Source: Henningerozyma blattae CBS 6284 (lineage: Eukaryota; Ascomycota; Saccharomycetes; Saccharomycetales; Saccharomycetaceae). From it: a stretch of DNA of 64,000 bases. The notes beneath the pieces are model-generated. The model made no database searches, was not told the DNA's origin, and was given only the letters and a program-made list of their open reading frames with translations. Positions within the stretch are counted from its first letter, which is position 1, and the number at the start of each line of letters is the position of its first letter. Of the stretch, positions 1-64,000 are shown one piece after another. The DNA lies in contig NC_020190.1 in assembly GCF_000315915.1 (NCBI RefSeq), positions 372,001 to 436,000 on the forward strand. The letters are read 5' to 3'. The translations under genes were made by a program, and so were the position numbers.

Positions 1-580
1 CTTTTATTTCCGCGGAGCTAACCAGATTTTCCAACCTTAGACGTTCTTGGAAATCAAAGATGGGCTTCTCTCAAGAGAGAAACTGTAAAACGAAAGTCCT
101 GTTTAAAGGTTAAGACCTTCTAAGATTTCAATTACTGTCGATTTGAGCATTCGATTTTGTTAAATTTTAACTGTTCTATCCTAATCTTAAATGTAGATTT
201 TGTATCTTGTTTTTAATGTTTAATCGAGCTTTGGAACCACTCTAATCTGACGATCAATTGACTGGAAACAAAATCTATAACCCTTTACTTTACTACAGAA
301 GGCATATAAGAAAAGTATTCGAGGATATAATATAAGCATATACTACGTGATATCTAAAAAATCAATTATTCGAATAGAAAATAGAATAATAACACAACAA
401 CAGCAACAATACTCAAACAGAACTCTCAAATTTTTACACCCTTTTACTACTATTCCACGCCACTATATTTAATATTCCCTATACAATCCCAGTAATTCAT
501 TATAACATAATATATATATATATATAAAGGCTCATGAACTTAAATGATGAACAAAAAAAAACGCTAATTGTGATACAGTT
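1..580. other. Intergenic, RTG3 upstream region
   Basis: No gene is visible. The stretch is A/T-rich and should hold the RTG3 promoter. A (TA)n run at about 509-527 lies 55 bp before the RTG3 start and could serve as a TATA-like element or merely be a microsatellite. No part of an upstream gene's reading frame reaches into the window. Confidence 0.6.
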
Positions 581-2989
581 ATGTATGGGAATACTAGTGA
601 TAGAAACCCGTTGAAAGAGCATTATTCCATTGAAAGCAAGGAAAACCAAAATCTAAAATTAAATGTAGATAATAACACCATTAACCTTTACCCATATTTA
701 AGTGATTCATCAAAAATAAAATTATCAGAAGTACATGATAATTTAGAAAGGGAAGATTTGATATCACCCACTTCTGCCAACCCCGATATTAGTAATCATA
801 TATTCCGTACTCAATATCAACAACCGTCTAACACTCTGGATAATCGATTTTATTTTGATGATCATGCAATAAAGCCTGAGTATTTAGATGATTTGATGAA
901 TTCTGCCATTTATAATAATCAGTTACTGCACCCAGGAGTAAATATTCCTAACGATTCTATGACTATAGTAGCAAGTAATATCAATAATAATAATGCAGTT
1001 GAAAATAATTCCATACATATTTCAACTAGTAATAATCTGAATAATAATGGTGATAATAGAAAGTATAACGGAAACAGCATCTCAAATATTCCTACAGAAG
1101 ATGCAATACATATCGATACAATACAGCAAGGTTCCATAGACTTACCTGATTTTAATGGTCAAAATTTAAGTACATCTCTACAATCTAGTATATATTCAAG
1201 TGAATTTCCTCCAAGTGTGTCTTCATCCTTTTCTTATCAACCGCAAGCATTTGAAGGTGACACAAATAGTTTACAAAATTCCACTTACAAATATTTTAAT
1301 AATAATGCAAATTCAAGTAATATTTTATATAATACACATAACACTGCAAGATCTTCTATTTCTTCATTACCCTTTAATAGCCGCAGATCTAATAGTTATT
1401 CATCATCAATAAGGCCTGGTAGTTTTTCCTCTGCTTCCACTAGATATAATCAACTTAACAGTATTGGAAATGGTCCTAACAATAATAGTTTGAATAATTT
1501 GGTTAATACCCCAACTTCAAGAGATGACTCAGTCGTAAATGATACCAAAAGTGTCACGACTAATAATCTCACTTCAAAAATAAATGATACAACCCAAATA
1601 CTAAGTCCCACTTCAGCTAGTAATACCCCAGCTAGCAATCCAAATAATATAAGTAATCCAAGTTCGGCAGCAACAGCAGCAACAGCTACAACAACAACAA
1701 CTTCCACCACAGCTTCAAATACTGGAACTACGTCAGGCTCTGGAACCAAGATATTATTGAGTGAAAAAGAAAAATTAAGAAGGAAGAAAGATTTTCATAA
1801 TGCAGTTGAAAGAAGAAGGCGTGATTTAATTAAAAATAAAATTCAAGAATTAACTTATATCGTTCCCCCAACTTTACTAAATTATGACTCCACTGGCAGA
1901 AGCATCAAACCTAATAAAAGTACTATTCTTACAAACTCAATAGATTATATTAAATTTTTAAAAGATACGCTGATAGAGCAGGATCATCAAAAATTAAAAT
2001 TAACAGAGAAATTTGAAGAATTAAAGAATTGTTTTTGTAAAAAAATTAATTCAGCAACACACGTGGGCCATAAAATGACGGAAAATAATGACAGAGATGA
2101 TGGAACTGATCATTGTAGAATTTCGAAACTAGATTTACACTCAAATCAGCAATCCAATAATTCATTAGATAATATTAACGTAAGACCAGATGATTTGTTT
2201 TTGCTCATTCACAAGAGACCCTTCAAATCGAGCCAACTCAAATCAGCAGCATTAGATATTCAGCAGGGTAAAATTATTGATACAAGGATGTTAGCACATG
2301 GATTGACTACTGATTTAAATAACTTTGGGTATAGAAGAAATAATAGTGATTCAATAAGCTTAAGTGATAATAATATTGTAAATCCAAGCCAAGATCAGCT
2401 CGAAAATGGGGGCGAGATTCAAAACGAGATTCAGAGTTCAATCCGAAAGGATGAACAGAAAAATATTAATCCTATCAAAAATATTGATAGTAATGATGGC
2501 TATGTGTTAAATAATGAAAACTTCTTTGATGGACCAAATCGGAATACTATGTCTACATATGATAATCAAAGTTTTACCACAAGTTCAGATCTTTTCTCTG
2601 ATCAAAATATTCCAGAATTTACAGGTTTGTTAAATCAACATGGCTTTAACCTGCAAAACTTTCCCAGTCATACGAATAGTTCTAATTTAAACACATATGA
2701 TAATGATAATAGTATAAATAACAAAGCAACTGATATTTCGAATGGCAGTAACAACAATAGCAGTAGTAATCATATAAATCGCATGAACAACATTAATCAA
2801 ATAAATAGTATTAATGAGAGCTCTACTGGAGGTGTGAATATTAACGAAGACCCTTACTATTTTAACGAAGAAGATTTGCAAAAGTTTCTTGCAAGTGATT
2901 TCTCTCGTGGAGAACAGACTGTGTCTGATTTTAATTTTGAGGATTTTCAAAGATATTCCGAATATTCTATGTTAGATGAATTTAAATGA
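581..2989 (+). CDS. RTG3: Rtg3-like bHLH transcription factor
   Basis: Predicted basic helix-loop-helix activator of the mitochondrial retrograde pathway. In S. cerevisiae, Rtg3 pairs with Rtg1, binds R boxes and moves to the nucleus when mitochondria are impaired. The bHLH lies at about residues 397-470: a basic part with FHNAVERRRRDLIKNKI, a first helix ending in VPPTLLNYD, and a second helix with KPNKSTILTNSIDYIKFLKD. The spacing and wording match Rtg3 and not the other yeast bHLH proteins. At 802 residues it is much longer than S. cerevisiae Rtg3 (486). The excess is low-complexity Asn/Ser-rich sequence on both sides and a Thr/Ala run before the bHLH (residues about 365-385, encoded by a CAA/ACA-rich tract near 1670-1730). 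The ATG start has no in-frame ATG before it. It is followed on the same strand by NTO1, 683 bp away. Confidence 0.9.
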   Translation: MYGNTSDRNPLKEHYSIESKENQNLKLNVDNNTINLYPYLSDSSKIKLSEVHDNLEREDLISPTSANPDISNHIFRTQYQQPSNTLDNRFYFDDHAIKPEYLDDLMNSAIYNNQLLHPGVNIPNDSMTIVASNINNNNAVENNSIHISTSNNLNNNGDNRKYNGNSISNIPTEDAIHIDTIQQGSIDLPDFNGQNLSTSLQSSIYSSEFPPSVSSSFSYQPQAFEGDTNSLQNSTYKYFNNNANSSNILYNTHNTARSSISSLPFNSRRSNSYSSSIRPGSFSSASTRYNQLNSIGNGPNNNSLNNLVNTPTSRDDSVVNDTKSVTTNNLTSKINDTTQILSPTSASNTPASNPNNISNPSSAATAATATTTTTSTTASNTGTTSGSGTKILLSEKEKLRRKKDFHNAVERRRRDLIKNKIQELTYIVPPTLLNYDSTGRSIKPNKSTILTNSIDYIKFLKDTLIEQDHQKLKLTEKFEELKNCFCKKINSATHVGHKMTENNDRDDGTDHCRISKLDLHSNQQSNNSLDNINVRPDDLFLLIHKRPFKSSQLKSAALDIQQGKIIDTRMLAHGLTTDLNNFGYRRNNSDSISLSDNNIVNPSQDQLENGGEIQNEIQSSIRKDEQKNINPIKNIDSNDGYVLNNENFFDGPNRNTMSTYDNQSFTTSSDLFSDQNIPEFTGLLNQHGFNLQNFPSHTNSSNLNTYDNDNSINNKATDISNGSNNNSSSNHINRMNNINQINSINESSTGGVNINEDPYYFNEEDLQKFLASDFSRGEQTVSDFNFEDFQRYSEYSMLDEFK

Positions 2990-3672
2990 CCAGAAGAGAT
3001 TTGCAATAAATTCTTTTTTATTTCTTTCTAAAATTGAATTAACGGTACTAGTAAATACTAATGGCCACTAATTTATCCTCTTTCTATGCATTTGGGTAGC
3101 CTATTTTTATTAATATTCAATGTATTTGGATTTTTGGTGATGATACTATTTAGTTATTAATATCTTAATGCTACTACCTAATGACTCTTTATTAAACTTT
3201 GCACCATATTTTGTTGCCCATAATTTTCTTCGTTAATTTTTCAAAAAAATAGGTTAACCATTATATGGACGTCCCGTAAAACTAAAGAATAACGTTAATT
3301 TCTTTATGTAACTCATTACACTTAAATACATAAATGTGTATTCTCTATGCATTTCTTAATTTATTTTTTTTAAACCGTTGCTTTCTATATCGTTTATACG
3401 TATTCGTGTCAGGGTCATTATGTATGTAGTCCAACCCGCTGAATAACCCTTCGCGTTTTGGATCAAAAAATAAACAGACTAATCAACTCCAAAACAAACC
3501 TCATCGGTTAAAAGTTCCAGGTTGAAAAGAAGTATTTTAGTTTATGATAAAAATACGCAAGAATAGATTGTGAATATTGAATTAATAAGGGTTTGTATTG
3601 GAATTGTTAGGGATAGATTTTTGGGTGCCACTGTAATTTTTGATTTAGAGAAAGTGTCTGGGAGTTGAAGAA
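2990..3672. other. Intergenic, RTG3 to NTO1
   Basis: No gene is visible. It holds the RTG3 3' region and the NTO1 promoter. A less A/T-rich patch at about 3405-3510 could contain the NTO1 regulatory sites. I see no strong consensus match. Confidence 0.5.
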
Positions 3673-6045
3673 ATGGATAAAGACGATGTGCCTAAACTTC
3701 GTGAAGAAAAACGGCTTGAGGAGTTGTATGATGATCTCAAGCCTAATACATTAATACCTATGGTGTACTCCTCGGAATCCTCTAGTTTAGTTAATAGCAT
3801 TGAATTAAATGTGAATAATTCAGTCGATACAAGAATAAAACAAATAATATTCAAGGGGAAGACTACTTTAGAACAAATTAAAGTTAATCCTAATAGAACA
3901 AGATATAGAAAAAATCGTATTTCATTAGAAAGCTTAACAAGCCCGTTTCCAATAGAAAAGCATAATCATGCACAATGTACCTCTAGTCATAATGTTTCAA
4001 ATACAAAGGATTACTCGGATAATTTTTCACACTCGTTTGACGAAAATAAAACACCATATAGTACTAAATACGATCCAATAAATATAAAACAACCTGAAGT
4101 AAATATTAGAAATGCCTTGGCACATTTGTCTCCGAATTTAGCTTCATTTCAGACTGAATATGATATGGATGAGCATGATTTTTTGTATATGCAATATTTG
4201 AATGAGAAATATGCAGATGGAAAGTTCACTGAAGAATTATTTGAATTGTTAATTACAGTTTTGGAAATAGAATGGTTTAATTTGGAAAAAATGATTCCAC
4301 CAAGAAATTATTCTGCATATGATTCATCGATAAATAATAATAATAATGTTCAATATCATATGTCTCAATCATACCGAAACCATTATGACTTGTACGGTTC
4401 AGATGATGGTATTTATCCCAATTCTGAACAAACATGCGCCATATGTGATGGTGCTTATAGTGATAATAATAATGCTATTGTGTTTTGTGATGGTTGCGAT
4501 ATTGCGGTCCATCAAGAATGCTATGGTATTGTATTTATTCCAGAAGGTCAATGGCTATGTAGAAAATGTTTGTTCTCCAAAAATATGAAAGTTAATTGTT
4601 TACTATGCCCTAGTCATACAGGTGCATTTAAACAAACAGATGTTGGTAAATGGGCCCATGTCTTGTGTTCCTTATGGATACCAGAGTTGTATTTTGCTAA
4701 TGTTAATTATATGGAGCCAATTGAAGGTTTAGAATATATTGCTAAATCTCGCTGGAAATTGGTATGTTATATTTGTGAACAGCGAGTAGGAGCCTGTATT
4801 CAATGTTCCAATAAAAACTGTTTTCGATCATATCATGTAACATGTGCTAAAAGAGCGGGTCTCTATCTCAAATTTAATGGTGTTAGTATACCAGATATGG
4901 CAATTAATCAGTATTCGCACGGTCATGTGCCAAAAACCTTTTGTGATAAGCATTCACCAAATGGTCCTAGCTCTAATGCTTCACTTGGAATAATGAAAGT
5001 AAGGAGATATTTGAAATATTTGAAAGAAAAGGAACTAAGGTCTTCAGAAGAAGAAGATTTGGATATTTTACAGAATGAGGATGAAAATTACAGAAAGACT
5101 ACAAACACTGGCATATCTTTATCGAATATCAATTATCAAACAGATTATGATAATATACGGCAAGGTATAATTTCACCAAATGACAGTTCAGAGATAGATC
5201 AATGGAAAACCCATAATGGTACACCGATAGCGCCTAATTACTTTGCAACGCTTTTACAAAAAATTTGTGCCATGTATTCATTACCAAAAGCTCAAAATAT
5301 ATCAGTTGAAATGTGTAAATATTGGTCAATGAAGAGGGAATTTCGAAAAGGTGCTCCATTGGTTCGTAAATATGATTTTTCCACTTATAATACTTTGACT
5401 ATTGAAGAAATTAAAGACCGAATAAACTTTTCTGATTCTCTTTTAGATGATTTAATGAAATTAAAAAACATAATTAATTTAATTGGACAACGAACTAAAA
5501 TAGAAGATTCTATTCATGATAATAATGATAATATAACGGCAATAATTGAAAGACCAACGAAATGGTTAATGCGAAAAAACGTATTGGACAAATGGACTTC
5601 ATCTGCATGCTTTAAAAATATTATAAAGGAAATTAATAGTAAAGCAAACTATTCAATTGAACTTAACAATATTTTTGAGCAATTAATCTCTAAAGAATTT
5701 GAAAGTATTGAAGATGTTAAACAGATTGTTTATGAATTTTTCGAAATTCTAAATAAATTAATCCTCAATTTAAATACAATTCCACGTTCATTAATTAATA
5801 ATATTAATAAATCAAAAGTATTATTTAATGAATTATTCATTGGACTTGAAAATAACAACTGTAAAAAATTTCTTAATCAAGATTTTGAAATCGATAAGGA
5901 GAATTATGCTAACATTAAAGAACGTCCTTGGAATGGTAAAATTGTATTAAAAGATGAAGGGTTAAGTGACGTTGAAGAACTTGGATCAAAAGAGATGAGG
6001 TTCCTAGGGTATTTAATGAGTAAAACTTCCTCTTCAAGGAAATAA
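3673..6045 (+). CDS. NTO1: Nto1-like PHD-finger subunit of the NuA3 acetyltransferase
   Basis: Predicted BRPF-type scaffold subunit of the NuA3 histone H3 acetyltransferase, which binds methylated H3 tails in the nucleus. It is 790 residues long, against 748 in S. cerevisiae. An EPL1-like stretch lies at about 160-205. It is followed by a PHD-knuckle-extended PHD module: the first finger begins with CAICDGAY at about 254 and includes FCDGCDIAVHQECYG and GQWLCRKC, then a zinc knuckle (CLLCPSHTGAFKQT) and a second finger with CYICEQRVGACIQC and RSYHVTCAKRAGL, ending near 425. All the expected Cys/His ligands appear to be present. The C-terminal half is helical and lacks an obvious bromodomain, as in yeast Nto1. 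The ATG start at 3673 gives a full-length protein. Confidence 0.92.
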   Translation: MDKDDVPKLREEKRLEELYDDLKPNTLIPMVYSSESSSLVNSIELNVNNSVDTRIKQIIFKGKTTLEQIKVNPNRTRYRKNRISLESLTSPFPIEKHNHAQCTSSHNVSNTKDYSDNFSHSFDENKTPYSTKYDPINIKQPEVNIRNALAHLSPNLASFQTEYDMDEHDFLYMQYLNEKYADGKFTEELFELLITVLEIEWFNLEKMIPPRNYSAYDSSINNNNNVQYHMSQSYRNHYDLYGSDDGIYPNSEQTCAICDGAYSDNNNAIVFCDGCDIAVHQECYGIVFIPEGQWLCRKCLFSKNMKVNCLLCPSHTGAFKQTDVGKWAHVLCSLWIPELYFANVNYMEPIEGLEYIAKSRWKLVCYICEQRVGACIQCSNKNCFRSYHVTCAKRAGLYLKFNGVSIPDMAINQYSHGHVPKTFCDKHSPNGPSSNASLGIMKVRRYLKYLKEKELRSSEEEDLDILQNEDENYRKTTNTGISLSNINYQTDYDNIRQGIISPNDSSEIDQWKTHNGTPIAPNYFATLLQKICAMYSLPKAQNISVEMCKYWSMKREFRKGAPLVRKYDFSTYNTLTIEEIKDRINFSDSLLDDLMKLKNIINLIGQRTKIEDSIHDNNDNITAIIERPTKWLMRKNVLDKWTSSACFKNIIKEINSKANYSIELNNIFEQLISKEFESIEDVKQIVYEFFEILNKLILNLNTIPRSLINNINKSKVLFNELFIGLENNNCKKFLNQDFEIDKENYANIKERPWNGKIVLKDEGLSDVEELGSKEMRFLGYLMSKTSSSRK

Positions 6046-8710
6046 GAGCACAATCCTCTCAAGTATTTGGAAGGGCAGAGTTGAGAATTATTAGCATTTG
6101 CATGTCAATTCATATTCATATTCTTACTCATAGATTGACATGTTTACGTACATATATACATTTATAGTCCTTGGTTAAACCATTTTTGAAGCAATCGGAA
6201 GATTCGATGTTTCTGCCTCGATTAATAAACACATTTTCTTATTAAATAGTTAAGAAACAAACATATTCTTCCCTTTTTTTAAAAAAACAATTAAAATAAA
6301 ATAAAAATTGTACCTAGTATCCAATAAAAAGCCAAAAGGTACCAGGAGAAATTGCAAATAATAATATTTAAAAAGAAATGTTTGCTTTTTTTGTCATTTT
6401 TTTTTTTCACTATTCAAGTTAGAGAAAAAAATATATACTTAATTAGACAAATATTACAAAAAACTTGAATATTCTAACAAATGCCCTAGATATGATTTGT
6501 TGTTCTTGTTTTTTAACATATATAGTTGTTTTTCGTCAGGTTCATAGATAGACTGATCATAAGGGTTATAATGTCTTGTGATTTGTATTCCCCAGACTCA
6601 TCATATTATTTATTTAAGTCACTCGACTTCTTTAACCGAGATATTTTAGATATCAGTAATACCCAAAACACAATAAAGAAGGTATAAACATATGACTTAT
6701 TTTGAAGAGTACTTCAAATACTAAACGCGAATCTTATACAAAGGAAACATAATTTGTGTCGTATAGTATTATATATAGTCAATCTACCTATATTAGAAAT
6801 TTTCCAAAATCTTTTCTAATCTGGCATAGCTTACATTTTTCCCAATTCGTGCATGTTTAATTTATTCCACGGTTTAACTTCTAAATAATTACTGCATATT
6901 TCTCTCGGTATTTATATCCTATTTAAGTTATTTGGATATTAAAATATTTTCTAGGTTTCCCAGGACCCAATTTTGGGGGATAGTAACCGATATCAAATGT
7001 CTTAATATTTCTCCGGATTATCTCCTATTTTATTTCCCAGATTGTCATTTGTCTTTGTTTACAAAGAATGTGTAATTGGGACATTCTTGGTACATTCCTT
7101 TTCCGGGCAAAATAGAGAAAATACTCTAAAAAAACAATCCAGAAATATCTCAGAACAAAGTAACAAAGCAAGCAGGATCTTTAGAAAAATATCAGACAGT
7201 CAGAAAGACTCGTAGGGATCCAATATATCGGCCGAAGTATATTTAAGGTTTATAATGATCTGTTTGGTAATCACTATTTAGTTCAAATTATAGCCGATGA
7301 TTAGAAACATTAAATATGTTATACAGCGTAATTTATTATTTCATCTTGTGGACAAAATTATAGCGCGTAGGAACACAATAGCTGTTTGTCGTAATTGTCC
7401 GATAAGAAGTCTATTAACAATTCACTTCAGAAATTTTTTTCAATTTATTCATTTATACAATAAATTATATATATATATATATATATTTACATATTACTGA
7501 TAAATGTAGGAAATGATGAAAAAAAAACAAAAAAAAAAAAGAAAAAAAAGAATAAAAAAAATAGATGGAACATGCAAAGGTCTTGTTCAATGATGTAGTT
7601 ATAATAAGATAAAAAAAGAATAAATAGAAAATAAAAGAAAAATAATAATAAAAAGCCAAATACCATATGCTATCGCGGTAGATCTGTAAGAATGTAATGT
7701 AAGCGACAGTCGCAAAATAAAAAAAAAAAGGACTGGTAAAAATAATGAGATATATGAAATAAAAAAAATTCAGAATGCAATAAAGAGATTTAGTTGATGT
7801 AGAATAGATTACCAGTCATATAAAATAAATAAGTAATGGTATGAATATGATATGCTATAGCAATGCGCTAGAAAGAAATTAAAAAGAAGCCGTAAAAAAA
7901 TATGTCAAATTTTTTCAAAAAGGATATTGTAGTAAATAAAGTTGTTGTATGTCATTAAAGTTGATGCAAATTGAAGCTTGTTTTTTTTTCTTTTAACAGA
8001 AAAAAAAGAAAAACCTTTGTAAAGTAAAGAACTGAAGAGTGAAAAAAAAAAGTCTATCAGATTGCTAGAGACCTTTCTTTAATCTAGAAGTAACTTAAGA
8101 GCCACGACTAATTCAAATTCAACTTGGAAATGCAAATAGGTATTGTTAATGTACAAAAGTACTTCTAGTGACAATACGTAATAAGCTAAACAGTATGAAA
8201 GTGTATAATTATGTTTATAGGTCCGGATCTTGGTGTTCCTTTTGTTCTTCAGTAATGGAAGGACAGTTATTTGTTGTTAGTTTTTTTTGTTTTTTTTGTT
8301 ATTTGGATATATTTTGCTTGTTTTTATTGCATTGGAATGTGTTCTAAAAAAATTATCATATGAAGAATTGTATATGAAAAGTAAGTAAAGTAATAAAGTA
8401 AACTCACAAAGCTTTGAATTTCGTAAGAGAACTAAATATAAAGTTTATCATTAAAAAATAGGAAATAGAAAGAATTTATTGTTTTTTTTTGTCATTAATA
8501 AGGTTTTCGTTGTAATATATGTATGTCTGAAAGAGAACTACTGTATGTCTTTAAATTTTAGTTTGAATGTTTATCATAATAATCGACCTACTTTAAATTG
8601 GTATGGCTGGCAATATAGCAAAAATAATAATAAAAAGATAAAATATGGGATTTGATAAAAAGAATTGAAAATAAGTATGAAAAATATAAAAAAATGGAAA
8701 TGCAAATCGA
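6046..8710. other. Long gene-free gap between convergent NTO1 and TYE7
   Basis: This is 2.66 kb between two 3' ends, far longer than usual for convergent yeast genes. Only short ORFs without protein character are present. It contains a (TA)n run at about 7466-7487, many A/T homopolymers, and a slightly more G+C-rich patch at about 6950-7250 with CTTTGTTTACAAAG, which has 5-bp inverted arms. No tRNA, snRNA or LTR was recognised. A decayed gene or unannotated ncRNA is possible. Confidence 0.5.
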
Positions 8711-9868
8711 TTACTTTTGATTTTTCAAAGCCTCCACTTCGTTCTTTAGTCTTGTGACTTCCATTTCATATAATCTTTCATTATTCTGCAAATATAGGAT
8801 ATAATCAACTGCTTTCTCTAAAATCATACTTTTATTTAGCCTGGTGGCATTATTTGGATTTTGATATAATGGGTTGTTATTGTTCATGTTTTTATTGCCC
8901 ATATCATTCACTTCAAATGCAGTTTGTTCACTAGCAACCCAAGGTATGATTTGCTGCAATTTAGCAATCTTAGTATTAATATTAATTCTATAACGTTTTT
9001 CTATTTTATTATGAGCCTCCTTTTGATGAGGAGTTAATCTTTTTCTAGTTGTTCTTCTCTTTTTTTGATTTATTTGTGGAACAGAAGTAGTTTCAGAAGG
9101 AGAGGTTTCCGTTAAAGATACATTATTGGTAATACTATCAATATTAGCATCTAAGTTATCATCATTAAGTGATCTAGTTAAAGTTTCATTGTTGGTAGTA
9201 CTACTGACACTATCAGACAATACATCAAAACTAGAAAATAAATCAGTAAATTCCGTTTTAATATTAATATTCGATTGTAGATTAGCATCAATAGTATTAT
9301 TTTCTTCCTTTTTAATCATTGGTAAATTAGAAGGAGAGTTATCATAGGAAGAAGGAGCACTAAACATTCTATCATTAGAAGCATCATTGTTTTCATCATC
9401 ATTCTCCATTAATGCGTTGATATTATTACTATTGTCAACCATAGCACTACTGGCAAAAAATGAAGTATTCGAATTCAATAAGACATTATGAGATGCATTA
9501 GTAGCCATAAATAATTGATCACTTAAAGGCGAAGCAATGGATGAACTCGAGGCAGAGGTACAGTTATTGTCATCTACTGGATTAAACCATTCTGGAATGT
9601 TGTTAGCAGAATCATTTTTTCCCTGCTGGTTATTAGCAGTAGTCTTGTTGTTATTGTAACTTGTCAAGTTTTGACTTGGAACAATGCCTCTTGATACCGG
9701 AATACCTTGTTGCGTGTTGTTCAGCAGATCTTGCTGCATCCAAATATCTAAGGTGGCATTAGCACCACCATTGATAGCTGATGCATCCATCATGTTGGTA
9801 TTATTTGTATTAGCAGTATTGCTGTAGTTGGAAGTAGTGGAAACGGATGGAGCTAAGATTGGGTTCAT
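8711..9868 (-). CDS. TYE7: Tye7-like SREBP-type bHLH activator of glycolytic genes
   Basis: Predicted E-box-binding bHLH leucine-zipper activator of glycolytic genes. The C-terminal bHLH begins near residue 268, with RKRLTPHQKEAHNKIEKRYR. The tyrosine in the basic region is the hallmark of the SREBP-like subfamily. The first helix ends in KLQQIIPWVASE, an Asn-rich loop of about 20 residues follows, and the second helix LNKSMILEKAVDYILYLQNN runs into a short zipper at the C-terminus. This wording is nearly that of S. cerevisiae Tye7 (291 residues); the present protein has 385 because the N-terminal activation region is longer and Asn/Ser-rich. It stands opposite NTO1 and has an unusually long upstream region. 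TYE7 is YOR344C, and its strand agrees with MEK1, TFB6 and SOG2 further right. Confidence 0.93.
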   Translation of the reverse strand: MNPILAPSVSTTSNYSNTANTNNTNMMDASAINGGANATLDIWMQQDLLNNTQQGIPVSRGIVPSQNLTSYNNNKTTANNQQGKNDSANNIPEWFNPVDDNNCTSASSSSIASPLSDQLFMATNASHNVLLNSNTSFFASSAMVDNSNNINALMENDDENNDASNDRMFSAPSSYDNSPSNLPMIKKEENNTIDANLQSNINIKTEFTDLFSSFDVLSDSVSSTTNNETLTRSLNDDNLDANIDSITNNVSLTETSPSETTSVPQINQKKRRTTRKRLTPHQKEAHNKIEKRYRININTKIAKLQQIIPWVASEQTAFEVNDMGNKNMNNNNPLYQNPNNATRLNKSMILEKAVDYILYLQNNERLYEMEVTRLKNEVEALKNQK

Positions 9869-10260
9869 TTTATAAGGTAATAGTAGCTGAACGTGGTAAA
9901 GGTTTGTCTGTGGTATATTATGTTCAAACTTTGATCACCTATAACAGTAAGGAACAAAGGAAAGATAAGTAAAAAGATCTCAAGACGGAGTTTCTTCTTA
10001 TACTTCGTGAGAACACAGAAAAGAATCGCCAATAAGAAGAAGAAAAGAAAATAGTGGCATCGACTAATAAATAAGATAAGAACAAGGACCCAAATAAAAA
10101 TAAATTAATTAATGTATATTGAAAAGCAGTATTGAAGAATGGTGGAAAAACATGTAACTCCAATGGACATCCCAAAGTCGTGGTCAATCCAGCGCCAATA
10201 TATACCATTGCCCATTCATCCATCGATCTGGGCAGGGCAAGATCCGGGTCGTTTGTTTGC

Positions 10261-11040
10261 GTTCCTTCGGCTCAGTTCCGTTTCTAATGCTCTCTGAGGC
10301 TCAGATAACGGAAGCTGTTTGACGCTCTGGGATAGGTGGATCGATCAATCGAGAGAGGTCATTGCAAGCTAGCAGCTAGTGGAGCCTGGAAGTTTCTGGT
10401 TGTTGATTCCTATTCTCGAGTTCAAAAGAGACTGAAAATTTTTCGGAATCGCCGCGACCCAAACGGGAAGGCAGACAAAAGTGTGCAGCGGCCACAGTGA
10501 GCCCAACTGGAACTGTTTTCAGATGAAATTTCATATTAGCCATGAGGCATGTTTTGGAAAAGGTTCGAGGTTGGTGGTGTTACCTGAAACAGCAGTTACC
10601 GCTAGTTGAGTTTCGAGTTTTGTTGTTGATGCTGTTGGATCTTGCAATTAGGCTTCGGGCTTGTTGAAAGTTCTATATTTGGCAAGGTCCGTGAGGGACA
10701 ACGTGTGTGGTATAGTGCGGTACTGTCTGTGAACAGTATTTGTATTTCGAGCCTGCTTGTTACCTCACTGGTCGGCCTCTCATGTTAGGGCTTTTAGATG
10801 TGAGGTCCGATAGGTAGTGTGTGGGTGTGATCGACCCAGCGGGAGTCGTTATGCGTGTGAAGGTGATATAGTATATTGATTAGGACAAGTCCTATTAGCA
10901 CATGTATAAATCGATGACGGTATTGATCCGGTATCTGGTTGGGGCATAGGGACGGCGATATGCAGAAAAGGGGTGCGCTTAAGCTAGTCGAATGTAAATA
11001 AATATTGATGCAGCGCTATACACACGCAGACAAACGTAAA
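10261..11040. other. G+C-rich non-coding island upstream of TYE7
   Basis: A block of about 780 bp with G+C near 47% by my count per line, no reading frame of note, and abundant inverted repeats. GGAAG, the complement of the Gcr1 core CTTCC, occurs at 10,310, 10,388 and 10,466. A Rap1-like, telomere-like sequence, GTGTGTGGGTGTG, lies at about 10,817-10,829. Gcr1 and Rap1 sites together would suit a long upstream control region of a glycolytic regulator. A structured ncRNA is the alternative. Confidence 0.45.
10817..10829 (+). promoter_or_regulatory. Rap1-like / telomere-like site
   Basis: GTGTGTGGGTGTG matches the Rap1 consensus RTGTRTGGGTGT and also yeast TG1-3 telomere repeats. It lies about 950 bp upstream of TYE7 inside the G+C-rich island. 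A related sequence is found upstream of CLN3 at 36,629-36,640, which favours a Rap1 site over a telomerase RNA template. Confidence 0.4.
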
Positions 11041-13183
11041 GGGACACATTACTAAAATGTGATCCGAAGTATAATTTAAATAAGCTTATTATCATTTCTA
11101 TTATTAATGTATGCGTATGTTAGTATGACTACAAATTAGTCAATCTGATACTTTGCCTCATGTATTTCTTGTATAGGTAGCTTTGAATTCTGATGAGCCA
11201 AATGGGTGATAGTTTTGAAACGTGCCACTAGGGGCTAACAAATAAACAATCCATAACAATCCCTCCAACAAACAAGAAACGAGAGCTCCAACAATATCAG
11301 ATATTAGCCCCAAATAGGCTCTATCAGTAAACTAAACAATCCGCCTTCTCAAATTAGCTTAGTACACGGGATCCAGGAAATGAAAGGAGCTATACGTCAT
11401 TGCCTGTATTACTTCACATTGACAAATACTTCCTCACCACCATTTCATATAGTATCATCTCGTAATTTTTCTTGGTGTAGTTTTAATTTCCTGAAAAATT
11501 TATGCATTGAAATGTTGACGTCTACGCATTTTGAATTAGTCTTTTTTTTAGGCTTTTCCCCTTTTCTGTCATTTTAATTCCTCATTTGTAATTCATTGTT
11601 CAAATTTAGTAATCTGATCTGAGCCTGAACTAAATTAAACCTATCAGATCTTTAAACATCGTTAGTTGTACGATATATAATACATAATCAGCATTGTATC
11701 TTGGTACCTGAGCCTCTACTAATTAATTACAATTATAGGAATTAGGTGCACGGCTTTTCGTGTTTCCTTTATGAATTATCTGTAACGTTTGCTCATCTTT
11801 ATTTTTATAGTTGTAGAATTATTTTACTTTTTCTAGAAATTTTCCTTAATAGGTGATATCTGTTACTCTCTTTTCTTTTTATTTAAAATAGCTTTTTTTG
11901 TTTTTGTCTCTTCTTTCTATTTTTCCCATTTCTTTTTTTATTAATTGCTTTCTTGAAGATTCTATATTTGCCTTTATTAATTTCTTTTGTTCTAATTTGT
12001 TAATATCTCACTATTTTGAAATCAAAGTACGATATATCTTACTAGATTTTGTAAATAGCCTATATTACCATAGTGCTTTAGAAAATTAGATACACTCAAT
12101 ATATCCCTTTTAGGTTTGCCTCGCGTTTGTTAATTAAATCTAATATCTCAAATCTTGTTTCATTTTGGAAATTTTAAGGAGTTCTTAGGCTCTCAATATT
12201 TGCTTAAAAAGTAACTCTTTTTAGGGATTTTCACGTTTTAGAAGCTCCAAAATTTAAAAAGCAGAAGAATTTTGAAGAGGGGTAAAGGCAAATCTTTCTT
12301 ATTGCATGTCCAGAACAGTTTTCTAGGGTGATTCTTAATTAAACATTCAACTTGATATTAGAACCTCCTTGTTAGTGAAGCTTTGCTTGGTATGGTGAAA
12401 AATTAATGTAAAGCGTAATTTTTATTAAATAAAACCTTAGAGGATTGTGCTAATATGGATACCAATCGATAATATTAGCTGTATTGATGATGTTTATCTA
12501 TCTAATTTACTATTAATTAAAATCAATATTATTGTTATTACTCTTAGCTGTTAACTAGAAGCCACATTTTGATAATTAATCTTACCACTATTATAATAAA
12601 ATATAATAAGGGTGTCTAAGTTATTGTTATGATTGGTAGATGCGTTTTAAACGTTCATCTAAATTAATATGATATAATAGCTTCTTTACCTTAACTACCT
12701 TACCTATTCTTGTCTTGAATGATTTTTATTTTCGGTAAGAGCTGAATACTATGCAACAGAGGAAAGTACATTTGTAGAGATCTTCATGGTAATTAAGAGG
12801 GTTGCAGTTATGGGATCATACCTAGAATAAAGATAACCGGATATATACAATTCTACAGAAAGAAACATTAAGATTAATGACATTTATTTTTTAGTTTAAT
12901 AAACAAAACCTCTCTTAATTAACTAGCTATGTCTTTCTCGACATGATTTTTTTTTGCTAATACTTGTGACAAAATATACAGTTGCATTGGCACAGGGTCG
13001 TTATTGAAAATTAATCTGGCAAGAGAAAATAATAAATTTAATCACGTTTTATCGTTTCTGTTTAGTTTATTACTCTTCCTATTTTCTCAATATATTTCAA
13101 TTTTGTTGATAATAACTCGCAAAATGTATATATATTCAGGAATAAATGTTATTAGAACGTAAATATAAGAAATATTTTAAATC

Positions 13184-14716
13184 TTAATTTTCACCTCTTA
13201 TTTTCTTTTTGTCATAGACTTTTTGCAATACATATTGATGCTTGGATATCCATAGGTGTTCTAAACCTTCTTTGGCACTTAATCTCAATTCTACATTAAT
13301 TTTCAACAACTTACTGACAAAATCTTTAGCATTCTTGGATACATTTTTCCATTGAAGTACTTCGAAATTTAATTTGCCTAACCTTGTATTTTCTATTATT
13401 GAATTTTCAGAGCCGTCTCCATAAAAAGGTGAAATACCACTTAAAATTATATGTGTAATTACCCCTAATGACCATAGGTCACATTTTTGGTTGTACCCAA
13501 CTTTTTGTTCCAATGTTGCAGCTCTATTAAACTTATGGTAATTTTGTCTGTTTGTTTTAAATCCAACTTCGGGTGCACAATATTCTGGTGTTCCAACAAC
13601 AGTAGACATTCTGTTAGTCTCTTTGAACTTGTTTAATTTTTTGTTTTCTGTGAGGTCAGGGATATTCCTGGCAATCCCAAAATCCGCCAATACAATTTTA
13701 GTGTAAGGTTCTGGAGAACAAAGTAAAATATTATCTAATTTCAAATCGCGATGTACAATATTTTTCCCATGTAAATAATCTAGGGCATTTAATATTTGAT
13801 AGACTATAAATAAGGATTCAGGCTCTGGTAAAGATGATAATTGATTTCCTTTTGCTAAATATGAAAATAAATCCCCCCCTGATATCAAATCTTGAAAGAT
13901 ATAAAGATTATCTCTAATGTCGCAGAATGTATAGTAAATTTTTATAATATTTGGGTGATTTAAACCAAATAAAATTTTAGCCTCTTTATCCAATTTTTGA
14001 GGTTTTAACTTGATTATTTTTACTGCATAATTTATTGGGCACATATCTTCATCATTTTCATTGATATCATTAATCTGAATTTTATTATTATTTTCTAAGT
14101 GATGATATTTTTCATTATCATTCTTATAAGCTACAATTACATGGCCAAAAGTACCACTCCCGATTATATTTGAGGAAATTGTCCATTTACTAACATGTTG
14201 TTGGAAATTCAAAGCTTCGAAGACATTTATATCCGGTAGTGGTTGAACAGAGTTGAAAGTTAATTTCTTGTCACAACTTTTCATAGTGATAATATCCCCA
14301 TCTTTGAGAACGTAGGATTCATCCTTTACCAATCTCAACCCATTTAAAAATGTCCCATTTAGAGAAGAATCTTTTATATAGCATATAGGTATACTACTTT
14401 CATCAAAAAGAATCCCCCAAAAAACACAATGAAGCGACGATACGGCAGAGCTTTCAAAAACAATATCGCATTTTTTGCCATCTCTACCAAGTTGTAATAT
14501 TTTATGCCTCTGAATTTCATACTTTACCAAACTATGCTCCTTACTTGATATTTCAACCAAGCTACTCATATATTGGTTTTGAGATTGAGAGAAATTCACC
14601 TCCCTAAGAACCTCTACAGAGCTTACATTCAAATATCCTAATTGTGTTCTCATTGAGTTAGTGCACATTTGTTTTTTGAAAAAAATATTCAAGATAGATG
14701 TTTCTTTCTTCAACAT
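13184..14716 (-). CDS. MEK1: Mek1-like meiosis-specific FHA-domain protein kinase
   Basis: Predicted meiotic chromosome-axis kinase that enforces inter-homologue bias in recombination, downstream of Hop1/Mec1/Tel1. It is 510 residues long (S. cerevisiae 497). The FHA domain spans about 70-155, with GRDG at 78-81, S94/H96 and the SLNGTFLNG loop at 118-126. The kinase domain spans about 180-500: glycine loop GSGTFGHV at 187-194, Lys233 in YAVKIIKLKPQ, HRDLKLDN with catalytic Asp324, DFG at 345-347, and activation loop STVVGTPEYCAPE with Thr372 and Thr376 matching the known Mek1 phosphorylation sites. The closest alternative, Dun1, lacks this activation-loop wording and FHA spacing. MEK1 is YOR351C and is directly divergent from TFB6 in S. 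cerevisiae; here another gene stands between them. A Ume6-type site lies just upstream. Confidence 0.93.
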   Translation of the reverse strand: MLKKETSILNIFFKKQMCTNSMRTQLGYLNVSSVEVLREVNFSQSQNQYMSSLVEISSKEHSLVKYEIQRHKILQLGRDGKKCDIVFESSAVSSLHCVFWGILFDESSIPICYIKDSSLNGTFLNGLRLVKDESYVLKDGDIITMKSCDKKLTFNSVQPLPDINVFEALNFQQHVSKWTISSNIIGSGTFGHVIVAYKNDNEKYHHLENNNKIQINDINENDEDMCPINYAVKIIKLKPQKLDKEAKILFGLNHPNIIKIYYTFCDIRDNLYIFQDLISGGDLFSYLAKGNQLSSLPEPESLFIVYQILNALDYLHGKNIVHRDLKLDNILLCSPEPYTKIVLADFGIARNIPDLTENKKLNKFKETNRMSTVVGTPEYCAPEVGFKTNRQNYHKFNRAATLEQKVGYNQKCDLWSLGVITHIILSGISPFYGDGSENSIIENTRLGKLNFEVLQWKNVSKNAKDFVSKLLKINVELRLSAKEGLEHLWISKHQYVLQKVYDKKKIRGEN

Positions 14717-14746
14717 TTATGTATTGTAAAGATATGCAAATCCTTT

Positions 14747-14755
14747 AACCGCCGA
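14747..14755 (-). promoter_or_regulatory. URS1-like (Ume6) site of MEK1
   Basis: On the MEK1 strand this reads TCGGCGGTT, 8 of 9 matches to the URS1 consensus TCGGCGGCT. It is about 31 bp before the ATG. URS1 represses early meiotic genes in vegetative cells and activates them with Ime1, so it fits a meiosis-specific kinase. It is close to the start codon, so it may lie within the leader or near the TSS. Confidence 0.5.
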
Positions 14756-15570
14756 ACTTCACTCGTAAACTCTTAGGGTTTTTTCCAGAAATCTCGAAAA
14801 TTCAATCATTCTTCGGCCAGATTTCGAACTCCGGAACTGAAAGAAATCCCCTTAAAATTTACAAGTGGAATTATTTCCATAAACTGAAAAATCCTCAAAT
14901 TGGACAAAGAACGTAGAGCCGAGACACTATTTACTTTTTCCGCATTGTGTAGAGGACAATTGTATTGTAAAATATGGAAATGTATTTATTTCGGTTCATA
15001 ACTCACAAGGCTTGTAGGCCATTAATGGATTAAGGAAAAATGTCTATCAAATTATTTAACAATTAAGAGTTGTAAATATTGACCGTTTATTTTATTCGAT
15101 TTTCTTAGGATCTTTTGCCAATGGTGGATATACCAAGTATACAAGAGGTTTTTCATGAAAAATACCTCAACTAAGTTTATAGCCGAAAACAAACAAATAA
15201 CAATGCAGTTGTTGTGACTGAGATTAAACGGAATTTGATCGAGTAAATTTATTATCCTTCAGTACTTTAAAAAGAAAAAGGATAGGAAAATACCTCAGCC
15301 TCACCTTGAATTACTTCAAGGTCTTTCAACAGATTGTCTAATGCTTGTTTTTTTTGCATCGGCTCTAATCTTTTATGAATCCCGGACAAATAAAATAAAA
15401 GTAACATTGAAGATTAGAGCTATTTTAGAGCAATATTTGGATATCTGTCATTAAGAAAATACAATGAATTTTATAAATCTGTCTATAATATTATATGAAG
15501 CAGTTTATTGCATATATAGATATTGAATAATATTATGCTAATTTTCGAGATTATTGGTTGTTCCCTAATG
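14756..15570. other. Intergenic, MEK1 upstream to mannosyltransferase 3' end
   Basis: About 815 bp of A/T-rich sequence with no gene seen. It holds the MEK1 promoter at its left end and the terminator of the following minus-strand gene at its right end. Confidence 0.5.
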
Positions 15571-17697
15571 CTAGTGGGCCTTACCATATTGTTTGCACAA
15601 ATGTACTGAAAAGTCTACAAAACAGTTGAGTGACTTCCCCAAAATTGTGTCCGATTCCTGGGAGGGTATAAAGTCTTCATCAACATCTGTTTCACCGTAA
15701 ACTCTAATAATATATTCTAGAACACCTCTTATGGTAATAACACTTGATACCTTATCAGACTCACTATATGTAAATACCATATAATCATCTATTTTCTTGG
15801 TAAAGGGATCTTGTCCTACAACTTCCCATGCAGCAATTGAATTGGGAGACATAATATTATTACCTCTATTGCATTTAGTCCCATCAGCCTGCCAGTTTAT
15901 GACATCTGTTTCGAAAGAAAGATTGGGCACCACTAGATCTTGATGGTAAACACCGTGCTTTTCAACCATTACACTTAGCATTGGCCTATAATAATGTTCT
16001 GAGCAGCCACAACCTCTTAAATGTATCTTTGTGAATCCGACCCAAATTTGTTTTCCATTGATTTTTGGTATACTACTGGGTAAAGGAATGAATTGCGTAC
16101 CACCACGAATATCGGTGTTTACACTTTGTTTTGATAATTCTAATGTACTCTTTTCAAAAACCTTTTCACACAGCCCATCATCCAAAGAGCACCTAGCAAT
16201 TTCTAAAGGATTAAGTCTATATACAAGATGGATAGATCCATGAGACAAAATAGAGTCTAGCTGAAGATCTTGCTCTGTGAAAAATGGAGCCCAATTTTTT
16301 TCTGTATCATGATTCATGTTTTCAAACCTAAACTTGACTACTTTATTTACATTACGATGAGGTAGATATGCATGCATTTTTCTACTCTCACCATCATTCA
16401 TATTAAAAATAATAATAGGTTCTTCTACATTTTTTGTCCTTCTAAGAATAATTCTTGGATCTTCTGGGCCGGCAAATTTTTCTGGTAGATTAAATGGAAC
16501 ATCATAGTTTGTTGGGTAAGTTACATAATACCTTCTTAACAGAGTATTCTTCCTAACTTTCAATTGTTCAAAGTAGTCCTTATTTTCAATACATTGTTCG
16601 TATTCTGTATTGCTTACATCTTTCTCACGATAAATTTGTTCACAATCAACCTCTTTAGATAATTCTTTTTCGAATTTTCTTAGCGTATTTTGAATAATGT
16701 CAGGAGCATCAAATTTTAATATGCTTTTATTTTTAATCTCATTCCAATCTCTATCAAATGCTTGTAATCTTATGAAAGATACAGTTGGGTCAGATTTACT
16801 TTCAGATTTGGAATACATGATACGACTTGCAGTTATATAACATTGTTCACCTTCTAACCACACACCAGAAGTACCAAATTGGTTCCACCTTTTATTGACT
16901 ATCTCTTCATTCTCTCTTTCTAATTCATCATTTTCATACAGGATTTCTTTCAAGAAACTTGTACTATTCAAGATTTCTTCTCGAAGTGAGAATATATTCT
17001 CTCCAATGACAGTTCTATTGTCTGAATAAGAAATACTTGAGGTAAATGCCAAATCCTCACATGTAGTTAATGAACTGTAATCATCAGATAATAATGTTTC
17101 AAAATTTTTAACAGATATGATTTCACCATCCGAATTTTTAAAATTATTAATATCTAATTTATCTTTATGAGATTTTTTGTGTTTTTTGGCTTTAAGTTTT
17201 TCTGAATTTAAATTAGAAACAAACCCTTTAACTTCATATTTACTATATTTTTCATTTATTATCCTTGAATTAATTGGACTGCTATTAGGATTATAGTGGA
17301 TATTTTTGGATATATCTAAATCTACCAAAGCTCGTTTAGTGTCCACATACTCTATAGTACTTGATAAAAATGGAAATTTTGAGGGTTTAAAAGTTAAATC
17401 AGTTAAATTAATTGAAGATACTTCTAAGTTGCTCTGTAATATTATAAAAATCGTTGGTAGAGTAAAAATTATTAAAAATACCAATTTATAACAGGTTATT
17501 CGAAGACGGTATCTCTTTTTAAGCATCATTTTAAGCATTTCTTTTGATGTTTTGAAAAAAGCTGTATTTCCTAAATATTGTATGGAAAAACGACTTGTTG
17601 ATTTTGGTTCCAAAGTTGAAAATTCTCCCAATTGTGAAGGGCAGTTAATATTTTCATTAATAAATTTGTTTATTTTTCTAGCATCTATGAATCTCAT
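15571..17697 (-). CDS. Beta-1,2-mannosyltransferase-family (GT91, BMT/WRY-like) protein
   Basis: Predicted Golgi type II membrane glycosyltransferase of the BMT/WRY family, which adds beta-1,2-linked mannose to cell-wall mannans in Candida species. A single membrane segment lies at about residues 66-87 after a basic stretch. The luminal part shows family-like motifs: AGPEDPRIILRR near 400-412, NWAPFF near 470, IHLVYRLNPLEIARC near 490-505, and IWVGFTKIHLRGCGCSEHYY near 545-570. It is 708 residues long, normal for the family. Met54, just before the membrane segment, is an alternative start giving a shorter cytosolic tail. S. cerevisiae has no orthologue; it is inserted between MEK1 and TFB6, which are direct neighbours there. 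Assignment rests on remembered family motifs, without an alignment. Donor, acceptor and linkage are inferred from the family. Confidence 0.75.
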   Translation of the reverse strand: MRFIDARKINKFINENINCPSQLGEFSTLEPKSTSRFSIQYLGNTAFFKTSKEMLKMMLKKRYRLRITCYKLVFLIIFTLPTIFIILQSNLEVSSINLTDLTFKPSKFPFLSSTIEYVDTKRALVDLDISKNIHYNPNSSPINSRIINEKYSKYEVKGFVSNLNSEKLKAKKHKKSHKDKLDINNFKNSDGEIISVKNFETLLSDDYSSLTTCEDLAFTSSISYSDNRTVIGENIFSLREEILNSTSFLKEILYENDELERENEEIVNKRWNQFGTSGVWLEGEQCYITASRIMYSKSESKSDPTVSFIRLQAFDRDWNEIKNKSILKFDAPDIIQNTLRKFEKELSKEVDCEQIYREKDVSNTEYEQCIENKDYFEQLKVRKNTLLRRYYVTYPTNYDVPFNLPEKFAGPEDPRIILRRTKNVEEPIIIFNMNDGESRKMHAYLPHRNVNKVVKFRFENMNHDTEKNWAPFFTEQDLQLDSILSHGSIHLVYRLNPLEIARCSLDDGLCEKVFEKSTLELSKQSVNTDIRGGTQFIPLPSSIPKINGKQIWVGFTKIHLRGCGCSEHYYRPMLSVMVEKHGVYHQDLVVPNLSFETDVINWQADGTKCNRGNNIMSPNSIAAWEVVGQDPFTKKIDDYMVFTYSESDKVSSVITIRGVLEYIIRVYGETDVDEDFIPSQESDTILGKSLNCFVDFSVHLCKQYGKAH

Positions 17698-19372
17698 TAT
17701 TGTATATATTGTTACTTTATTTTGAATATTAATATTTCCTTGCTATAAGTGCAGTATACAAGTAAAATAAACTTGACTAGATTTTAAAGAAACATGAGAC
17801 AAAAATGCCAGTCAGCACGCTTGAATTAAACTATTTCTATTGGCGATTATATATATTTGTATATATTGTAAGAAAAATGTCAACATAAATAAATATTGAT
17901 TGTTTAACAAGAATAAAATAAAAATAGAAGGGATAATCGTATATTTTACCATAATTGACTACTCTTTAGTATACAGAAAGGTTCACAATGTTTCAATATG
18001 GTTCCTTTGCATCTACAGGAGCTTTGAAAAAAAAATTTATGGCAGAAGTAAAATTCTAATTTTTCTTTTTATCAAACGGGGTTTCACTGCTTTTAGTGAC
18101 GTGTCTTAAAGTCTAGGTACCTGTAGTTTTCACAGGCACTTACACTTTAAATCTCCAAGTAAAAAAAAAATTAAAGTTCAAAATTTATATTCATACTATT
18201 CATACTGAATTTATTTGCATACTGTGCATCTCCCAAGCAGTATTGTCCCGCATCTGCCAGGGATGTAATGTTAATTCCCGGTAAGTTCAACTCTGAGAGC
18301 TGTTCCTGTTAATTCGAGAAGTTAGGTAAGGTCTAAAATCGGAATTTTTTGGCTCCCCTGCAAAAGTTTCTATCGGATCTTTCTACCTAGTTACATTATT
18401 ACAGAAATCCCTAAATATGTAAGATCCTCCCTTTATATTTATTATCCTAAGGAATGTTTCAACATGATCCAAAAGATTCCAAGTGTAGCTATATAGTTAC
18501 GTTTTACTTTAATAAAATTATCAATGTTACTAATAATTTGCAACTCAAAAGCTTCAAAAAAAACTTAAATTGTCCTATTCTGTAATGGTAATGTTGTCTT
18601 ATTCTTAAAATGTTGCTAGCATATATATTCTTATTTATTGAATTGGCCATCCTTTCATCAAAAGATATTTATCCACCAAACCTAGATCTGGCATGTAGGG
18701 CTAGAATATAAATTTCACGTGATGATACTTTTATAATAATGTACGAATAATATCTCACATAGATACTCTTTATCTTATTGCAAATTTTAATGGTACTCTT
18801 AGAAATATCCCATATCACGCAACTACGAACCCTAGGGCTGAATAGGGAATGTCGCGAGACGGAAATGGCAATGCTCCAAAGAAAACAACAAATAGAAAAT
18901 GGCTATTTGGAAAAGTATTTAACATAGAATTGTTTCTAGAGATTTTAAGTCTGAGAATCCTTTTGTGCTTTTTTTTACAAGACTAATCTTTTGGTTAATT
19001 CGGGTTTGGGAATTTATTCTTTTTAAGTAATTTATAAATATTTTTGATTATTAACCTTACTTTTTTTATAATGAAGTTCCTTTTCCTTTTTCTTATCCCC
19101 TAGAAATACAAATAAATAAACCCAAGATAGATATCTATATAATACTTTATTGCCAAAACAAAATATAATCAGATCATTAGATAAGAAAAACGACGAAGCT
19201 TAATAATTTTAAAACAACAGAGAATAATTATAATAATACTGATAGTCAAGTTAGAACACTAAGAAATACTCGAATAGGAAATTTTGAAACGTTGAAAAAT
19301 AGCTCTGATCGCACAAAAAACAGTAAAAGTTTGAACCTGAAAACACCATATATTGAGATAACCAAGGGAAAA
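17698..19372. other. Intergenic, divergent promoters of the mannosyltransferase and TFB6
   Basis: About 1.7 kb with no convincing gene. The ORF at 17,900-18,109 has no recognisable features. Longer than needed for two promoters, in keeping with an insertion or deletion history at this junction. No LTR or tRNA was found. Confidence 0.5.
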
Positions 19373-20356
19373 ATGTCTGAGCCTTTAACCCCTCCTCACT
19401 GTGAACCTGATGATGTTCTTGATTTAGATAATTTAAAAGAATTGGATGAGAGAGACATTGATGACCTTAATTTAAACCCTGAATTGGAAAATAGCGATAT
19501 TGAAATTGCCACTAATTACGCTAATAACACTCCTTTGTATAAACGGAAATATTTAGATGAAGATGATGACCAAAGACAGGAGAATAGATTCGATAATGTG
19601 GATGATTTTAAACCAAGGATTAATGTAAATTCACCATTTTCATCGTCAAAAAAAATTGGCTTGTCACCATTAAATAGTAACGATACAAACTCAATTAATC
19701 AAGAATCTGGAAAAGAGAAACCAATTATTAGGACAAGAAGATTGTCTGCCTCACAACAATCAAAATTTATTGTATATTGTGATGACAAACTAATGGATAT
19801 TCAAAGAAAATTTGTTCAATCAAGGGGCTTGAGTGTCGAAAATGGTTATTCAAATCTGATTCCTTTGTTTGAAGATATTAAATCTTTAATTGATTTTATT
19901 TGGTACTCAATTGATGGCCTTTCGAATACAGAATTGCTTTTGAATGAAACAGAAGTTGATTTGGATAATGCAGAAGTAGAAAATTCAAATTTACCTACAA
20001 ATTCTAAAATTTCAACATATTTTGGTCAAACTTCCTATTTATTAAAAATATCGGATGATTTAATAGATTATTTGGAAAAATTTGACATTAAAGATTTATC
20101 GTCTGATGAACAAAATCATATTTTATCAAAATTATTTAAATTGTTGTTTATACTTGATAAGATATTTGCCAAATTAATTATTGGATCTATCCCAGGCAAT
20201 TCAAAGATGAGTGGAACTGACATTGTTAGATTTTGTGGTATTGCAGAGCGTACAAGAGTTAGACTACCTTGGTATTTAGAACAGCAAGGAGTCCATGGTT
20301 ATCATTATGAAGTTAGTAGAATCTACCAGAATAGTCTAGAAAGGTGTGGGGTGTGA
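19373..20356 (+). CDS. TFB6: Tfb6-like TFIIH regulatory subunit
   Basis: Predicted TFIIH-associated protein that promotes release of the Ssl2 helicase from core TFIIH after initiation. The conserved C-terminal half includes RRLSASQQSKFIVYCDDKLM and the strongly conserved AERTRVRLPWYLE near the end, both typical of the yeast Tfb6 family. The open frame extends back to a TTG at 19,292, but the first in-frame ATG is at 19,373. Starting there gives 327 residues, close to the 343 of S. cerevisiae. The N-terminal third is acidic and probably disordered. TFB6 is YOR352W and lies on the expected strand relative to SOG2 (YOR353C), which is convergent with it here as in S. cerevisiae. Confidence 0.88.
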   Translation: MSEPLTPPHCEPDDVLDLDNLKELDERDIDDLNLNPELENSDIEIATNYANNTPLYKRKYLDEDDDQRQENRFDNVDDFKPRINVNSPFSSSKKIGLSPLNSNDTNSINQESGKEKPIIRTRRLSASQQSKFIVYCDDKLMDIQRKFVQSRGLSVENGYSNLIPLFEDIKSLIDFIWYSIDGLSNTELLLNETEVDLDNAEVENSNLPTNSKISTYFGQTSYLLKISDDLIDYLEKFDIKDLSSDEQNHILSKLFKLLFILDKIFAKLIIGSIPGNSKMSGTDIVRFCGIAERTRVRLPWYLEQQGVHGYHYEVSRIYQNSLERCGV

Positions 20357-20986
20357 TTTTAGCTTCATATCTTCAAATTCCACTGCACTCTTTCACATAA
20401 TTTTTTTATTGCATATTTATCTGGCTAATATGTTTTGTAATTTTCAAAACTAGATGCTGTAATTTACTTCACTAAACTTTCTATCTTTATTTTACGAGTC
20501 ATATTTTCTCTTAATATTCACATATTTAATCTCATATTTGTTCCCATTTTATCTGCCTTTTACCTTTTGACATTTCATACTTTTTATTTCATAAACTTAT
20601 CATTCACCATTACTTTAATTGAGATATTATTATATATACAAATCATTTCATCTTAACTGTTTATATAATCATAGAATCAATATAAAAGTCATAGCATTTA
20701 CAACTTTTAAGAATTGAATTATTTTCACCTAATATTTTGAATTTAGATGTATGACTATTTAACTAATTGTATTACCAAAATTATATAGTGATATATATAA
20801 CCATCGTAGAATCACAGATAAGCTAACTTAACAAAGAATTTCTCTATATTTGAGTGGCTTGTAACAATGTCCATTGTACTGGTAATTCAACTGCTTTTTT
20901 AAAATTTTAATTATCACGCTCTTGAAATTGACACACTTTGGGGTAATACAATAGATTACTTTTCTTACTATTAGCATTTATCATCA
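20357..20986. other. Intergenic between convergent TFB6 and SOG2
   Basis: About 630 bp of A/T-rich sequence holding only the two 3' regions. No gene or repeat is seen. Confidence 0.5.
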
Positions 20987-23968
20987 TTAAGAATGACTTT
21001 GCATTGATATTTTCTTATAAGTACTTAAATCAAGAATAACAGTCACGTCTTTAGTAATCTTTGCTAATGATGCAAGATTTGGTCTCACATCATTTAAACC
21101 TTGTAAATCTGTCATTAAAATTTTTGAATTTGCTAAAATTGAAATAATCGATTTTAAAAAAGAATTAATAATTTCCCAAGTTTTCAATTTTTCTGAATTG
21201 GATAATAAAATATTATCATTGTTATTATCATTAATCATCAATATCTTTAATCTGGAATTTAATGATTTCGATAATTCTAATACTTGACGACAAGTTTCTG
21301 TTAATTCTCTGATTTTTAAAGTTACTTCTTTTGAAATTTCTTGTTTACCCATAGAGGTAGCAAAAGCTGTCTTTGATATTTCTGAAGTTAATTGTTCATA
21401 AACCACTGTAACCATTTTAATTACAGTAGATAAAGTTTGATATAATTGATTGTCGATGTTGATCTCACTAGGTGTTGAAGAAGATATAGCAGATGAACTG
21501 CCATCTGAATCTGTGTGTGGATGTGGTTGAATTGATGTTGTTCCATTGGAGGCAGATTTTAATATGTGTGGTGAATGTTGTTTCGAAGGAAGATTTGATT
21601 CTAATTGTCCCATAGAATTTGATGCTGTCAGTGGAGTATTCATTGAGCCATTTATATTAGTGTTACTTGCTTGAGTTGAGGGATTATTTTGGTTCGGGTT
21701 AGAAGTTTGTCTTGTTGAGGTTTGAGTTGACCAAAACGGTTGAGTAGTTGGAATTAATGCTGGAGATATGGAAGATAAATTGGGTATACTATTGGTATTA
21801 TTTATGTTATTTAAGTGATGGAAATTATTATTTGCCATAGTGGGTATTTGGATTGAGGAAGGTTTTTTAATTTTGCTATTACCATTTGTAGATGTTAACA
21901 ATGGATTTTGGTCATTATTACTAATATTACTTCCGTTATTATTATTTATTGAAGTAAGGGTGTTGGAAGAAGATTGTATTTGAGTTGACGATAAAGCCAA
22001 GGGAGATACTCTTGTTTGGAAAGAATTGCTTCTTGTTCGGCTTGCATGTCTTAAGTCAGCAGATTGTTGTTGTGAATTACAAGCAATATTTGTTGCTGAT
22101 ACAGATGAGTTTATTGTTGCGCTAGACATGTTTGCAGCTGCAGGTGATGGTGTCAACGCTGTAGCAGTACTTGAGTTATTTTTGATTGATAATTGTTTTC
22201 TTTTAATTGGTTTTGGATCAGGGGGGGAAATGAAACACCAAGCATTATACATTTCATTGTATGAACATAATAGAGTCATATAAAACATTCTTATGAACGA
22301 TAATTCATTACTTTCAAAAAATGTTTCAAAATTTTTTAATAATAGATTCATAATTTGTTTAAAAATATTTATAATTGTAATACACAATTTAATGAATGCT
22401 TGATCATGAGACTTCCCTTCGTTTTCCGTTTGTTGTAGAACTTCAACTAAATTATCAATGTGAGATCTAACAGAATATAATAATGAAACAACATTAACAG
22501 CTACAGCTTTATCTTTACAGAACGACGCTATCTTTCTGATGTTTTGTTGGCATTCAGTGAAACAAAATAATAATTTTCTACATGCCAAAACCAATTCTTC
22601 ATGAGATACTTTGTGTTTTGTTTGACATTGTTCGTTACTTAATAGAGATTCTTCTGGTAATACGGATAATCGTTTAAAATAATCGTTATATTTTGTATGA
22701 TTATATAATTCATTATTTGTCATTTGTTCGTTTGTTATTGATTGATTTGTGTTTAATTCATTGATCTCTATTGATGAGGATGAAGATCTTGTGATATGGG
22801 TTTTAATAATTGATTTATGTTTTGTAGAGCTCAAACTTGAAGAAACTTCTGAAAGGCTTGTTGATCTTGATTTCTGTAAAGAATGAGGTTGGGTTGATAT
22901 ATGAGGTTGAGAATGAGAGGAAGCATGGGCTTGATTATGAGGGTGTGGATGAGATTTTGAAGGTATATGGGTTTGAGATTGTGTAGGTAAGTGAGGTTGA
23001 GGCTGTGAAGGTGGATGAGATTGAGATAGTGAAGGTAGGTAAGCCTGGGTTTGTGCAGATTGGTTGGATGGAGGTTGTGATTGTGAAGGCGTGTTAGGTT
23101 GCGGTTGAGATGTAGAGCTTGAAGATAGCATCTGATCCATAGAAGTTGTATTAATAAAGCCCATTCTTTTTGATGCTTTTGATACTCTTGACTCTTGAGC
23201 TGGTGTGTGCATATTATTCTCCAAATATGTCCTTATTGCCATGGCCCAATATTCATCCTTTGCAGTTGATGTTGTTGTAGATGCAGTTGAAGAAGCATAC
23301 CATTTCTTGACAGCTTCTAATTCGTCCTTAGGTATCAGGTTGCCCTCTATTTCTATTACTGAAAGATGGCTCAATCTTGTGATGGGGCTGAAGTCTCTAA
23401 TGGAAATGAAATTATTATTTTTTAAAGAAAGTACAGTCAAATTCCCTAACCAGAAGTCAGACAGCTCGTTTGCTGTTGGTAAGGAGTCTAATTTATTTGA
23501 AGACATATCTAATATTTCTAATTTTGGACACTGGAGTAGTATAGGTGGTATCTTGGTAAACTGGTTCCCATGTAAATCTAAATATCTCAGGTTGATTAAT
23601 CTATTAAAATTTTTTGGTAAAGAGGTTAATTTATTCTTTCGTAAAGAGAGTTTCTCTACTTTAGTCAATAGAGAAACATCATCTTCAGAAATTGAATCTA
23701 GATTCAATCCTATCAGTTTCAAACTGTAGGATGATGATCCTTCTTGTGACGCGAGTTCCGCCGTGATGATTCCTGACAGTGTCTGATTATCAGTAGTACT
23801 ATTACTTACACCACTACCAATACTACTGGAAGTTGAGTGGTGTGTTTTATTGGAAGTGCTCCCGTTGCTGCCTTGTCTTGTCGGCGCTTTGACTGTTGCC
23901 ATTGTGGAAGTTTGGGTATGATCAGCCAGAGAGTCTCTTCTTAATGATACTCCAGTCAGTAGTGACAT
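20987..23968 (-). CDS. SOG2: Sog2-like leucine-rich-repeat protein of the RAM network
   Basis: Predicted component of the RAM (Cbk1-Mob2) network, which controls polarised growth, cell separation and Ace2 localisation. Sog2 works with the kinase Kic1 and Hym1. Leucine-rich repeats lie at about residues 80-210, with successive LxxLxLxxNxL units such as VEKLSLRKNKLTSLPKNF and LRYLDLHGNQFTKIP. The C-terminal helical region matches the Sog2 family. At 993 residues it is about 200 longer than S. cerevisiae Sog2 (791). Much of the difference is a Ser/Gln/Pro/His-rich tract at about 280-370 and Asn/Ser-rich linkers at about 600-800. SOG2 is YOR353C and its strand agrees with TFB6. It shares a divergent promoter with CYC3. 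Confidence 0.92.
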   Translation of the reverse strand: MSLLTGVSLRRDSLADHTQTSTMATVKAPTRQGSNGSTSNKTHHSTSSSIGSGVSNSTTDNQTLSGIITAELASQEGSSSYSLKLIGLNLDSISEDDVSLLTKVEKLSLRKNKLTSLPKNFNRLINLRYLDLHGNQFTKIPPILLQCPKLEILDMSSNKLDSLPTANELSDFWLGNLTVLSLKNNNFISIRDFSPITRLSHLSVIEIEGNLIPKDELEAVKKWYASSTASTTTSTAKDEYWAMAIRTYLENNMHTPAQESRVSKASKRMGFINTTSMDQMLSSSSTSQPQPNTPSQSQPPSNQSAQTQAYLPSLSQSHPPSQPQPHLPTQSQTHIPSKSHPHPHNQAHASSHSQPHISTQPHSLQKSRSTSLSEVSSSLSSTKHKSIIKTHITRSSSSSIEINELNTNQSITNEQMTNNELYNHTKYNDYFKRLSVLPEESLLSNEQCQTKHKVSHEELVLACRKLLFCFTECQQNIRKIASFCKDKAVAVNVVSLLYSVRSHIDNLVEVLQQTENEGKSHDQAFIKLCITIINIFKQIMNLLLKNFETFFESNELSFIRMFYMTLLCSYNEMYNAWCFISPPDPKPIKRKQLSIKNNSSTATALTPSPAAANMSSATINSSVSATNIACNSQQQSADLRHASRTRSNSFQTRVSPLALSSTQIQSSSNTLTSINNNNGSNISNNDQNPLLTSTNGNSKIKKPSSIQIPTMANNNFHHLNNINNTNSIPNLSSISPALIPTTQPFWSTQTSTRQTSNPNQNNPSTQASNTNINGSMNTPLTASNSMGQLESNLPSKQHSPHILKSASNGTTSIQPHPHTDSDGSSSAISSSTPSEINIDNQLYQTLSTVIKMVTVVYEQLTSEISKTAFATSMGKQEISKEVTLKIRELTETCRQVLELSKSLNSRLKILMINDNNNDNILLSNSEKLKTWEIINSFLKSIISILANSKILMTDLQGLNDVRPNLASLAKITKDVTVILDLSTYKKISMQSHS
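22905..23115 (-). repeat. Low-complexity Ser/Gln/Pro/His-coding minisatellite-like tract in SOG2
   Basis: The coding strand encodes loosely repeated units such as SQPQPHLP, SQSHPPS and SHSQPH over about 70 residues. Degenerate GA/TG-rich repeats are visible on the plus strand. It is likely disordered and length-variable between strains. Confidence 0.6.
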
Positions 23969-24494
23969 TAGTTAGGGAAACGCTCAATAAATAAGACTAT
24001 ACCTATTAAGGTTTTTTAAAGAAACTTGGCTTCAAAAGCTTTATGTAAATCATGAATGCCACCGTCACCCAGTTGTTATAACGATCTATGTACCGAGCGG
24101 TAATCTCGCGCTTTTATTCAGTGCACGTGACTGAAATAGTAGGGTTAACCCCTGATGTCACAACATCACAACCCTATTATGATTACCCTTATAACCCTTA
24201 TTTTTTCATTTTGCAGACCTTTCTGCCGAATTTTTTTTCAGTTTAAAGCTTGGGGAAATGTTACCCGGTAAAAACTGGGTTACCCGGCTGCCGATCATCA
24301 GTCGTTTGGTTTAGTCAGCGCCAAGGACAATATTATTATATAGCCTTCGATCCATTTATATCAAAGGAAAGGATAATGAAATTAAAAATAAATACGAGAA
24401 TTTGTATAATTAAAAAAGATAAGCGATTATAGTTTACATGTATAAACTTACAAACTATACAAAAAATTATCACACAATTGTATAAACTCACACA
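23969..24494. promoter_or_regulatory. SOG2/CYC3 divergent promoter with two Reb1-like sites
   Basis: Two copies of TTACCCGG, a Reb1 site, lie at 24,261-24,268 and 24,280-24,287, only 11 bp apart. Further left are CACGTGAC at 24,123-24,130 and a short inverted repeat, TGATGTCACAACATCA, near 24,153. Reb1 clears nucleosomes, so the pair probably defines the open region serving both genes. Confidence 0.55.
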
Positions 24495-25415
24495 ATGGGC
24501 TTGTTCTGGGCTACCCCTACAAATACAGATTCAAATTCGAACTCAAGCACAACTAAGACATCTGGCAGTAAGCTAGAATTGGAATCCAATTGTCCTTATT
24601 TAAAAGGGAAAAATAGCAGTAAAGATAACGCTAATGTCAGCACTACTCCATTTGAAAATATTTTACAGAGGCAAAACAATAGTATATCCAATGAAGCAAA
24701 CAACCAAGATTCGCTAGACCCTTTAAATCACTTGCCAAAAGATCTTTCTTTATCAGAATTACCTGGGCAATCAATAGATCTTCCAAAGGAAAGAAGCATT
24801 TCGTCAATCCCCAAGGGTAATACAAACACTCTATGGGAATATCCTTCTCCACAGCAGATGTATAACGCTATGGTCAGAAAGGGTAAGATAGACGTTTCTA
24901 CTGGTGAAGAGATTGAGAAAGAAACTGTTATCTCTATGGTTGACGTTCATAATTTTTTAAACGAAGGTTGTTGGGATGAAATATTGAAATGGGAAAAACC
25001 TTACACTGAAAAATCAAATTATAAGCCAACTCTATTAAAGTTTATAGGTAAGCCAGATCAATATTCTCCCAGAGCAAAAGCTATCCATTATTTGAGTATG
25101 ATTCTACCTAATCATTTTTCTAATGAATTACCATTTGATAGACATGATTGGTTTGTTCTTAGAAAAACTGATCCAAATACCCCAATAGATCAAGGCACGA
25201 CTACAAATGCATCAGTAGATGGTGTTACTCCAGGTTTCAAAGTGATTAGATATGTTATTGATTTCTATGGCGGTCCAGATGACAAAAATGGTATGCCAAC
25301 CTTCAATTTAGATGTAAGGCCAGCTCTCGATTCATTGACTAATGTTTGCGATAGATTTAACCACCAATATCAACGGTTTAATCAAAAAAGATCTATTGAT
25401 CCAAAAAAATCATAA
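24495..25415 (+). CDS. CYC3: Cyc3-like cytochrome c haem lyase
   Basis: Predicted holocytochrome c synthase of the mitochondrial intermembrane space, which attaches haem to apocytochrome c. The sequence follows S. cerevisiae Cyc3 closely: WEYPSPQQMYNAMVRKGK, VHNFLNEGCW, LPFDRHDWFVLR, VIDFYGGPDDKNGMPTFNLD and VRPALDSL. The haem-contacting histidine should lie in FDRHDW. It has 306 residues against 269, the difference being a longer Ser/Asn-rich N-terminus. The N-terminal haem-regulatory Cys-Pro element appears once, as CPYLKG at 33-38. The paralogue Cyt2 (haem lyase for cytochrome c1) fits less well. CYC3 is YAL039C; see the tRNA-bounded inversion for its relation to CLN3 and ERV46. Confidence 0.95.
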   Translation: MGLFWATPTNTDSNSNSSTTKTSGSKLELESNCPYLKGKNSSKDNANVSTTPFENILQRQNNSISNEANNQDSLDPLNHLPKDLSLSELPGQSIDLPKERSISSIPKGNTNTLWEYPSPQQMYNAMVRKGKIDVSTGEEIEKETVISMVDVHNFLNEGCWDEILKWEKPYTEKSNYKPTLLKFIGKPDQYSPRAKAIHYLSMILPNHFSNELPFDRHDWFVLRKTDPNTPIDQGTTTNASVDGVTPGFKVIRYVIDFYGGPDDKNGMPTFNLDVRPALDSLTNVCDRFNHQYQRFNQKRSIDPKKS

Positions 25416-25979
25416 CTTGTAAATTTCATCATATTAGACTTTTATACCTCTAAGGAATTGTAATCATATCACATTCGTATTTTACATCATTCATTAATAT
25501 TCCATCCATTACGTACATACTTAAATAATATTATATAACCCTTCTTAATGTTAAGGCATTTTATTATAGTCCTTGTGTTTGTGTGTGTCTGCTTTTTTGT
25601 AAATGGAGCTACCGTATACACAATAGGTATAACGCAATCATGTAGGTTATGTTGGTCCTCAGATTGTTCCTGTTTTTCAGTTTCATCCTCAAATTTTACA
25701 GTTTCTTAGTTAATTATCATGTATTTTTTCATACTGTATTAATTGTTACTGGAAGAAGCTAGTAGGGTACATTCCTAGTTGTCGAGTTGCAAAACCATCT
25801 AACTTTAGGTGTGCTAATAAATATTTACTTCTTAAGTTTTCTACATTATTAAGTACCCAAATCACATCTCTATATATTCATTGCAAGTACTGAGATGTAA
25901 GATACTCCTTGACCTTTAAAATATGGAGACAAGGTATCTGAAATAATCACGTAATCACGTTGTAAATCTCAAAAAAGGA
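25416..25979. other. Intergenic, CYC3 3' region to tRNA-Lys
   Basis: About 560 bp with no gene seen. Near the tRNA end is a direct repeat of AATCACGT (about 25,945-25,960). The sequence just past the tRNA 3' end resembles that past the other tRNA-Lys copy (ATTACGTGA-TAT in both). Confidence 0.5.
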
Positions 25980-26051
25980 AGCCCTGTAGAGGATCGGACC
26001 CCTAACCTTGTGATTAAGAGTCACACGCGCTACCGATTGCGCCAACAAGGC
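25980..26051 (-). tRNA. tRNA-Lys(CTT), probably a decaying copy
   Basis: On the minus strand the acceptor, D and anticodon arms are identical to the intact tRNA-Lys at 40,505-40,577, with anticodon loop CTCTTAA and anticodon CTT. All the differences are in the T arm. The invariant TTC of the T loop is TCC, and the 3' side of the T stem has lost one base and gained a substitution (CCTCT for CCCCCT). The gene is 72 nt instead of 73. The B box GGTTCGA becomes GGTCCGA, which should weaken TFIIIC binding. A T-run follows the 3' end. It may be a pseudogene or barely functional. Confidence 0.75.
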
Positions 26052-27572
26052 CCTTTTTCTTGATATTGTGGTATTACAGATAGAGTGTAGATCGAAATAG
26101 CTTGGTTCTTTTATATATCCGGAATATATAGAACTATAGCCAAAGGTTAGACATTAATGGGAATTAGACAAGTTTATATACAAATTGGACTGGCATGATA
26201 ACATCATGACAACTAGACAACGTGTCTATATATTGTGGGCACGTTGTTTCTGAGGTTGGACTTCAGTACATGAATTACGTGTCTTGGTTGACACGTTAGT
26301 ACTTGTTGGATACAACAGATATTATGGAAATATATACTCTTCAATTATCTCTATAAGATTTGTATAATACAACTTAACTGATATCTAATTGACCAAGTGG
26401 TAATTATCAATTACAATTATCAGGTTTCTGCACACCAAATAAATCGTATATAAAGAGACAAGATTTCTGTGTCTGATCATGAGCTTCTCTTGGAATTCTT
26501 TAATATAGAATAGAAAAAGAAACTGCCAAGCAAAGAAGCAAGATCCTCTCTATACCTTATATTATCTACTCTGTTTATACTTCTAGCATCCTCATCTCTA
26601 TTTAGTTTGTGTCACTTTAGCTTTGTTTTACACCTAATATTGACAATTCCAGTATACCATCTTACTGCTGTTACTATTGCTCAATATCTTCTCTTTTACA
26701 CAGTATCTTTCTTTGTTGACTCCAAAAAATCAACACTAGAAAAGAAGAAGGCACGATAGTAATATAGTATTGAAAGGAAATATATATTAAAAACGATAAG
26801 ATGAGCACAAATAATATGCTAATAGATAATAATATATTTAGATTTAAGAAAAGAAATATAAGTATAAAACGGATATAAAGATGATCTGTATATTTTTTAC
26901 TAGTGCTCTTTCTATTGAAAGGAACTGTATAAGAATAATCTGATGGATTATGATTGAGATGGTTTATATATGACTAAATATTAGATGGTAAGCACATCTC
27001 GTACGGTATGAGTTAAGAAAAGGTGTTATGTAAACACTGTAATTTTAGTAATAAGTTTTTCTTTTGAGTGTGACGGTTGAAATTAATGTGTTACTGATTA
27101 ATAAAACTGTGTTGGAGTATTGGCAAAATTGTGTAGCGTTTGAGTGATAAGTAGGATGCGCATATATTGGAGTATGGTGAATAGAGCAGAATCAGGAGAA
27201 GAGATTGGCAGCATATATAGTATTAGTGTGTGTACGTATTTGAATGTTGTGGTTGATTTACTGACGTTGGATCTAAGAAGTTAGTTTTTGGTTCCAAGTC
27301 AATAGTATTGTATTAAGAATATAAATAATCTTAACGAAGTTTACAATTTACAGAATTGAAAGATTTTCAAAACGTAGTCTAGATAGTTTATTACATAAAT
27401 ATGAGTTTTTTTAATAGAATTAGATTAGTTTATAAATCATAAGGATTATGTATTAGGTATAGATAGTAAATATCTTTATTTAGCATTTCCAAGTAAAAAA
27501 ATGAAAAACAATAAAAGCTCGTTACAAAAATAAAAAAAGGCTGAGCAATAAAAGGTAGCAATTTTAACAACA
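26052..27572. other. Gene-free region between tRNA-Lys and the hexose transporter
   Basis: This 1.5-kb stretch has no gene. Three short hairpins lie at 26,217-26,317, followed by an LTR candidate described separately. The remainder (26,740-27,570) is A/T-rich without recognisable content. Its length and position beside a tRNA fit retrotransposon debris. Confidence 0.45.
26304..26735 (+). mobile_element. Possible delta-like solo LTR
   Basis: It starts TGTTGGATAC, like copia-type yeast LTRs, and ends AAATCAACA. A TATA-like TATATAAAG lies at about 26,447, and a TATACCTTATATTATC-like stretch further on recalls the delta R/U5 part. It is 432 bp long and about 250 bp upstream of the tRNA-Lys 5' end, where Ty1-type elements insert. 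The flanking 5-mers do not match, so there is no target duplication to confirm it. Confidence 0.3.
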
Positions 27573-29276
27573 CTAGGCAACAACCTCTGGTTCTTCAATT
27601 ACATTATTTGCAGCCCTTTGAGAAGGAGGAATCCAGGAACTAGACCTCCATGGATAAGTTTCTTCTTCCCACATTGTATTAATATCATCTAATCCCAAAC
27701 CTTTTGTTTCTGGTACAAAGAAGAAAACGTATAGGAAAGCAAAAACACAACATCCTAAGAAGATATATCCATAATAAAAGTGAATTGATTTGGTAATCCA
27801 TGGAGTACAAAACCCGATAACAAAATTCCACAATTGATTTGACACAATACCTAAGGCCATACCTTTTGATTTGATATTTGTTGGGAAGGTTTCCGATAAA
27901 ATGACAAATGGAACTGGAGCCCACGTTGTAGCAAAGAAGAAAATATAAATACAACTAACAACAATCATGACGTTACCAGCCCATTTACAAGATGGCACGT
28001 CAGAATCTCCAGAATACAAGCTTGTAACACCAACGGTAGCAAAAACTAGCATGCATAAGCCTAAAGCAGCAGAACCAACTAACAAACAAAATCTACGACC
28101 AAATCTATCAACTACATAAAGTGAAACAAAAGTAGACAAAAAGTTAACTACACCAAATATTATAGTAGTTTGAAAAGAGTCATCTAGACCTACTGATTTG
28201 AATACGGTGGCACCATAATAAAAGAAGTAATTTGCACCAGTTAGTTGTTGTAGGCCAAGGACAAAGATACCCATTAAAACACGTTGTAATATTTTATTCT
28301 TACGATGAAATAATTCCTTCCATTGAGCTTCCCCAGCATCAAGCTCAGCTTGTATTCCAGCTTTAACTATTTCGAACTCCTGTAATGTTTCTTCACTTTC
28401 TTTTGAGAGCTTGTTAGAAATAGCAATTGATTCTTTTGCTTCTTCAAACATATTTTGTTGGACTAAATAACGTGGAGATTCAGGAACAAAGGTCATTCCT
28501 GATACCATAATGATACACCATAAAAATTGTAACCCAACAGCAATTCTCCACTGTTTGGAATTCTGGTAGCTTTTAGTACCATAGTTACAACAGTTACCTA
28601 AAAATATACCAAATGTGATCATCAATTGGTAGCAAGAAACCATGGCACCTCTAAGTTCCTTAGGCGCAACTTCAGATATTAACATTGGTGAAAGAACAGC
28701 TATAACACCCATGCCAATACCAGCAATAATACGACCAATAAAGTATTGAAACCATTTGCTTACTGAAGCAATTTGGATGATAACACCAACAACAAATATT
28801 GAAGTACCAAAGATTAATCCCCAACGGCGACCATAAAGATCACCCAGTTTACCTAGAAATACTGAACCAATTGCACACCCAATATTAAAAATAGAAACTA
28901 AAAGACCCATTCTAATAGTAGACAAGTACAATACACCATCTTCATTTTTGGTACCAAATCTTTGAATGAAATCAGTTTGAGCCATAAATCCACCAATGGT
29001 ACCAATGTCCCAACCCATCATAAATCCACCAAAGGCGACCATAATACACATTAGGCATACAGTAGTGTATTTCCAAATATCAGTTGGCTTCTCAGAAGAA
29101 ATAGAGCCTACAGTAGATACTTCCCTAGTTTCAGAGCAAATTTCTTCCTTTGTTCCGAAAGAATTTTCCTCTATCTTTGTAGCGCTTCTATATCTTTTGT
29201 AACTATCTGTACTACCGTCATTCTCCGTAGCGACATTTCTTTCTAAGATTGGTTGTTCAATATCTTCTTGTACCAT
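27573..29276 (-). CDS. HXT: Hexose transporter of the Hxt family
   Basis: Predicted plasma-membrane facilitator for glucose and related hexoses, major facilitator superfamily with 12 membrane segments after a 65-residue cytosolic N-terminus. Sugar-porter signatures are present: GWDIGTIGGF, GKLGDLYGRRWG, VLSPMLISEVAPKELRG, VPESPRYL, LQQLTGANYFFYYG, DRFGRR and FFVPETKGLGL. It has 567 residues and a short C-terminal tail, so it is a transporter and not an Snf3/Rgt2-type sensor. The common Asp in LTGDNYFF is Ala here, which marks it as a divergent Hxt. The exact S. cerevisiae counterpart cannot be named. It has no counterpart in the YAL/YOR order around it and sits inside the tRNA-bounded segment. 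It shares a promoter region with ERV46. Confidence 0.9.
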   Translation of the reverse strand: MVQEDIEQPILERNVATENDGSTDSYKRYRSATKIEENSFGTKEEICSETREVSTVGSISSEKPTDIWKYTTVCLMCIMVAFGGFMMGWDIGTIGGFMAQTDFIQRFGTKNEDGVLYLSTIRMGLLVSIFNIGCAIGSVFLGKLGDLYGRRWGLIFGTSIFVVGVIIQIASVSKWFQYFIGRIIAGIGMGVIAVLSPMLISEVAPKELRGAMVSCYQLMITFGIFLGNCCNYGTKSYQNSKQWRIAVGLQFLWCIIMVSGMTFVPESPRYLVQQNMFEEAKESIAISNKLSKESEETLQEFEIVKAGIQAELDAGEAQWKELFHRKNKILQRVLMGIFVLGLQQLTGANYFFYYGATVFKSVGLDDSFQTTIIFGVVNFLSTFVSLYVVDRFGRRFCLLVGSAALGLCMLVFATVGVTSLYSGDSDVPSCKWAGNVMIVVSCIYIFFFATTWAPVPFVILSETFPTNIKSKGMALGIVSNQLWNFVIGFCTPWITKSIHFYYGYIFLGCCVFAFLYVFFFVPETKGLGLDDINTMWEEETYPWRSSSWIPPSQRAANNVIEEPEVVA

Positions 29277-30454
29277 TTTGAGTCTAAAAAAACTTATTCT
29301 TGTTCTTTCAAAAGTAAAAGAGTCTACAAAATATTATCCTAATTACACATTTCAATATCAGAACAGAGACCACAATCTATAGCCTCTATTTATATATGAT
29401 TTTAAAAATAAATGTACATTTTAATCGGATGCTCTAAAACCAAATTTATCTTCTCGAGAATTACCCTTTAAATTTTGTTTTTTTAACTTATTCATCTTCT
29501 AGAATATTTTTACCACTATAAAAGTAGAGAAACCTTATTATTCGAACCTGTATTTCCTACTCGTGTCCCTAAAAAGAAATTGTTCGGCGTTTCTTTCAAA
29601 CGCGTCTTAAAACTCCGAAGATTACGAAAATGCACAAAAAAGTTTCATATTTTAGGATATATTTCAAACAATAATAGCTTGTTAGCATATTATAGAATGT
29701 CTCGTAGTAATGTATTTACTAGAATTTTCTTCGAGGAAAATTAAAAATTCTGCATTATTCTTCATGAAGATAGTTTTGTACGGAAATTTTTCTCAAAAAA
29801 TTTTCACTATAGAAGATACAATATCAACAATTGTAGATTCCTGGGAAGTTTTATCTTTTTTTAAAATGATGACTTGTTACCCAATGTAACATCCTTCTAT
29901 TATTCCAAAAAAAAACATTTAACTAACATATCTTGGATACATTTGACTAACGATTTCTTATCATGTCTTTATCATGTTAATATTCTTTTTTTTTCTTAAT
30001 TTAATGATAACTATTAAATTAGTTGCCTTAGATAAAGCGGATGTGTATTCCAAATAGTGCTACTATAAAATACAAATGTTATTCTCCACGGAATATCACA
30101 GTATTAAGTCAAGATAGATAGCATTACAGGACCCCCAAAAAAAACAAATATAAATTTACGATATTTGGAAGACTAAGGTCCTAGAATACTGATTAGAATT
30201 TAGATAAACATGATTCTAAAAATTCTACATCGTGAGCCATAGATTTTTACAATAGTATCTTGTCAATAATTTTTATCGCTCAGTAAGGAACGGAAAATTC
30301 GCGAAAATTAAGTCTCTTGAAAAATTACTTTTCTTATTGGAATACAAAATATTTAAAAAATTATTCAGAATATTAACCGTTAATTGGATAAAAGTTAAGC
30401 GGATAATAATATCTGGACCATTCACCAAAAAATTATTGTGAAATTCATTGTGTA
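29277..30454. promoter_or_regulatory. HXT/ERV46 divergent upstream region
   Basis: About 1.2 kb with no gene. CGGANNA sequences, the Rgt1 repressor core, occur at 30,089, about 30,291 and about 30,395, which could serve glucose control of the transporter, but they lie closer to ERV46 than to HXT and the motif is short. No other strong signal is seen. Confidence 0.3.
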
Positions 30455-31699
30455 ATGCAACCGAAACTGCTATCCTTCGATGCATTTAATAAGACTGACG
30501 AGGAAGTCCGTATTCGTACCCGTACCGGTGGTATTATAACATTATTTTGCATATTGACGACTTTATATTTATTACAAAAAGAATGGATAGAGTATTATAA
30601 AATCACAAATAAACCACAAGTAGTTGTTGATAGGGATAGACATCTGAAGTTAGAGTTAAATTTAGATATCACCTTCCCATCATTATCATGCGATCTAATT
30701 GGTTTGGATATAGTTGATGATTCGGGGGAAACAAGTTTAGATGTACTTGAATCAGGGTTTACTAAAATCAGAGTTGACACAAATGGTAATGAATTAGATG
30801 ATGGTTCTCAATTAGATGTCGGTACTGATAGGGAGTCTTTATCATCTTTGGATATGGATAAAGCTAAATATTGTGGGCCATGTTACGGTGCCTTGGATCA
30901 ATCAGGTAACGATAATATTGATGTTGCAAGTGAAAAAGTATGTTGTCAAACATGTTATGATGTACGTAAAGCTTACACAGACGTAGGCTGGGCATTTTTT
31001 GATGGTAAGGACATAGAGCAATGTGAAAGAGAAGGATATGTTGATAGAATTAATGATCATCTTCATGAAGGTTGCAGAATTGTTGGCAGTGCTTTATTAA
31101 ATAGAATTCAAGGGAATGTTCACTTCGCCCCTGGTGCTGCATTTGAAACAGCAAAAGGCCATTTCCATGATACCTCTTTGTATGATAAAACTGAACAATT
31201 AAATTTCAACCATATTATTAACCATTTAAGTTTTGGTAAGACGGGACATGAATTGCTAACTCCAAAATCTTCAAAATCATTTTCTGTTAGTAGAAGACAA
31301 CCATTAGATGGACGTGTTATGATACCAGAATCTAGGAATACACACTTCTTTCAATTTTCATATTTTGCTAAGATTGTTCCAACACGGTTTGAAAGTCTAA
31401 GCGGAAAAGTTGAAGAAGCAGCTCAATACTCTGTTACTTTCCATTCAAGACCTTTACAAGGTGGTAGAGATGAAGATCATCCAAACACTTTCCATGGTAG
31501 AAGTGGTATTCCTGGTTTATTTATCTACTTTCAAATGGCACCATTAAAGGTAATTGATATAGAAGCTCATTCCCAAACGTTTTCTGGTCTTCTACTAAAT
31601 TGTATCACTACAATTGGTGGTGTTCTAGCTGTCGGTACCATGATGGATAAAGTCTTTTATAAAGCACAACGCTCTATCTGGGGGAAAAAAAACCAATAG
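30455..31699 (+). CDS. ERV46: Erv46-like COPII vesicle cargo receptor subunit
   Basis: Predicted ER-Golgi membrane protein that, with Erv41, retrieves escaped ER proteins. It is 414 residues, against 415 in S. cerevisiae. The N-terminus (LSFDAFNKTDEEVRIRTRTG) matches Erv46, and a first membrane segment follows at about 26-43. The large luminal domain includes paired cysteines (YCGPCYGA, VCCQTCYDV). The second membrane segment lies at about 376-398. The protein ends KKNQ, a C-terminal dilysine KKXX signal for ER retrieval. ERV46 is YAL042W. On reversal of the tRNA-bounded segment its order and strand relative to CYC3 and CLN3 match S. cerevisiae. Confidence 0.95.
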   Translation: MQPKLLSFDAFNKTDEEVRIRTRTGGIITLFCILTTLYLLQKEWIEYYKITNKPQVVVDRDRHLKLELNLDITFPSLSCDLIGLDIVDDSGETSLDVLESGFTKIRVDTNGNELDDGSQLDVGTDRESLSSLDMDKAKYCGPCYGALDQSGNDNIDVASEKVCCQTCYDVRKAYTDVGWAFFDGKDIEQCEREGYVDRINDHLHEGCRIVGSALLNRIQGNVHFAPGAAFETAKGHFHDTSLYDKTEQLNFNHIINHLSFGKTGHELLTPKSSKSFSVSRRQPLDGRVMIPESRNTHFFQFSYFAKIVPTRFESLSGKVEEAAQYSVTFHSRPLQGGRDEDHPNTFHGRSGIPGLFIYFQMAPLKVIDIEAHSQTFSGLLLNCITTIGGVLAVGTMMDKVFYKAQRSIWGKKNQ

Positions 31700-32094
31700 A
31701 AGCGTGTTGTATTTTTCTCTATATAACTTGATTTATAGTAGTCAATAATATAAATAGCATTAATACTAATTTAATTCTTTATTGTTTTTGAAGGGTATGT
31801 TACCACATAAATCAACTAAAACACAGATAAATGGAATAGTGTTTTTTTTTCAAAAAAGCAATTAATTGTTAGGATGAATTCTCTAACATTAATATATTGT
31901 TGAGGTTCGGAGTAATTTAAAAAAAAATAAATATAAAAATTAATAAATAAAGCTAAAAAAATAAATATAAAAAATTAATAAATAAAGACTAGAAAAAATA
32001 AATAAAGTTAGAAAAATAAATAGTCTTCAAAACATTATAGAAAAATTTTCAAATGTCACAAATTGTCACTAGCATTGAAATCGCTATCTGGCTA
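31700..32094. other. Intergenic between convergent ERV46 and CIR2
   Basis: Short 3'-3' spacer without a gene. It contains the A/T-rich tandem repeat described at 31,921-32,020. Confidence 0.6.
31921..32020. repeat. A/T-rich tandem repeat
   Basis: Two nearly identical units of 34 and 36 bp (31,921-31,954 and 31,955-31,990), each with ATAAATAT and AATAAATAAAG, followed by two shortened partial copies. It lies between two convergent 3' ends and probably arose by slippage. Confidence 0.75.
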
Positions 32095-33942
32095 TTATAA
32101 ACGTGAATATTTTGGACCATCTCCTCCCTCTGGTACAGACCAATCGATTTGTTGATTTGGTGATTTAATATCGCATGTTTTACAATGAACACAATTTTGA
32201 GAATTGATACTAAACTTGACTTTTCCTGTACTATTTTCATCTTCAACAAATTCGTAAACACCAGCTGGACAAAATCTTTGCTCAATACCCTTCCATTGTG
32301 GGTATGAGTTATTAGCAAATTTGTCTAAATCCTGGTCTGGAACTCTCAAGTGACATCTTTCATCGTGATCATGGTAAGTCCCTGACCTTGATACTGACAT
32401 CATGATATCGAAGGAAATTTTATTATCTGGCTTTGGATAATTAATAGGTTTATAATTTTTTGCTAAAGATGTTACAGAGGAATCAGATTCATGTAATGGG
32501 AAAGTCCAAGGAGCATGTCCCTTTAAGATTAAAGAGTCAAGACCAGAATAACACATTCCTAATATGTTACCTACAGGTGAATTGAATGATGGTCTAATGT
32601 TTCTTACCTTGTAAAGTTCTTTAGATATCGATGAATTTTTCACGGCTGTGTTATATGACTGTAAGTCGATAGGTTTATCAACCAATTTGATATCATTTTC
32701 AGTATCCTCGATTTGAGGTAACTTAGATATATTTTTAAAAATCTCCTCGGCAGCCAAGATTCCTGATTTAACAGCATTGTGACTCCCTTTAATTTTTGGG
32801 ACATTCATAAATCCTGCTGTTGCCCCTACTAAAATACCACCTGGGAAGTTTAATTTAGGGATTGCTTGATAACCACCTTCATTTAATGCTCTTGCACCAT
32901 ATTCTAAACATTTCCCATCTTTCAAAACATTGGCGTAATAAGGATGGTGTTTCATTTTCTGAAATTCTTGATAGGGAGAGACATATGGGTTTTTATAATC
33001 CAATCCCATCACCAACCCGACGGCAACCAAGTTATCACGCAGATGGTATTGGAAACCACCTCCATAAAGATCATTAGATAATGGGAACCCCATGGTATGT
33101 GTAACAAAGCCTGGCCTAAAATTTTCAGGTTTTACCTCCCAAAGTTCTTTAATTCCTAACCCATATGTCTGCATCATTGAATCCTTTCTTAAATCGAATT
33201 TTTTAATCATTTTTTTGGTTAAAGAGCCATGACAGCCTTCAGCTAATACTGTTTGTCTGGCATGAAATTCCATTCCTTTCTCAAAAGTATCCTTTGGAGA
33301 ACCATTTTTAGAAATTCCCAGATCTCTTGTTTTAACACCTTTTATTGAGTTGTTATCCGAGTCATAAACAACATCGGAGACACTAACAGAGGGGTATATT
33401 TCAATCCCCATATTTTCGGCTACTTCACCAAGATATGAGGTAATTTCACTTAATGAACCAATAAAATTTCTATTTTTATTCACTAAATCAGATGGTTTAG
33501 GCATTGGAAATCTCCAGCTTTTGGTTAAAAAACAAAATTCTTCTTCTTTAATTGGAGTTACTAAATTTGATGGTAGAGGTAGTCTTTTATCATTCAAAGT
33601 ATAGTTAGAATCAGGGAACAGTTCAAACCAAACATCAGGTTCAAGAATTACACCAGATAAATTATGAGAGCCAATTGTAGAACCTTTCTCTAACAAGATA
33701 ACTCTTAATTTGTCATCCAAATCCAACTGTTTTAATTTTATTGCTGTTGCTAATCCAGAAGGTCCCCCCCCTACAATGCAAACATCGACATTTTCAATTA
33801 CGGGAGGTTCATTGATTTGATCCTGTTGACTTTGTGATAATTGATTAAATGGTATCTCTGTTGAGATTGCTCGATAAAATATTTTTTTGTAAAGTGAACA
33901 ATAACTTAACTGTTTTGGCTTAAACACTATGTTTCTGAGCAT
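32095..33942 (-). CDS. CIR2: Cir2-like electron-transfer flavoprotein:ubiquinone oxidoreductase
   Basis: Predicted mitochondrial inner-membrane ETF dehydrogenase that passes electrons from electron-transfer flavoprotein to ubiquinone. It is 615 residues (S. cerevisiae 631). The N-terminus is basic and poor in acidic residues, as expected of a mitochondrial presequence. The FAD dinucleotide-binding motif VDVCIVGGGPSGLATA lies at about 52-66. The ETF-QO wording GATAGFMNVPKIKGSHNAVKSG is near 380-400, of which the SHNA part is typical. The 4Fe-4S cluster cysteines are in FCPAGVYEF near 555 and NCVHCKTCDIKSP near 585-597. CIR2 is YOR356W. Its 3' end faces ERV46. Confidence 0.95.
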   Translation of the reverse strand: MLRNIVFKPKQLSYCSLYKKIFYRAISTEIPFNQLSQSQQDQINEPPVIENVDVCIVGGGPSGLATAIKLKQLDLDDKLRVILLEKGSTIGSHNLSGVILEPDVWFELFPDSNYTLNDKRLPLPSNLVTPIKEEEFCFLTKSWRFPMPKPSDLVNKNRNFIGSLSEITSYLGEVAENMGIEIYPSVSVSDVVYDSDNNSIKGVKTRDLGISKNGSPKDTFEKGMEFHARQTVLAEGCHGSLTKKMIKKFDLRKDSMMQTYGLGIKELWEVKPENFRPGFVTHTMGFPLSNDLYGGGFQYHLRDNLVAVGLVMGLDYKNPYVSPYQEFQKMKHHPYYANVLKDGKCLEYGARALNEGGYQAIPKLNFPGGILVGATAGFMNVPKIKGSHNAVKSGILAAEEIFKNISKLPQIEDTENDIKLVDKPIDLQSYNTAVKNSSISKELYKVRNIRPSFNSPVGNILGMCYSGLDSLILKGHAPWTFPLHESDSSVTSLAKNYKPINYPKPDNKISFDIMMSVSRSGTYHDHDERCHLRVPDQDLDKFANNSYPQWKGIEQRFCPAGVYEFVEDENSTGKVKFSINSQNCVHCKTCDIKSPNQQIDWSVPEGGDGPKYSRL

Positions 33943-34448
33943 TTTTTTAGGTATTTATATATATACAGGGTTGAATAAAAAGAAATTTTATAAAAATTTT
34001 GAAAATTCTTGATAAATTTAATTCTTAACAATTGATGAGCTATATATTTTCACCAGTACAAAATTACTGTTACCTTTTAACCTGAAAATATTGAAAAATT
34101 CTTAAATTGTTCCTTAAACAGATCCAACGAGATTTTGTCAATGTCACTTTTTCGGAACTAAATGAGTCCTCAAACGTCCGTTTTAGAAATCTCCGAGTAT
34201 GAATACAGTAAAGAGTCACGAAAAAAAGGATAGCGCCGTTCGTTGAAAAAATATGCAGACTAGTTATATATATATACACATACATGAAAGAGAGTATTTA
34301 TGTTATATTTATGCAAAACTAAAAAGAATAATGAATGTTAACGTTTCTATAGTTGTTTTTTAATTTTTTTAAAAAATGTAGTTTTATGCTGTTTTAGGGA
34401 TTTATGAGTTAAGTTATATGTAGGCAGAGAACCAAGAAGATTATGTGT
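33943..34448. other. Intergenic, CIR2 upstream to CLN3 3' end
   Basis: About 500 bp, A/T-rich, without a gene. It holds the CIR2 promoter and the CLN3 3' region. Confidence 0.5.
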
Positions 34449-36104
34449 TCATGGGAAGGATCTTTTGCTTCTCTTAGCGTTATAATCATTACTATCATTA
34501 TCTAAATTGCTTATATTTGCGGACCTCTTTTTGCTCAATAGATTTTGATTAAATAAAATATTAAGAATTGTTGACATTTGAGCAGGGGTATTAATGGAAA
34601 TTTGTAAGGATAGTTTTTGAAAATTAGGAAATAGATACATTGGGTTATATGTAGAACCTGGTGAAGTCATTGAATTAAATATGTTTGCGTTTGAACGATT
34701 TGATGGAGGTGGAGAAGATACTGGAGTAGATGGAGTCATTAAAGCATTATTATGCTTTACAGAGATATTCCTTATCACTGAGCGATCTAAAGTATGTGAA
34801 GCACTAGTTAATAGAGAAGGTGTAGAAGAAGTACCATTTGAGTTATTAGATGGAGTTTTTGGAGTTGCCAACAGATCGTGCGAAGATACCATCTGGAAGT
34901 AAGAGGTGCTATTAGCACTACTTGGATGCTTAGAATTAGGAGTTTGATTTTGAATGGCCTGATAGCTTGAAGAACCAATAATTTTTGGTGAGTCGGAGGG
35001 AACAAAATCAAATTTCAAATTAGTATTTAATGTTGATGTAAAATTAGGAGGAGGAACCAAGTTTGTTTCATTATAGTTTTTTAGGGCAGACAATATAATA
35101 CTCGAATTTCTATTTTGACTGGAATATTTTATATTGAACGTAGTTGGATGTGATCTTTTATCTTGTGAAAACTTAATAAAAATATTAATTAAATCTATTA
35201 ATCTCGAGTCTTCTACTAATGAATTGATTTTTAAATTGTTTTGTGAATTAAAAGAATTTTTTAAAATTAATGACAATGATAATGAAACTGAAAGAACCGA
35301 AGCCATAACAATTTCACTTTGAGAATATGTTTGGAAAATTTCATAACATTTAGGATGGAAATAAAATAATTCTAATAACATAATAGAACCGTATCTAATC
35401 AAGTGGTTTATTGGGATAGAAGTGTTATTGCGATGACCATTATTCAAAAGAAATAAATCTAACAAATTTGTAAAATTTAAACAACCAATAGACCATTCAA
35501 AACTCTTCAAAATAGTGAATTCCATATTAATGAATTGATCTCTATTGAAAAAATTATTACACAACGAAACTAACGTATTAATTGAAATAATTTTAGCCTT
35601 TGGTTCATGAAGTTTTATAGATAACCAAAGACAAGTTAATGCCATTAATTGGAAATTATTTGTTGATATTTTAAAATTTTTGATAAATTTATCAATCAAA
35701 TTAAACGTTTGAAACAATGTTATTGAAGATAATGATAATCTTGTATGAGAAGAATAAATAAAATCTAGAATCAACGATCTAATATTTAAGATTGATGGTT
35801 CAATAGTAAATTCAACCATAGTACTATTTCTATCAGTGGGTAGAGTATCTAACGATAAATGATATTTCAAGATATCTACAGAATAGACATTCAAAAATGT
35901 AGTACAATGCGCCAAGTTTTCATTTCTCACCAAACTTTTGTTTTTAGCCTTAACACAGGAGATATGACGTCTTGTACGAGATAATTTTATATGGAAAGCC
36001 TTATATTCATCTGAATTTATGTCGAAATTACAATTAGGCATTATATTCTCGTTAATATTTGCCATGTCAGTATCGTTATTTGTATTTAAATTTTCTAAAG
36101 ACAT
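34449..36104 (-). CDS. CLN3: Cln3-like G1 cyclin
   Basis: Predicted G1 cyclin that activates Cdc28 to start the cell cycle. The cyclin box lies at about 105-235, with LILDFIYSSHTRLSLSSITL, FQLMALTCLWLSIKLHEPKA and FTILKSFEWSIGC. The C-terminal 200 residues are Ser/Thr/Pro/Asn-rich, like the PEST region that makes Cln3 unstable, with several SP/TP sites. A bipartite basic motif (KKRSAN then AKRSKRSF) ends the protein, as in S. cerevisiae Cln3, where it is a nuclear localisation signal. It is 551 residues against 580. Similarity is moderate, as usual for Cln3, but context helps: CLN3 is YAL040C, the neighbour of CYC3, once the tRNA-bounded segment is reversed. Confidence 0.85.
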   Translation of the reverse strand: MSLENLNTNNDTDMANINENIMPNCNFDINSDEYKAFHIKLSRTRRHISCVKAKNKSLVRNENLAHCTTFLNVYSVDILKYHLSLDTLPTDRNSTMVEFTIEPSILNIRSLILDFIYSSHTRLSLSSITLFQTFNLIDKFIKNFKISTNNFQLMALTCLWLSIKLHEPKAKIISINTLVSLCNNFFNRDQFINMEFTILKSFEWSIGCLNFTNLLDLFLLNNGHRNNTSIPINHLIRYGSIMLLELFYFHPKCYEIFQTYSQSEIVMASVLSVSLSLSLILKNSFNSQNNLKINSLVEDSRLIDLINIFIKFSQDKRSHPTTFNIKYSSQNRNSSIILSALKNYNETNLVPPPNFTSTLNTNLKFDFVPSDSPKIIGSSSYQAIQNQTPNSKHPSSANSTSYFQMVSSHDLLATPKTPSNNSNGTSSTPSLLTSASHTLDRSVIRNISVKHNNALMTPSTPVSSPPPSNRSNANIFNSMTSPGSTYNPMYLFPNFQKLSLQISINTPAQMSTILNILFNQNLLSKKRSANISNLDNDSNDYNAKRSKRSFP

Positions 36105-36602
36105 CGATAAATTAATGAATTTTTTTTGAAAGTTAAATTTGTATTAATGTTTAATTTATGACGCCCTAAGATATTGCGGAGAAAGGATATGCTGGATTAG
36201 GGAAAAAATGCGACGGTAAAACCAAAGATATAGAAATAGGTTTCAGTTTTTTTTTTAAATTATATTAATTGGTATCAAAAGCGATAGAATAAATGAAGCA
36301 AAACGTGACCTCCTTTATGAATATTTCAGGTTGAAAAGTAAGGCTAAAATGAACTATTAGTCTGTTGGATAAAAAAAAGATGTAATATAGTACGACGAAA
36401 TATAAGATTCCACTAAAATTGGTGCAGATATGCTTGCTTATATTTGATCGTAAACTCAATAATGACTATGTCGACTTAGTAATAAAATATGTCAACGTGT
36501 AAGTATTTTACGGTTAAGATATCCGAAGAATGTGTGAAGAATGGTGATACTGAAATGAATAAAAATATAAAACAAAGAGATGAAACACTAACAATAGTAA
36601 AT
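36105..36602 (-). promoter_or_regulatory. ATG-free leader or proximal promoter of CLN3
   Basis: On the CLN3 strand there is no ATG for 498 nt before the start codon. With this base composition about nine would be expected. The S. cerevisiae CLN3 leader carries a regulatory upstream ORF; no such ORF can exist here within 498 nt. The first upstream ATG (complement at 36,603) comes just before a Rap1-like site. Confidence 0.55.
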
Positions 36603-37742
36603 CATTGATAAACCTGGCGGTAACGGTTGGTGTGTGGGTGACTGTATGCTCCTTTAGTAGTACAGAAGTTTAAGAGAAACCACTCCACCAACTTACAGCT
36701 TAGCTCATCCTTATATATCAAGTGAGTTTGACTTATTGTTCATAAAGTATATATGTAATGTCACTCTGAGTAGTTCAAACTAAAACGATATTCCCCCCCA
36801 CCTTCAACTTTCCAAGACAGCCCTTGCTAGAAAAAAAAAATTTCATAACTCTTGTGTAATACCTTAGTTGTAAAATTTTGAAAGAAAACTGCCTAGTACA
36901 AGCCTAACGTTATAGTGACCAGACAAGCTACAACTTTCTAGGTTAACGTTAAGAATGCTTCAAATATCCTCGATTGTACAGACAAATATGACCAAGCACT
37001 TTTCCTAACCCAAGTTGGCAAGTAGACCCAGTGGAATGATGCTACTGTAACTCGCCCTAAACCGTTTGCCAGCCTGCAGCACCATCCCTCTTGGGTCATT
37101 TTGGCAGAGTGTCTTCAAGATAGAAATTTCTGAAATTTGCTCAGGACTTCGATAACTGTTCGATAGACAGATTGTAAGAGGGAGCTACTACCCACTCTCC
37201 CAAACAAGCAAAAACGTCATATCCAGGAGTACATGGTCCATGAAAAATTTGTGTTAGGGCGGTATTAAGCCACCAAGTGAGTAATCACATTGGCTTTGAA
37301 CATGTAAAAAAAATTCTCTACATGGAGACAGCCCACAAAAAAAAAATTTCAACTTTTTAACACATGTAATTTTTGCCAAAATTAGATGTCCCGGCACTCT
37401 TGCTTTATTAGGCATAGCCGGGTTTTATTTTAGTTTATTTTTTCTTTTTTTAATTTTTTAATTTTTTTTTTCTCTTCAACTACAGGGAGAAACTAGAAAT
37501 GTAACAAAATGAAGAAAAACGTGACTGGGCTGAACTTTGGAATATGCGGGTAACTTGTTCCCATTGTGTAGTGATGTAATCAAGAAAACTGGAATTAAAA
37601 TAGAGGTTAAATTTAAAGGGAGCGTACAGCAATACCAATAATAACACAGGTAAGACGAAGTAGTGACTACTGCTACCATTTTTTTTAACTGTATTGGGAT
37701 ACGATCCGATTCTGTAGGGACTCTTTACCGTTATTATTAAAT
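36603..37742. promoter_or_regulatory. CLN3/MSC6 divergent upstream region
   Basis: No gene is visible. A Rap1-like GGTGTGTGGGTG is at 36,629-36,640, 525 bp before CLN3. About 36,950-37,260 is more G+C-rich than its surroundings. The right end, next to MSC6, has T-rich tracts (37,435-37,475). No clear early-cell-cycle-box (Mcm1) match was found. Confidence 0.4.
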
Positions 37743-40232
37743 ATGCTAAGGGTAAGATCTATAGCTATTCTTCAGAGAAGATTACTATCTCAAGTTTCTT
37801 CTACTACAAATCCCACTCATTCTAATGCACCCACTTTAAATGTGGATCAGCCTGCTTCTCAGAGAGATGTACAAGGTAATAATATGAACCGAACTTTGGC
37901 ACATAAGAGGAATAAATATCAATATTCTCAGACAAGAGATAATACAGATCCAAGATCATCGTTGACAGCCAAATTGAATGAAGATATATTATCTGCTTCA
38001 ACTATTGATACGCAACGTGCTATTAAATGCTTGAAGGATTGGGCTCAGAAAAATATCTCTCAATCTGACAACTATTATTATCCGTATAGAAACTCGGAAT
38101 TGGAATTCACTCTAACTGATGTAATTAATCGAATCATTAAAAACAAAGACTCCATTACCAAAACGAGTCCAAATCCGGACGTGGTGAAAAATAATGATCC
38201 ATATTTAATCTTAGACTCGTTAATCTCTTTAAATTTAGCCACTAAACAACATTTCTATTTGGTTTGGGAGAATTTATTATTTGTGGATAAAAATTACAAA
38301 GATGGGCTGGCATTATGGATTAGATATTTAGAAACCTCTAAAACTAACTCTTATTCATCCAAGAATTCGGATAGTAAAGCTATTAGTTTTACATTTTTAT
38401 CTTATCTATTACAATTGCATTCTGAAAAACTAAATCCAGATTATAACTTTATTAAAGCATACTTGCATCTAAATAATATTACGGAAAATACAACAACTGA
38501 TGTATCGAGAAAATCTACGAAAAAACTATCTTCCAAAGAAAGCTCAGTGGATAATTATTTAACAAATAACCTGCAAAAAATTAAAAATGATAAAAATTTG
38601 CTACCATGGACATCAATTTTCAACATGATAGATGCTCACAAACATAAATTGAATTCACAAGATATCGATTTAAACCGTGTAATTCAAAAAATTTATCAGC
38701 AATTTGTAATTGAAGAGGAAGATGTCTATCTAGACTATTTAGATAACATCACCAAATTCCAAACATTAATGAGGCACTATAATTGTTATTTTGCAAGTCT
38801 AGACACTGCTAAACCTGAAGTAATTGAACATTACTTTAAATTAGTGATTTATAAATTCCATCGTATGGCTTCTCTTTTCAAGCTATATTCTGTTATTACA
38901 AAAGAAGCTAACAATTTACTTACCCCATCCATTAAGAATTGTTTATTATCAGCTATTTCATTGCAAAATTCCAAGGATTCTAAAGATAAATGCTTAGCTA
39001 TATGGAATGATATTATTGATGTTAAAGATTCAAATGCTTATGTACACTTATTTGAATGCTTCTTACGTTTGAAATTTCCCAAGGAACTTAAACAACTTTA
39101 TGAAAATGAACTACCAGTTGAATTTAAATCAATAGATAAATCAGATTCCGATATCATAGCTTTAACAACTAATCATATTAAAAATGATATTGACGTCGAA
39201 AGAAACAGGAATATTTTCCTCTTAAAGGTCTATTACGAAATTGCAAAATATGAACTTGAAGGAAAATCCGTTGATCTAGATGTTAAGGCTTTATTAAATA
39301 ATGACCTGTCGAATTTTAAATTTTTAAATGAACAATTAATCGAGTATCTTTTATTAAAACTAATACTTGTCAAAAAGGGAGATAAATTTATTAATTTTGA
39401 ACAGTATAAGGAATGCTATAAATTTGCTCAACAAAATTATTTTATTTCATCGAATTTACCTATATTCTTTGCCATTGATTTTTATTCAAAATTAATTGAA
39501 GATTCACAAAATAAATCATCCACAACTATCTCAAAATCTAACCCAAATACAGCTTCAACTTTGAAATCTCTATATCCTTCAACCTTCAAACTTTTAAATA
39601 ATTATGACAATTACGGATTATTATTTTCTAATTTGAAAAGGGTATCAGATGCCGGAAATAGGATTAAATACTTAGAGCCATTATGCAATATACTTTTACA
39701 ATGCCTAAATTCTAAGTCAAATACAGATAATTCGTTTCCTTTGCCATTTAAGTATCCATTACTATACGCTTTACGTGAATTACTTTTATCTGATTATATC
39801 ACGTTGGTTCTAAGATCAAACATTTCTAAGGATCCAGGAAACTTTAATAATTTAATGGACACACTAAAGTACTATTATTATTTATTTGAAGATAAAAACT
39901 CCGGATTAAAACCAGATATTCTTAACAAGATTATTAAATTGTTAGCAATTGCAAACTTTAAACCTGCCTCTAGCCATTACAAATTTGTCATTGATTTTAT
40001 TCAATTACTATATACCAGCAAATTTAAACCACGATCATCATATTGGACTACATTATCCACCAATCTTCTAGGTAAGGATACCTATTATAAAGAAATGGCA
40101 AATTTTCATAGTTCGAAGACAGCTACCGAAGCAAAGTCGAATGATATTATACACAATGTTGAAGATACAACTTCAAAGGAAGATTTAAATGAGGCTCATA
40201 ATGGAAATGTTAGAGAAACAAAAGCTTTGTAA
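37743..40232 (+). CDS. MSC6: Msc6-like mitochondrial PPR-type protein
   Basis: Probable mitochondrial protein with degenerate helical pentatricopeptide-like repeats; S. cerevisiae Msc6 is mitochondrial and affects meiotic sister-chromatid recombination phenotypes, with a poorly defined molecular role. The N-terminus (MLRVRSIAILQRRLLSQVS) is a typical mitochondrial presequence: Arg-rich, amphipathic, no acidic residue. The rest is alpha-helical, Leu/Lys/Asn-rich, without membrane segments. It is 829 residues against 692 for S. cerevisiae Msc6. I assign it partly by place: after reversal of the tRNA-bounded segment it follows SOG2 and precedes CIR2, exactly as YOR354C does. Sequence recognition alone would be weaker. 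Confidence 0.68.
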   Translation: MLRVRSIAILQRRLLSQVSSTTNPTHSNAPTLNVDQPASQRDVQGNNMNRTLAHKRNKYQYSQTRDNTDPRSSLTAKLNEDILSASTIDTQRAIKCLKDWAQKNISQSDNYYYPYRNSELEFTLTDVINRIIKNKDSITKTSPNPDVVKNNDPYLILDSLISLNLATKQHFYLVWENLLFVDKNYKDGLALWIRYLETSKTNSYSSKNSDSKAISFTFLSYLLQLHSEKLNPDYNFIKAYLHLNNITENTTTDVSRKSTKKLSSKESSVDNYLTNNLQKIKNDKNLLPWTSIFNMIDAHKHKLNSQDIDLNRVIQKIYQQFVIEEEDVYLDYLDNITKFQTLMRHYNCYFASLDTAKPEVIEHYFKLVIYKFHRMASLFKLYSVITKEANNLLTPSIKNCLLSAISLQNSKDSKDKCLAIWNDIIDVKDSNAYVHLFECFLRLKFPKELKQLYENELPVEFKSIDKSDSDIIALTTNHIKNDIDVERNRNIFLLKVYYEIAKYELEGKSVDLDVKALLNNDLSNFKFLNEQLIEYLLLKLILVKKGDKFINFEQYKECYKFAQQNYFISSNLPIFFAIDFYSKLIEDSQNKSSTTISKSNPNTASTLKSLYPSTFKLLNNYDNYGLLFSNLKRVSDAGNRIKYLEPLCNILLQCLNSKSNTDNSFPLPFKYPLLYALRELLLSDYITLVLRSNISKDPGNFNNLMDTLKYYYYLFEDKNSGLKPDILNKIIKLLAIANFKPASSHYKFVIDFIQLLYTSKFKPRSSYWTTLSTNLLGKDTYYKEMANFHSSKTATEAKSNDIIHNVEDTTSKEDLNEAHNGNVRETKAL

Positions 40233-40504
40233 ATAAACTTGATAACATCATCTATAGCTTATGTATATTAATCTTCATGTAAATATCAAATATAAAAAGT
40301 TCATAATATTTCTTAATTTTGTGATACTCTATTACAAACAATACCAATTAGTTCAATATTTAACAGTTTAATTTTTAAAATTGTTCGCTTATAAAAACAC
40401 ATATAAGCTCTCGTATTTACTCTATATTGGAGTAAAATAGGAAAAAAAACTATTCAAAACTATATTGTATATAATAAGGTTTTCTTGAATTTTCAAGAAA
40501 AAGA
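40233..40504. other. Intergenic, MSC6 3' region to tRNA-Lys
   Basis: No gene seen. Immediately before the tRNA is TCAAGAAAAAG, shared with the sequence upstream of the other tRNA-Lys copy. Confidence 0.5.
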
Positions 40505-40577
40505 GCCTTGTTGGCGCAATCGGTAGCGCGTGTGACTCTTAATCACAAGGTTAGGGGTTCGATCCCCCTACAGGGCT
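40505..40577 (+). tRNA. tRNA-Lys(CTT)
   Basis: Intact 73-nt cloverleaf: acceptor GCCTTGT/ACAGGGC, D arm GCGCAATCGGTAGCGC, anticodon stem TGTGA/TCACA with loop CTCTTAA (anticodon CTT, reading AAG), and T arm AGGGG-TTCGATC-CCCCT. The A box and B box (GGTTCGATCC) are intact. No intron. A T-run follows, as expected for Pol III termination. It is the inverted partner of the damaged copy at 25,980-26,051. Confidence 0.97.
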
Positions 40578-42079
40578 TTTCTTTTTTTATCATAAAAATT
40601 ATAATTACGTGACTATGGCAGAGGCAATAGTTTTATTTTTTTGCTGCCCTTAATGGTATATATTTTTGCTGCTAGTTTAATACTAACTGTTCATTAAACT
40701 ATATACCGGTACCTATGAAAGTTAAATATGATATTATTACGTTCCGATTTGATCACAATATATTTTCATCTTTTTTTATATCTTGTCCTTTTTGTTTTTC
40801 TGTTCCTTATATCTTTGTTCTACCTTAATCCTCTGGGTTATTTCTTTTAGCTTTAGATTCTTAAATAGAATTTATGTTCATGATTCACTTACTTATTGAT
40901 TCACAAGCCCATTTCGTTATCACGTGCCATCTACGTATAAACGTGACTAGCGTGAGCGCTACGTGACAGCAAATTTCTTGTTTCTCTATTGTAAAGATCA
41001 ATGAGTATCATATATCTTAGAATTTAAAATGACAGAAACACAAAGAAAACATGTGTCAAGATTTTAAATTATTTACCTTCGTACCAATAAGAAATAAAAT
41101 TTAGTTAAGTGCTTAATAATCGCCAATCACAGCATTTTATTGTATGAAATTTAATGGTATATACAAAGAAAAAACTCCTTAAAAATATCAAGTAGTTAAT
41201 ATTCCCCTTGATTTTTTTATTTCTTTATTCAACCTATACTTGACACCAATGAGTTCCATTGTACATACCACCGTTTGACTTAAAAATAATACAATTTTTT
41301 CAAAACTAACCGTCATGGATATAGAACAAAAATCTAGAAACCCTAGATATTTTATGCCAAAAGAAAAATATGATGACGGGTATCGAAAGCAAACTGTCAA
41401 TAACGAAGAATTTTACGGTAGTTTCTCTCTTTCATGCTAACTTGTACCAAAGCGTTGTCCTACGGAGATCTTACGGAGATCTTGAAAACTACGGCATTAA
41501 AAAAACCTAAAATTAAAGGAAATAATACCTAACATAGGAACTCCGTAGAACATTAATCTAGAACTTAATACGAATTTTTTAAAGTAAATCATAATGTAAT
41601 ATTTTTACAATTCTTAAATATTAATTAGGCAAGGTATGATTATTTCATACTAAATTGCATTCCTTAAAATTTTGGCTTTTGAGAACAAGAAAAAATATGA
41701 AAAAAAAAGGTAGGCTTTTAGAAGAGGATATTTTTAAAAATTCGATTAGGTTATATTTGATTATTACATGCTTATCGGGTAGAAATCAAAACTGAGTAGG
41801 TTTAAAAATTATATTCTCCAATTTATTTTTAAATTAAATTTAAAAATATAAACTAATTTTAGTTAATTAACTTAAATAGAAGATGATTACATGGAATTTG
41901 TGAGTAAAAATGTTTATAATGATTAGTATAAAATTACATATATTGTACAATGTAATTCGTCTATTTAGAGTCCCCACTTAAATGAAAAGAGAAAAAGCAA
42001 AAAAAGGCAAAATCGAACCAAACATGCACAGGTGTTTGCTTATTTACAAAGTTTAATATTCATACCATTAGGTAAGTGA
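40578..42079. other. Gene-poor region, tRNA-Lys to YPR114W orthologue
   Basis: About 1.5 kb without a convincing gene. At 40,919-40,970 is a cluster of CACGTG and ACGTGA/TCACG elements (E-box type). One short plus-strand ORF at 41,315-41,440 is described separately. The rest is A/T-rich. Confidence 0.45.
41315..41440 (+). CDS. Possible 41-residue small ORF
   Basis: ATG to stop encodes 41 residues beginning MDIEQKSRNPRYFMPKEKYD. Its make-up is polar and aromatic with one Leu, unlike the Ile/Phe/Leu-rich products of random A/T-rich frames. No family is recognised and an ORF of this length can occur by chance. Low confidence. Confidence 0.15.
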   Translation: MDIEQKSRNPRYFMPKEKYDDGYRKQTVNNEEFYGSFSLSC

Positions 42080-42976
42080 TCACTTTCTTTTCACTTGTTT
42101 TCCGGATATAACTTTATAAGCTACGGTCACCATAGAACTGAACCAAATAGCATTTAATACATCTAATATCAAATTACCTCCTACAATGATATATGTATCA
42201 ATTGGTTTGAAGTTTGGATGATTTCTAACTTGATAGAAATCCCAACAAAGAGCACCAATTTGATACCAGCCCCAAACAATTCGGCCAATGAAAAAAGTAA
42301 TCAACAATAATAAACTATTAGCAATACGAGTCCATTTGATGAGCTTGCTAGTATCCTTTGGAATATATTTATTCATAAACCAACGGATATTCAAGGCAGG
42401 ATTTGATAATTCAAATATCAAAAACACTGGAGCATAGAATTGCAGATATGGCCTTAATCCAATGAAATAAACAATTGTTGATACAACACCATGCAATACA
42501 AAAGGCAACCCACTATAACAAAACGAAATGTACGCATCCCATATGAAATAGCCCAGGGCATAAATGCAAATAATTTCTGTATTTCTATGACTATCCATAA
42601 TACGAGCTTCAGCACTAGGATAAATTGTAGAGTTATTTTGTTCCGGATCCTTTATAAAGTTTATTGATAGGTATAAAACAACAATACTTTGAATAAATGA
42701 AACTAAATGAACTGAAGATTGGGCAGCCAGGTTTTTTCTCCCTTTACCCTTTGGTCTGTTAAAGTAGCTGACCATAGGAGGGAAAATTATATATGTACCG
42801 ATTACAAAACATAAATGATAAAATAATGAAATATAAACGATCGAATGCAAATTATTCAAAATAGCAGTCGATTCTACAATGTTACTTTCACGCAATGGAT
42901 CAACAACAAATTTTTTAATAATTTGAGTTTCTGGAAGATTGACCAAATAATCGATAAACCAAGCCAACTTGTTCAT
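42080..42976 (-). CDS. TLC-domain membrane protein, YPR114W orthologue
   Basis: Predicted multi-pass ER/Golgi membrane protein of the TRAM-LAG1-CLN8 (TLC) type, 298 residues (YPR114W 315). About six or seven hydrophobic segments are visible from residue 48 on. The TLC-like region covers about 80-285, with SSVHLVSFIQSIVVLYLS, GYFIWDAYISF and FELSNPALNIRWFM. It lacks the double histidine that marks ceramide synthases, so a lipid-sensing or lipid-transfer role is more likely than synthase activity. The function of YPR114W is unknown. It lies just downstream of PIS1 on the same strand, as in S. cerevisiae (YPR113W, YPR114W), which supports orthology. Confidence 0.85.
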   Translation of the reverse strand: MNKLAWFIDYLVNLPETQIIKKFVVDPLRESNIVESTAILNNLHSIVYISLFYHLCFVIGTYIIFPPMVSYFNRPKGKGRKNLAAQSSVHLVSFIQSIVVLYLSINFIKDPEQNNSTIYPSAEARIMDSHRNTEIICIYALGYFIWDAYISFCYSGLPFVLHGVVSTIVYFIGLRPYLQFYAPVFLIFELSNPALNIRWFMNKYIPKDTSKLIKWTRIANSLLLLITFFIGRIVWGWYQIGALCWDFYQVRNHPNFKPIDTYIIVGGNLILDVLNAIWFSSMVTVAYKVISGKQVKRK

Positions 42977-43701
42977 TTTTTTTTAAAAAAAGATATTTCA
43001 ATAGTTGTGTGAGAGCCTATTAATAGTCGTTTGAATATCACTTGTTTTTTTTCTTTTTTTGAAAGTGACCTTTGCTCCTAAAATGCTGAAAACTAAAACA
43101 AAAAGACAAAAAAACGACTGATTCGCTTGTAACCCTTGTTGTAAAGTAGTTGAGGAAGTTGGGTGAAGTACCAAGAATTAAATAATTTGTTAACACGTAA
43201 TCTGAAAGAAAATGTGTGCTGTGAAAAATTGCGAAGCTTGTGTGGCCTTGGCATAAATTCCACCGATATACAAACACATTTTTCATAATTACTAAACAAT
43301 AATTAAACAACACTTCGCGACAGTCCGAAGAAGACCAGAGAAAAGACGTAGACGGTTTCGCGTGACAAACAGGAAACAAACGAATCAAGAATGGAAGGAA
43401 AACATGATATGTGCCATATATTATAGCGTCACAATTTGGTTCAGGGTATGTATCAAATAACTTGGAGGTCTATGATTAATTGGTTCATTACATTAAGTTA
43501 TATATATCCAAATCTATATATATAAACTGTGGAGGGGATTATTACAGAGAAAAGTGAAAGGGCATATATGCAAATATAAAGAAAAGTATCTAAACAATCG
43601 GAATTTCCTTATGTCAGTTAGAAACGTCCAAAGTGCAAACTGTAAAGACGTATTGAATACAGAGTACTTAAGTTAAAATAAACAACATCACATGAGGGAA
43701 G
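42977..43701. other. Intergenic, PIS1 3' region to YPR114W orthologue
   Basis: About 725 bp without a credible gene. The ORFs at 43,038-43,388 and 43,093-43,299 overlap each other in different frames and resemble no protein. It contains the promoter of the downstream gene. Confidence 0.5.
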
Positions 43702-44379
43702 CTATTCTCCCTTATTGGTACACTTATTTACCTCTGCAGCATCTTCATCAGCTAAGATTAACGCAGCTCTAATCAATTGAATTATATTGGTGACTTGCTT
43801 GAAAATGAAACCTGGAGTACTAATAATTAAACATACGTAACCAATTGTGTAATAACGGCGAAAGGCCATCAAGTACAAAGCACAGTACCACATTTCATGT
43901 AAGAAACAAATGATGAATAAGAATTTTCTGTTGGTGTAATAAAGATGTAAAAGTTTACTGCTTTCGGCTGAGACATTCTTATGAGAATTCTCACCTGCAC
44001 TTAATGTTGCATACATGTGCATATAATGACTGGAAATGTCGATACCCAATAAGACTTGTAATGGAACACACATAGATGGCCAGACTTTACACAAAAAACA
44101 GATTAAACCAGCGGTTGTGGAACGATCAGTAACCATATCTAGAACTGCACCAAGACGACTAGTTTGGTTATATTTACGTGCCATTGTTCCATCCACAGCA
44201 TCTAGAAGACAGGAAGCGGTATAAGCGAACCAGGTAATCTCCACAGAAATTGGCATAGTTATAAAAGAGATAATGGCTAAAATAACTCTTGAATAACCGA
44301 TTTTATTTGGAATGTACCATAAAATATCACGGGAGGTGATAGGGACATGCTTGATTGGTTGGTTGGTAGTGGTACTCAT
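43702..44379 (-). CDS. PIS1: Phosphatidylinositol synthase
   Basis: Makes phosphatidylinositol from CDP-diacylglycerol and myo-inositol in the ER membrane; essential in yeast. The CDP-alcohol phosphotransferase signature is complete: D63 G64, A67 R68, G78, D81 and D85, in DGTMARKYNQTSRLGAVLDM followed by VTD. The N-terminus around WYIPNKIGYSRVILAI matches Pis1. Several membrane helices follow. The open frame runs upstream to a TTG at 44,394, but the first ATG, at 44,379, gives MSTTTNQP and 225 residues, close to the S. cerevisiae 220. It is upstream of and co-oriented with the YPR114W orthologue. Confidence 0.96.
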   Translation of the reverse strand: MSTTTNQPIKHVPITSRDILWYIPNKIGYSRVILAIISFITMPISVEITWFAYTASCLLDAVDGTMARKYNQTSRLGAVLDMVTDRSTTAGLICFLCKVWPSMCVPLQVLLGIDISSHYMHMYATLSAGENSHKNVSAESSKLLHLYYTNRKFLFIICFLHEMWYCALYLMAFRRYYTIGYVCLIISTPGFIFKQVTNIIQLIRAALILADEDAAEVNKCTNKGE

Positions 44380-45089
44380 AATTGCGTAAAACAACTGCTG
44401 GAAAAAGTTGTTAATATCCTTTTTAAGGGTGTTTTAAACTATTGAACGAAAAAAAAATAAGATTCTAAGTAGTCCTTAATAATCATTTACATTAAATCAC
44501 TGAAACTTTTTCTTAATCAGACACATTTTACGCATTTTCTCAAATTTCACTCCTGTTCGTGAACTAAGCCGAATAAAAACAATAACAACGTGACGTAAAA
44601 GTGAATTCAATAGATTTAAAAAGCAGTACTGAAAGTTTGTTAAATTTGCAATCAATGTTAATAATATTTAATGCTATCCCCAACCAATGCTTGCAAATTG
44701 TAAAGTTCTGTTTATTTCTAATTTATAGGTAATTGATTATCATGGAAATTTTTTGAGGTAAATAATTGCTCAGATATCTTACCAAGATTATTCTGATACC
44801 TTAAAGTTATGCAAGAATAATTGTTACTTATCCAATAGCCTTTTTTTTAGATTACATTCAATTATTTTGATGAAGATTTTCTATACTATTTCATTTTCCA
44901 GTTCTCTCTTGTATACATAAAATAATATTCGTTATTTCCGCGGAATTTTCTATTATTAGGAATATAAAGCTTCCGAAGTTAATGAAATGAAAAATTTAGA
45001 ATTCTTGTATTAAAGCATCTATAAGTCAATAATAGTACGAATGTGAATAAAAACTTAGAAGTTAAAATAACAGAGTATCTTGAGTAGCT
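44380..45089. other. PIS1/RRP46 divergent upstream region
   Basis: About 710 bp of A/T-rich sequence with no gene. It holds both promoters. No strong site recognised. Confidence 0.5.
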
Positions 45090-45767
45090 ATGTCTTTTTT
45101 AGAAGCGAAAATTGGTATCTTATCCCATGTCGATGGTTCTTCTCAGCTAACTTCTCAATCAACTAACGTCATCTGCGGTGTCACTGGCCCAATTGAGCCA
45201 AAGCCAAGACAAGAACTACCAAATGAATTAGCTTTAGAAATTATTGTTCGTCCTGCTACTGGGGTTTCAAATACAAGAGAAAAATTATTAGAAGATAGGC
45301 TTCGTGGTGTTCTGACTCCAATTATCAATAGAAATTTATATCCAAGACAGTTATGCCAAATCACATGTCAAATATTAGATTCTGGTGAAAGTGATGAATA
45401 TTTTAGCCAAAAAGAATTAGCATGCTGTATTAATTCATCTTTCTTAGCTCTTATAGATGCAGGGATCGCGTTGAATTCTACAGTTGCAAGTATTGTATTA
45501 GCAATAATGAATGATGCTGAAGAAACTATTGTAACAAATCCTACTAATGAGCAATTATTAGAATCCAAATCAGTTCATATATTAGCCTTAGAAATTGTCA
45601 ACGAATCAAAATTAATTAAAAATGTCTTATTATTGGATAGTTTGGGTGATTTCACTGAAACCCAATTGTTCAAAATTCTCGAAATTGGTGAGAAAAGTTG
45701 TGTAGATATTTCTATTAGTTTAAGAAAAATAATTCAAGACAGAGTAGAACAATCAATTATACGATAA
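45090..45767 (+). CDS. RRP46: Rrp46-like exosome core subunit
   Basis: Predicted RNase PH-type subunit of the RNA exosome ring, acting in nuclear and cytoplasmic 3'-end RNA processing and decay. It has 225 residues against 223. It follows S. cerevisiae Rrp46 nearly line by line: IGILSHVDGSSQLTSQ, VTGPIEPKPRQELP, LALEIIVRPATGVSNTREK, LYPRQLCQITCQILDSGE and ALIDAGIALNS. Catalytic residues are not expected to be active in the eukaryotic ring. It is convergent with VAS1, as are YGR095C and YGR094W in S. cerevisiae. Confidence 0.97.
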   Translation: MSFLEAKIGILSHVDGSSQLTSQSTNVICGVTGPIEPKPRQELPNELALEIIVRPATGVSNTREKLLEDRLRGVLTPIINRNLYPRQLCQITCQILDSGESDEYFSQKELACCINSSFLALIDAGIALNSTVASIVLAIMNDAEETIVTNPTNEQLLESKSVHILALEIVNESKLIKNVLLLDSLGDFTETQLFKILEIGEKSCVDISISLRKIIQDRVEQSIIR

Positions 45768-46051
45768 ATAAATAAAAGAGACATAATATATCTTGAGTAT
45801 TGTTCCTTTCTCTGTATAGTAGCATTTTCATTAATTTTATTTTCATTAAAAGAAATAAATTTTTATAACATATGTATAATAAGTAATCAATTTTTCAATA
45901 TAATTCAAAAATATTTTAATTGATTTTTTAATAATTATTTTCAATTCGTTAAAACAAAAAAAATCTATCTAGAGATAATAATATAAATATATGCTTACAG
46001 GTATATATGAGAAAATTTATTCAGAAAATTAAAATACAATATTGTGTTAAT
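45768..46051. other. Intergenic between convergent RRP46 and VAS1
   Basis: A/T-rich 3'-3' spacer of 284 bp. Nothing else is seen. Confidence 0.6.
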
Positions 46052-49000
46052 CTATAATTTCAATTTTTTTAAATTTTCAATTGTAGCTTCTAAACCTTCA
46101 ATTTCAGCAATTGTGTTTTCCAATTTAGTTTTATTGGCTTCTTGTGCTTGTGCATTAGCCTTCTTTTCATAATCTTTACTAGACATGGTCTTTTCAATAG
46201 ATTGCTTTGATTTCAAAGATTTTTCTAATTTTTTTTCGACTTTAGTAATTTCAGCATCGATATCAATTTGACCCTTAACCAAGACATGAACGTTGACTTC
46301 TGGATTAACAGATTTCAAGACACAACCACCTGGAATATCATCAGCCTTGTTAACAACAGTTACTTCCTCTACAGCTTTAATTAAGGAAGCAATGGAATCT
46401 TTTTGAGATTTAGCGGTTTCGAAGGATTCAGCATGGGCCGATTCAACATAAACTTTACCGTTCTTAATGATATTATATTCAGCCAATAATGAACGAGCTT
46501 CCTTAGTAATAGCTAAAACTAATTCATAATCTTTATCGGCCTTTTCATTGCTGAAATCTTTTCTGAAAACTGGGTAAGATGCCTTAACAATTGTTTCTGA
46601 AGTTTCTGAAGAACGTTTTGGTAAACGTTGCCACATTTCTTCAGAAATAAATGGCATGAATGGATGAATTAATTTCAAGGCATTGTCTAATAAAATGTAT
46701 AAAGTATCTTTAGCAGATTTTTGTTCAACTTCTGTACCTTCTTGGATCAAATACTTGGAGTTTTCAATGTAAACATCACATACTAAGTACCAGAATTCAT
46801 AAATAGCACTAGTAGAATTTAAGAAATCACGCTTTTCGATAGCTTCATTTACAACCTTAGCACAGTTGGTCAATTTGTTCAAAATCCATTGTTCGACTAA
46901 AGATTCATGACCAGTTAATTCTTCCTTGGCAGATGGAACATACTCTTCACCCAATCTCATTAAAGCAAACTTAGTAGCTTGATAGATCTTGTTACAAAAC
47001 TTTCTGTAACCTTCAACACGTAAGATATCTAAGTTAATATCACGACCACCAGTAGTATAAGCACATAAGGCAAATCTCATAGCATCACTACCACATTGTG
47101 GAATACCATTTGGATAAGATTCTTTTTGGCCATCCTTAGCTTTTTCGATTTCCCTTGGGTCTAAGTTACCAACTAATAACTTAGCATGTAAATCTTCTAA
47201 TTTGATACCTCTGATAACATCTAATGGATCAACGACATTACCTAAAGATTTAGACATCTTACGACCTTGGGCATCTCTAACCAAAGAATGGCAGAAAACT
47301 TCTTTGAAAGGAATAGAACCAGTCAATTTAATACCTAACAAAATCATTCTAGTAACCCAGAAGAATAAGATGTCCCACCCAGTTTCTAACATTGAGAAAG
47401 GATAGAAGTTTTCCAAATCCTTGGTTTTGTTTGGCCAACCTAAAGTAGAAAATGGCCACAAACCAGAAGAAAACCAAGTATCTAAGACATCTTCATCTCT
47501 TTCTAATGTAAACTTGGTATTTGGGAATTTAGCTTCAGCCTTAGCTTGAGCTTCTTCTTCAGTTCTACCAGCGACCCAATATTTACCGTCATTTGGATCA
47601 TTTTCTTCACCATCAATATGAACAAAATAAACTGGACAACGATGACCCCACCATAGTTGTCTGGAAATACACCAATCTTGGATATTGTTAACCCAGTGGA
47701 AGTATTCGGCTTCAGATGACTTTGGAGCAATGTTAATTTCACCATTCTTAACAGCCTTAATAGCCTCCTTAGCCATATCACCTTGTGCAACCCACCATTG
47801 TGGCTTTAATAATGGTTCAATAATATCACCAGATCTAGAACAAGTTGGAATTGACATTTCATTATCTTCTTGGCCAACATATAAATTCTTTTCTTTTAAT
47901 AATTCAATAACTTTCTTTCTGGCATCGAATCTCTTCATACCTTCCCATTCTGGGCCACAGTTTTCGTTTAATAAACCATCATCAGTTAAAATGTTAATGA
48001 ATTCCAAATTATGACGTTTACCAGTGTTGTAATCGTTTTGGTCATGAGCTGGAGTAATTTTAACGGCACCAGTACCAAATTCCATATCGACAGCTTCCTT
48101 ATCACAGATAATTGGGATTTTTCTTGGTAAAAATGGGTGTTGAATAAATTTACCGTGTAAGTGTTTATAACGATCATCATCTGGATGAACTGCCACAGCG
48201 GTATCACCAAATAATGTTTCTGGTCTAGTAGTAGCAATAATTAGCTTTTCGTCAGAATCAACGACTGGGTAAGCAAAGGAAGTTAAGACACCAAATTCAA
48301 CCTTTTCATCGTAGTTTGGAACACTCAATAGTGTTCTACCCTTAACTTCTTTGTTTTCAACTTCTAAGTTAGAAATAGCAGTGTTTAATTTAACAGACCA
48401 GTTAACTAATCTTGCAGCACGATAAATAGTACCGTCATCATGTAATCTAACAAAAGCTTCTTCAACTGCTTCGGTTAATTCTGGAGATAAAGTAAAAGCT
48501 TCACGAGTCCAATCGTAAGAAGCACCTAAATATTGGATTTGACCCTTAATTCTTTGATGGTATTCTTCTTTCCATTCCCAAACTTTCTTAACAAAAGTTT
48601 CTCTACCATAATCGTGTCTGGTTTTCTTTTCTTTGGCCCATAATTGTTTTTCGACAACAGATTGAGTTGCAATACCTGCATGATCAAAACCAGGTAAGAA
48701 TAAAACAGTTTTACCCTTCATTCTGTAGAATCTGATTAAAGAATCTTGAATAGCAATAGTCAAAGCATGACCGATATGTAAAGCGCCTGTAACATTTGGT
48801 GGTGGAGCTGGAATACAGAATAACCCTTCTGGTTTAACCTTGCCGTCTTCAGTGAATTCTGGTTCGAAGAAACCACTTTTAACCCACCAGTCATACCAGG
48901 AACTTTCAACATTGGCTGGGTTGTATGCTTTCAAAGCTGGGTCATCAAGAGAAACCAATACTTTTTTTTCACCAGGTACAGTCTTATCAACAAATTCTGG

Positions 49001-49234
49001 AACTGGGGCAGATTCCTTAGCAGGCTTCTTCTTATTTTTGTTTTCAGAACCTGGCTTGCTAGCTGCAGCTTGCTTTTTTGCTTGTTTAGCAGCAAACTTT
49101 AGTAATTTTTCAGCCTTCTTCTTTTCCTTTTCAATTTCTTTTGGAGTCTTTGGAGTTCCATCTTCCTTCACAGGATTAATGATAACTTCCCCAGTCTTTG
49201 GATCAACGGGAGGTAAATTTGCCAAGTCACTCAT
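46052..49234 (-). CDS. VAS1: Valyl-tRNA synthetase
   Basis: Class I aminoacyl-tRNA synthetase that charges tRNA-Val. It has 1060 residues, nearly the length of the S. cerevisiae cytosolic form (1058). A lysine-rich eukaryotic N-terminal extension (about 30-75) precedes the catalytic domain, with HIGH at 153-156 in PPNVTGALHIGHAL, editing domain wording TTRPETLFGDTAVAVHP near 345-360, and KMSKSLGNVVDPLDVIRG near 659. A C-terminal coiled coil closes the protein. In S. cerevisiae one gene makes cytosolic and mitochondrial forms from two in-frame ATGs. Here the frame upstream of the ATG is closed by TAA 15 codons back (49,277-49,279) with no ATG between, so no presequence is encoded contiguously. 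Confidence 0.97.
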   Translation of the reverse strand: MSDLANLPPVDPKTGEVIINPVKEDGTPKTPKEIEKEKKKAEKLLKFAAKQAKKQAAASKPGSENKNKKKPAKESAPVPEFVDKTVPGEKKVLVSLDDPALKAYNPANVESSWYDWWVKSGFFEPEFTEDGKVKPEGLFCIPAPPPNVTGALHIGHALTIAIQDSLIRFYRMKGKTVLFLPGFDHAGIATQSVVEKQLWAKEKKTRHDYGRETFVKKVWEWKEEYHQRIKGQIQYLGASYDWTREAFTLSPELTEAVEEAFVRLHDDGTIYRAARLVNWSVKLNTAISNLEVENKEVKGRTLLSVPNYDEKVEFGVLTSFAYPVVDSDEKLIIATTRPETLFGDTAVAVHPDDDRYKHLHGKFIQHPFLPRKIPIICDKEAVDMEFGTGAVKITPAHDQNDYNTGKRHNLEFINILTDDGLLNENCGPEWEGMKRFDARKKVIELLKEKNLYVGQEDNEMSIPTCSRSGDIIEPLLKPQWWVAQGDMAKEAIKAVKNGEINIAPKSSEAEYFHWVNNIQDWCISRQLWWGHRCPVYFVHIDGEENDPNDGKYWVAGRTEEEAQAKAEAKFPNTKFTLERDEDVLDTWFSSGLWPFSTLGWPNKTKDLENFYPFSMLETGWDILFFWVTRMILLGIKLTGSIPFKEVFCHSLVRDAQGRKMSKSLGNVVDPLDVIRGIKLEDLHAKLLVGNLDPREIEKAKDGQKESYPNGIPQCGSDAMRFALCAYTTGGRDINLDILRVEGYRKFCNKIYQATKFALMRLGEEYVPSAKEELTGHESLVEQWILNKLTNCAKVVNEAIEKRDFLNSTSAIYEFWYLVCDVYIENSKYLIQEGTEVEQKSAKDTLYILLDNALKLIHPFMPFISEEMWQRLPKRSSETSETIVKASYPVFRKDFSNEKADKDYELVLAITKEARSLLAEYNIIKNGKVYVESAHAESFETAKSQKDSIASLIKAVEEVTVVNKADDIPGGCVLKSVNPEVNVHVLVKGQIDIDAEITKVEKKLEKSLKSKQSIEKTMSSKDYEKKANAQAQEANKTKLENTIAEIEGLEATIENLKKLKL

Positions 49235-49641
49235 TGTGGTTGGGTATCGATTTATATTGCTTTCTTTTTCTAAAAATTACAAAATTCAGAAAAGACAAAA
49301 TTATTATCTTAAAAGAATTTTTTTTTATTAATGAAATTATGAAATTTGGGTTATCTGACAACTTTTTCCAGTAGATTTGTCATAGTAATTGGTCATTACT
49401 AGAGCACATTCGTCGTTGAATGTGTGCTAGGAATTCATTATATTTCATCAACGTTTTTCGGTCAAATTTCGAGTGCTCATCACAGATCTGAAAATTTTAG
49501 CCGCAAGCTGTGTGTCACACAAGATGGCGCGACGGAAATAAATCAAAAAGAAAACGATTATAAGCAAATGAAATAACAAAATTAAAATAAAATTTATAAT
49601 TTATTTTATAGGATATTTATATCTATCTAATAGCTTTGCTC
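49235..49641. other. Intergenic, DRN1 3' region to VAS1 promoter
   Basis: About 400 bp, no gene. It contains the VAS1 promoter. An in-frame stop at 49,277-49,279 (minus strand TAA) closes the VAS1 frame. Confidence 0.6.
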
Positions 49642-51180
49642 TTAAATGCTTGGTTCAAAGTCCTTGTAGGCCTTTTGAAACAAGTTAACTTCATTCTCTT
49701 CTTGCTTCCTAGTCTGATTGCAAATCGAAGAGTCCCATCTCACACGGCGTGGAAGATTTAACATATAAGCAAGAACTCTCCTTCCAAACTGGAGGTCAAT
49801 TCTATCTTCAGGATCAAATTGAGCAAGATAAAGCTTCGAGGAAGATGGTGTTTCGTATACTGTAAATTGTAAATAATTAACAAGTGGATTTGTTACTAAT
49901 GCCTCATACTCCTTGTCTGTATTTGAATGAAACAAACTAAACGTGAGATTAGTGTTTTTAGTATATTTTTCATTGTTCATATATAATTGTCTATCAAGTG
50001 AGTCCTTGAACTTCATGATACAATACTTAGGAACTGGGAATATTTGTTTATGGAAATGAAAAGACTTTTCGCTTTGAATCTCAAAACTGACGGTACACAT
50101 TTCAAATTTTAAGAAATTCATTGCTACAACACTCTTTTCTAATTGTAGCATTTCAATATCTAGATTTGTAGAAGCAGTAAAGTCATTCTCGTGCTTTGTC
50201 CGTAATTTTGCTTTATGTTCAATTGGAACAACCAAGCAATGCCCTGAAAACCCCATTTCACCTTTAGGAGTTGTTAATGGACCCCTAGCAATTGTTAGAT
50301 ACGCAAGGGAGCCAATATATATAATCATGTGGTCTTGAATATTGGAGTTTGTAAAGCAAAAATGGCAATCAGTCGGTAAAACAATCTTCGGTTTTTTAAT
50401 GGGATGTGTTTCTTGCATAGTATTATTTAATTGATTATTAGCTGAAAGTTTATTACTAGCATTATTCCCGTCTAATTTACGCTTTTTTATTATGTCCATA
50501 TAGGGATTTGAAGTTAAACTGGATAGATTTAGAGGTAGAGTGCTCGTTAAATCTAATTCAAAAGCATACGCCCATTTAGAACCTGAGTTATATGCCGCAA
50601 TATTCATAAAACGTGTAATTCTATCTGAATCAGGCCATAAAAAAGGTTTTAATTCCAAGAACGTTTGTGTATATTTATAACTAAAATGATATCGAGGTTC
50701 AAAAATCTTATTTAATTTATCAATAACTTCATTACCACCAAGACTATTTTCTCGGTGAGAAATAGATACGCTCCATTCTTTTGTAATTAATAAGTCTACT
50801 TTTGAAGTATTCTTAGAAAATTGTGACAAAATTTCATTTTTCTTTGACGTGAGTTCACTTGATGATATGGTGTTATATCCTAACCGTATTCCATTAGAGA
50901 ATTCAAATACCCCTATGCCTCCTAAAATTTTAACGCCATTCTTTAGAACTCTTGATCCTGATTCTTCAAATAGTTTATTCTCTAATAAAAATAACTGTGG
51001 AAGATTGTCTGAATCTGGAAAAATACGACTTTCTAACTCATTAAATGTATCGGATATTTCTCCTAACACTAAACAAGAAGTAAATGGTCCATGCTTTTTA
51101 TGAAGAGAAACGACTTTTTCTATGACGGTTGCTAAGTCTTCTTGAAGAGAATGAACTACTAATAATTTAGATTTTAACAT
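49642..51180 (-). CDS. DRN1: Drn1-like CwfJ-family debranching-associated protein
   Basis: Predicted partner of the lariat debranching enzyme Dbr1 and of late spliceosomes. It has 512 residues (S. cerevisiae 507). The N-terminal half resembles a phosphoesterase-like domain without clear metal ligands (KSKLLVVHSLQED, ILGGIGVFEFSNGIRLG). The C-terminal half carries CwfJ C-terminal domains: CHFCFTNSN at about 272-280, then HIT-like GHCLVVPIEHKAKLR, and a tail with VRWDSSICNQTRKQEE. YGR093W lies next to VAS1 (YGR094W) with the same strand relation. It shares a promoter with RPC40. Confidence 0.9.
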   Translation of the reverse strand: MLKSKLLVVHSLQEDLATVIEKVVSLHKKHGPFTSCLVLGEISDTFNELESRIFPDSDNLPQLFLLENKLFEESGSRVLKNGVKILGGIGVFEFSNGIRLGYNTISSSELTSKKNEILSQFSKNTSKVDLLITKEWSVSISHRENSLGGNEVIDKLNKIFEPRYHFSYKYTQTFLELKPFLWPDSDRITRFMNIAAYNSGSKWAYAFELDLTSTLPLNLSSLTSNPYMDIIKKRKLDGNNASNKLSANNQLNNTMQETHPIKKPKIVLPTDCHFCFTNSNIQDHMIIYIGSLAYLTIARGPLTTPKGEMGFSGHCLVVPIEHKAKLRTKHENDFTASTNLDIEMLQLEKSVVAMNFLKFEMCTVSFEIQSEKSFHFHKQIFPVPKYCIMKFKDSLDRQLYMNNEKYTKNTNLTFSLFHSNTDKEYEALVTNPLVNYLQFTVYETPSSSKLYLAQFDPEDRIDLQFGRRVLAYMLNLPRRVRWDSSICNQTRKQEENEVNLFQKAYKDFEPSI

Positions 51181-51581
51181 ATTTGCATCGAAGGAAGTAT
51201 TAATATTTTTGCAACTTCAAAATATTGAAATAAATTTCAAAAAGATAAAAGATAGAGATAATACCTCAAGATTCTAATCTGAAAAGAGAATGGACTTGGG
51301 ACTGATGGTAGATGCATAGAATGTACATTACTACCTTTAAAATAGCACTTTGTATTTGATAGCCATCTCCACTTTTTCACATTCGGCCGGGTAAGTGATG
51401 AGCTTTGAAGATTTTTATGAAAAAATCTCTACCATATTTCTTATTAAAAATCTCAGATGAGGTACGACTGATTGTAAAAATTCTTAATATACAAATTTAT
51501 TTTTTTACAAAGGAAATAAAAGGTCGAAACATACTATCGTTGATCCCCTTCTAATTATATTTGAAAAATATAATTATCACC
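51181..51581. promoter_or_regulatory. DRN1/RPC40 divergent promoter with Reb1 and PAC-like sites
   Basis: CGGGTAA, a Reb1 site, lies at 51,388-51,394, immediately followed by a PAC-like GTGATGAGCT at 51,395-51,404. A second GATGAG is at 51,456-51,461, and A-rich RRPE-like sequence (TGAAAAAATC) lies between. PAC and RRPE mark ribosome-biogenesis genes, which suits RPC40. Confidence 0.6.
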
Positions 51582-52583
51582 ATGTCTAATATCGTTGGTA
51601 TTGAATATAACCGTGTTACAAATACTACTTCCACAGACTTCCCAGGCTATTCTAAAGACGGTGAAAACGCTTGGGATGTCGAAAAGTTCAAGGAAACTTT
51701 TGACATCAAAATTTCTAATTTAGACGAAAGAGATGCAACTTTTGATTTAATTAATATTGATACTTCTATTGCTAACGCTTTCCGTCGTATTATGATGGCC
51801 GAAGTTCCAGCAGTGGCTGCAGAACATGTATACTTCCTAAACAACACATCAGTTATTCAAGATGAAGTTTTAGCTCATAGAATTGGTTTAGTTCCACTAA
51901 AAGTGGACCCTGATATGCTAACTTGGGTTGATCAAACATTGCCTGAAGAAGAGAGATTTACTGATGAAAATACTATTGTCTTGTCTTTAAATGTTAAATG
52001 TACGAAAAATGACAAAGCCCCAAAGGACTGTACCGATCCAAAAATTTTATATAATAATGCTCATGTCTATGCTCGTGATTTAAAATTTGAACCACAAGGT
52101 AAACAGGTTGAAACATTTGCAAATTGTCCTGTCGTTCCAACTGATCCAGATATTTTATTAGCTAAATTGAGACCAGGCCAAGAAATCTCCTTGAGAGCTC
52201 ATTGTATATTAGGTATTGGTAGTGATCATGCTAAGTTTTCCCCGGTCGCTACTGCTTCCTATAGATTATTACCACATATCAACATTACAGAGCCAATAAG
52301 AGGCAAGGATGCAGAAAAATTCCAAAAATGTTTTACACCAGGCGTTATTGGCATCAAAGATGGTGAAGCTTATGTTAAAGATGCTAGAATGGATACAGTA
52401 TCGAGAGAGGTCTTCAGACATCAAGAATTTGCAGATAAGGTTAAGCTAGGTAGAGTTAGAGATCATTTTGTCTTTAATGTAGAAAGTACTGGTGCTATGC
52501 CACCTGAAGAAATCTTCTTTAAGTCTGTCAGAATCCTGAAGAACAAAGCTCAATATTTAAAGGAATGTACCATAAGTGAATAA
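51582..52583 (+). CDS. RPC40: RNA polymerase I and III subunit AC40
   Basis: Alpha-like assembly subunit common to RNA polymerases I and III; pairs with AC19 (Rpc19). The alpha motif FRRIMMAEVPAVAAE and the following RIGLVPLKVDPDMLTWVD are nearly identical to S. cerevisiae Rpc40, as are NNAHVYARDLKFEPQG and RPGQEISLRAHCILGIG. The open frame reaches back to a TTG at 51,561; the ATG at 51,582 gives MSNIVGIEYNRV, the same start as in S. cerevisiae, and 333 residues (335 there). RPC40 is YPR110C, in order between the YGR093W and YGR090W orthologues. Confidence 0.97.
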   Translation: MSNIVGIEYNRVTNTTSTDFPGYSKDGENAWDVEKFKETFDIKISNLDERDATFDLINIDTSIANAFRRIMMAEVPAVAAEHVYFLNNTSVIQDEVLAHRIGLVPLKVDPDMLTWVDQTLPEEERFTDENTIVLSLNVKCTKNDKAPKDCTDPKILYNNAHVYARDLKFEPQGKQVETFANCPVVPTDPDILLAKLRPGQEISLRAHCILGIGSDHAKFSPVATASYRLLPHINITEPIRGKDAEKFQKCFTPGVIGIKDGEAYVKDARMDTVSREVFRHQEFADKVKLGRVRDHFVFNVESTGAMPPEEIFFKSVRILKNKAQYLKECTISE

Positions 52584-52866
52584 ATGGACCCATAAATTAA
52601 ATAAATTAAATATTTTATTAATTAGCATTCATTCAAACCTAAATTAATTTTCATTTCATACTTGTGTAGTACTTTTTTTCTTTTTCTATTATTCTACAAT
52701 TAAATTTATAAAGTTCAGTAATATTAACTTGTTCTTCTCTATCAAAGAGAACTATAGTAAGGTTTGCGTCCTTTGAAGTAAACTTCAATTGTTTCTATTA
52801 TACATTTTATATATTCTATTAGGGATTCTATCTAAGGTATTATTATAATCTAGATTAAGTATGTAA
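52584..52866. other. Intergenic between convergent RPC40 and UTP22
   Basis: A/T-rich 3'-3' spacer of 283 bp. Nothing else is seen. Confidence 0.6.
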
Positions 52867-55800
52867 TTATTTTGTTTCAAATTCAACCACAAACTCATTA
52901 CCAAAGGCAGCTATTTCATGGAATATTGCTTCTTTGTTCAATGAAACATGTTCTTGATCGACAGGCTTGATATTACAATCAATGTTCACCTTAAAAGCAT
53001 GGTCTTGTTTAAACATTGGTTTAATTAATGCTGTAATAACATTTTTATCTCCATTTTCTCCACCATTGGCCCCCATATATTTATGACTAGAAAAGATAAT
53101 GCTGTTTTTGTATTTCATATTTAAATACTTAACTAACTGATAAGTTGGATCCATCTTCTCAGAGATAGAATCTAAATCAGATGGAAATTTGGTTGGTAAT
53201 TGAGATAAATTCTTGAATTCAGTGTTTTCCAATATACCACAAGAGGCTTTTAATGGTTTTGGTGCTTTTAATTGGACAACAAAATCATAATCCTTTAATG
53301 CAGGAGTAAATAATAAATCAACAGTTTGTTTGTTTAGTCCGTGAGTCTCTAAAATGTTGACTGCAACTTTAGCCAATGCTGTCACACGAGTGGCAATTGG
53401 TAGCGGAATACCACTAGAGTATAATAAACCACTAGGATCAATCTTAGAAGCAATAAAGAATTGAATGTTTAAACCATGTGGATCACTTTTTCTCAAGTTG
53501 GTAAAATTAGATTGTATAGCCTTATATTGAGCTAATGTAAGTTTTTCTGATAACTTTTTTAATGTTTTAGAATCTAAGTCTGAACCACCAATACTAGTTT
53601 CAAAACCACTTTCGAATTCTTCCTCAGGCTTTATTAGATCTAAAATTAAAGGGTCTTCCTTCCAATTCCATTGACTTAAAAATTTTAAAATTTTTAAGAA
53701 CCCGTTTTCAAGAGAACCAGGAATTAGGTATGGTGAATGGTCAACAAAAGGTTTCATTGCAATCAATTCAACTAGTTCATCACTTAAATGTCCTAATAAT
53801 AAATGAATATCCAGCCATTTTTTAAATAGTCTAACAGTTGCAGAATAATAATGATAAGAGTGTGAAATATTTTCAATAGTTCTTGTATGTCTAGCAGAAG
53901 CTAAGTATTTAGCAGTAAATTTTAAGAAAGTGTTTTCTAATTCAGGTTTTAATTCATTTCTTGCATTTGAAATAGCTCTTAAATACAAGATTTCATCACG
54001 TTCAGTTAAAACTCTAAACTTAAAACCATAACCTTCTGGGGTTAAAATATTTAAAATAGTTATTTCCAAATTATAAGGAATTGATTCATCACGAGTGAAA
54101 AACGATTTAAATTTATCACTGTGTTCTGTATTAAGTTGTTCATGGATTTTCAATAAGAAGGCAGATTTTGACTTTTCTAAAGAAGTAATTTCATCTGGCC
54201 ATTTTTGAGAGGTTTCAAATTCCAAAATAACATCTTGGAAGAAATCTGGATCAGAATAAGCAAATGGAACAGGTTGGCATAAAGAAGTATATCTAAATTT
54301 CGAGCCAACTGGTTGGATGGATTTAATTGATAAAGGTAATTGCATTTTGAAAAGGACTTTGTATAATTCATCAAAAGATTTCTTCAAATTGAAATAGCTT
54401 GATAAATTCAAAATTGAAGTTTTAGAACTTGCAGGAAGATTTGGTAATGGTAATAAATCTTGGAATTGTTTTGTAATTGTATCATTAATTGTAACATTTT
54501 CGAATAAGTGACTTTGGAGAACAAATTTCAAAATAGACGAAATTACTGGTTCAGATGAAGATGTTTGCCATATACAACAATGAGTAATTGACCCATCTTT
54601 GAATCGACGTAACGAAGATTTGATGCCCCAGAAATTTTTGAAATTAATTGCCTCTTCAGTTGGTTCTTCTGAATGAGCTGGGCCTCTTGTCACTAGTTTT
54701 TCCGATTCTGCTGGATTTGTTAATAATTTGATTCTAATTGCAGTAAAATTGGCAATCAGATTTTTAGAGTGATAAATTTTTCTTCTTGTGATGGGGAACG
54801 AAGACTTTTGTCCCAACAGTTGTATTTCGAAAGTAGTAATTCTATCACCTAAGGAGAATTTGATGATTTTAGAAATTTTATCCACCAAGAAATTTTCAAA
54901 AGTTATAAATTTTATTCTTTCAAAAGGACCAAAATCTTCATACAATTCATTCATGGCAACTTTTAGAGATGCTACAGGGAATGATAAATCATAAACTAAA
55001 TCATATTTTATATTATCTAATTTATTGATATTAGTTAAGAAAACATTTGAAAATTGATCTTGTACCACGTTATTTAACATCTTTAAAGTTTCAGTGGCAT
55101 ATAGTTTTAAAATCTTATAAGACTCAATTGACATTTTACTTAGAATATTAATATTGGTTGATCTATCATAGATGGTTGGGAAATTAAAAGATTCCTCTGT
55201 GTATTTTGAAGTATGGAAATGAGCATTTGTTGAATCATCTGATGAGGAAGTTGATGGCATGGAATGGAAATGTAAATGACCCTTTGAAGAAAGATCCATT
55301 GTAGCTAAGTATTTGATAACACCCTTAAATAATTGATAAGAGGAAAACCCATGCAATAATATCTTATTACCATTAATACCACCCCCGTTTAATAGAGCAG
55401 CCATTAATAGAGAAAATTCGAATGAACCAAATCCACCTAATGAGCCTGAATGGGCTAAACTTGAACTGAACCCACGTTGATTTAGCCATAGTCTACCTAA
55501 TATTGTAGCTTCTTGGAAAGACTCGGTGATTTTTTTGGTTTTATATAAATATTTCAAATATATTTCATGGCTTGAAGATGATAAAACGGAGAAATTATAT
55601 AATAACGTTGGAGGTAATGCTGAATGTGATGAAGAATTATTATTTGAGTCCTTTTCTATGGCTACTCTAATACAATTTTTTTTGGGAGATAATTTTTTAG
55701 TATCAAATGCTTTAAATGGAAAGCCAATGATTAAATTTATGGAGAAATTTGTCTTTTGGAAATTATAGGGAGATTCTTTTTTAGAATTTGTTTCATTAGA

Positions 55801-56625
55801 ACATGATAATTTTAAAATTGGTAATAGTGGATCATTATTAAGATAGGTGTATTCCAAATTTAATAAATCTTTTAAAGAAGAATCCTTTGCTAACAATGAA
55901 GATAGATGATGTGTCAAGTAAGCTAAATAAACACTTCTCTTATGAAGACATCTAAAATTTAAGAAATCCTTTTTATCAAACAGCTCTATGGGCATTGTTA
56001 ATAAAATATCTATGGAATTGCCATTTGGTTGGTTTATAAAAGTCTTTAATGGGAATGAACCAATTAGAGACACTTGGTCTGGAGATTTATAATTAAATTT
56101 ATAGTTTGTGGAAGATGCAATAGGTTTTGGATCGGCAAATGGAATCTTGACTGTTTTATCATCGAAATAAGTTTCTACATCTGCTAAAGACGATTCTTTC
56201 CAATCTGGAATTAATTGTAGAACGTCGTATAGTTTATGTAAGAATTTTTCTAGCTTTGAAACATGGTTTGGGTTAACTTTAACTTGGTTCAACAACTCAT
56301 CGATTTGTAATTTGAAGATATTAGATTTAAATAATTCAGCTGTCTCTCTAGCTATTTGAATATCTTGAGCAGTTGTTCTTGAAGCAGGTTTTTTATCTGA
56401 GTTTCCTTCTTTAAGTTGGTCTTCGTTGTCTTCGTTGTCTTCTTCTTCTTCTTCTTCTTCTTCTTCTTCTTCTTCTTCTTCTTCTTTCTCATGATCTTTA
56501 ACTTTTTCTACTTCTTGATTATTTTTAAGCTTTGAGTTGTCTATCTTAGCTAGTTTAATATTAGTTTTGCTTTTAATATCAGAAGCATCAGAATCATGAC
56601 TAGCCTTTCTTTTAACAGCAGCCAT
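52867..56625 (-). CDS. UTP22: Utp22-like (Nrap) small-subunit processome protein
   Basis: Predicted U3 processome component (UTP-C module with Rrp7 and casein kinase 2), needed for 18S rRNA maturation in the nucleolus. It has 1252 residues (S. cerevisiae 1237). Nrap-family wording is spread over the protein: VSLIGSFPLKTFI, GRLWLNQRGFSSSLAHSG, FGSFEFSLLMAALLNGGGIN, KNFWGIKSSLRRFKDGSITH and YHYYSATVRLFKKWLDIHLL. The domains are inactive nucleotidyltransferase-like folds. The basic N-terminus is followed by an uninterrupted glutamate run at about residues 49-62 from a GAA/GAG microsatellite. UTP22 is YGR090W; strand and place agree with its neighbours. Confidence 0.96.
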   Translation of the reverse strand: MAAVKRKASHDSDASDIKSKTNIKLAKIDNSKLKNNQEVEKVKDHEKEEEEEEEEEEEEEEEDNEDNEDQLKEGNSDKKPASRTTAQDIQIARETAELFKSNIFKLQIDELLNQVKVNPNHVSKLEKFLHKLYDVLQLIPDWKESSLADVETYFDDKTVKIPFADPKPIASSTNYKFNYKSPDQVSLIGSFPLKTFINQPNGNSIDILLTMPIELFDKKDFLNFRCLHKRSVYLAYLTHHLSSLLAKDSSLKDLLNLEYTYLNNDPLLPILKLSCSNETNSKKESPYNFQKTNFSINLIIGFPFKAFDTKKLSPKKNCIRVAIEKDSNNNSSSHSALPPTLLYNFSVLSSSSHEIYLKYLYKTKKITESFQEATILGRLWLNQRGFSSSLAHSGSLGGFGSFEFSLLMAALLNGGGINGNKILLHGFSSYQLFKGVIKYLATMDLSSKGHLHFHSMPSTSSSDDSTNAHFHTSKYTEESFNFPTIYDRSTNINILSKMSIESYKILKLYATETLKMLNNVVQDQFSNVFLTNINKLDNIKYDLVYDLSFPVASLKVAMNELYEDFGPFERIKFITFENFLVDKISKIIKFSLGDRITTFEIQLLGQKSSFPITRRKIYHSKNLIANFTAIRIKLLTNPAESEKLVTRGPAHSEEPTEEAINFKNFWGIKSSLRRFKDGSITHCCIWQTSSSEPVISSILKFVLQSHLFENVTINDTITKQFQDLLPLPNLPASSKTSILNLSSYFNLKKSFDELYKVLFKMQLPLSIKSIQPVGSKFRYTSLCQPVPFAYSDPDFFQDVILEFETSQKWPDEITSLEKSKSAFLLKIHEQLNTEHSDKFKSFFTRDESIPYNLEITILNILTPEGYGFKFRVLTERDEILYLRAISNARNELKPELENTFLKFTAKYLASARHTRTIENISHSYHYYSATVRLFKKWLDIHLLLGHLSDELVELIAMKPFVDHSPYLIPGSLENGFLKILKFLSQWNWKEDPLILDLIKPEEEFESGFETSIGGSDLDSKTLKKLSEKLTLAQYKAIQSNFTNLRKSDPHGLNIQFFIASKIDPSGLLYSSGIPLPIATRVTALAKVAVNILETHGLNKQTVDLLFTPALKDYDFVVQLKAPKPLKASCGILENTEFKNLSQLPTKFPSDLDSISEKMDPTYQLVKYLNMKYKNSIIFSSHKYMGANGGENGDKNVITALIKPMFKQDHAFKVNIDCNIKPVDQEHVSLNKEAIFHEIAAFGNEFVVEFETK
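56438..56486 (-). repeat. GAA/TTC trinucleotide microsatellite in UTP22
   Basis: About 15 consecutive TTC-type triplets on the plus strand encode a poly-glutamate run near the Utp22 N-terminus. Frame is kept. Length variation between isolates is likely. Confidence 0.9.
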
Positions 56626-57652
56626 ATTTATTTTTATTAGTTGTTAAAGTGAGTGGAATTATAATAGTTGAATAAAATAAATGGAAATAGGTATACAGAT
56701 GTAGATAAATAAATAATAAAGTACTGGAATACTACTTAAGAAAAAAAAAAAGAAATAAAATATCAGTTTAATGGAACAAATTAAAAATTAAAAAAAATTA
56801 ATTTCAACAAATGATATAATGCAACAGGAAAATAAAGAACAAAATTATCCAGAATAATAATACGGGTAAAATGTTTATTATCTTTTTTTTTTATTTTTTG
56901 CAATATTTTAGAATCGATGGATGTTATTTATCGTTATCGGTTTTCTTATTTTTATCATATATAATAATGATAAATAATAATATATATATAATAGCAAGAT
57001 ATATAGATAATAGTATTTTTTTAGCTATCGACTATCAAGGAATGTCACATGGCAACTGTCAACACATGCCACGTGTACGGCATGATTCCAGCCGTATTAC
57101 CGTTGGCAGAATACCCGCCAAGCGGCCAGTAGCCGCCCAACATTCGCCACACAATAGCCTCCATAGTAAATAACACATACTTACTGTATGGCCCACTAAT
57201 CCACCTCCAAGAAACGCAAACATAGGTCATGCTGAAGCAGGAACCAAACAAACCCTGAAGGTAGTTTAGTGTGATTACTATGAAGATACTAGAGTGTGTT
57301 AGTGAGTGGAAAAAACAGTTAAGCTAAGGAAGATGGAAGAGGAGGACCAAGACAAAGAGGAGGGAGGATTAGGAGGATTAGGAGGATAGAGAAAGTTGCG
57401 TCTTTTTGGAAAAATCTCTAGAAGGAGCCTGCGTGGAGCTAGAAGGAGGTGCTTGGTGGGAAAAATGGGATGCTAGAGGGAATGTTTGGAAGGCTAGTAG
57501 GGGGATTGCCAGTGGGAAAGCAATAACGGCAAGTCGGGCTAGGATTAAAAAAAAACTTTGAAAAAAGTGAAAAAAAAAACATAGGAAGTCACTTTGTACG
57601 ATTGTATGTCAAGCAGATTGATCACGTGCGAAAGTGAAAATTTTGCAAAAAA
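56626..57652. other. Intergenic, UTP22 upstream to tRNA-Thr
   Basis: No gene. Left part (56,626-57,040) is very A/T-rich and holds the UTP22 promoter. About 57,045-57,240 is more G+C-rich with repeated CCGCC/GCCG and a CACGTG-like site. About 57,290-57,540 is strongly purine-rich on the plus strand, including repeated GGAGGATTA at 57,363-57,386. Confidence 0.5.
57362..57386 (+). repeat. GGAGGATTA short tandem repeat
   Basis: Three GGAGGA units separated by TTA spacers. Six GG pairs in 25 bp could allow a two-tetrad G-quadruplex. It lies in a 250-bp purine-rich stretch. Confidence 0.6.
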
Positions 57653-57724
57653 TGCCCATTGCCAGAATTGAACTAGCGACCTCTGCATTACAAGTGCAGC
57701 GCTCTACCACTAAGCTAAACAGGC
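57653..57724 (-). tRNA. tRNA-Thr(TGT)
   Basis: 72-nt cloverleaf on the minus strand: acceptor GCCTGTT/AATGGGC with discriminator A, D arm with TAGCTTAGTGGTAGAGC, anticodon stem CTGCA/TGCAG with loop CTTGTAA (anticodon TGT, reading ACA), T arm GCTAG-TTCAATT-CTGGC. No intron. T-runs lie just past the 3' end on the minus strand. An LTR lies 17 bp from its 5' end. Confidence 0.95.
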
Positions 57725-58288
57725 TGTTGTTGTTTTTGTTGTGTTGTAAACCAACTTAGGAGTACGATACACTTAATTAGTAACTACCAAAACTTAACTT
57801 AACAATCTTATTAACTTAACACCAGTTAATACTTCGAACTTACGAATATAATTGTTGTTCTTTTTAAACTAAATAACTATATAAAAGAACTATAAATTTA
57901 TGTCTTAAGTCTGGAAAAGCTGGCCTTTAAATACTTTTCAAAGGTCAACGCCAGCTTTCCCAATTTACTTTAATTGGACTGTTTGTAAACTTACTTACAA
58001 GGGTAGGAGTGCACAGTTTGAGTAATTCTGGCTAACTAGTAGAGATTATGCATCGAACAGATATTCACAGGTATGCAACTAGCAGTTGCTCAGTGTTGTG
58101 TACAATTTCTAGTTAGCAACTTGTAGATGAGTATAAAGTCGATCTCGTCTACAACAATTTGTGGTTACCTTATGTATTTGAATAATTAAAGATATTCAAA
58201 AGCAGAAGTAGATTCAATTTAGAAGAACAATTGTTTAATTACATTATAAATAATCGTTTATATAAGTTTATAAAATTATTTATGTAAA
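57725..58288. other. Region between tRNA-Thr and the GRE3 3' end
   Basis: No gene. It is almost wholly taken up by the LTR at 57,742-58,156. The remaining 130 bp is the GRE3 3' flank. Confidence 0.6.
57742..58156 (+). mobile_element. Solo LTR, Ty3/sigma-type position
   Basis: A 415-bp unit with perfect 7-bp inverted ends, TGTTGTA at 57,742 and TACAACA ending at 58,156, the form of Ty3 sigma LTRs. It contains a TATA box TATATAAAAG at 57,878-57,887 and a strong hairpin with arms at 57,913-57,924 and 57,950-57,960 (GGAAA-AGCTGGC/GCCAGCTTTCC). Its edge is 17 bp upstream of the mature tRNA-Thr 5' end, the site Ty3 integrase uses at Pol III starts. Flanking 5-mers (TGTTG and ATTTG) match only in part, so the target duplication has decayed or the edges are off by a little. 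No internal retrotransposon sequence. Confidence 0.65.
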
Positions 58289-59269
58289 TTAAGCAAAAGT
58301 AGGGAATCCCATATTGTTCCAACCCCAAGTATCATTGAAACGAATATTTCTGTTAATGTTTGAAATTTCAACCAATTCTTCATTTGATAAAGTAAGAGTG
58401 GATTCAATATTTAAATTCATCAATAATCTTTCCTTCTTGGAAGATTTTGGAATTACAGCAACACCATTTTGATTAGCCCATCTTAATAAAACTTCACTAG
58501 TAGTAACATTGTATTTGGAAGCAATTCTCTTGATAACTGGATGATCAAACAAGTTTGGAGTGTCTTCCTTTAATTCGGAACCCAATTCCAAATAAGATTG
58601 TTGACCGAATGAAGAATATGCTACCACTATGATTTGTTCACGTTTACAATAATCAACTAAACGTGATTGAGTCAAATATGGATGATGTTCAATTTGTAAA
58701 GTAACAGGTTTAATCTTGCAACCCATTAAAACGTCTTGTAATAAACCACCTTGTAAGTTGGAAACACCAATAGATTTGATCAATCCTTCTTCGACTAAAG
58801 CTTCCATTGCATGGTAAGTATCCAAGTAAGGAACTTTTTGCAAACTGATCTTGCCTTGTGCAGCATCTTCTTTACCGGTGTAAAATCCGGGTGGGTATTT
58901 TTCTTCAATTGGAACAAATTTGAATGCTAATGGGAAATGGATATAATATAAATCTAAATAATCCAAACCTAAATCGGATAAAGTCTTTTTAACAGCCAAC
59001 TTAACATGATCTGGGTGATGGTAAGTGTTCCATAATTTGGAAACGATGAACAGATCAGATCTTTTGACGATTTTTTCATCAATGGCTCTACGGATACCTT
59101 GACCAACCTCTTTTTCATTACCATAATCTTCAGCACCATCAAATAAACGGTAACCTAATTTAATAGCTTGATAAACTTGTTCAGCACAAACAGTATTAGG
59201 AATTTTCCAACAACCTAAACCGACCATTGGCATTTTTAAACCATTGTTAAGAGCAGCTAAAGAAGACAT
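58289..59269 (-). CDS. GRE3: Gre3-like aldo-keto reductase (aldose/xylose reductase)
   Basis: Predicted cytosolic NADPH-dependent aldose reductase reducing xylose, methylglyoxal and other aldehydes; stress-induced in S. cerevisiae. It has 326 residues (327 there). The aldo-keto reductase catalytic tetrad is visible: Asp44 and Tyr49 in LFDGAEDYGNE, Lys78 in VSKLW, and His111 in YYIHFPLAF. The NADPH-binding IPKSSKKERLLMN lies at about 275, and GVSNLQGGL near 168. The ATG start is clear. Its S. cerevisiae counterpart, YHR104W, is not part of the YGR/YPR order in which it sits here, so it has been inserted or retained from an older order. Confidence 0.95.
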   Translation of the reverse strand: MSSLAALNNGLKMPMVGLGCWKIPNTVCAEQVYQAIKLGYRLFDGAEDYGNEKEVGQGIRRAIDEKIVKRSDLFIVSKLWNTYHHPDHVKLAVKKTLSDLGLDYLDLYYIHFPLAFKFVPIEEKYPPGFYTGKEDAAQGKISLQKVPYLDTYHAMEALVEEGLIKSIGVSNLQGGLLQDVLMGCKIKPVTLQIEHHPYLTQSRLVDYCKREQIIVVAYSSFGQQSYLELGSELKEDTPNLFDHPVIKRIASKYNVTTSEVLLRWANQNGVAVIPKSSKKERLLMNLNIESTLTLSNEELVEISNINRNIRFNDTWGWNNMGFPTFA

Positions 59270-59960
59270 TTTTTTTGTTGTTGTTGTTGTATTGGATTGT
59301 GTTTTTAAGTGATTGTTTACTTGTGTCTATTTATTTTATTATTTCATATTCGAAACAAACTTTCAAAGCATTCTTGTATGTGCCCTATTTATACTTTTCA
59401 ATTCCTTCAAAACTCCAGGTTGTAAAGGTAACAATGAAAAAAAAGGAAAGGTTAGATCTAAGGGAACCTATTCTATATTACCGAATTTGCAGCCACATTC
59501 TAAGTAATGCTGCGGTACTTTCTCTGCGGAATTTACAGTCACATTCTTAATATCCGTGCCTACTGACATTCTCTGACTCTACGGACTTACTGTGGCAGCA
59601 ATTGCGGGGGAGAACTCATCGGAGGAGACTATTTTACATGGCTGCAAAAATGGTAAAACGTTAGCGTTATAATATATATTAAAGATGTATTAAATTGTGA
59701 ATGTTAATTTTAATGGCGGCAAAAATAATTAAATAACGTCATAAATTTACTAAGATGTCAAAAGTGTGCATATTGTATTCTGAATATGTATTTGAATGGC
59801 TGCAAAAAAATGCTAAACCTACGTTTTAAAGATACTATAGTGGTTCAAGTGCATGTGAATATGTATTGAAATGAGCAAATTATATTGAGGGTATAGAATG
59901 TTGTAGAATATGTTAATGTAATGTTATGCAAAAGAAAAAGTATATATGGTTAAGAGTTAA
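59270..59960. promoter_or_regulatory. GRE3 upstream region to ISR1 3' end
   Basis: No gene; the overlapping ORFs at 59,275-59,550 and 59,313-59,507 are chance frames in the GRE3 leader. No exact AGGGG stress element is seen; there is a G5 run at about 59,606. The right half is taken up by the degenerate repeat at about 59,620-59,940. Confidence 0.5.
59620..59940. repeat. Degenerate tandem repeat, unit about 75-83 bp
   Basis: Three clear units start with ATGGCTGCAAAAA-type sequence at 59,638, 59,713 and 59,796, each followed about 10-15 bp later by ACGTT/ACGTC. A weaker fourth starts at 59,871 (ATGAGCAAA), and a possible fifth near 59,920. Spacings are 75, 83 and 75 bp. Units 3 and 4 are both preceded by GAATATGTATT. 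Confidence 0.55.
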
Positions 59961-61004
59961 TTAGGAATATAAATCATTGAAAAAATTATTTTTAATTAAA
60001 TTAATTTCGAATTGCCAATTTTTCTCCATAGTGGAACTGTCCGTTACAAATTGTAAATTGTATTTGATTGGATCTCTCTTATTGATCATTTCAATCAAAT
60101 AAGTTAATCGGGAGATTTTATTATTATATTCATTGTCCATTGAATTATGGAAAGGTTCTTGGCCCGTGATAAATGTTAGCAGAGTAAGCCCCATGGAGTA
60201 AAGATCAGATTGATGGCTAGGTGCAGATAAATGGTTAATTAAATTAGGATGCAAATATTCAATGGTGCTCTCCAAAGAGATATCGTTATTGTTAGCGGTG
60301 AAATCTTGAAAGACGAAACTGGATGAGAAATCTGTCAAATAGAATTCTGCTTTGTCAAGATCAACCAAGACGTTGGAAGTTTTAATATCCAAATGTATTA
60401 TGTTTAAATCTTTCAAAGTTTTCAACGAATTTAACATATTATTAAATAATTTATACCAAATGGATTTTTTATCGTCCAATGGCATAGATGTATTCTTACG
60501 AATATAATCGTATAGACTTGAATCATATTTAGGTAAGAGTAGCCCTGGAATATTATTATGTGGAATATTAATAAATTTATCGAGTTGAATGATATTATTA
60601 CTTATCTTTGAATGCAATTTTATATAATAAAGTATCAACCCTTCATGCAATAGGCGTAATTTGGAACGATAACTAGAATTATTATTACCGGTGTTGGAAA
60701 TAGTCTTTATGACTTTATCCGAAGCAAATTCAATAATTCGGCAGTTCATATTATGATAGAGAAGAATCTCCTTATCAGAAATAGTAGATTTGAGGTCATC
60801 TAAAGATACAATATTGGGTAATAACAACGTCTGTTTGGAATGGGTTGTCACTGGCGCAGTGGACCGTAGCAGATGATTCAATTGAACATCTTGGTCTAGT
60901 ATGATATCCAACAATTGATGAATGGATAATTGATTCTGTTGTTGGAATCTTCTATTTCGTTTCAATTTGATTGGTGATGTTGGGGGAGAATTCATTAGAG
61001 ACAT
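59961..61004 (-). CDS. ISR1: Isr1-like atypical protein kinase
   Basis: Predicted kinase-like protein related to S. cerevisiae Isr1, which affects staurosporine resistance and the hexosamine/chitin pathway. It has 347 residues against 443. Shared wording includes PGLLLPKYDSSLYDY at 153-167, SLKTLKDLNIIHLDIKTSNV and TIEYLHPNLI. Kinase motifs are unusual: no glycine-rich loop is evident, the likely Lys is in KVIK at 97-100, the catalytic loop is HLD (204-206) instead of HRD, the metal motif is DFS (225-227) instead of DFG, and APE is HPN (252-254). S. cerevisiae Isr1 has similar departures (HGD, DFT). Place supports this: ISR1 is YPR106W, on the expected strand between the UTP22 and PIL1 orthologues. 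Confidence 0.83.
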   Translation of the reverse strand: MSLMNSPPTSPIKLKRNRRFQQQNQLSIHQLLDIILDQDVQLNHLLRSTAPVTTHSKQTLLLPNIVSLDDLKSTISDKEILLYHNMNCRIIEFASDKVIKTISNTGNNNSSYRSKLRLLHEGLILYYIKLHSKISNNIIQLDKFINIPHNNIPGLLLPKYDSSLYDYIRKNTSMPLDDKKSIWYKLFNNMLNSLKTLKDLNIIHLDIKTSNVLVDLDKAEFYLTDFSSSFVFQDFTANNNDISLESTIEYLHPNLINHLSAPSHQSDLYSMGLTLLTFITGQEPFHNSMDNEYNNKISRLTYLIEMINKRDPIKYNLQFVTDSSTMEKNWQFEINLIKNNFFNDLYS

Positions 61005-62008
61005 GAAGTATCAAAATTGACTTGATAAAGGTTAAAGTAAAAGCAGTAAGCAAAAAGCACAAAGCAAAAAGCAAAAAGATAAAAAAAAAAGTAGTTAGAT
61101 TATGCTACAAACCCTGTTACAGGGAAAATCTTACTTAACTAAATAACCTATTTTAAAAACTAAGCTCAAAAGATGTTTATATATTCATCTATTTGTTTGT
61201 TTATTTTGAATATTTATATAAACAGAGCACGTCCCTAATCCTTTTTGCCTGTATCCTCCAGATCGGCCTAATAAGGAACGGTTTTGCCCCAATCGGCCAA
61301 TCTCTATCCCGCTGTATCTCGTTACTCAAAAGCCAAGTCGTTTTTTTTGAGTTCTTATTAATCCGAATTCTAAAACGGATTTTTACATTTTATTTTATTT
61401 TTTAGTGGAACGACACTAAATCATGCCACAAGTCTCATTTGGGTCACCTGTTATCATTTCCATATTTGCTCTGAATTCTTAATTAAGAACGGCGCTACCA
61501 AATTACAGAAAATGTCCGGAAGACAGATTAACGTCGTGTTTCACGACATCCCTTAATTTCTGGAGCCGACGGCTTTAGAAGCATACGTAGGACTAACCGA
61601 TCAGGTAAAGGATATACGTGGCAAAGAAATGACCGTACGAATTTGCTCTGCAGAGAATGCGTGTGGTTGCATTATTATCATTGTATGTATATATAGGTGT
61701 AATTATATATATGTGTATATAAATATAGACATATTTACAAAGAAACGGCAGTTGGAGAGATGAGGAGAGCCTAGATCAATAAGAGTGATGGTTCTGCTTA
61801 TAGTTAAATGTAGGAATAATTAAGGAAAAGAGGGAAACTAAGGTATTTTGAATTTTTTTTATTATTCTATTGATTTAGACATGGTTTTAGAGCTGGGTAA
61901 GGGGAACAATTGGTTGAATCAACTGGATTTATCTGCAATGTCTTGGGTCCCCTGAGTAATTATTTGATCTTTTTTTTGCAATTTTATCTCCTTGAAATTA
62001 TTTTAACG

Positions 62009-62045
<37 letters not shown>

Positions 62046-62143
62046 AGGTGTGTAAATAGATGCCTATCTATATTTATCTTTTTTTTAATACCTGTAAACT
62101 ATTCAAAAACAAATAGAAGTAAAGAATAAACCTTTTGGCAATT
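61005..62143. promoter_or_regulatory. ISR1/PIL1 divergent upstream region
   Basis: No gene. About 61,045-61,080 has short AAAGCA repeats before ISR1. Two palindromes lie at 61,533-61,547 (GTCGTGTTTCACGAC) and 61,564-61,574 (AGCCGACGGCT). A (TA)n(TG)n microsatellite is at 62,009-62,045, about 100 bp before PIL1. Confidence 0.5.
62009..62045. repeat. (TA)n(TG)n dinucleotide microsatellite
   Basis: About seven TA units followed by about eleven TG units, 100 bp upstream of the PIL1 start. It is prone to length change. Confidence 0.9.
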
Positions 62144-63484
62144 ATGCATAAAACATATTCTTTAAGAGAAGCGAGAGCTCCTACTGCTTCTCAATTGATT
62201 AATCCACCTCCACCTCCCTCTTCAACAAAATCAAGGTTTTTTGGAAGAGGTGGGGTTGCAAACACTTTTCGACGCAACACTGCAGGTGCCTTTGGTCCTG
62301 AATTATCAAGAAGGTTGGCTCAATTGGTCAAGGTGGAGAAGAATATTCTAAGATCCATGGAAGTCGCAGCCAATGAAAGAAGAGATGCTGCCACTCAGTT
62401 ATCGTTATGGGGTATGGAAAATGATGATGATGTATCAGATATTACTGATAAATTGGGTGTTTTGATCTATGAGATTAGTGATTTGGACGACCAATTCATC
62501 GATAGGTATGATCAATACCGTTTAACGTTGAAGTCAATTAGAGATATTGAATCTTCAGTGCAACCTTCCAGAGATAGGTCTGACAGATTGACAGACAAAA
62601 TTCACCTTTTAAGATACAAAGACCCATTATCTCCCAAGATTGAAATTTTAGAACAGGAATTAGTAAGAGCCAAAGCAGAATCACTAGTAGCAGAAGCTCA
62701 ATTATCGAATATTACAAGAGCAAAGTTAAGAGCAGCCTTCAATTATCAATTTGATTCCATTATTGAGCATTCTGAAAAGATTGCTCTTGTTGCAGGATAC
62801 GGTAAAGCATTGTTAGAATTGTTGGATGATTCTCCTGTGACTCCAGGTGAAACAAGGCCTGCTTATGATGGGTATGATGCATCAAAACAAATTATTATAG
62901 ATGCAGAAACTTCGTTACAAGAATGGACTTTGGATTCTGCCATAGTAAAACCTACTTTAAGTATTAAACAATTTGCTCAAAGCAATCCAGAGGAGGAGGA
63001 AGATGAGGAAGAGGAAGGAGAAGAGTATGAAGGAGAAGATAATATCGAAGGAGAATTGTACCTTGATTCAGATAGTGAAGAACACCAAAAGGGAAAAATA
63101 ATGGAAATTGATGATGAAGGTCGGTATATTGATTATGATGATGAACTTGAAGGTGGAGAGGAGGATGAGGAAGAAGAAATGGGGATTCAGGATGATTATT
63201 TCGATTCAGATGGGAACGGCCGTCAATGCGCAGAGCACCATCCTGCTCATAATCACTCTACCAATCATTCTTCTCATTATAAACATCATGGCCAACCGGT
63301 TAAAGATATTGGCAATAAAAGATATCAAAATGACCATTATGGGATGCATCACAGGCAACCTCACCATAATCAATATGAATATATTGATGAAGAAATTGAA
63401 TCTGATGGTGAATATGAAGATGTTCAAGAACATTGGTACCCAGAAGATACTCTCCCTCATCATCCTAGAATGATGGTAGTTTAA
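62144..63484 (+). CDS. PIL1: Pil1-like eisosome core protein
   Basis: Predicted BAR-domain protein that forms eisosomes, the scaffolds of furrow-like plasma-membrane domains. The first 280 residues follow Pil1: MHKTYSLREARAPTASQL, GAFGPELSRRLAQLVKVEK, ENDDDVSDITDKLGVLIYE, QPSRDRSDRLTDKI and AFNYQFDSIIEHSEKIAL. The last of these separates Pil1 from its paralogue Lsp1. The open frame starts at a TTG at 62,135, but the ATG at 62,144 gives the canonical MHxTYSLR start and 446 residues. This is over 100 more than S. cerevisiae Pil1 (339): after an acidic tract (about 285-350) comes a His-rich tail (about 365-443). PIL1 is YGR086C, with the expected strand. Confidence 0.95.
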   Translation: MHKTYSLREARAPTASQLINPPPPPSSTKSRFFGRGGVANTFRRNTAGAFGPELSRRLAQLVKVEKNILRSMEVAANERRDAATQLSLWGMENDDDVSDITDKLGVLIYEISDLDDQFIDRYDQYRLTLKSIRDIESSVQPSRDRSDRLTDKIHLLRYKDPLSPKIEILEQELVRAKAESLVAEAQLSNITRAKLRAAFNYQFDSIIEHSEKIALVAGYGKALLELLDDSPVTPGETRPAYDGYDASKQIIIDAETSLQEWTLDSAIVKPTLSIKQFAQSNPEEEEDEEEEGEEYEGEDNIEGELYLDSDSEEHQKGKIMEIDDEGRYIDYDDELEGGEEDEEEEMGIQDDYFDSDGNGRQCAEHHPAHNHSTNHSSHYKHHGQPVKDIGNKRYQNDHYGMHHRQPHHNQYEYIDEEIESDGEYEDVQEHWYPEDTLPHHPRMMVV

Positions 63485-64000
63485 AATATACTCTCCCTCT
63501 CCCTTCCTCCTACCAAAAAAAAAACAAAAGCAATACTTATATTTGTATTAAATTAACTGTATTTTATAGTATTATTAATTGTTTGTTTTGTTTGTTTTGT
63601 CTTTTTTTTGATGAATTAGTATTACAAACTGTGTGTTTTTTTTTATATTATATTTGCTATTTTTTAGTCAAAGTTTTATTTTAGAATTTCATTTTGAAAT
63701 TTATTTTATATATTTTAATTTTTTAAACCTCGAATTATTCATTCTTTAGTTAATTTTTAATTCTTCAATATTAAATATTAATGTTTTTATTTTCATTATT
63801 TCAAAACTAATACCTTGTCCTTGAAATTTTCTGACACTTTCTTATTTCATTTGTGACACGGAAATATTAAGTAGCCGAGTTAATAATTTTAGAAATTTGG
63901 TTTACCTAGTATACGAAATTGTTAGGTGAAATGATCAATACATATTTGCAAATGTTAATAATATTGAATTTAAGAAAATAAATGAAATTTCAGAAAAGAA
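63485..64000. other. PIL1 3' region to window end
   Basis: A/T-rich, with T and A homopolymers. No gene start is seen before the end of the window. Confidence 0.5.

Follow-up and report, generated by a model that had tools for sequence, protein, structure and literature searches.

Is a gene block reversed in this region of the genome of Tetrapisispora blattae, a yeast descended from a whole-genome duplication, and are the two oppositely oriented tRNA-Lys(CTT) genes at its ends the cause of the reversal or its product? To answer this, the 64,000-nucleotide stretch containing the block (the window) was analyzed together with the rest of the same assembly, and the features on which the argument rests are collected in Table 1. 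An earlier interpretation made from the letters of the window (the sequence-only reading) had proposed that recombination between the tRNA genes reversed the block.

Table 1. Features of the rearranged region (positions are those of the window)
Feature	Position	Strand	Basis or remark
MEK1-like kinase with FHA, left flank, ancestral orientation	13,184-14,716	-	Pfam Pkinase and FHA
TFB6, left flank	19,373-20,356	+	Pfam TFB6, 1.3e-30
SOG2, left flank	20,987-23,968	-	Pfam SOG2, 3.8e-108
CYC3 (cytochrome c heme lyase family), left flank, nearest to the block	24,495-25,415	+	Pfam Cyto_heme_lyase, 1.7e-93
Left breakpoint interval (CYC3/ERV46), containing left tRNA-Lys, LTR-like repeat and HXT	25,416-30,454		Gene map
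Left tRNA 3' flank, homologous to right tRNA 3' flank	25,878-25,979	-	47/63 in register for 25,878-25,940
Left tRNA-Lys(CTT), T arm altered, probably decaying	25,980-26,051	-	ARAGORN; Rfam RF00005, 57.5 bits
Dispersed LTR-like repeat	26,365-26,735		30 matches listed in the genome, including the window copy
HXT-type sugar transporter	27,573-29,276	-	Pfam Sugar_tr
ERV46, inverted	30,455-31,699	+	Pfam
CIR2 (ETF-ubiquinone oxidoreductase, ETF-QO), inverted	32,095-33,942	-	Pfam
CLN3 (cyclin), inverted	34,449-36,104	-	Pfam
Putative MSC6, 829 aa, inverted	37,743-40,232	+	Position and recall
Right breakpoint interval, also translocation junction (YOR35x/YAL04x block / YPR11x/YGR09x block)	40,233-42,079		
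Right tRNA-Lys(CTT), same sequence as 13 other genome copies	40,505-40,577	+	ARAGORN; Rfam RF00005, 67.4 bits
Right tRNA 3' flank, part before the LTR-like insert	40,578-40,619	+	
LTR-like repeat in right tRNA 3' flank, approximate bounds	40,620-40,969		40 scored places among 102 candidates, counting the window copy
Right tRNA 3' flank resumed past the insert, homologous to that of the left copy	40,970-41,032	+	
TLC-domain protein, start of the other ancestral block	42,080-42,976	-	Pfam TRAM_LAG1_CLN8
PIS1-like, RRP46, VAS1-type, DRN1-like, RPC40 and UTP22-type genes, remainder of the YPR11x/YGR09x block	43,702-56,625		

Reversal of the gene block

Compared with the Saccharomyces cerevisiae gene order assumed here, the window in its present state agrees in 11 of 15 strands and 49 of 51 same-track pair orders, while reversal of the block restores agreement throughout (15/15 and 51/51). 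A signed-order scan of the 45 possible reversals revealed that two of them give this full restoration, namely, that of the block with HXT and that of the block without it. A printed S. cerevisiae order for five YOR35x names was sought in the literature and none was found, so the S. cerevisiae side of the comparison remains an assumed order. The same assembly, the one on which the analysis is based, provides the other part of the ancestral order in the form of an unflipped duplicate track on C1, VTS1-ERV46(+)-CDC24(+)-GDS1(-)-CLN3(-)-CIN1(-)-PYK(+)-REV1(-), in which the gene that we take to be GDS1 is so named by assumption and the second copies of ERV46 and CLN3 are 57.7% identical over 409 amino acids and 32.9% identical over 225 amino acids, respectively, to those of the window. 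MEK1-SOG2-CYC3 presumably belong on the CIN1 side in the ancestral order. The block is reversed relative to both the assumed S. cerevisiae order and the genome's own C1 track, a result that is well supported and upholds the sequence-only reading on this point.

To the left of the block, the MEK1-like kinase gene, which we take to be YOR351C, is separated from TFB6 by a beta-mannosyltransferase gene (Pfam). Within the block, HXT(-), ERV46(+), CIR2(-), and CLN3(-) were borne out by Pfam as named before, and the name MSC6 was left unconfirmed. The 829-amino-acid protein that we assume to be MSC6 had no Pfam match, gave PDB matches only at an E value of 0.16 or worse, and returned no homologue at E 0.001 in a protein search for relatives. 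HXT, with its nearest paralogue found at C5:479 kb (76% identical), seems to have been acquired at the breakpoint. A tblastn search of the intergenic parts of the window for relics of neighboring genes yielded nothing below E 0.17, the self-match of one window open reading frame aside.

The inverted tRNA genes and their flanks

Both tRNA-Lys(CTT) genes, reported earlier on the minus and plus strands at the two ends of the block, were confirmed by ARAGORN, by Rfam (scores above the RF00005 cutoff of 29 bits), and by the listing of inverted repeats in the window, where they form a repeat of 73 nt with 97% complementarity and a spacing of 14,429 nt, the longer of the two listed with at least 40 nt. 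Including them, the genome has at least 15 such genes at scattered sites, and the 14 copies found other than the left one are mutually identical over 73 bp; two of these, at C5:619 kb and C1:2589 kb, also have common flanks (95.7% over 999 bp). In the left gene, a gapped alignment with the right copy placed three changes in the T arm (two substitutions and a deletion), and the two copies share no identical run longer than 54 bp. Single-strand folding was uninformative, giving the standard cloverleaf as the minimum-energy structure for neither gene, with the altered copy folding slightly better.

The homology between the ends of the block consists of the tRNA gene plus ∼100 bp of outward-facing 3' flank, and it continues past the LTR-like insert (aligned stretches of 130 bp, 85% identical, and 63 bp, 75% identical; E value of 7e-8). 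Past the insert, 47 of 63 positions are identical (75%), compared with a maximum of 39 among 198,394 random intergenic pairs. With the insert omitted at a join position picked after the BLAST result, the left and right 3' flanks reached a z score of 8.1, while the best other Lys copy reached 4.6 against the left flank and 2.2 against the right. No signal was seen for 160-nt 3' flanks with the insert retained (z of -0.8), and a blind comparison of the left flank with everything to the right of the insert gave a z of 2.2. Beyond its first 110 bp, the left flank showed nothing significant (z of 0.6), with one local alignment extending to ∼140 bp, and the upstream flanks of the two genes had no clear relation (z of 1.9, not above some other copies). 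Genome-wide, each 3' flank matched only itself, in searches insensitive enough to miss the known 75% partner. The two 3' flanks are more related to each other than to those of any other Lys copy. The short common flanks noted by the sequence-only reading do exist and are in part a generic motif, since 9 of the 15 tRNA-Lys copies, both window copies included, have ACGTGA, TCACGT, or CACGTG in the 70 nt downstream; it is past this motif that the 3' flanks prove homologous. On the upstream side, CAA followed by an A-run resembles the motif at which transcription of yeast tRNA genes usually starts.

These flanks bear directly on cause and product. Crossing-over between the two oppositely oriented tRNA genes is the likeliest mechanism and would have reversed the block, and we regard the earlier proposal of tRNA-tRNA recombination as likely. 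Given the relatedness of the 3' flanks, however, the pair could be the product of the inversion as well as its cause, because duplication at staggered breaks fits that relatedness too. If one of the breakpoints had held a single tRNA-Lys locus, offset breaks, once filled in, would have left inverted copies of the tRNA and its 3' flank at both ends, and an inverted duplicate is indeed found at both ends. A gene plus ∼100 bp of outward flank is the geometry that such breaks leave, and the upstream flanks are not clearly related. Against this stand the choice of the join after BLAST, the weaker scores with the insert retained or in the blind comparison, and the equal possibility that the tRNA and its flank were duplicated before the inversion, other Lys copies also having common flanks. 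To our knowledge, no staggered-break inversion has been described in yeast. The mechanism is described in Drosophila (PMC5080602). On balance, we consider an inversion of this kind unlikely. Similarly unlikely is a version in which the staggered breaks struck one tRNA gene, a stalled replication fork perhaps being the site, and so duplicated that gene plus its 3' flank at either end of the block.

Breakpoint intervals and reciprocal translocation

The reversed block, with ERV46, CIR2, CLN3, and the putative MSC6, spans at least 9.8 kb and at most 16.7 kb, with ∼14.5 kb between the tRNA genes. It had been described as bounded exactly by these genes; inverted tRNA genes do occupy both ends, but on the left the breakpoint may lie anywhere in the 5-kb interval between CYC3 and ERV46. 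At E 0.01, the left and right breakpoint intervals were found similar only in the tRNA region and the adjoining 3' flank. The LTR-like repeats, one per interval, do not match each other, and recombination between LTRs at the two block ends is unsupported, as the intervals have nothing else in common at this threshold.

The right flank of the window derives from an ancestral block different from that of the left side. This rules out a simple stand-alone inversion; reversal restores the left neighbor only, and a reciprocal translocation has its junction at the right end as well, which the sequence-only reading had missed. The first gene beyond it encodes the TLC-domain protein, probably YPR114W, which had no PDB match up to E 0.1. 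On C5, a gene run comprises MRI1, NOP7, PCP1, MDR1, TEL2, RRG8, and RGC1, followed by SNX3, HAP5, PTA1, GCV3, PRT1, and PRE10, which we take to be the partners of both window halves in the S. cerevisiae order. By this assumed order, the right flank of the window and the left half of the C5 run make up one ancestral block, and the left half of the window and the right half of the run make up the other. Both products of a reciprocal translocation are therefore present in the genome, the gene names being assigned from Pfam matches. At the C5 junction (124,667 to 125,854), no tRNA gene and no dispersed repeat were found, and C5:124,790-125,860 matched only itself in the genome; thus, the translocation bears no trace of tRNA recombination. 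The C5 junction carries simple tandem repeats.

The same gene order could have arisen by a pair of reciprocal translocations, one after the other, or by a single event with three breaks, an improbable route that overlaps the other readings. Three ancestral adjacencies were lost and three new ones gained, with the block at the common junction, and two translocations have the same outcome as a translocation followed by an inversion spanning one endpoint (Gordon 2009, PMC2675101). Inverted tRNA genes of the same isoacceptor at both block ends favor an intrachromosomal step instead. It is similarly doubtful that the tRNA genes and LTR-like repeats merely mark fragile or insertion-prone sites, with breakage and end-joining, or LTR recombination with third sites, acting in place of crossing-over between the tRNA genes. 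The LTR-like repeats in both intervals, the gained HXT gene in the left one, and the C5 junction free of dispersed repeats are in keeping with this, and PMC3276169 describes TY- and tRNA-mediated changes as hard to distinguish in Eremothecium cymbalariae. However, the two LTR-like repeats are unlike each other, and only the tRNA region and 3' flank match.

Age and proposed course of events

The account that we favor, with a probability of about 0.58 as a whole, is an old inversion by crossing-over between the tRNA-Lys genes at a reused breakpoint, combined with a reciprocal translocation. At some time, to judge from the sequence, the right tRNA would have received an LTR-like repeat in its 3' flank, and decay of the left tRNA may have set in lately. 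Points against crossing-over between the tRNA genes are the bare C5 junction, the LTR-like repeats at both ends of the block, the fit of staggered-break duplication, too, to the 3' flanks, and an ancestral order that, the C1 track apart, consists of assumed S. cerevisiae names. In the single assembly analyzed, the evidence is of an old inversion and not of a switch. The suggestion that the segment may still be able to flip found no support in this assembly, and an actively flipping, polymorphic segment is very improbable; the inverted pair is present, but it offers 54 bp of uninterrupted identity rather than long near-identical inverted repeats, one tRNA is altered, and the flank past the insert has diverged to 75% identity.

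Comparison with known systems

Searches of the literature on inversions, tRNA genes, genome, and synteny of this species, and on tRNA-associated inversions in its relatives, gave no article treating the locus by its title or the start of its abstract, and the passages available from PMC3141009 mention neither tRNA nor blattae. In the S. cerevisiae lineage, according to PMC2675101, tRNA genes occur at breakpoints at ∼3 times the expectation, and 21 breakpoints are common to an inversion and a translocation. As in the known yeast breakpoint that served both, one site here took part in the two events and holds a tRNA and a gained gene, whereas the present case concerns another species and has both translocation products located, with no tRNA found at one of the two. 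Between S. cerevisiae and three relatives, every inversion identified is reported to be flanked by oppositely oriented tRNA genes (Kellis 2003, as cited in PMC7990762). The present locus is alike in its inverted tRNAs at both ends of a reversed block, here even of the same isoacceptor, but differs in that it looks old (flanks at 75%), one tRNA is altered, the tRNA 3' flanks are related, and its right end is shared with a reciprocal translocation. The 24-kb flip/flop polymorphism of Saccharomyces chromosome XIV (PMC9731477) likewise involves a reversed gene block of similar size, whereas here one orientation is seen in one assembly and the repeats are a tRNA with a diverged flank.

The locus is a well-dissected example of a known mode of yeast chromosome rearrangement. 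At one breakpoint it brings together an inversion, a translocation, a gained gene, tRNA genes, and LTR-like repeats, and the same genome supplies both translocation products as well as the unflipped duplicate track. What is new here is the relatedness of the two tRNA 3' flanks across the LTR-like insert, and looking for it in relatives would test, cleanly and at low cost, whether such tRNA pairs bring about yeast inversions or are left behind by them. The staggered-break inversions of Drosophila (PMC5080602) similarly carry an inverted duplicate at each end of the segment; in the present case, a tRNA with ∼100 bp is what is duplicated, and the tRNA family could supply the pair without staggered breaks. 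If such an origin were true and general, some inverted tRNA pairs at the ends of yeast inversions, for which a causal role is the usual reading, would instead result from the inversion.

Gene order and the reversed block

The window lies on contig C6, at 372,001-436,000. Gene names are Saccharomyces cerevisiae names put on Pfam or PDB matches, unless stated otherwise. Pfam backed the sugar transporter (HXT), ERV46, CIR2, and CLN3 between the two tRNA genes, as the sequence-only reading had named them, and MEK1, TFB6, SOG2, and CYC3 to their left, while the MSC6 open reading frame (ORF) of that reading matched nothing in Pfam and nothing significant in PDB, and we presume its name from its position. 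As the reference order we took S. cerevisiae YOR351-362 left to right and YAL039-054 reversed, and the scan took in eight window genes and seven genes of the continuation on contig C5; the beta-mannosyltransferase gene of the window and an OYE-type gene and ORFs of 1,274 and 202 aa on C5 were set aside because they had no place in that order or no identification. As it stands, the arrangement agrees with the S. cerevisiae order for 11 of the 15 strands and, among pairs on the same track, for 49 of 51 orders. Two of the 45 possible reversals, which flip ERV46-MSC6 either alone or together with HXT, give 15/15 strands and 51/51 pair orders, which supports the proposed reversal of this segment.

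The duplicate (whole-genome duplication) track was located at C1:1,071-1,119 kb and reads, in order, MRS6, RPS12, RAD17, PEX22, SCP1, AIM2, GEM1, a BolA protein, VTS1, ERV46(+), CDC24(+), GDS1(-), CLN3(-), CIN1(-), pyruvate kinase(+), and REV1(-), where the gene between CDC24 and CLN3 is presumably GDS1. The Pfam search of this stretch covered all but the GDS1 ORF and two others, with one further ORF giving no match. ERV46 of the two tracks is 57.7% identical over 409 aa. For CLN3 the identity is 32.9% across 225 aa at E 1.9e-28, and no other match of the window CLN3 was better. Towards the CIN1/pyruvate kinase side lies CLN3 on C1 but ERV46 in the window, and MEK1-SOG2 presumably belong on the CIN1 side.

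Several other features were observed. The beta-mannosyltransferase gene (Pfam BMT; 15,571-17,697, minus strand), between MEK1 and TFB6, is an apparent gain relative to the S. cerevisiae order. A GC-rich island (37.8%) occupies window positions 10,001-12,000, where no ORF reaches 150 aa, and a HAP5-like ORF at C5:126,802-127,341 reaches 65% GC. The HXT family is large: among the best candidates, it has at least 23 near-full-length places with 55-76% identity to the window HXT, itself excluded, 12 of them at C1:806-868 kb.

Breakpoints and a reciprocal translocation

Comparison of the left and right breakpoint intervals gave just two matches, both inverted: the tRNA region, with 85% identity over 130 bp, and a stretch of 63 bp with 75% (E 7e-8). 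Each interval also holds a dispersed repeat, which we infer to be a long terminal repeat (LTR) because of its size, copy number, and position beside a tRNA gene; the two do not match each other. Elsewhere in the window, a 416-bp LTR-like repeat (57,741-58,158) stands directly upstream of tRNA-Thr. It shares 96-97% identity with copies next to four tRNA-Lys genes, one on C3, one at C5:800 kb, and a pair on C7, and it looks younger than the repeats at both breakpoints.

Features at the breakpoints, in window positions
Feature	Position	Strand	Source or copies
Left breakpoint interval	25,416-30,454		
tRNA-Lys(CTT), left copy	25,980-26,051	-	ARAGORN + Rfam
LTR-like repeat, left interval	26,365-26,735		30 matches listed in genome
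Right breakpoint interval	40,233-42,079		
tRNA-Lys(CTT), right copy	40,505-40,577	+	ARAGORN + Rfam
LTR-like repeat, right interval	about 40,620-40,969		40 scored of 102 candidates

The gene series to the right of 40.6 kb consists of a TLC protein (probably YPR114W), an enzyme of PIS1 type, RRP46 (PDB match 5e-89), VAS1-type, DRN1-type, RPC40 (PDB match 4e-186), and UTP22-type, that is, a YPR11x/YGR09x block instead of the expected SNX3/PTA1. On C5, SNX3 (sorting nexin GRD19 match, 6e-55), HAP5, PTA1, GCV3, PRT1, and PRE10 follow from 125.9 kb, and to their left lie RGC1, RRG8, TEL2, MDR1, PCP1, NOP7, and MRI1, the absent half of the YPR/YGR block. Thus, C5 and C6 carry both products of a reciprocal translocation, which the sequence-only reading had missed. 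At the C5 junction (124,667-125,854), which contains simple tandem repeats, ARAGORN called no tRNA, a tRNA query gave short chance words only, no match to the other sequences compared was obtained, and a genome search with the portion starting at 124,790 recovered that portion alone. According to Gordon 2009 (PMC2675101), two translocations are indistinguishable from a single one after which a region containing one of its endpoints was inverted.

The tRNA-Lys(CTT) pair and its flanks

ARAGORN, Rfam, and the inverted-repeat listing all recover the claimed inverted pair, the longer of two inverted repeats of ≥40 nt listed in the window (73 nt, 97%, arms 14,429 nt apart). The searched genome (14,041,469 bases, 10 contigs) holds at least 15 tRNA-Lys(CTT) loci, a 16th match falling on a tRNA-Arg; 14 copies are identical over 73 bp, while the left copy differs in its T arm by two substitutions and a deletion and scores 10 bits lower against the tRNA model. 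Since these changes, by known tRNA anatomy, hit the T loop, T stem, and B box, the left copy is probably decaying; against this, it is still called by ARAGORN and scores 57.5 bits (Rfam cut-off 29) without a nonstandard pair in the Rfam alignment. The T-arm changes may also be an assembly error. In addition, three identical tRNA-Lys(CTT) genes lie within 3.7 kb at C7:294,387-298,033; an LTR-like repeat separates the first two, which stand 0.8 kb from each other in inverted orientation. When 1,000 bp of downstream flank were compared between the tRNA-Lys loci at C5:619.6 kb and C1:2,589.2 kb, 999 bp aligned with 95.7% identity; thus, tRNA loci in this genome have also been copied with long flanks.

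On the right, the 63-bp stretch comes immediately after the LTR-like insert, and on the left it comes after the 3' flank of the tRNA; therefore, both matches together span roughly 100 bp of flanking sequence on the 3' side. Once the insert is omitted, at a join picked after the BLAST match was known, the 3' flanks align from the tRNA end with z 8.1, and other Lys copies reach at most 4.6 against the left and 2.2 against the right. The stretch has 47 identities, compared with a maximum of 39 in 198,394 random intergenic pairs and likewise 39 in up to 20,000 random pairs × 31 registers. With the insert kept, the first 160 nt give z -0.8; comparing the left flank with all of the sequence to the right of the insert yields only 2.2, with nothing beyond 110 bp (0.6). 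Between the upstream flanks any relation is unclear, at z 1.9 for the pair and up to 2.1 for the left copy paired with others. At 25% difference (K about 0.31), the flank duplication looks old, and because only three tRNA sites changed, the left tRNA was probably kept until lately.

The shared flanks claimed for the pair exist, and part of them is a general motif. ACGTGA/TCACGT/CACGTG occurs within 70 nt downstream of 9/15 copies, against 2% in shuffles and 3% from window density, Lys copies with common flanks not being independent. Its distance from the gene is 19-31 nt for these nine and 24-42 nt for certain tRNA genes of the Thr, Asp, and Arg types; examples downstream of tRNA genes in the window are at 25,947-25,961, 40,607-40,612, and 57,620-57,630. 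The motif may be the binding site of a transcription factor linked to Pol III genes. Six Lys copies lack it, and in four of these (L012, L013, L017, and L019) an LTR-like repeat starts within about 65 nt.

Mechanism and comparison with known rearrangements

As the standard reading and first choice, crossing-over between the inverted tRNA-Lys genes would have made the inversion, and we give the whole account with this step a probability of about 0.58, the rival accounts overlapping. By rough hand arithmetic at 5 tRNAs in 224 kb, the chance of a same-type inverted tRNA pair in both intervals is near 1 in 10,000. Staggered breaks during inversion, leaving the tRNA pair with related outward flanks, also fit: these flanks are specifically related and the similarity stops near the tRNA 5' end, the pattern expected from such breaks, which are described in Drosophila (PMC5080602). 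The continued flipping suggested as a possibility by the sequence-only reading is unlikely today, because the longest uninterrupted identity between the copies is 54 bp and one copy is altered.

Szankasi reportedly described, in 1986, a fission yeast translocation through recombination of dispersed tRNA genes. In the S. cerevisiae lineage (PMC2675101), tRNA genes occur at breakpoints at about three times the expectation, 21 breakpoints are common to inversions and translocations, and 11 sites, where 0.2 would be expected, combine a tRNA gene with a breakpoint and a gene gain (without origin). Moreover, tRNA genes in opposite orientation flank inversions between Saccharomyces species (Kellis 2003, as cited in PMC7990762). 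With tRNA-flanked inversions, shared breakpoints, and tRNA-tRNA recombination already described, the rearrangement at this locus therefore belongs to a known type.
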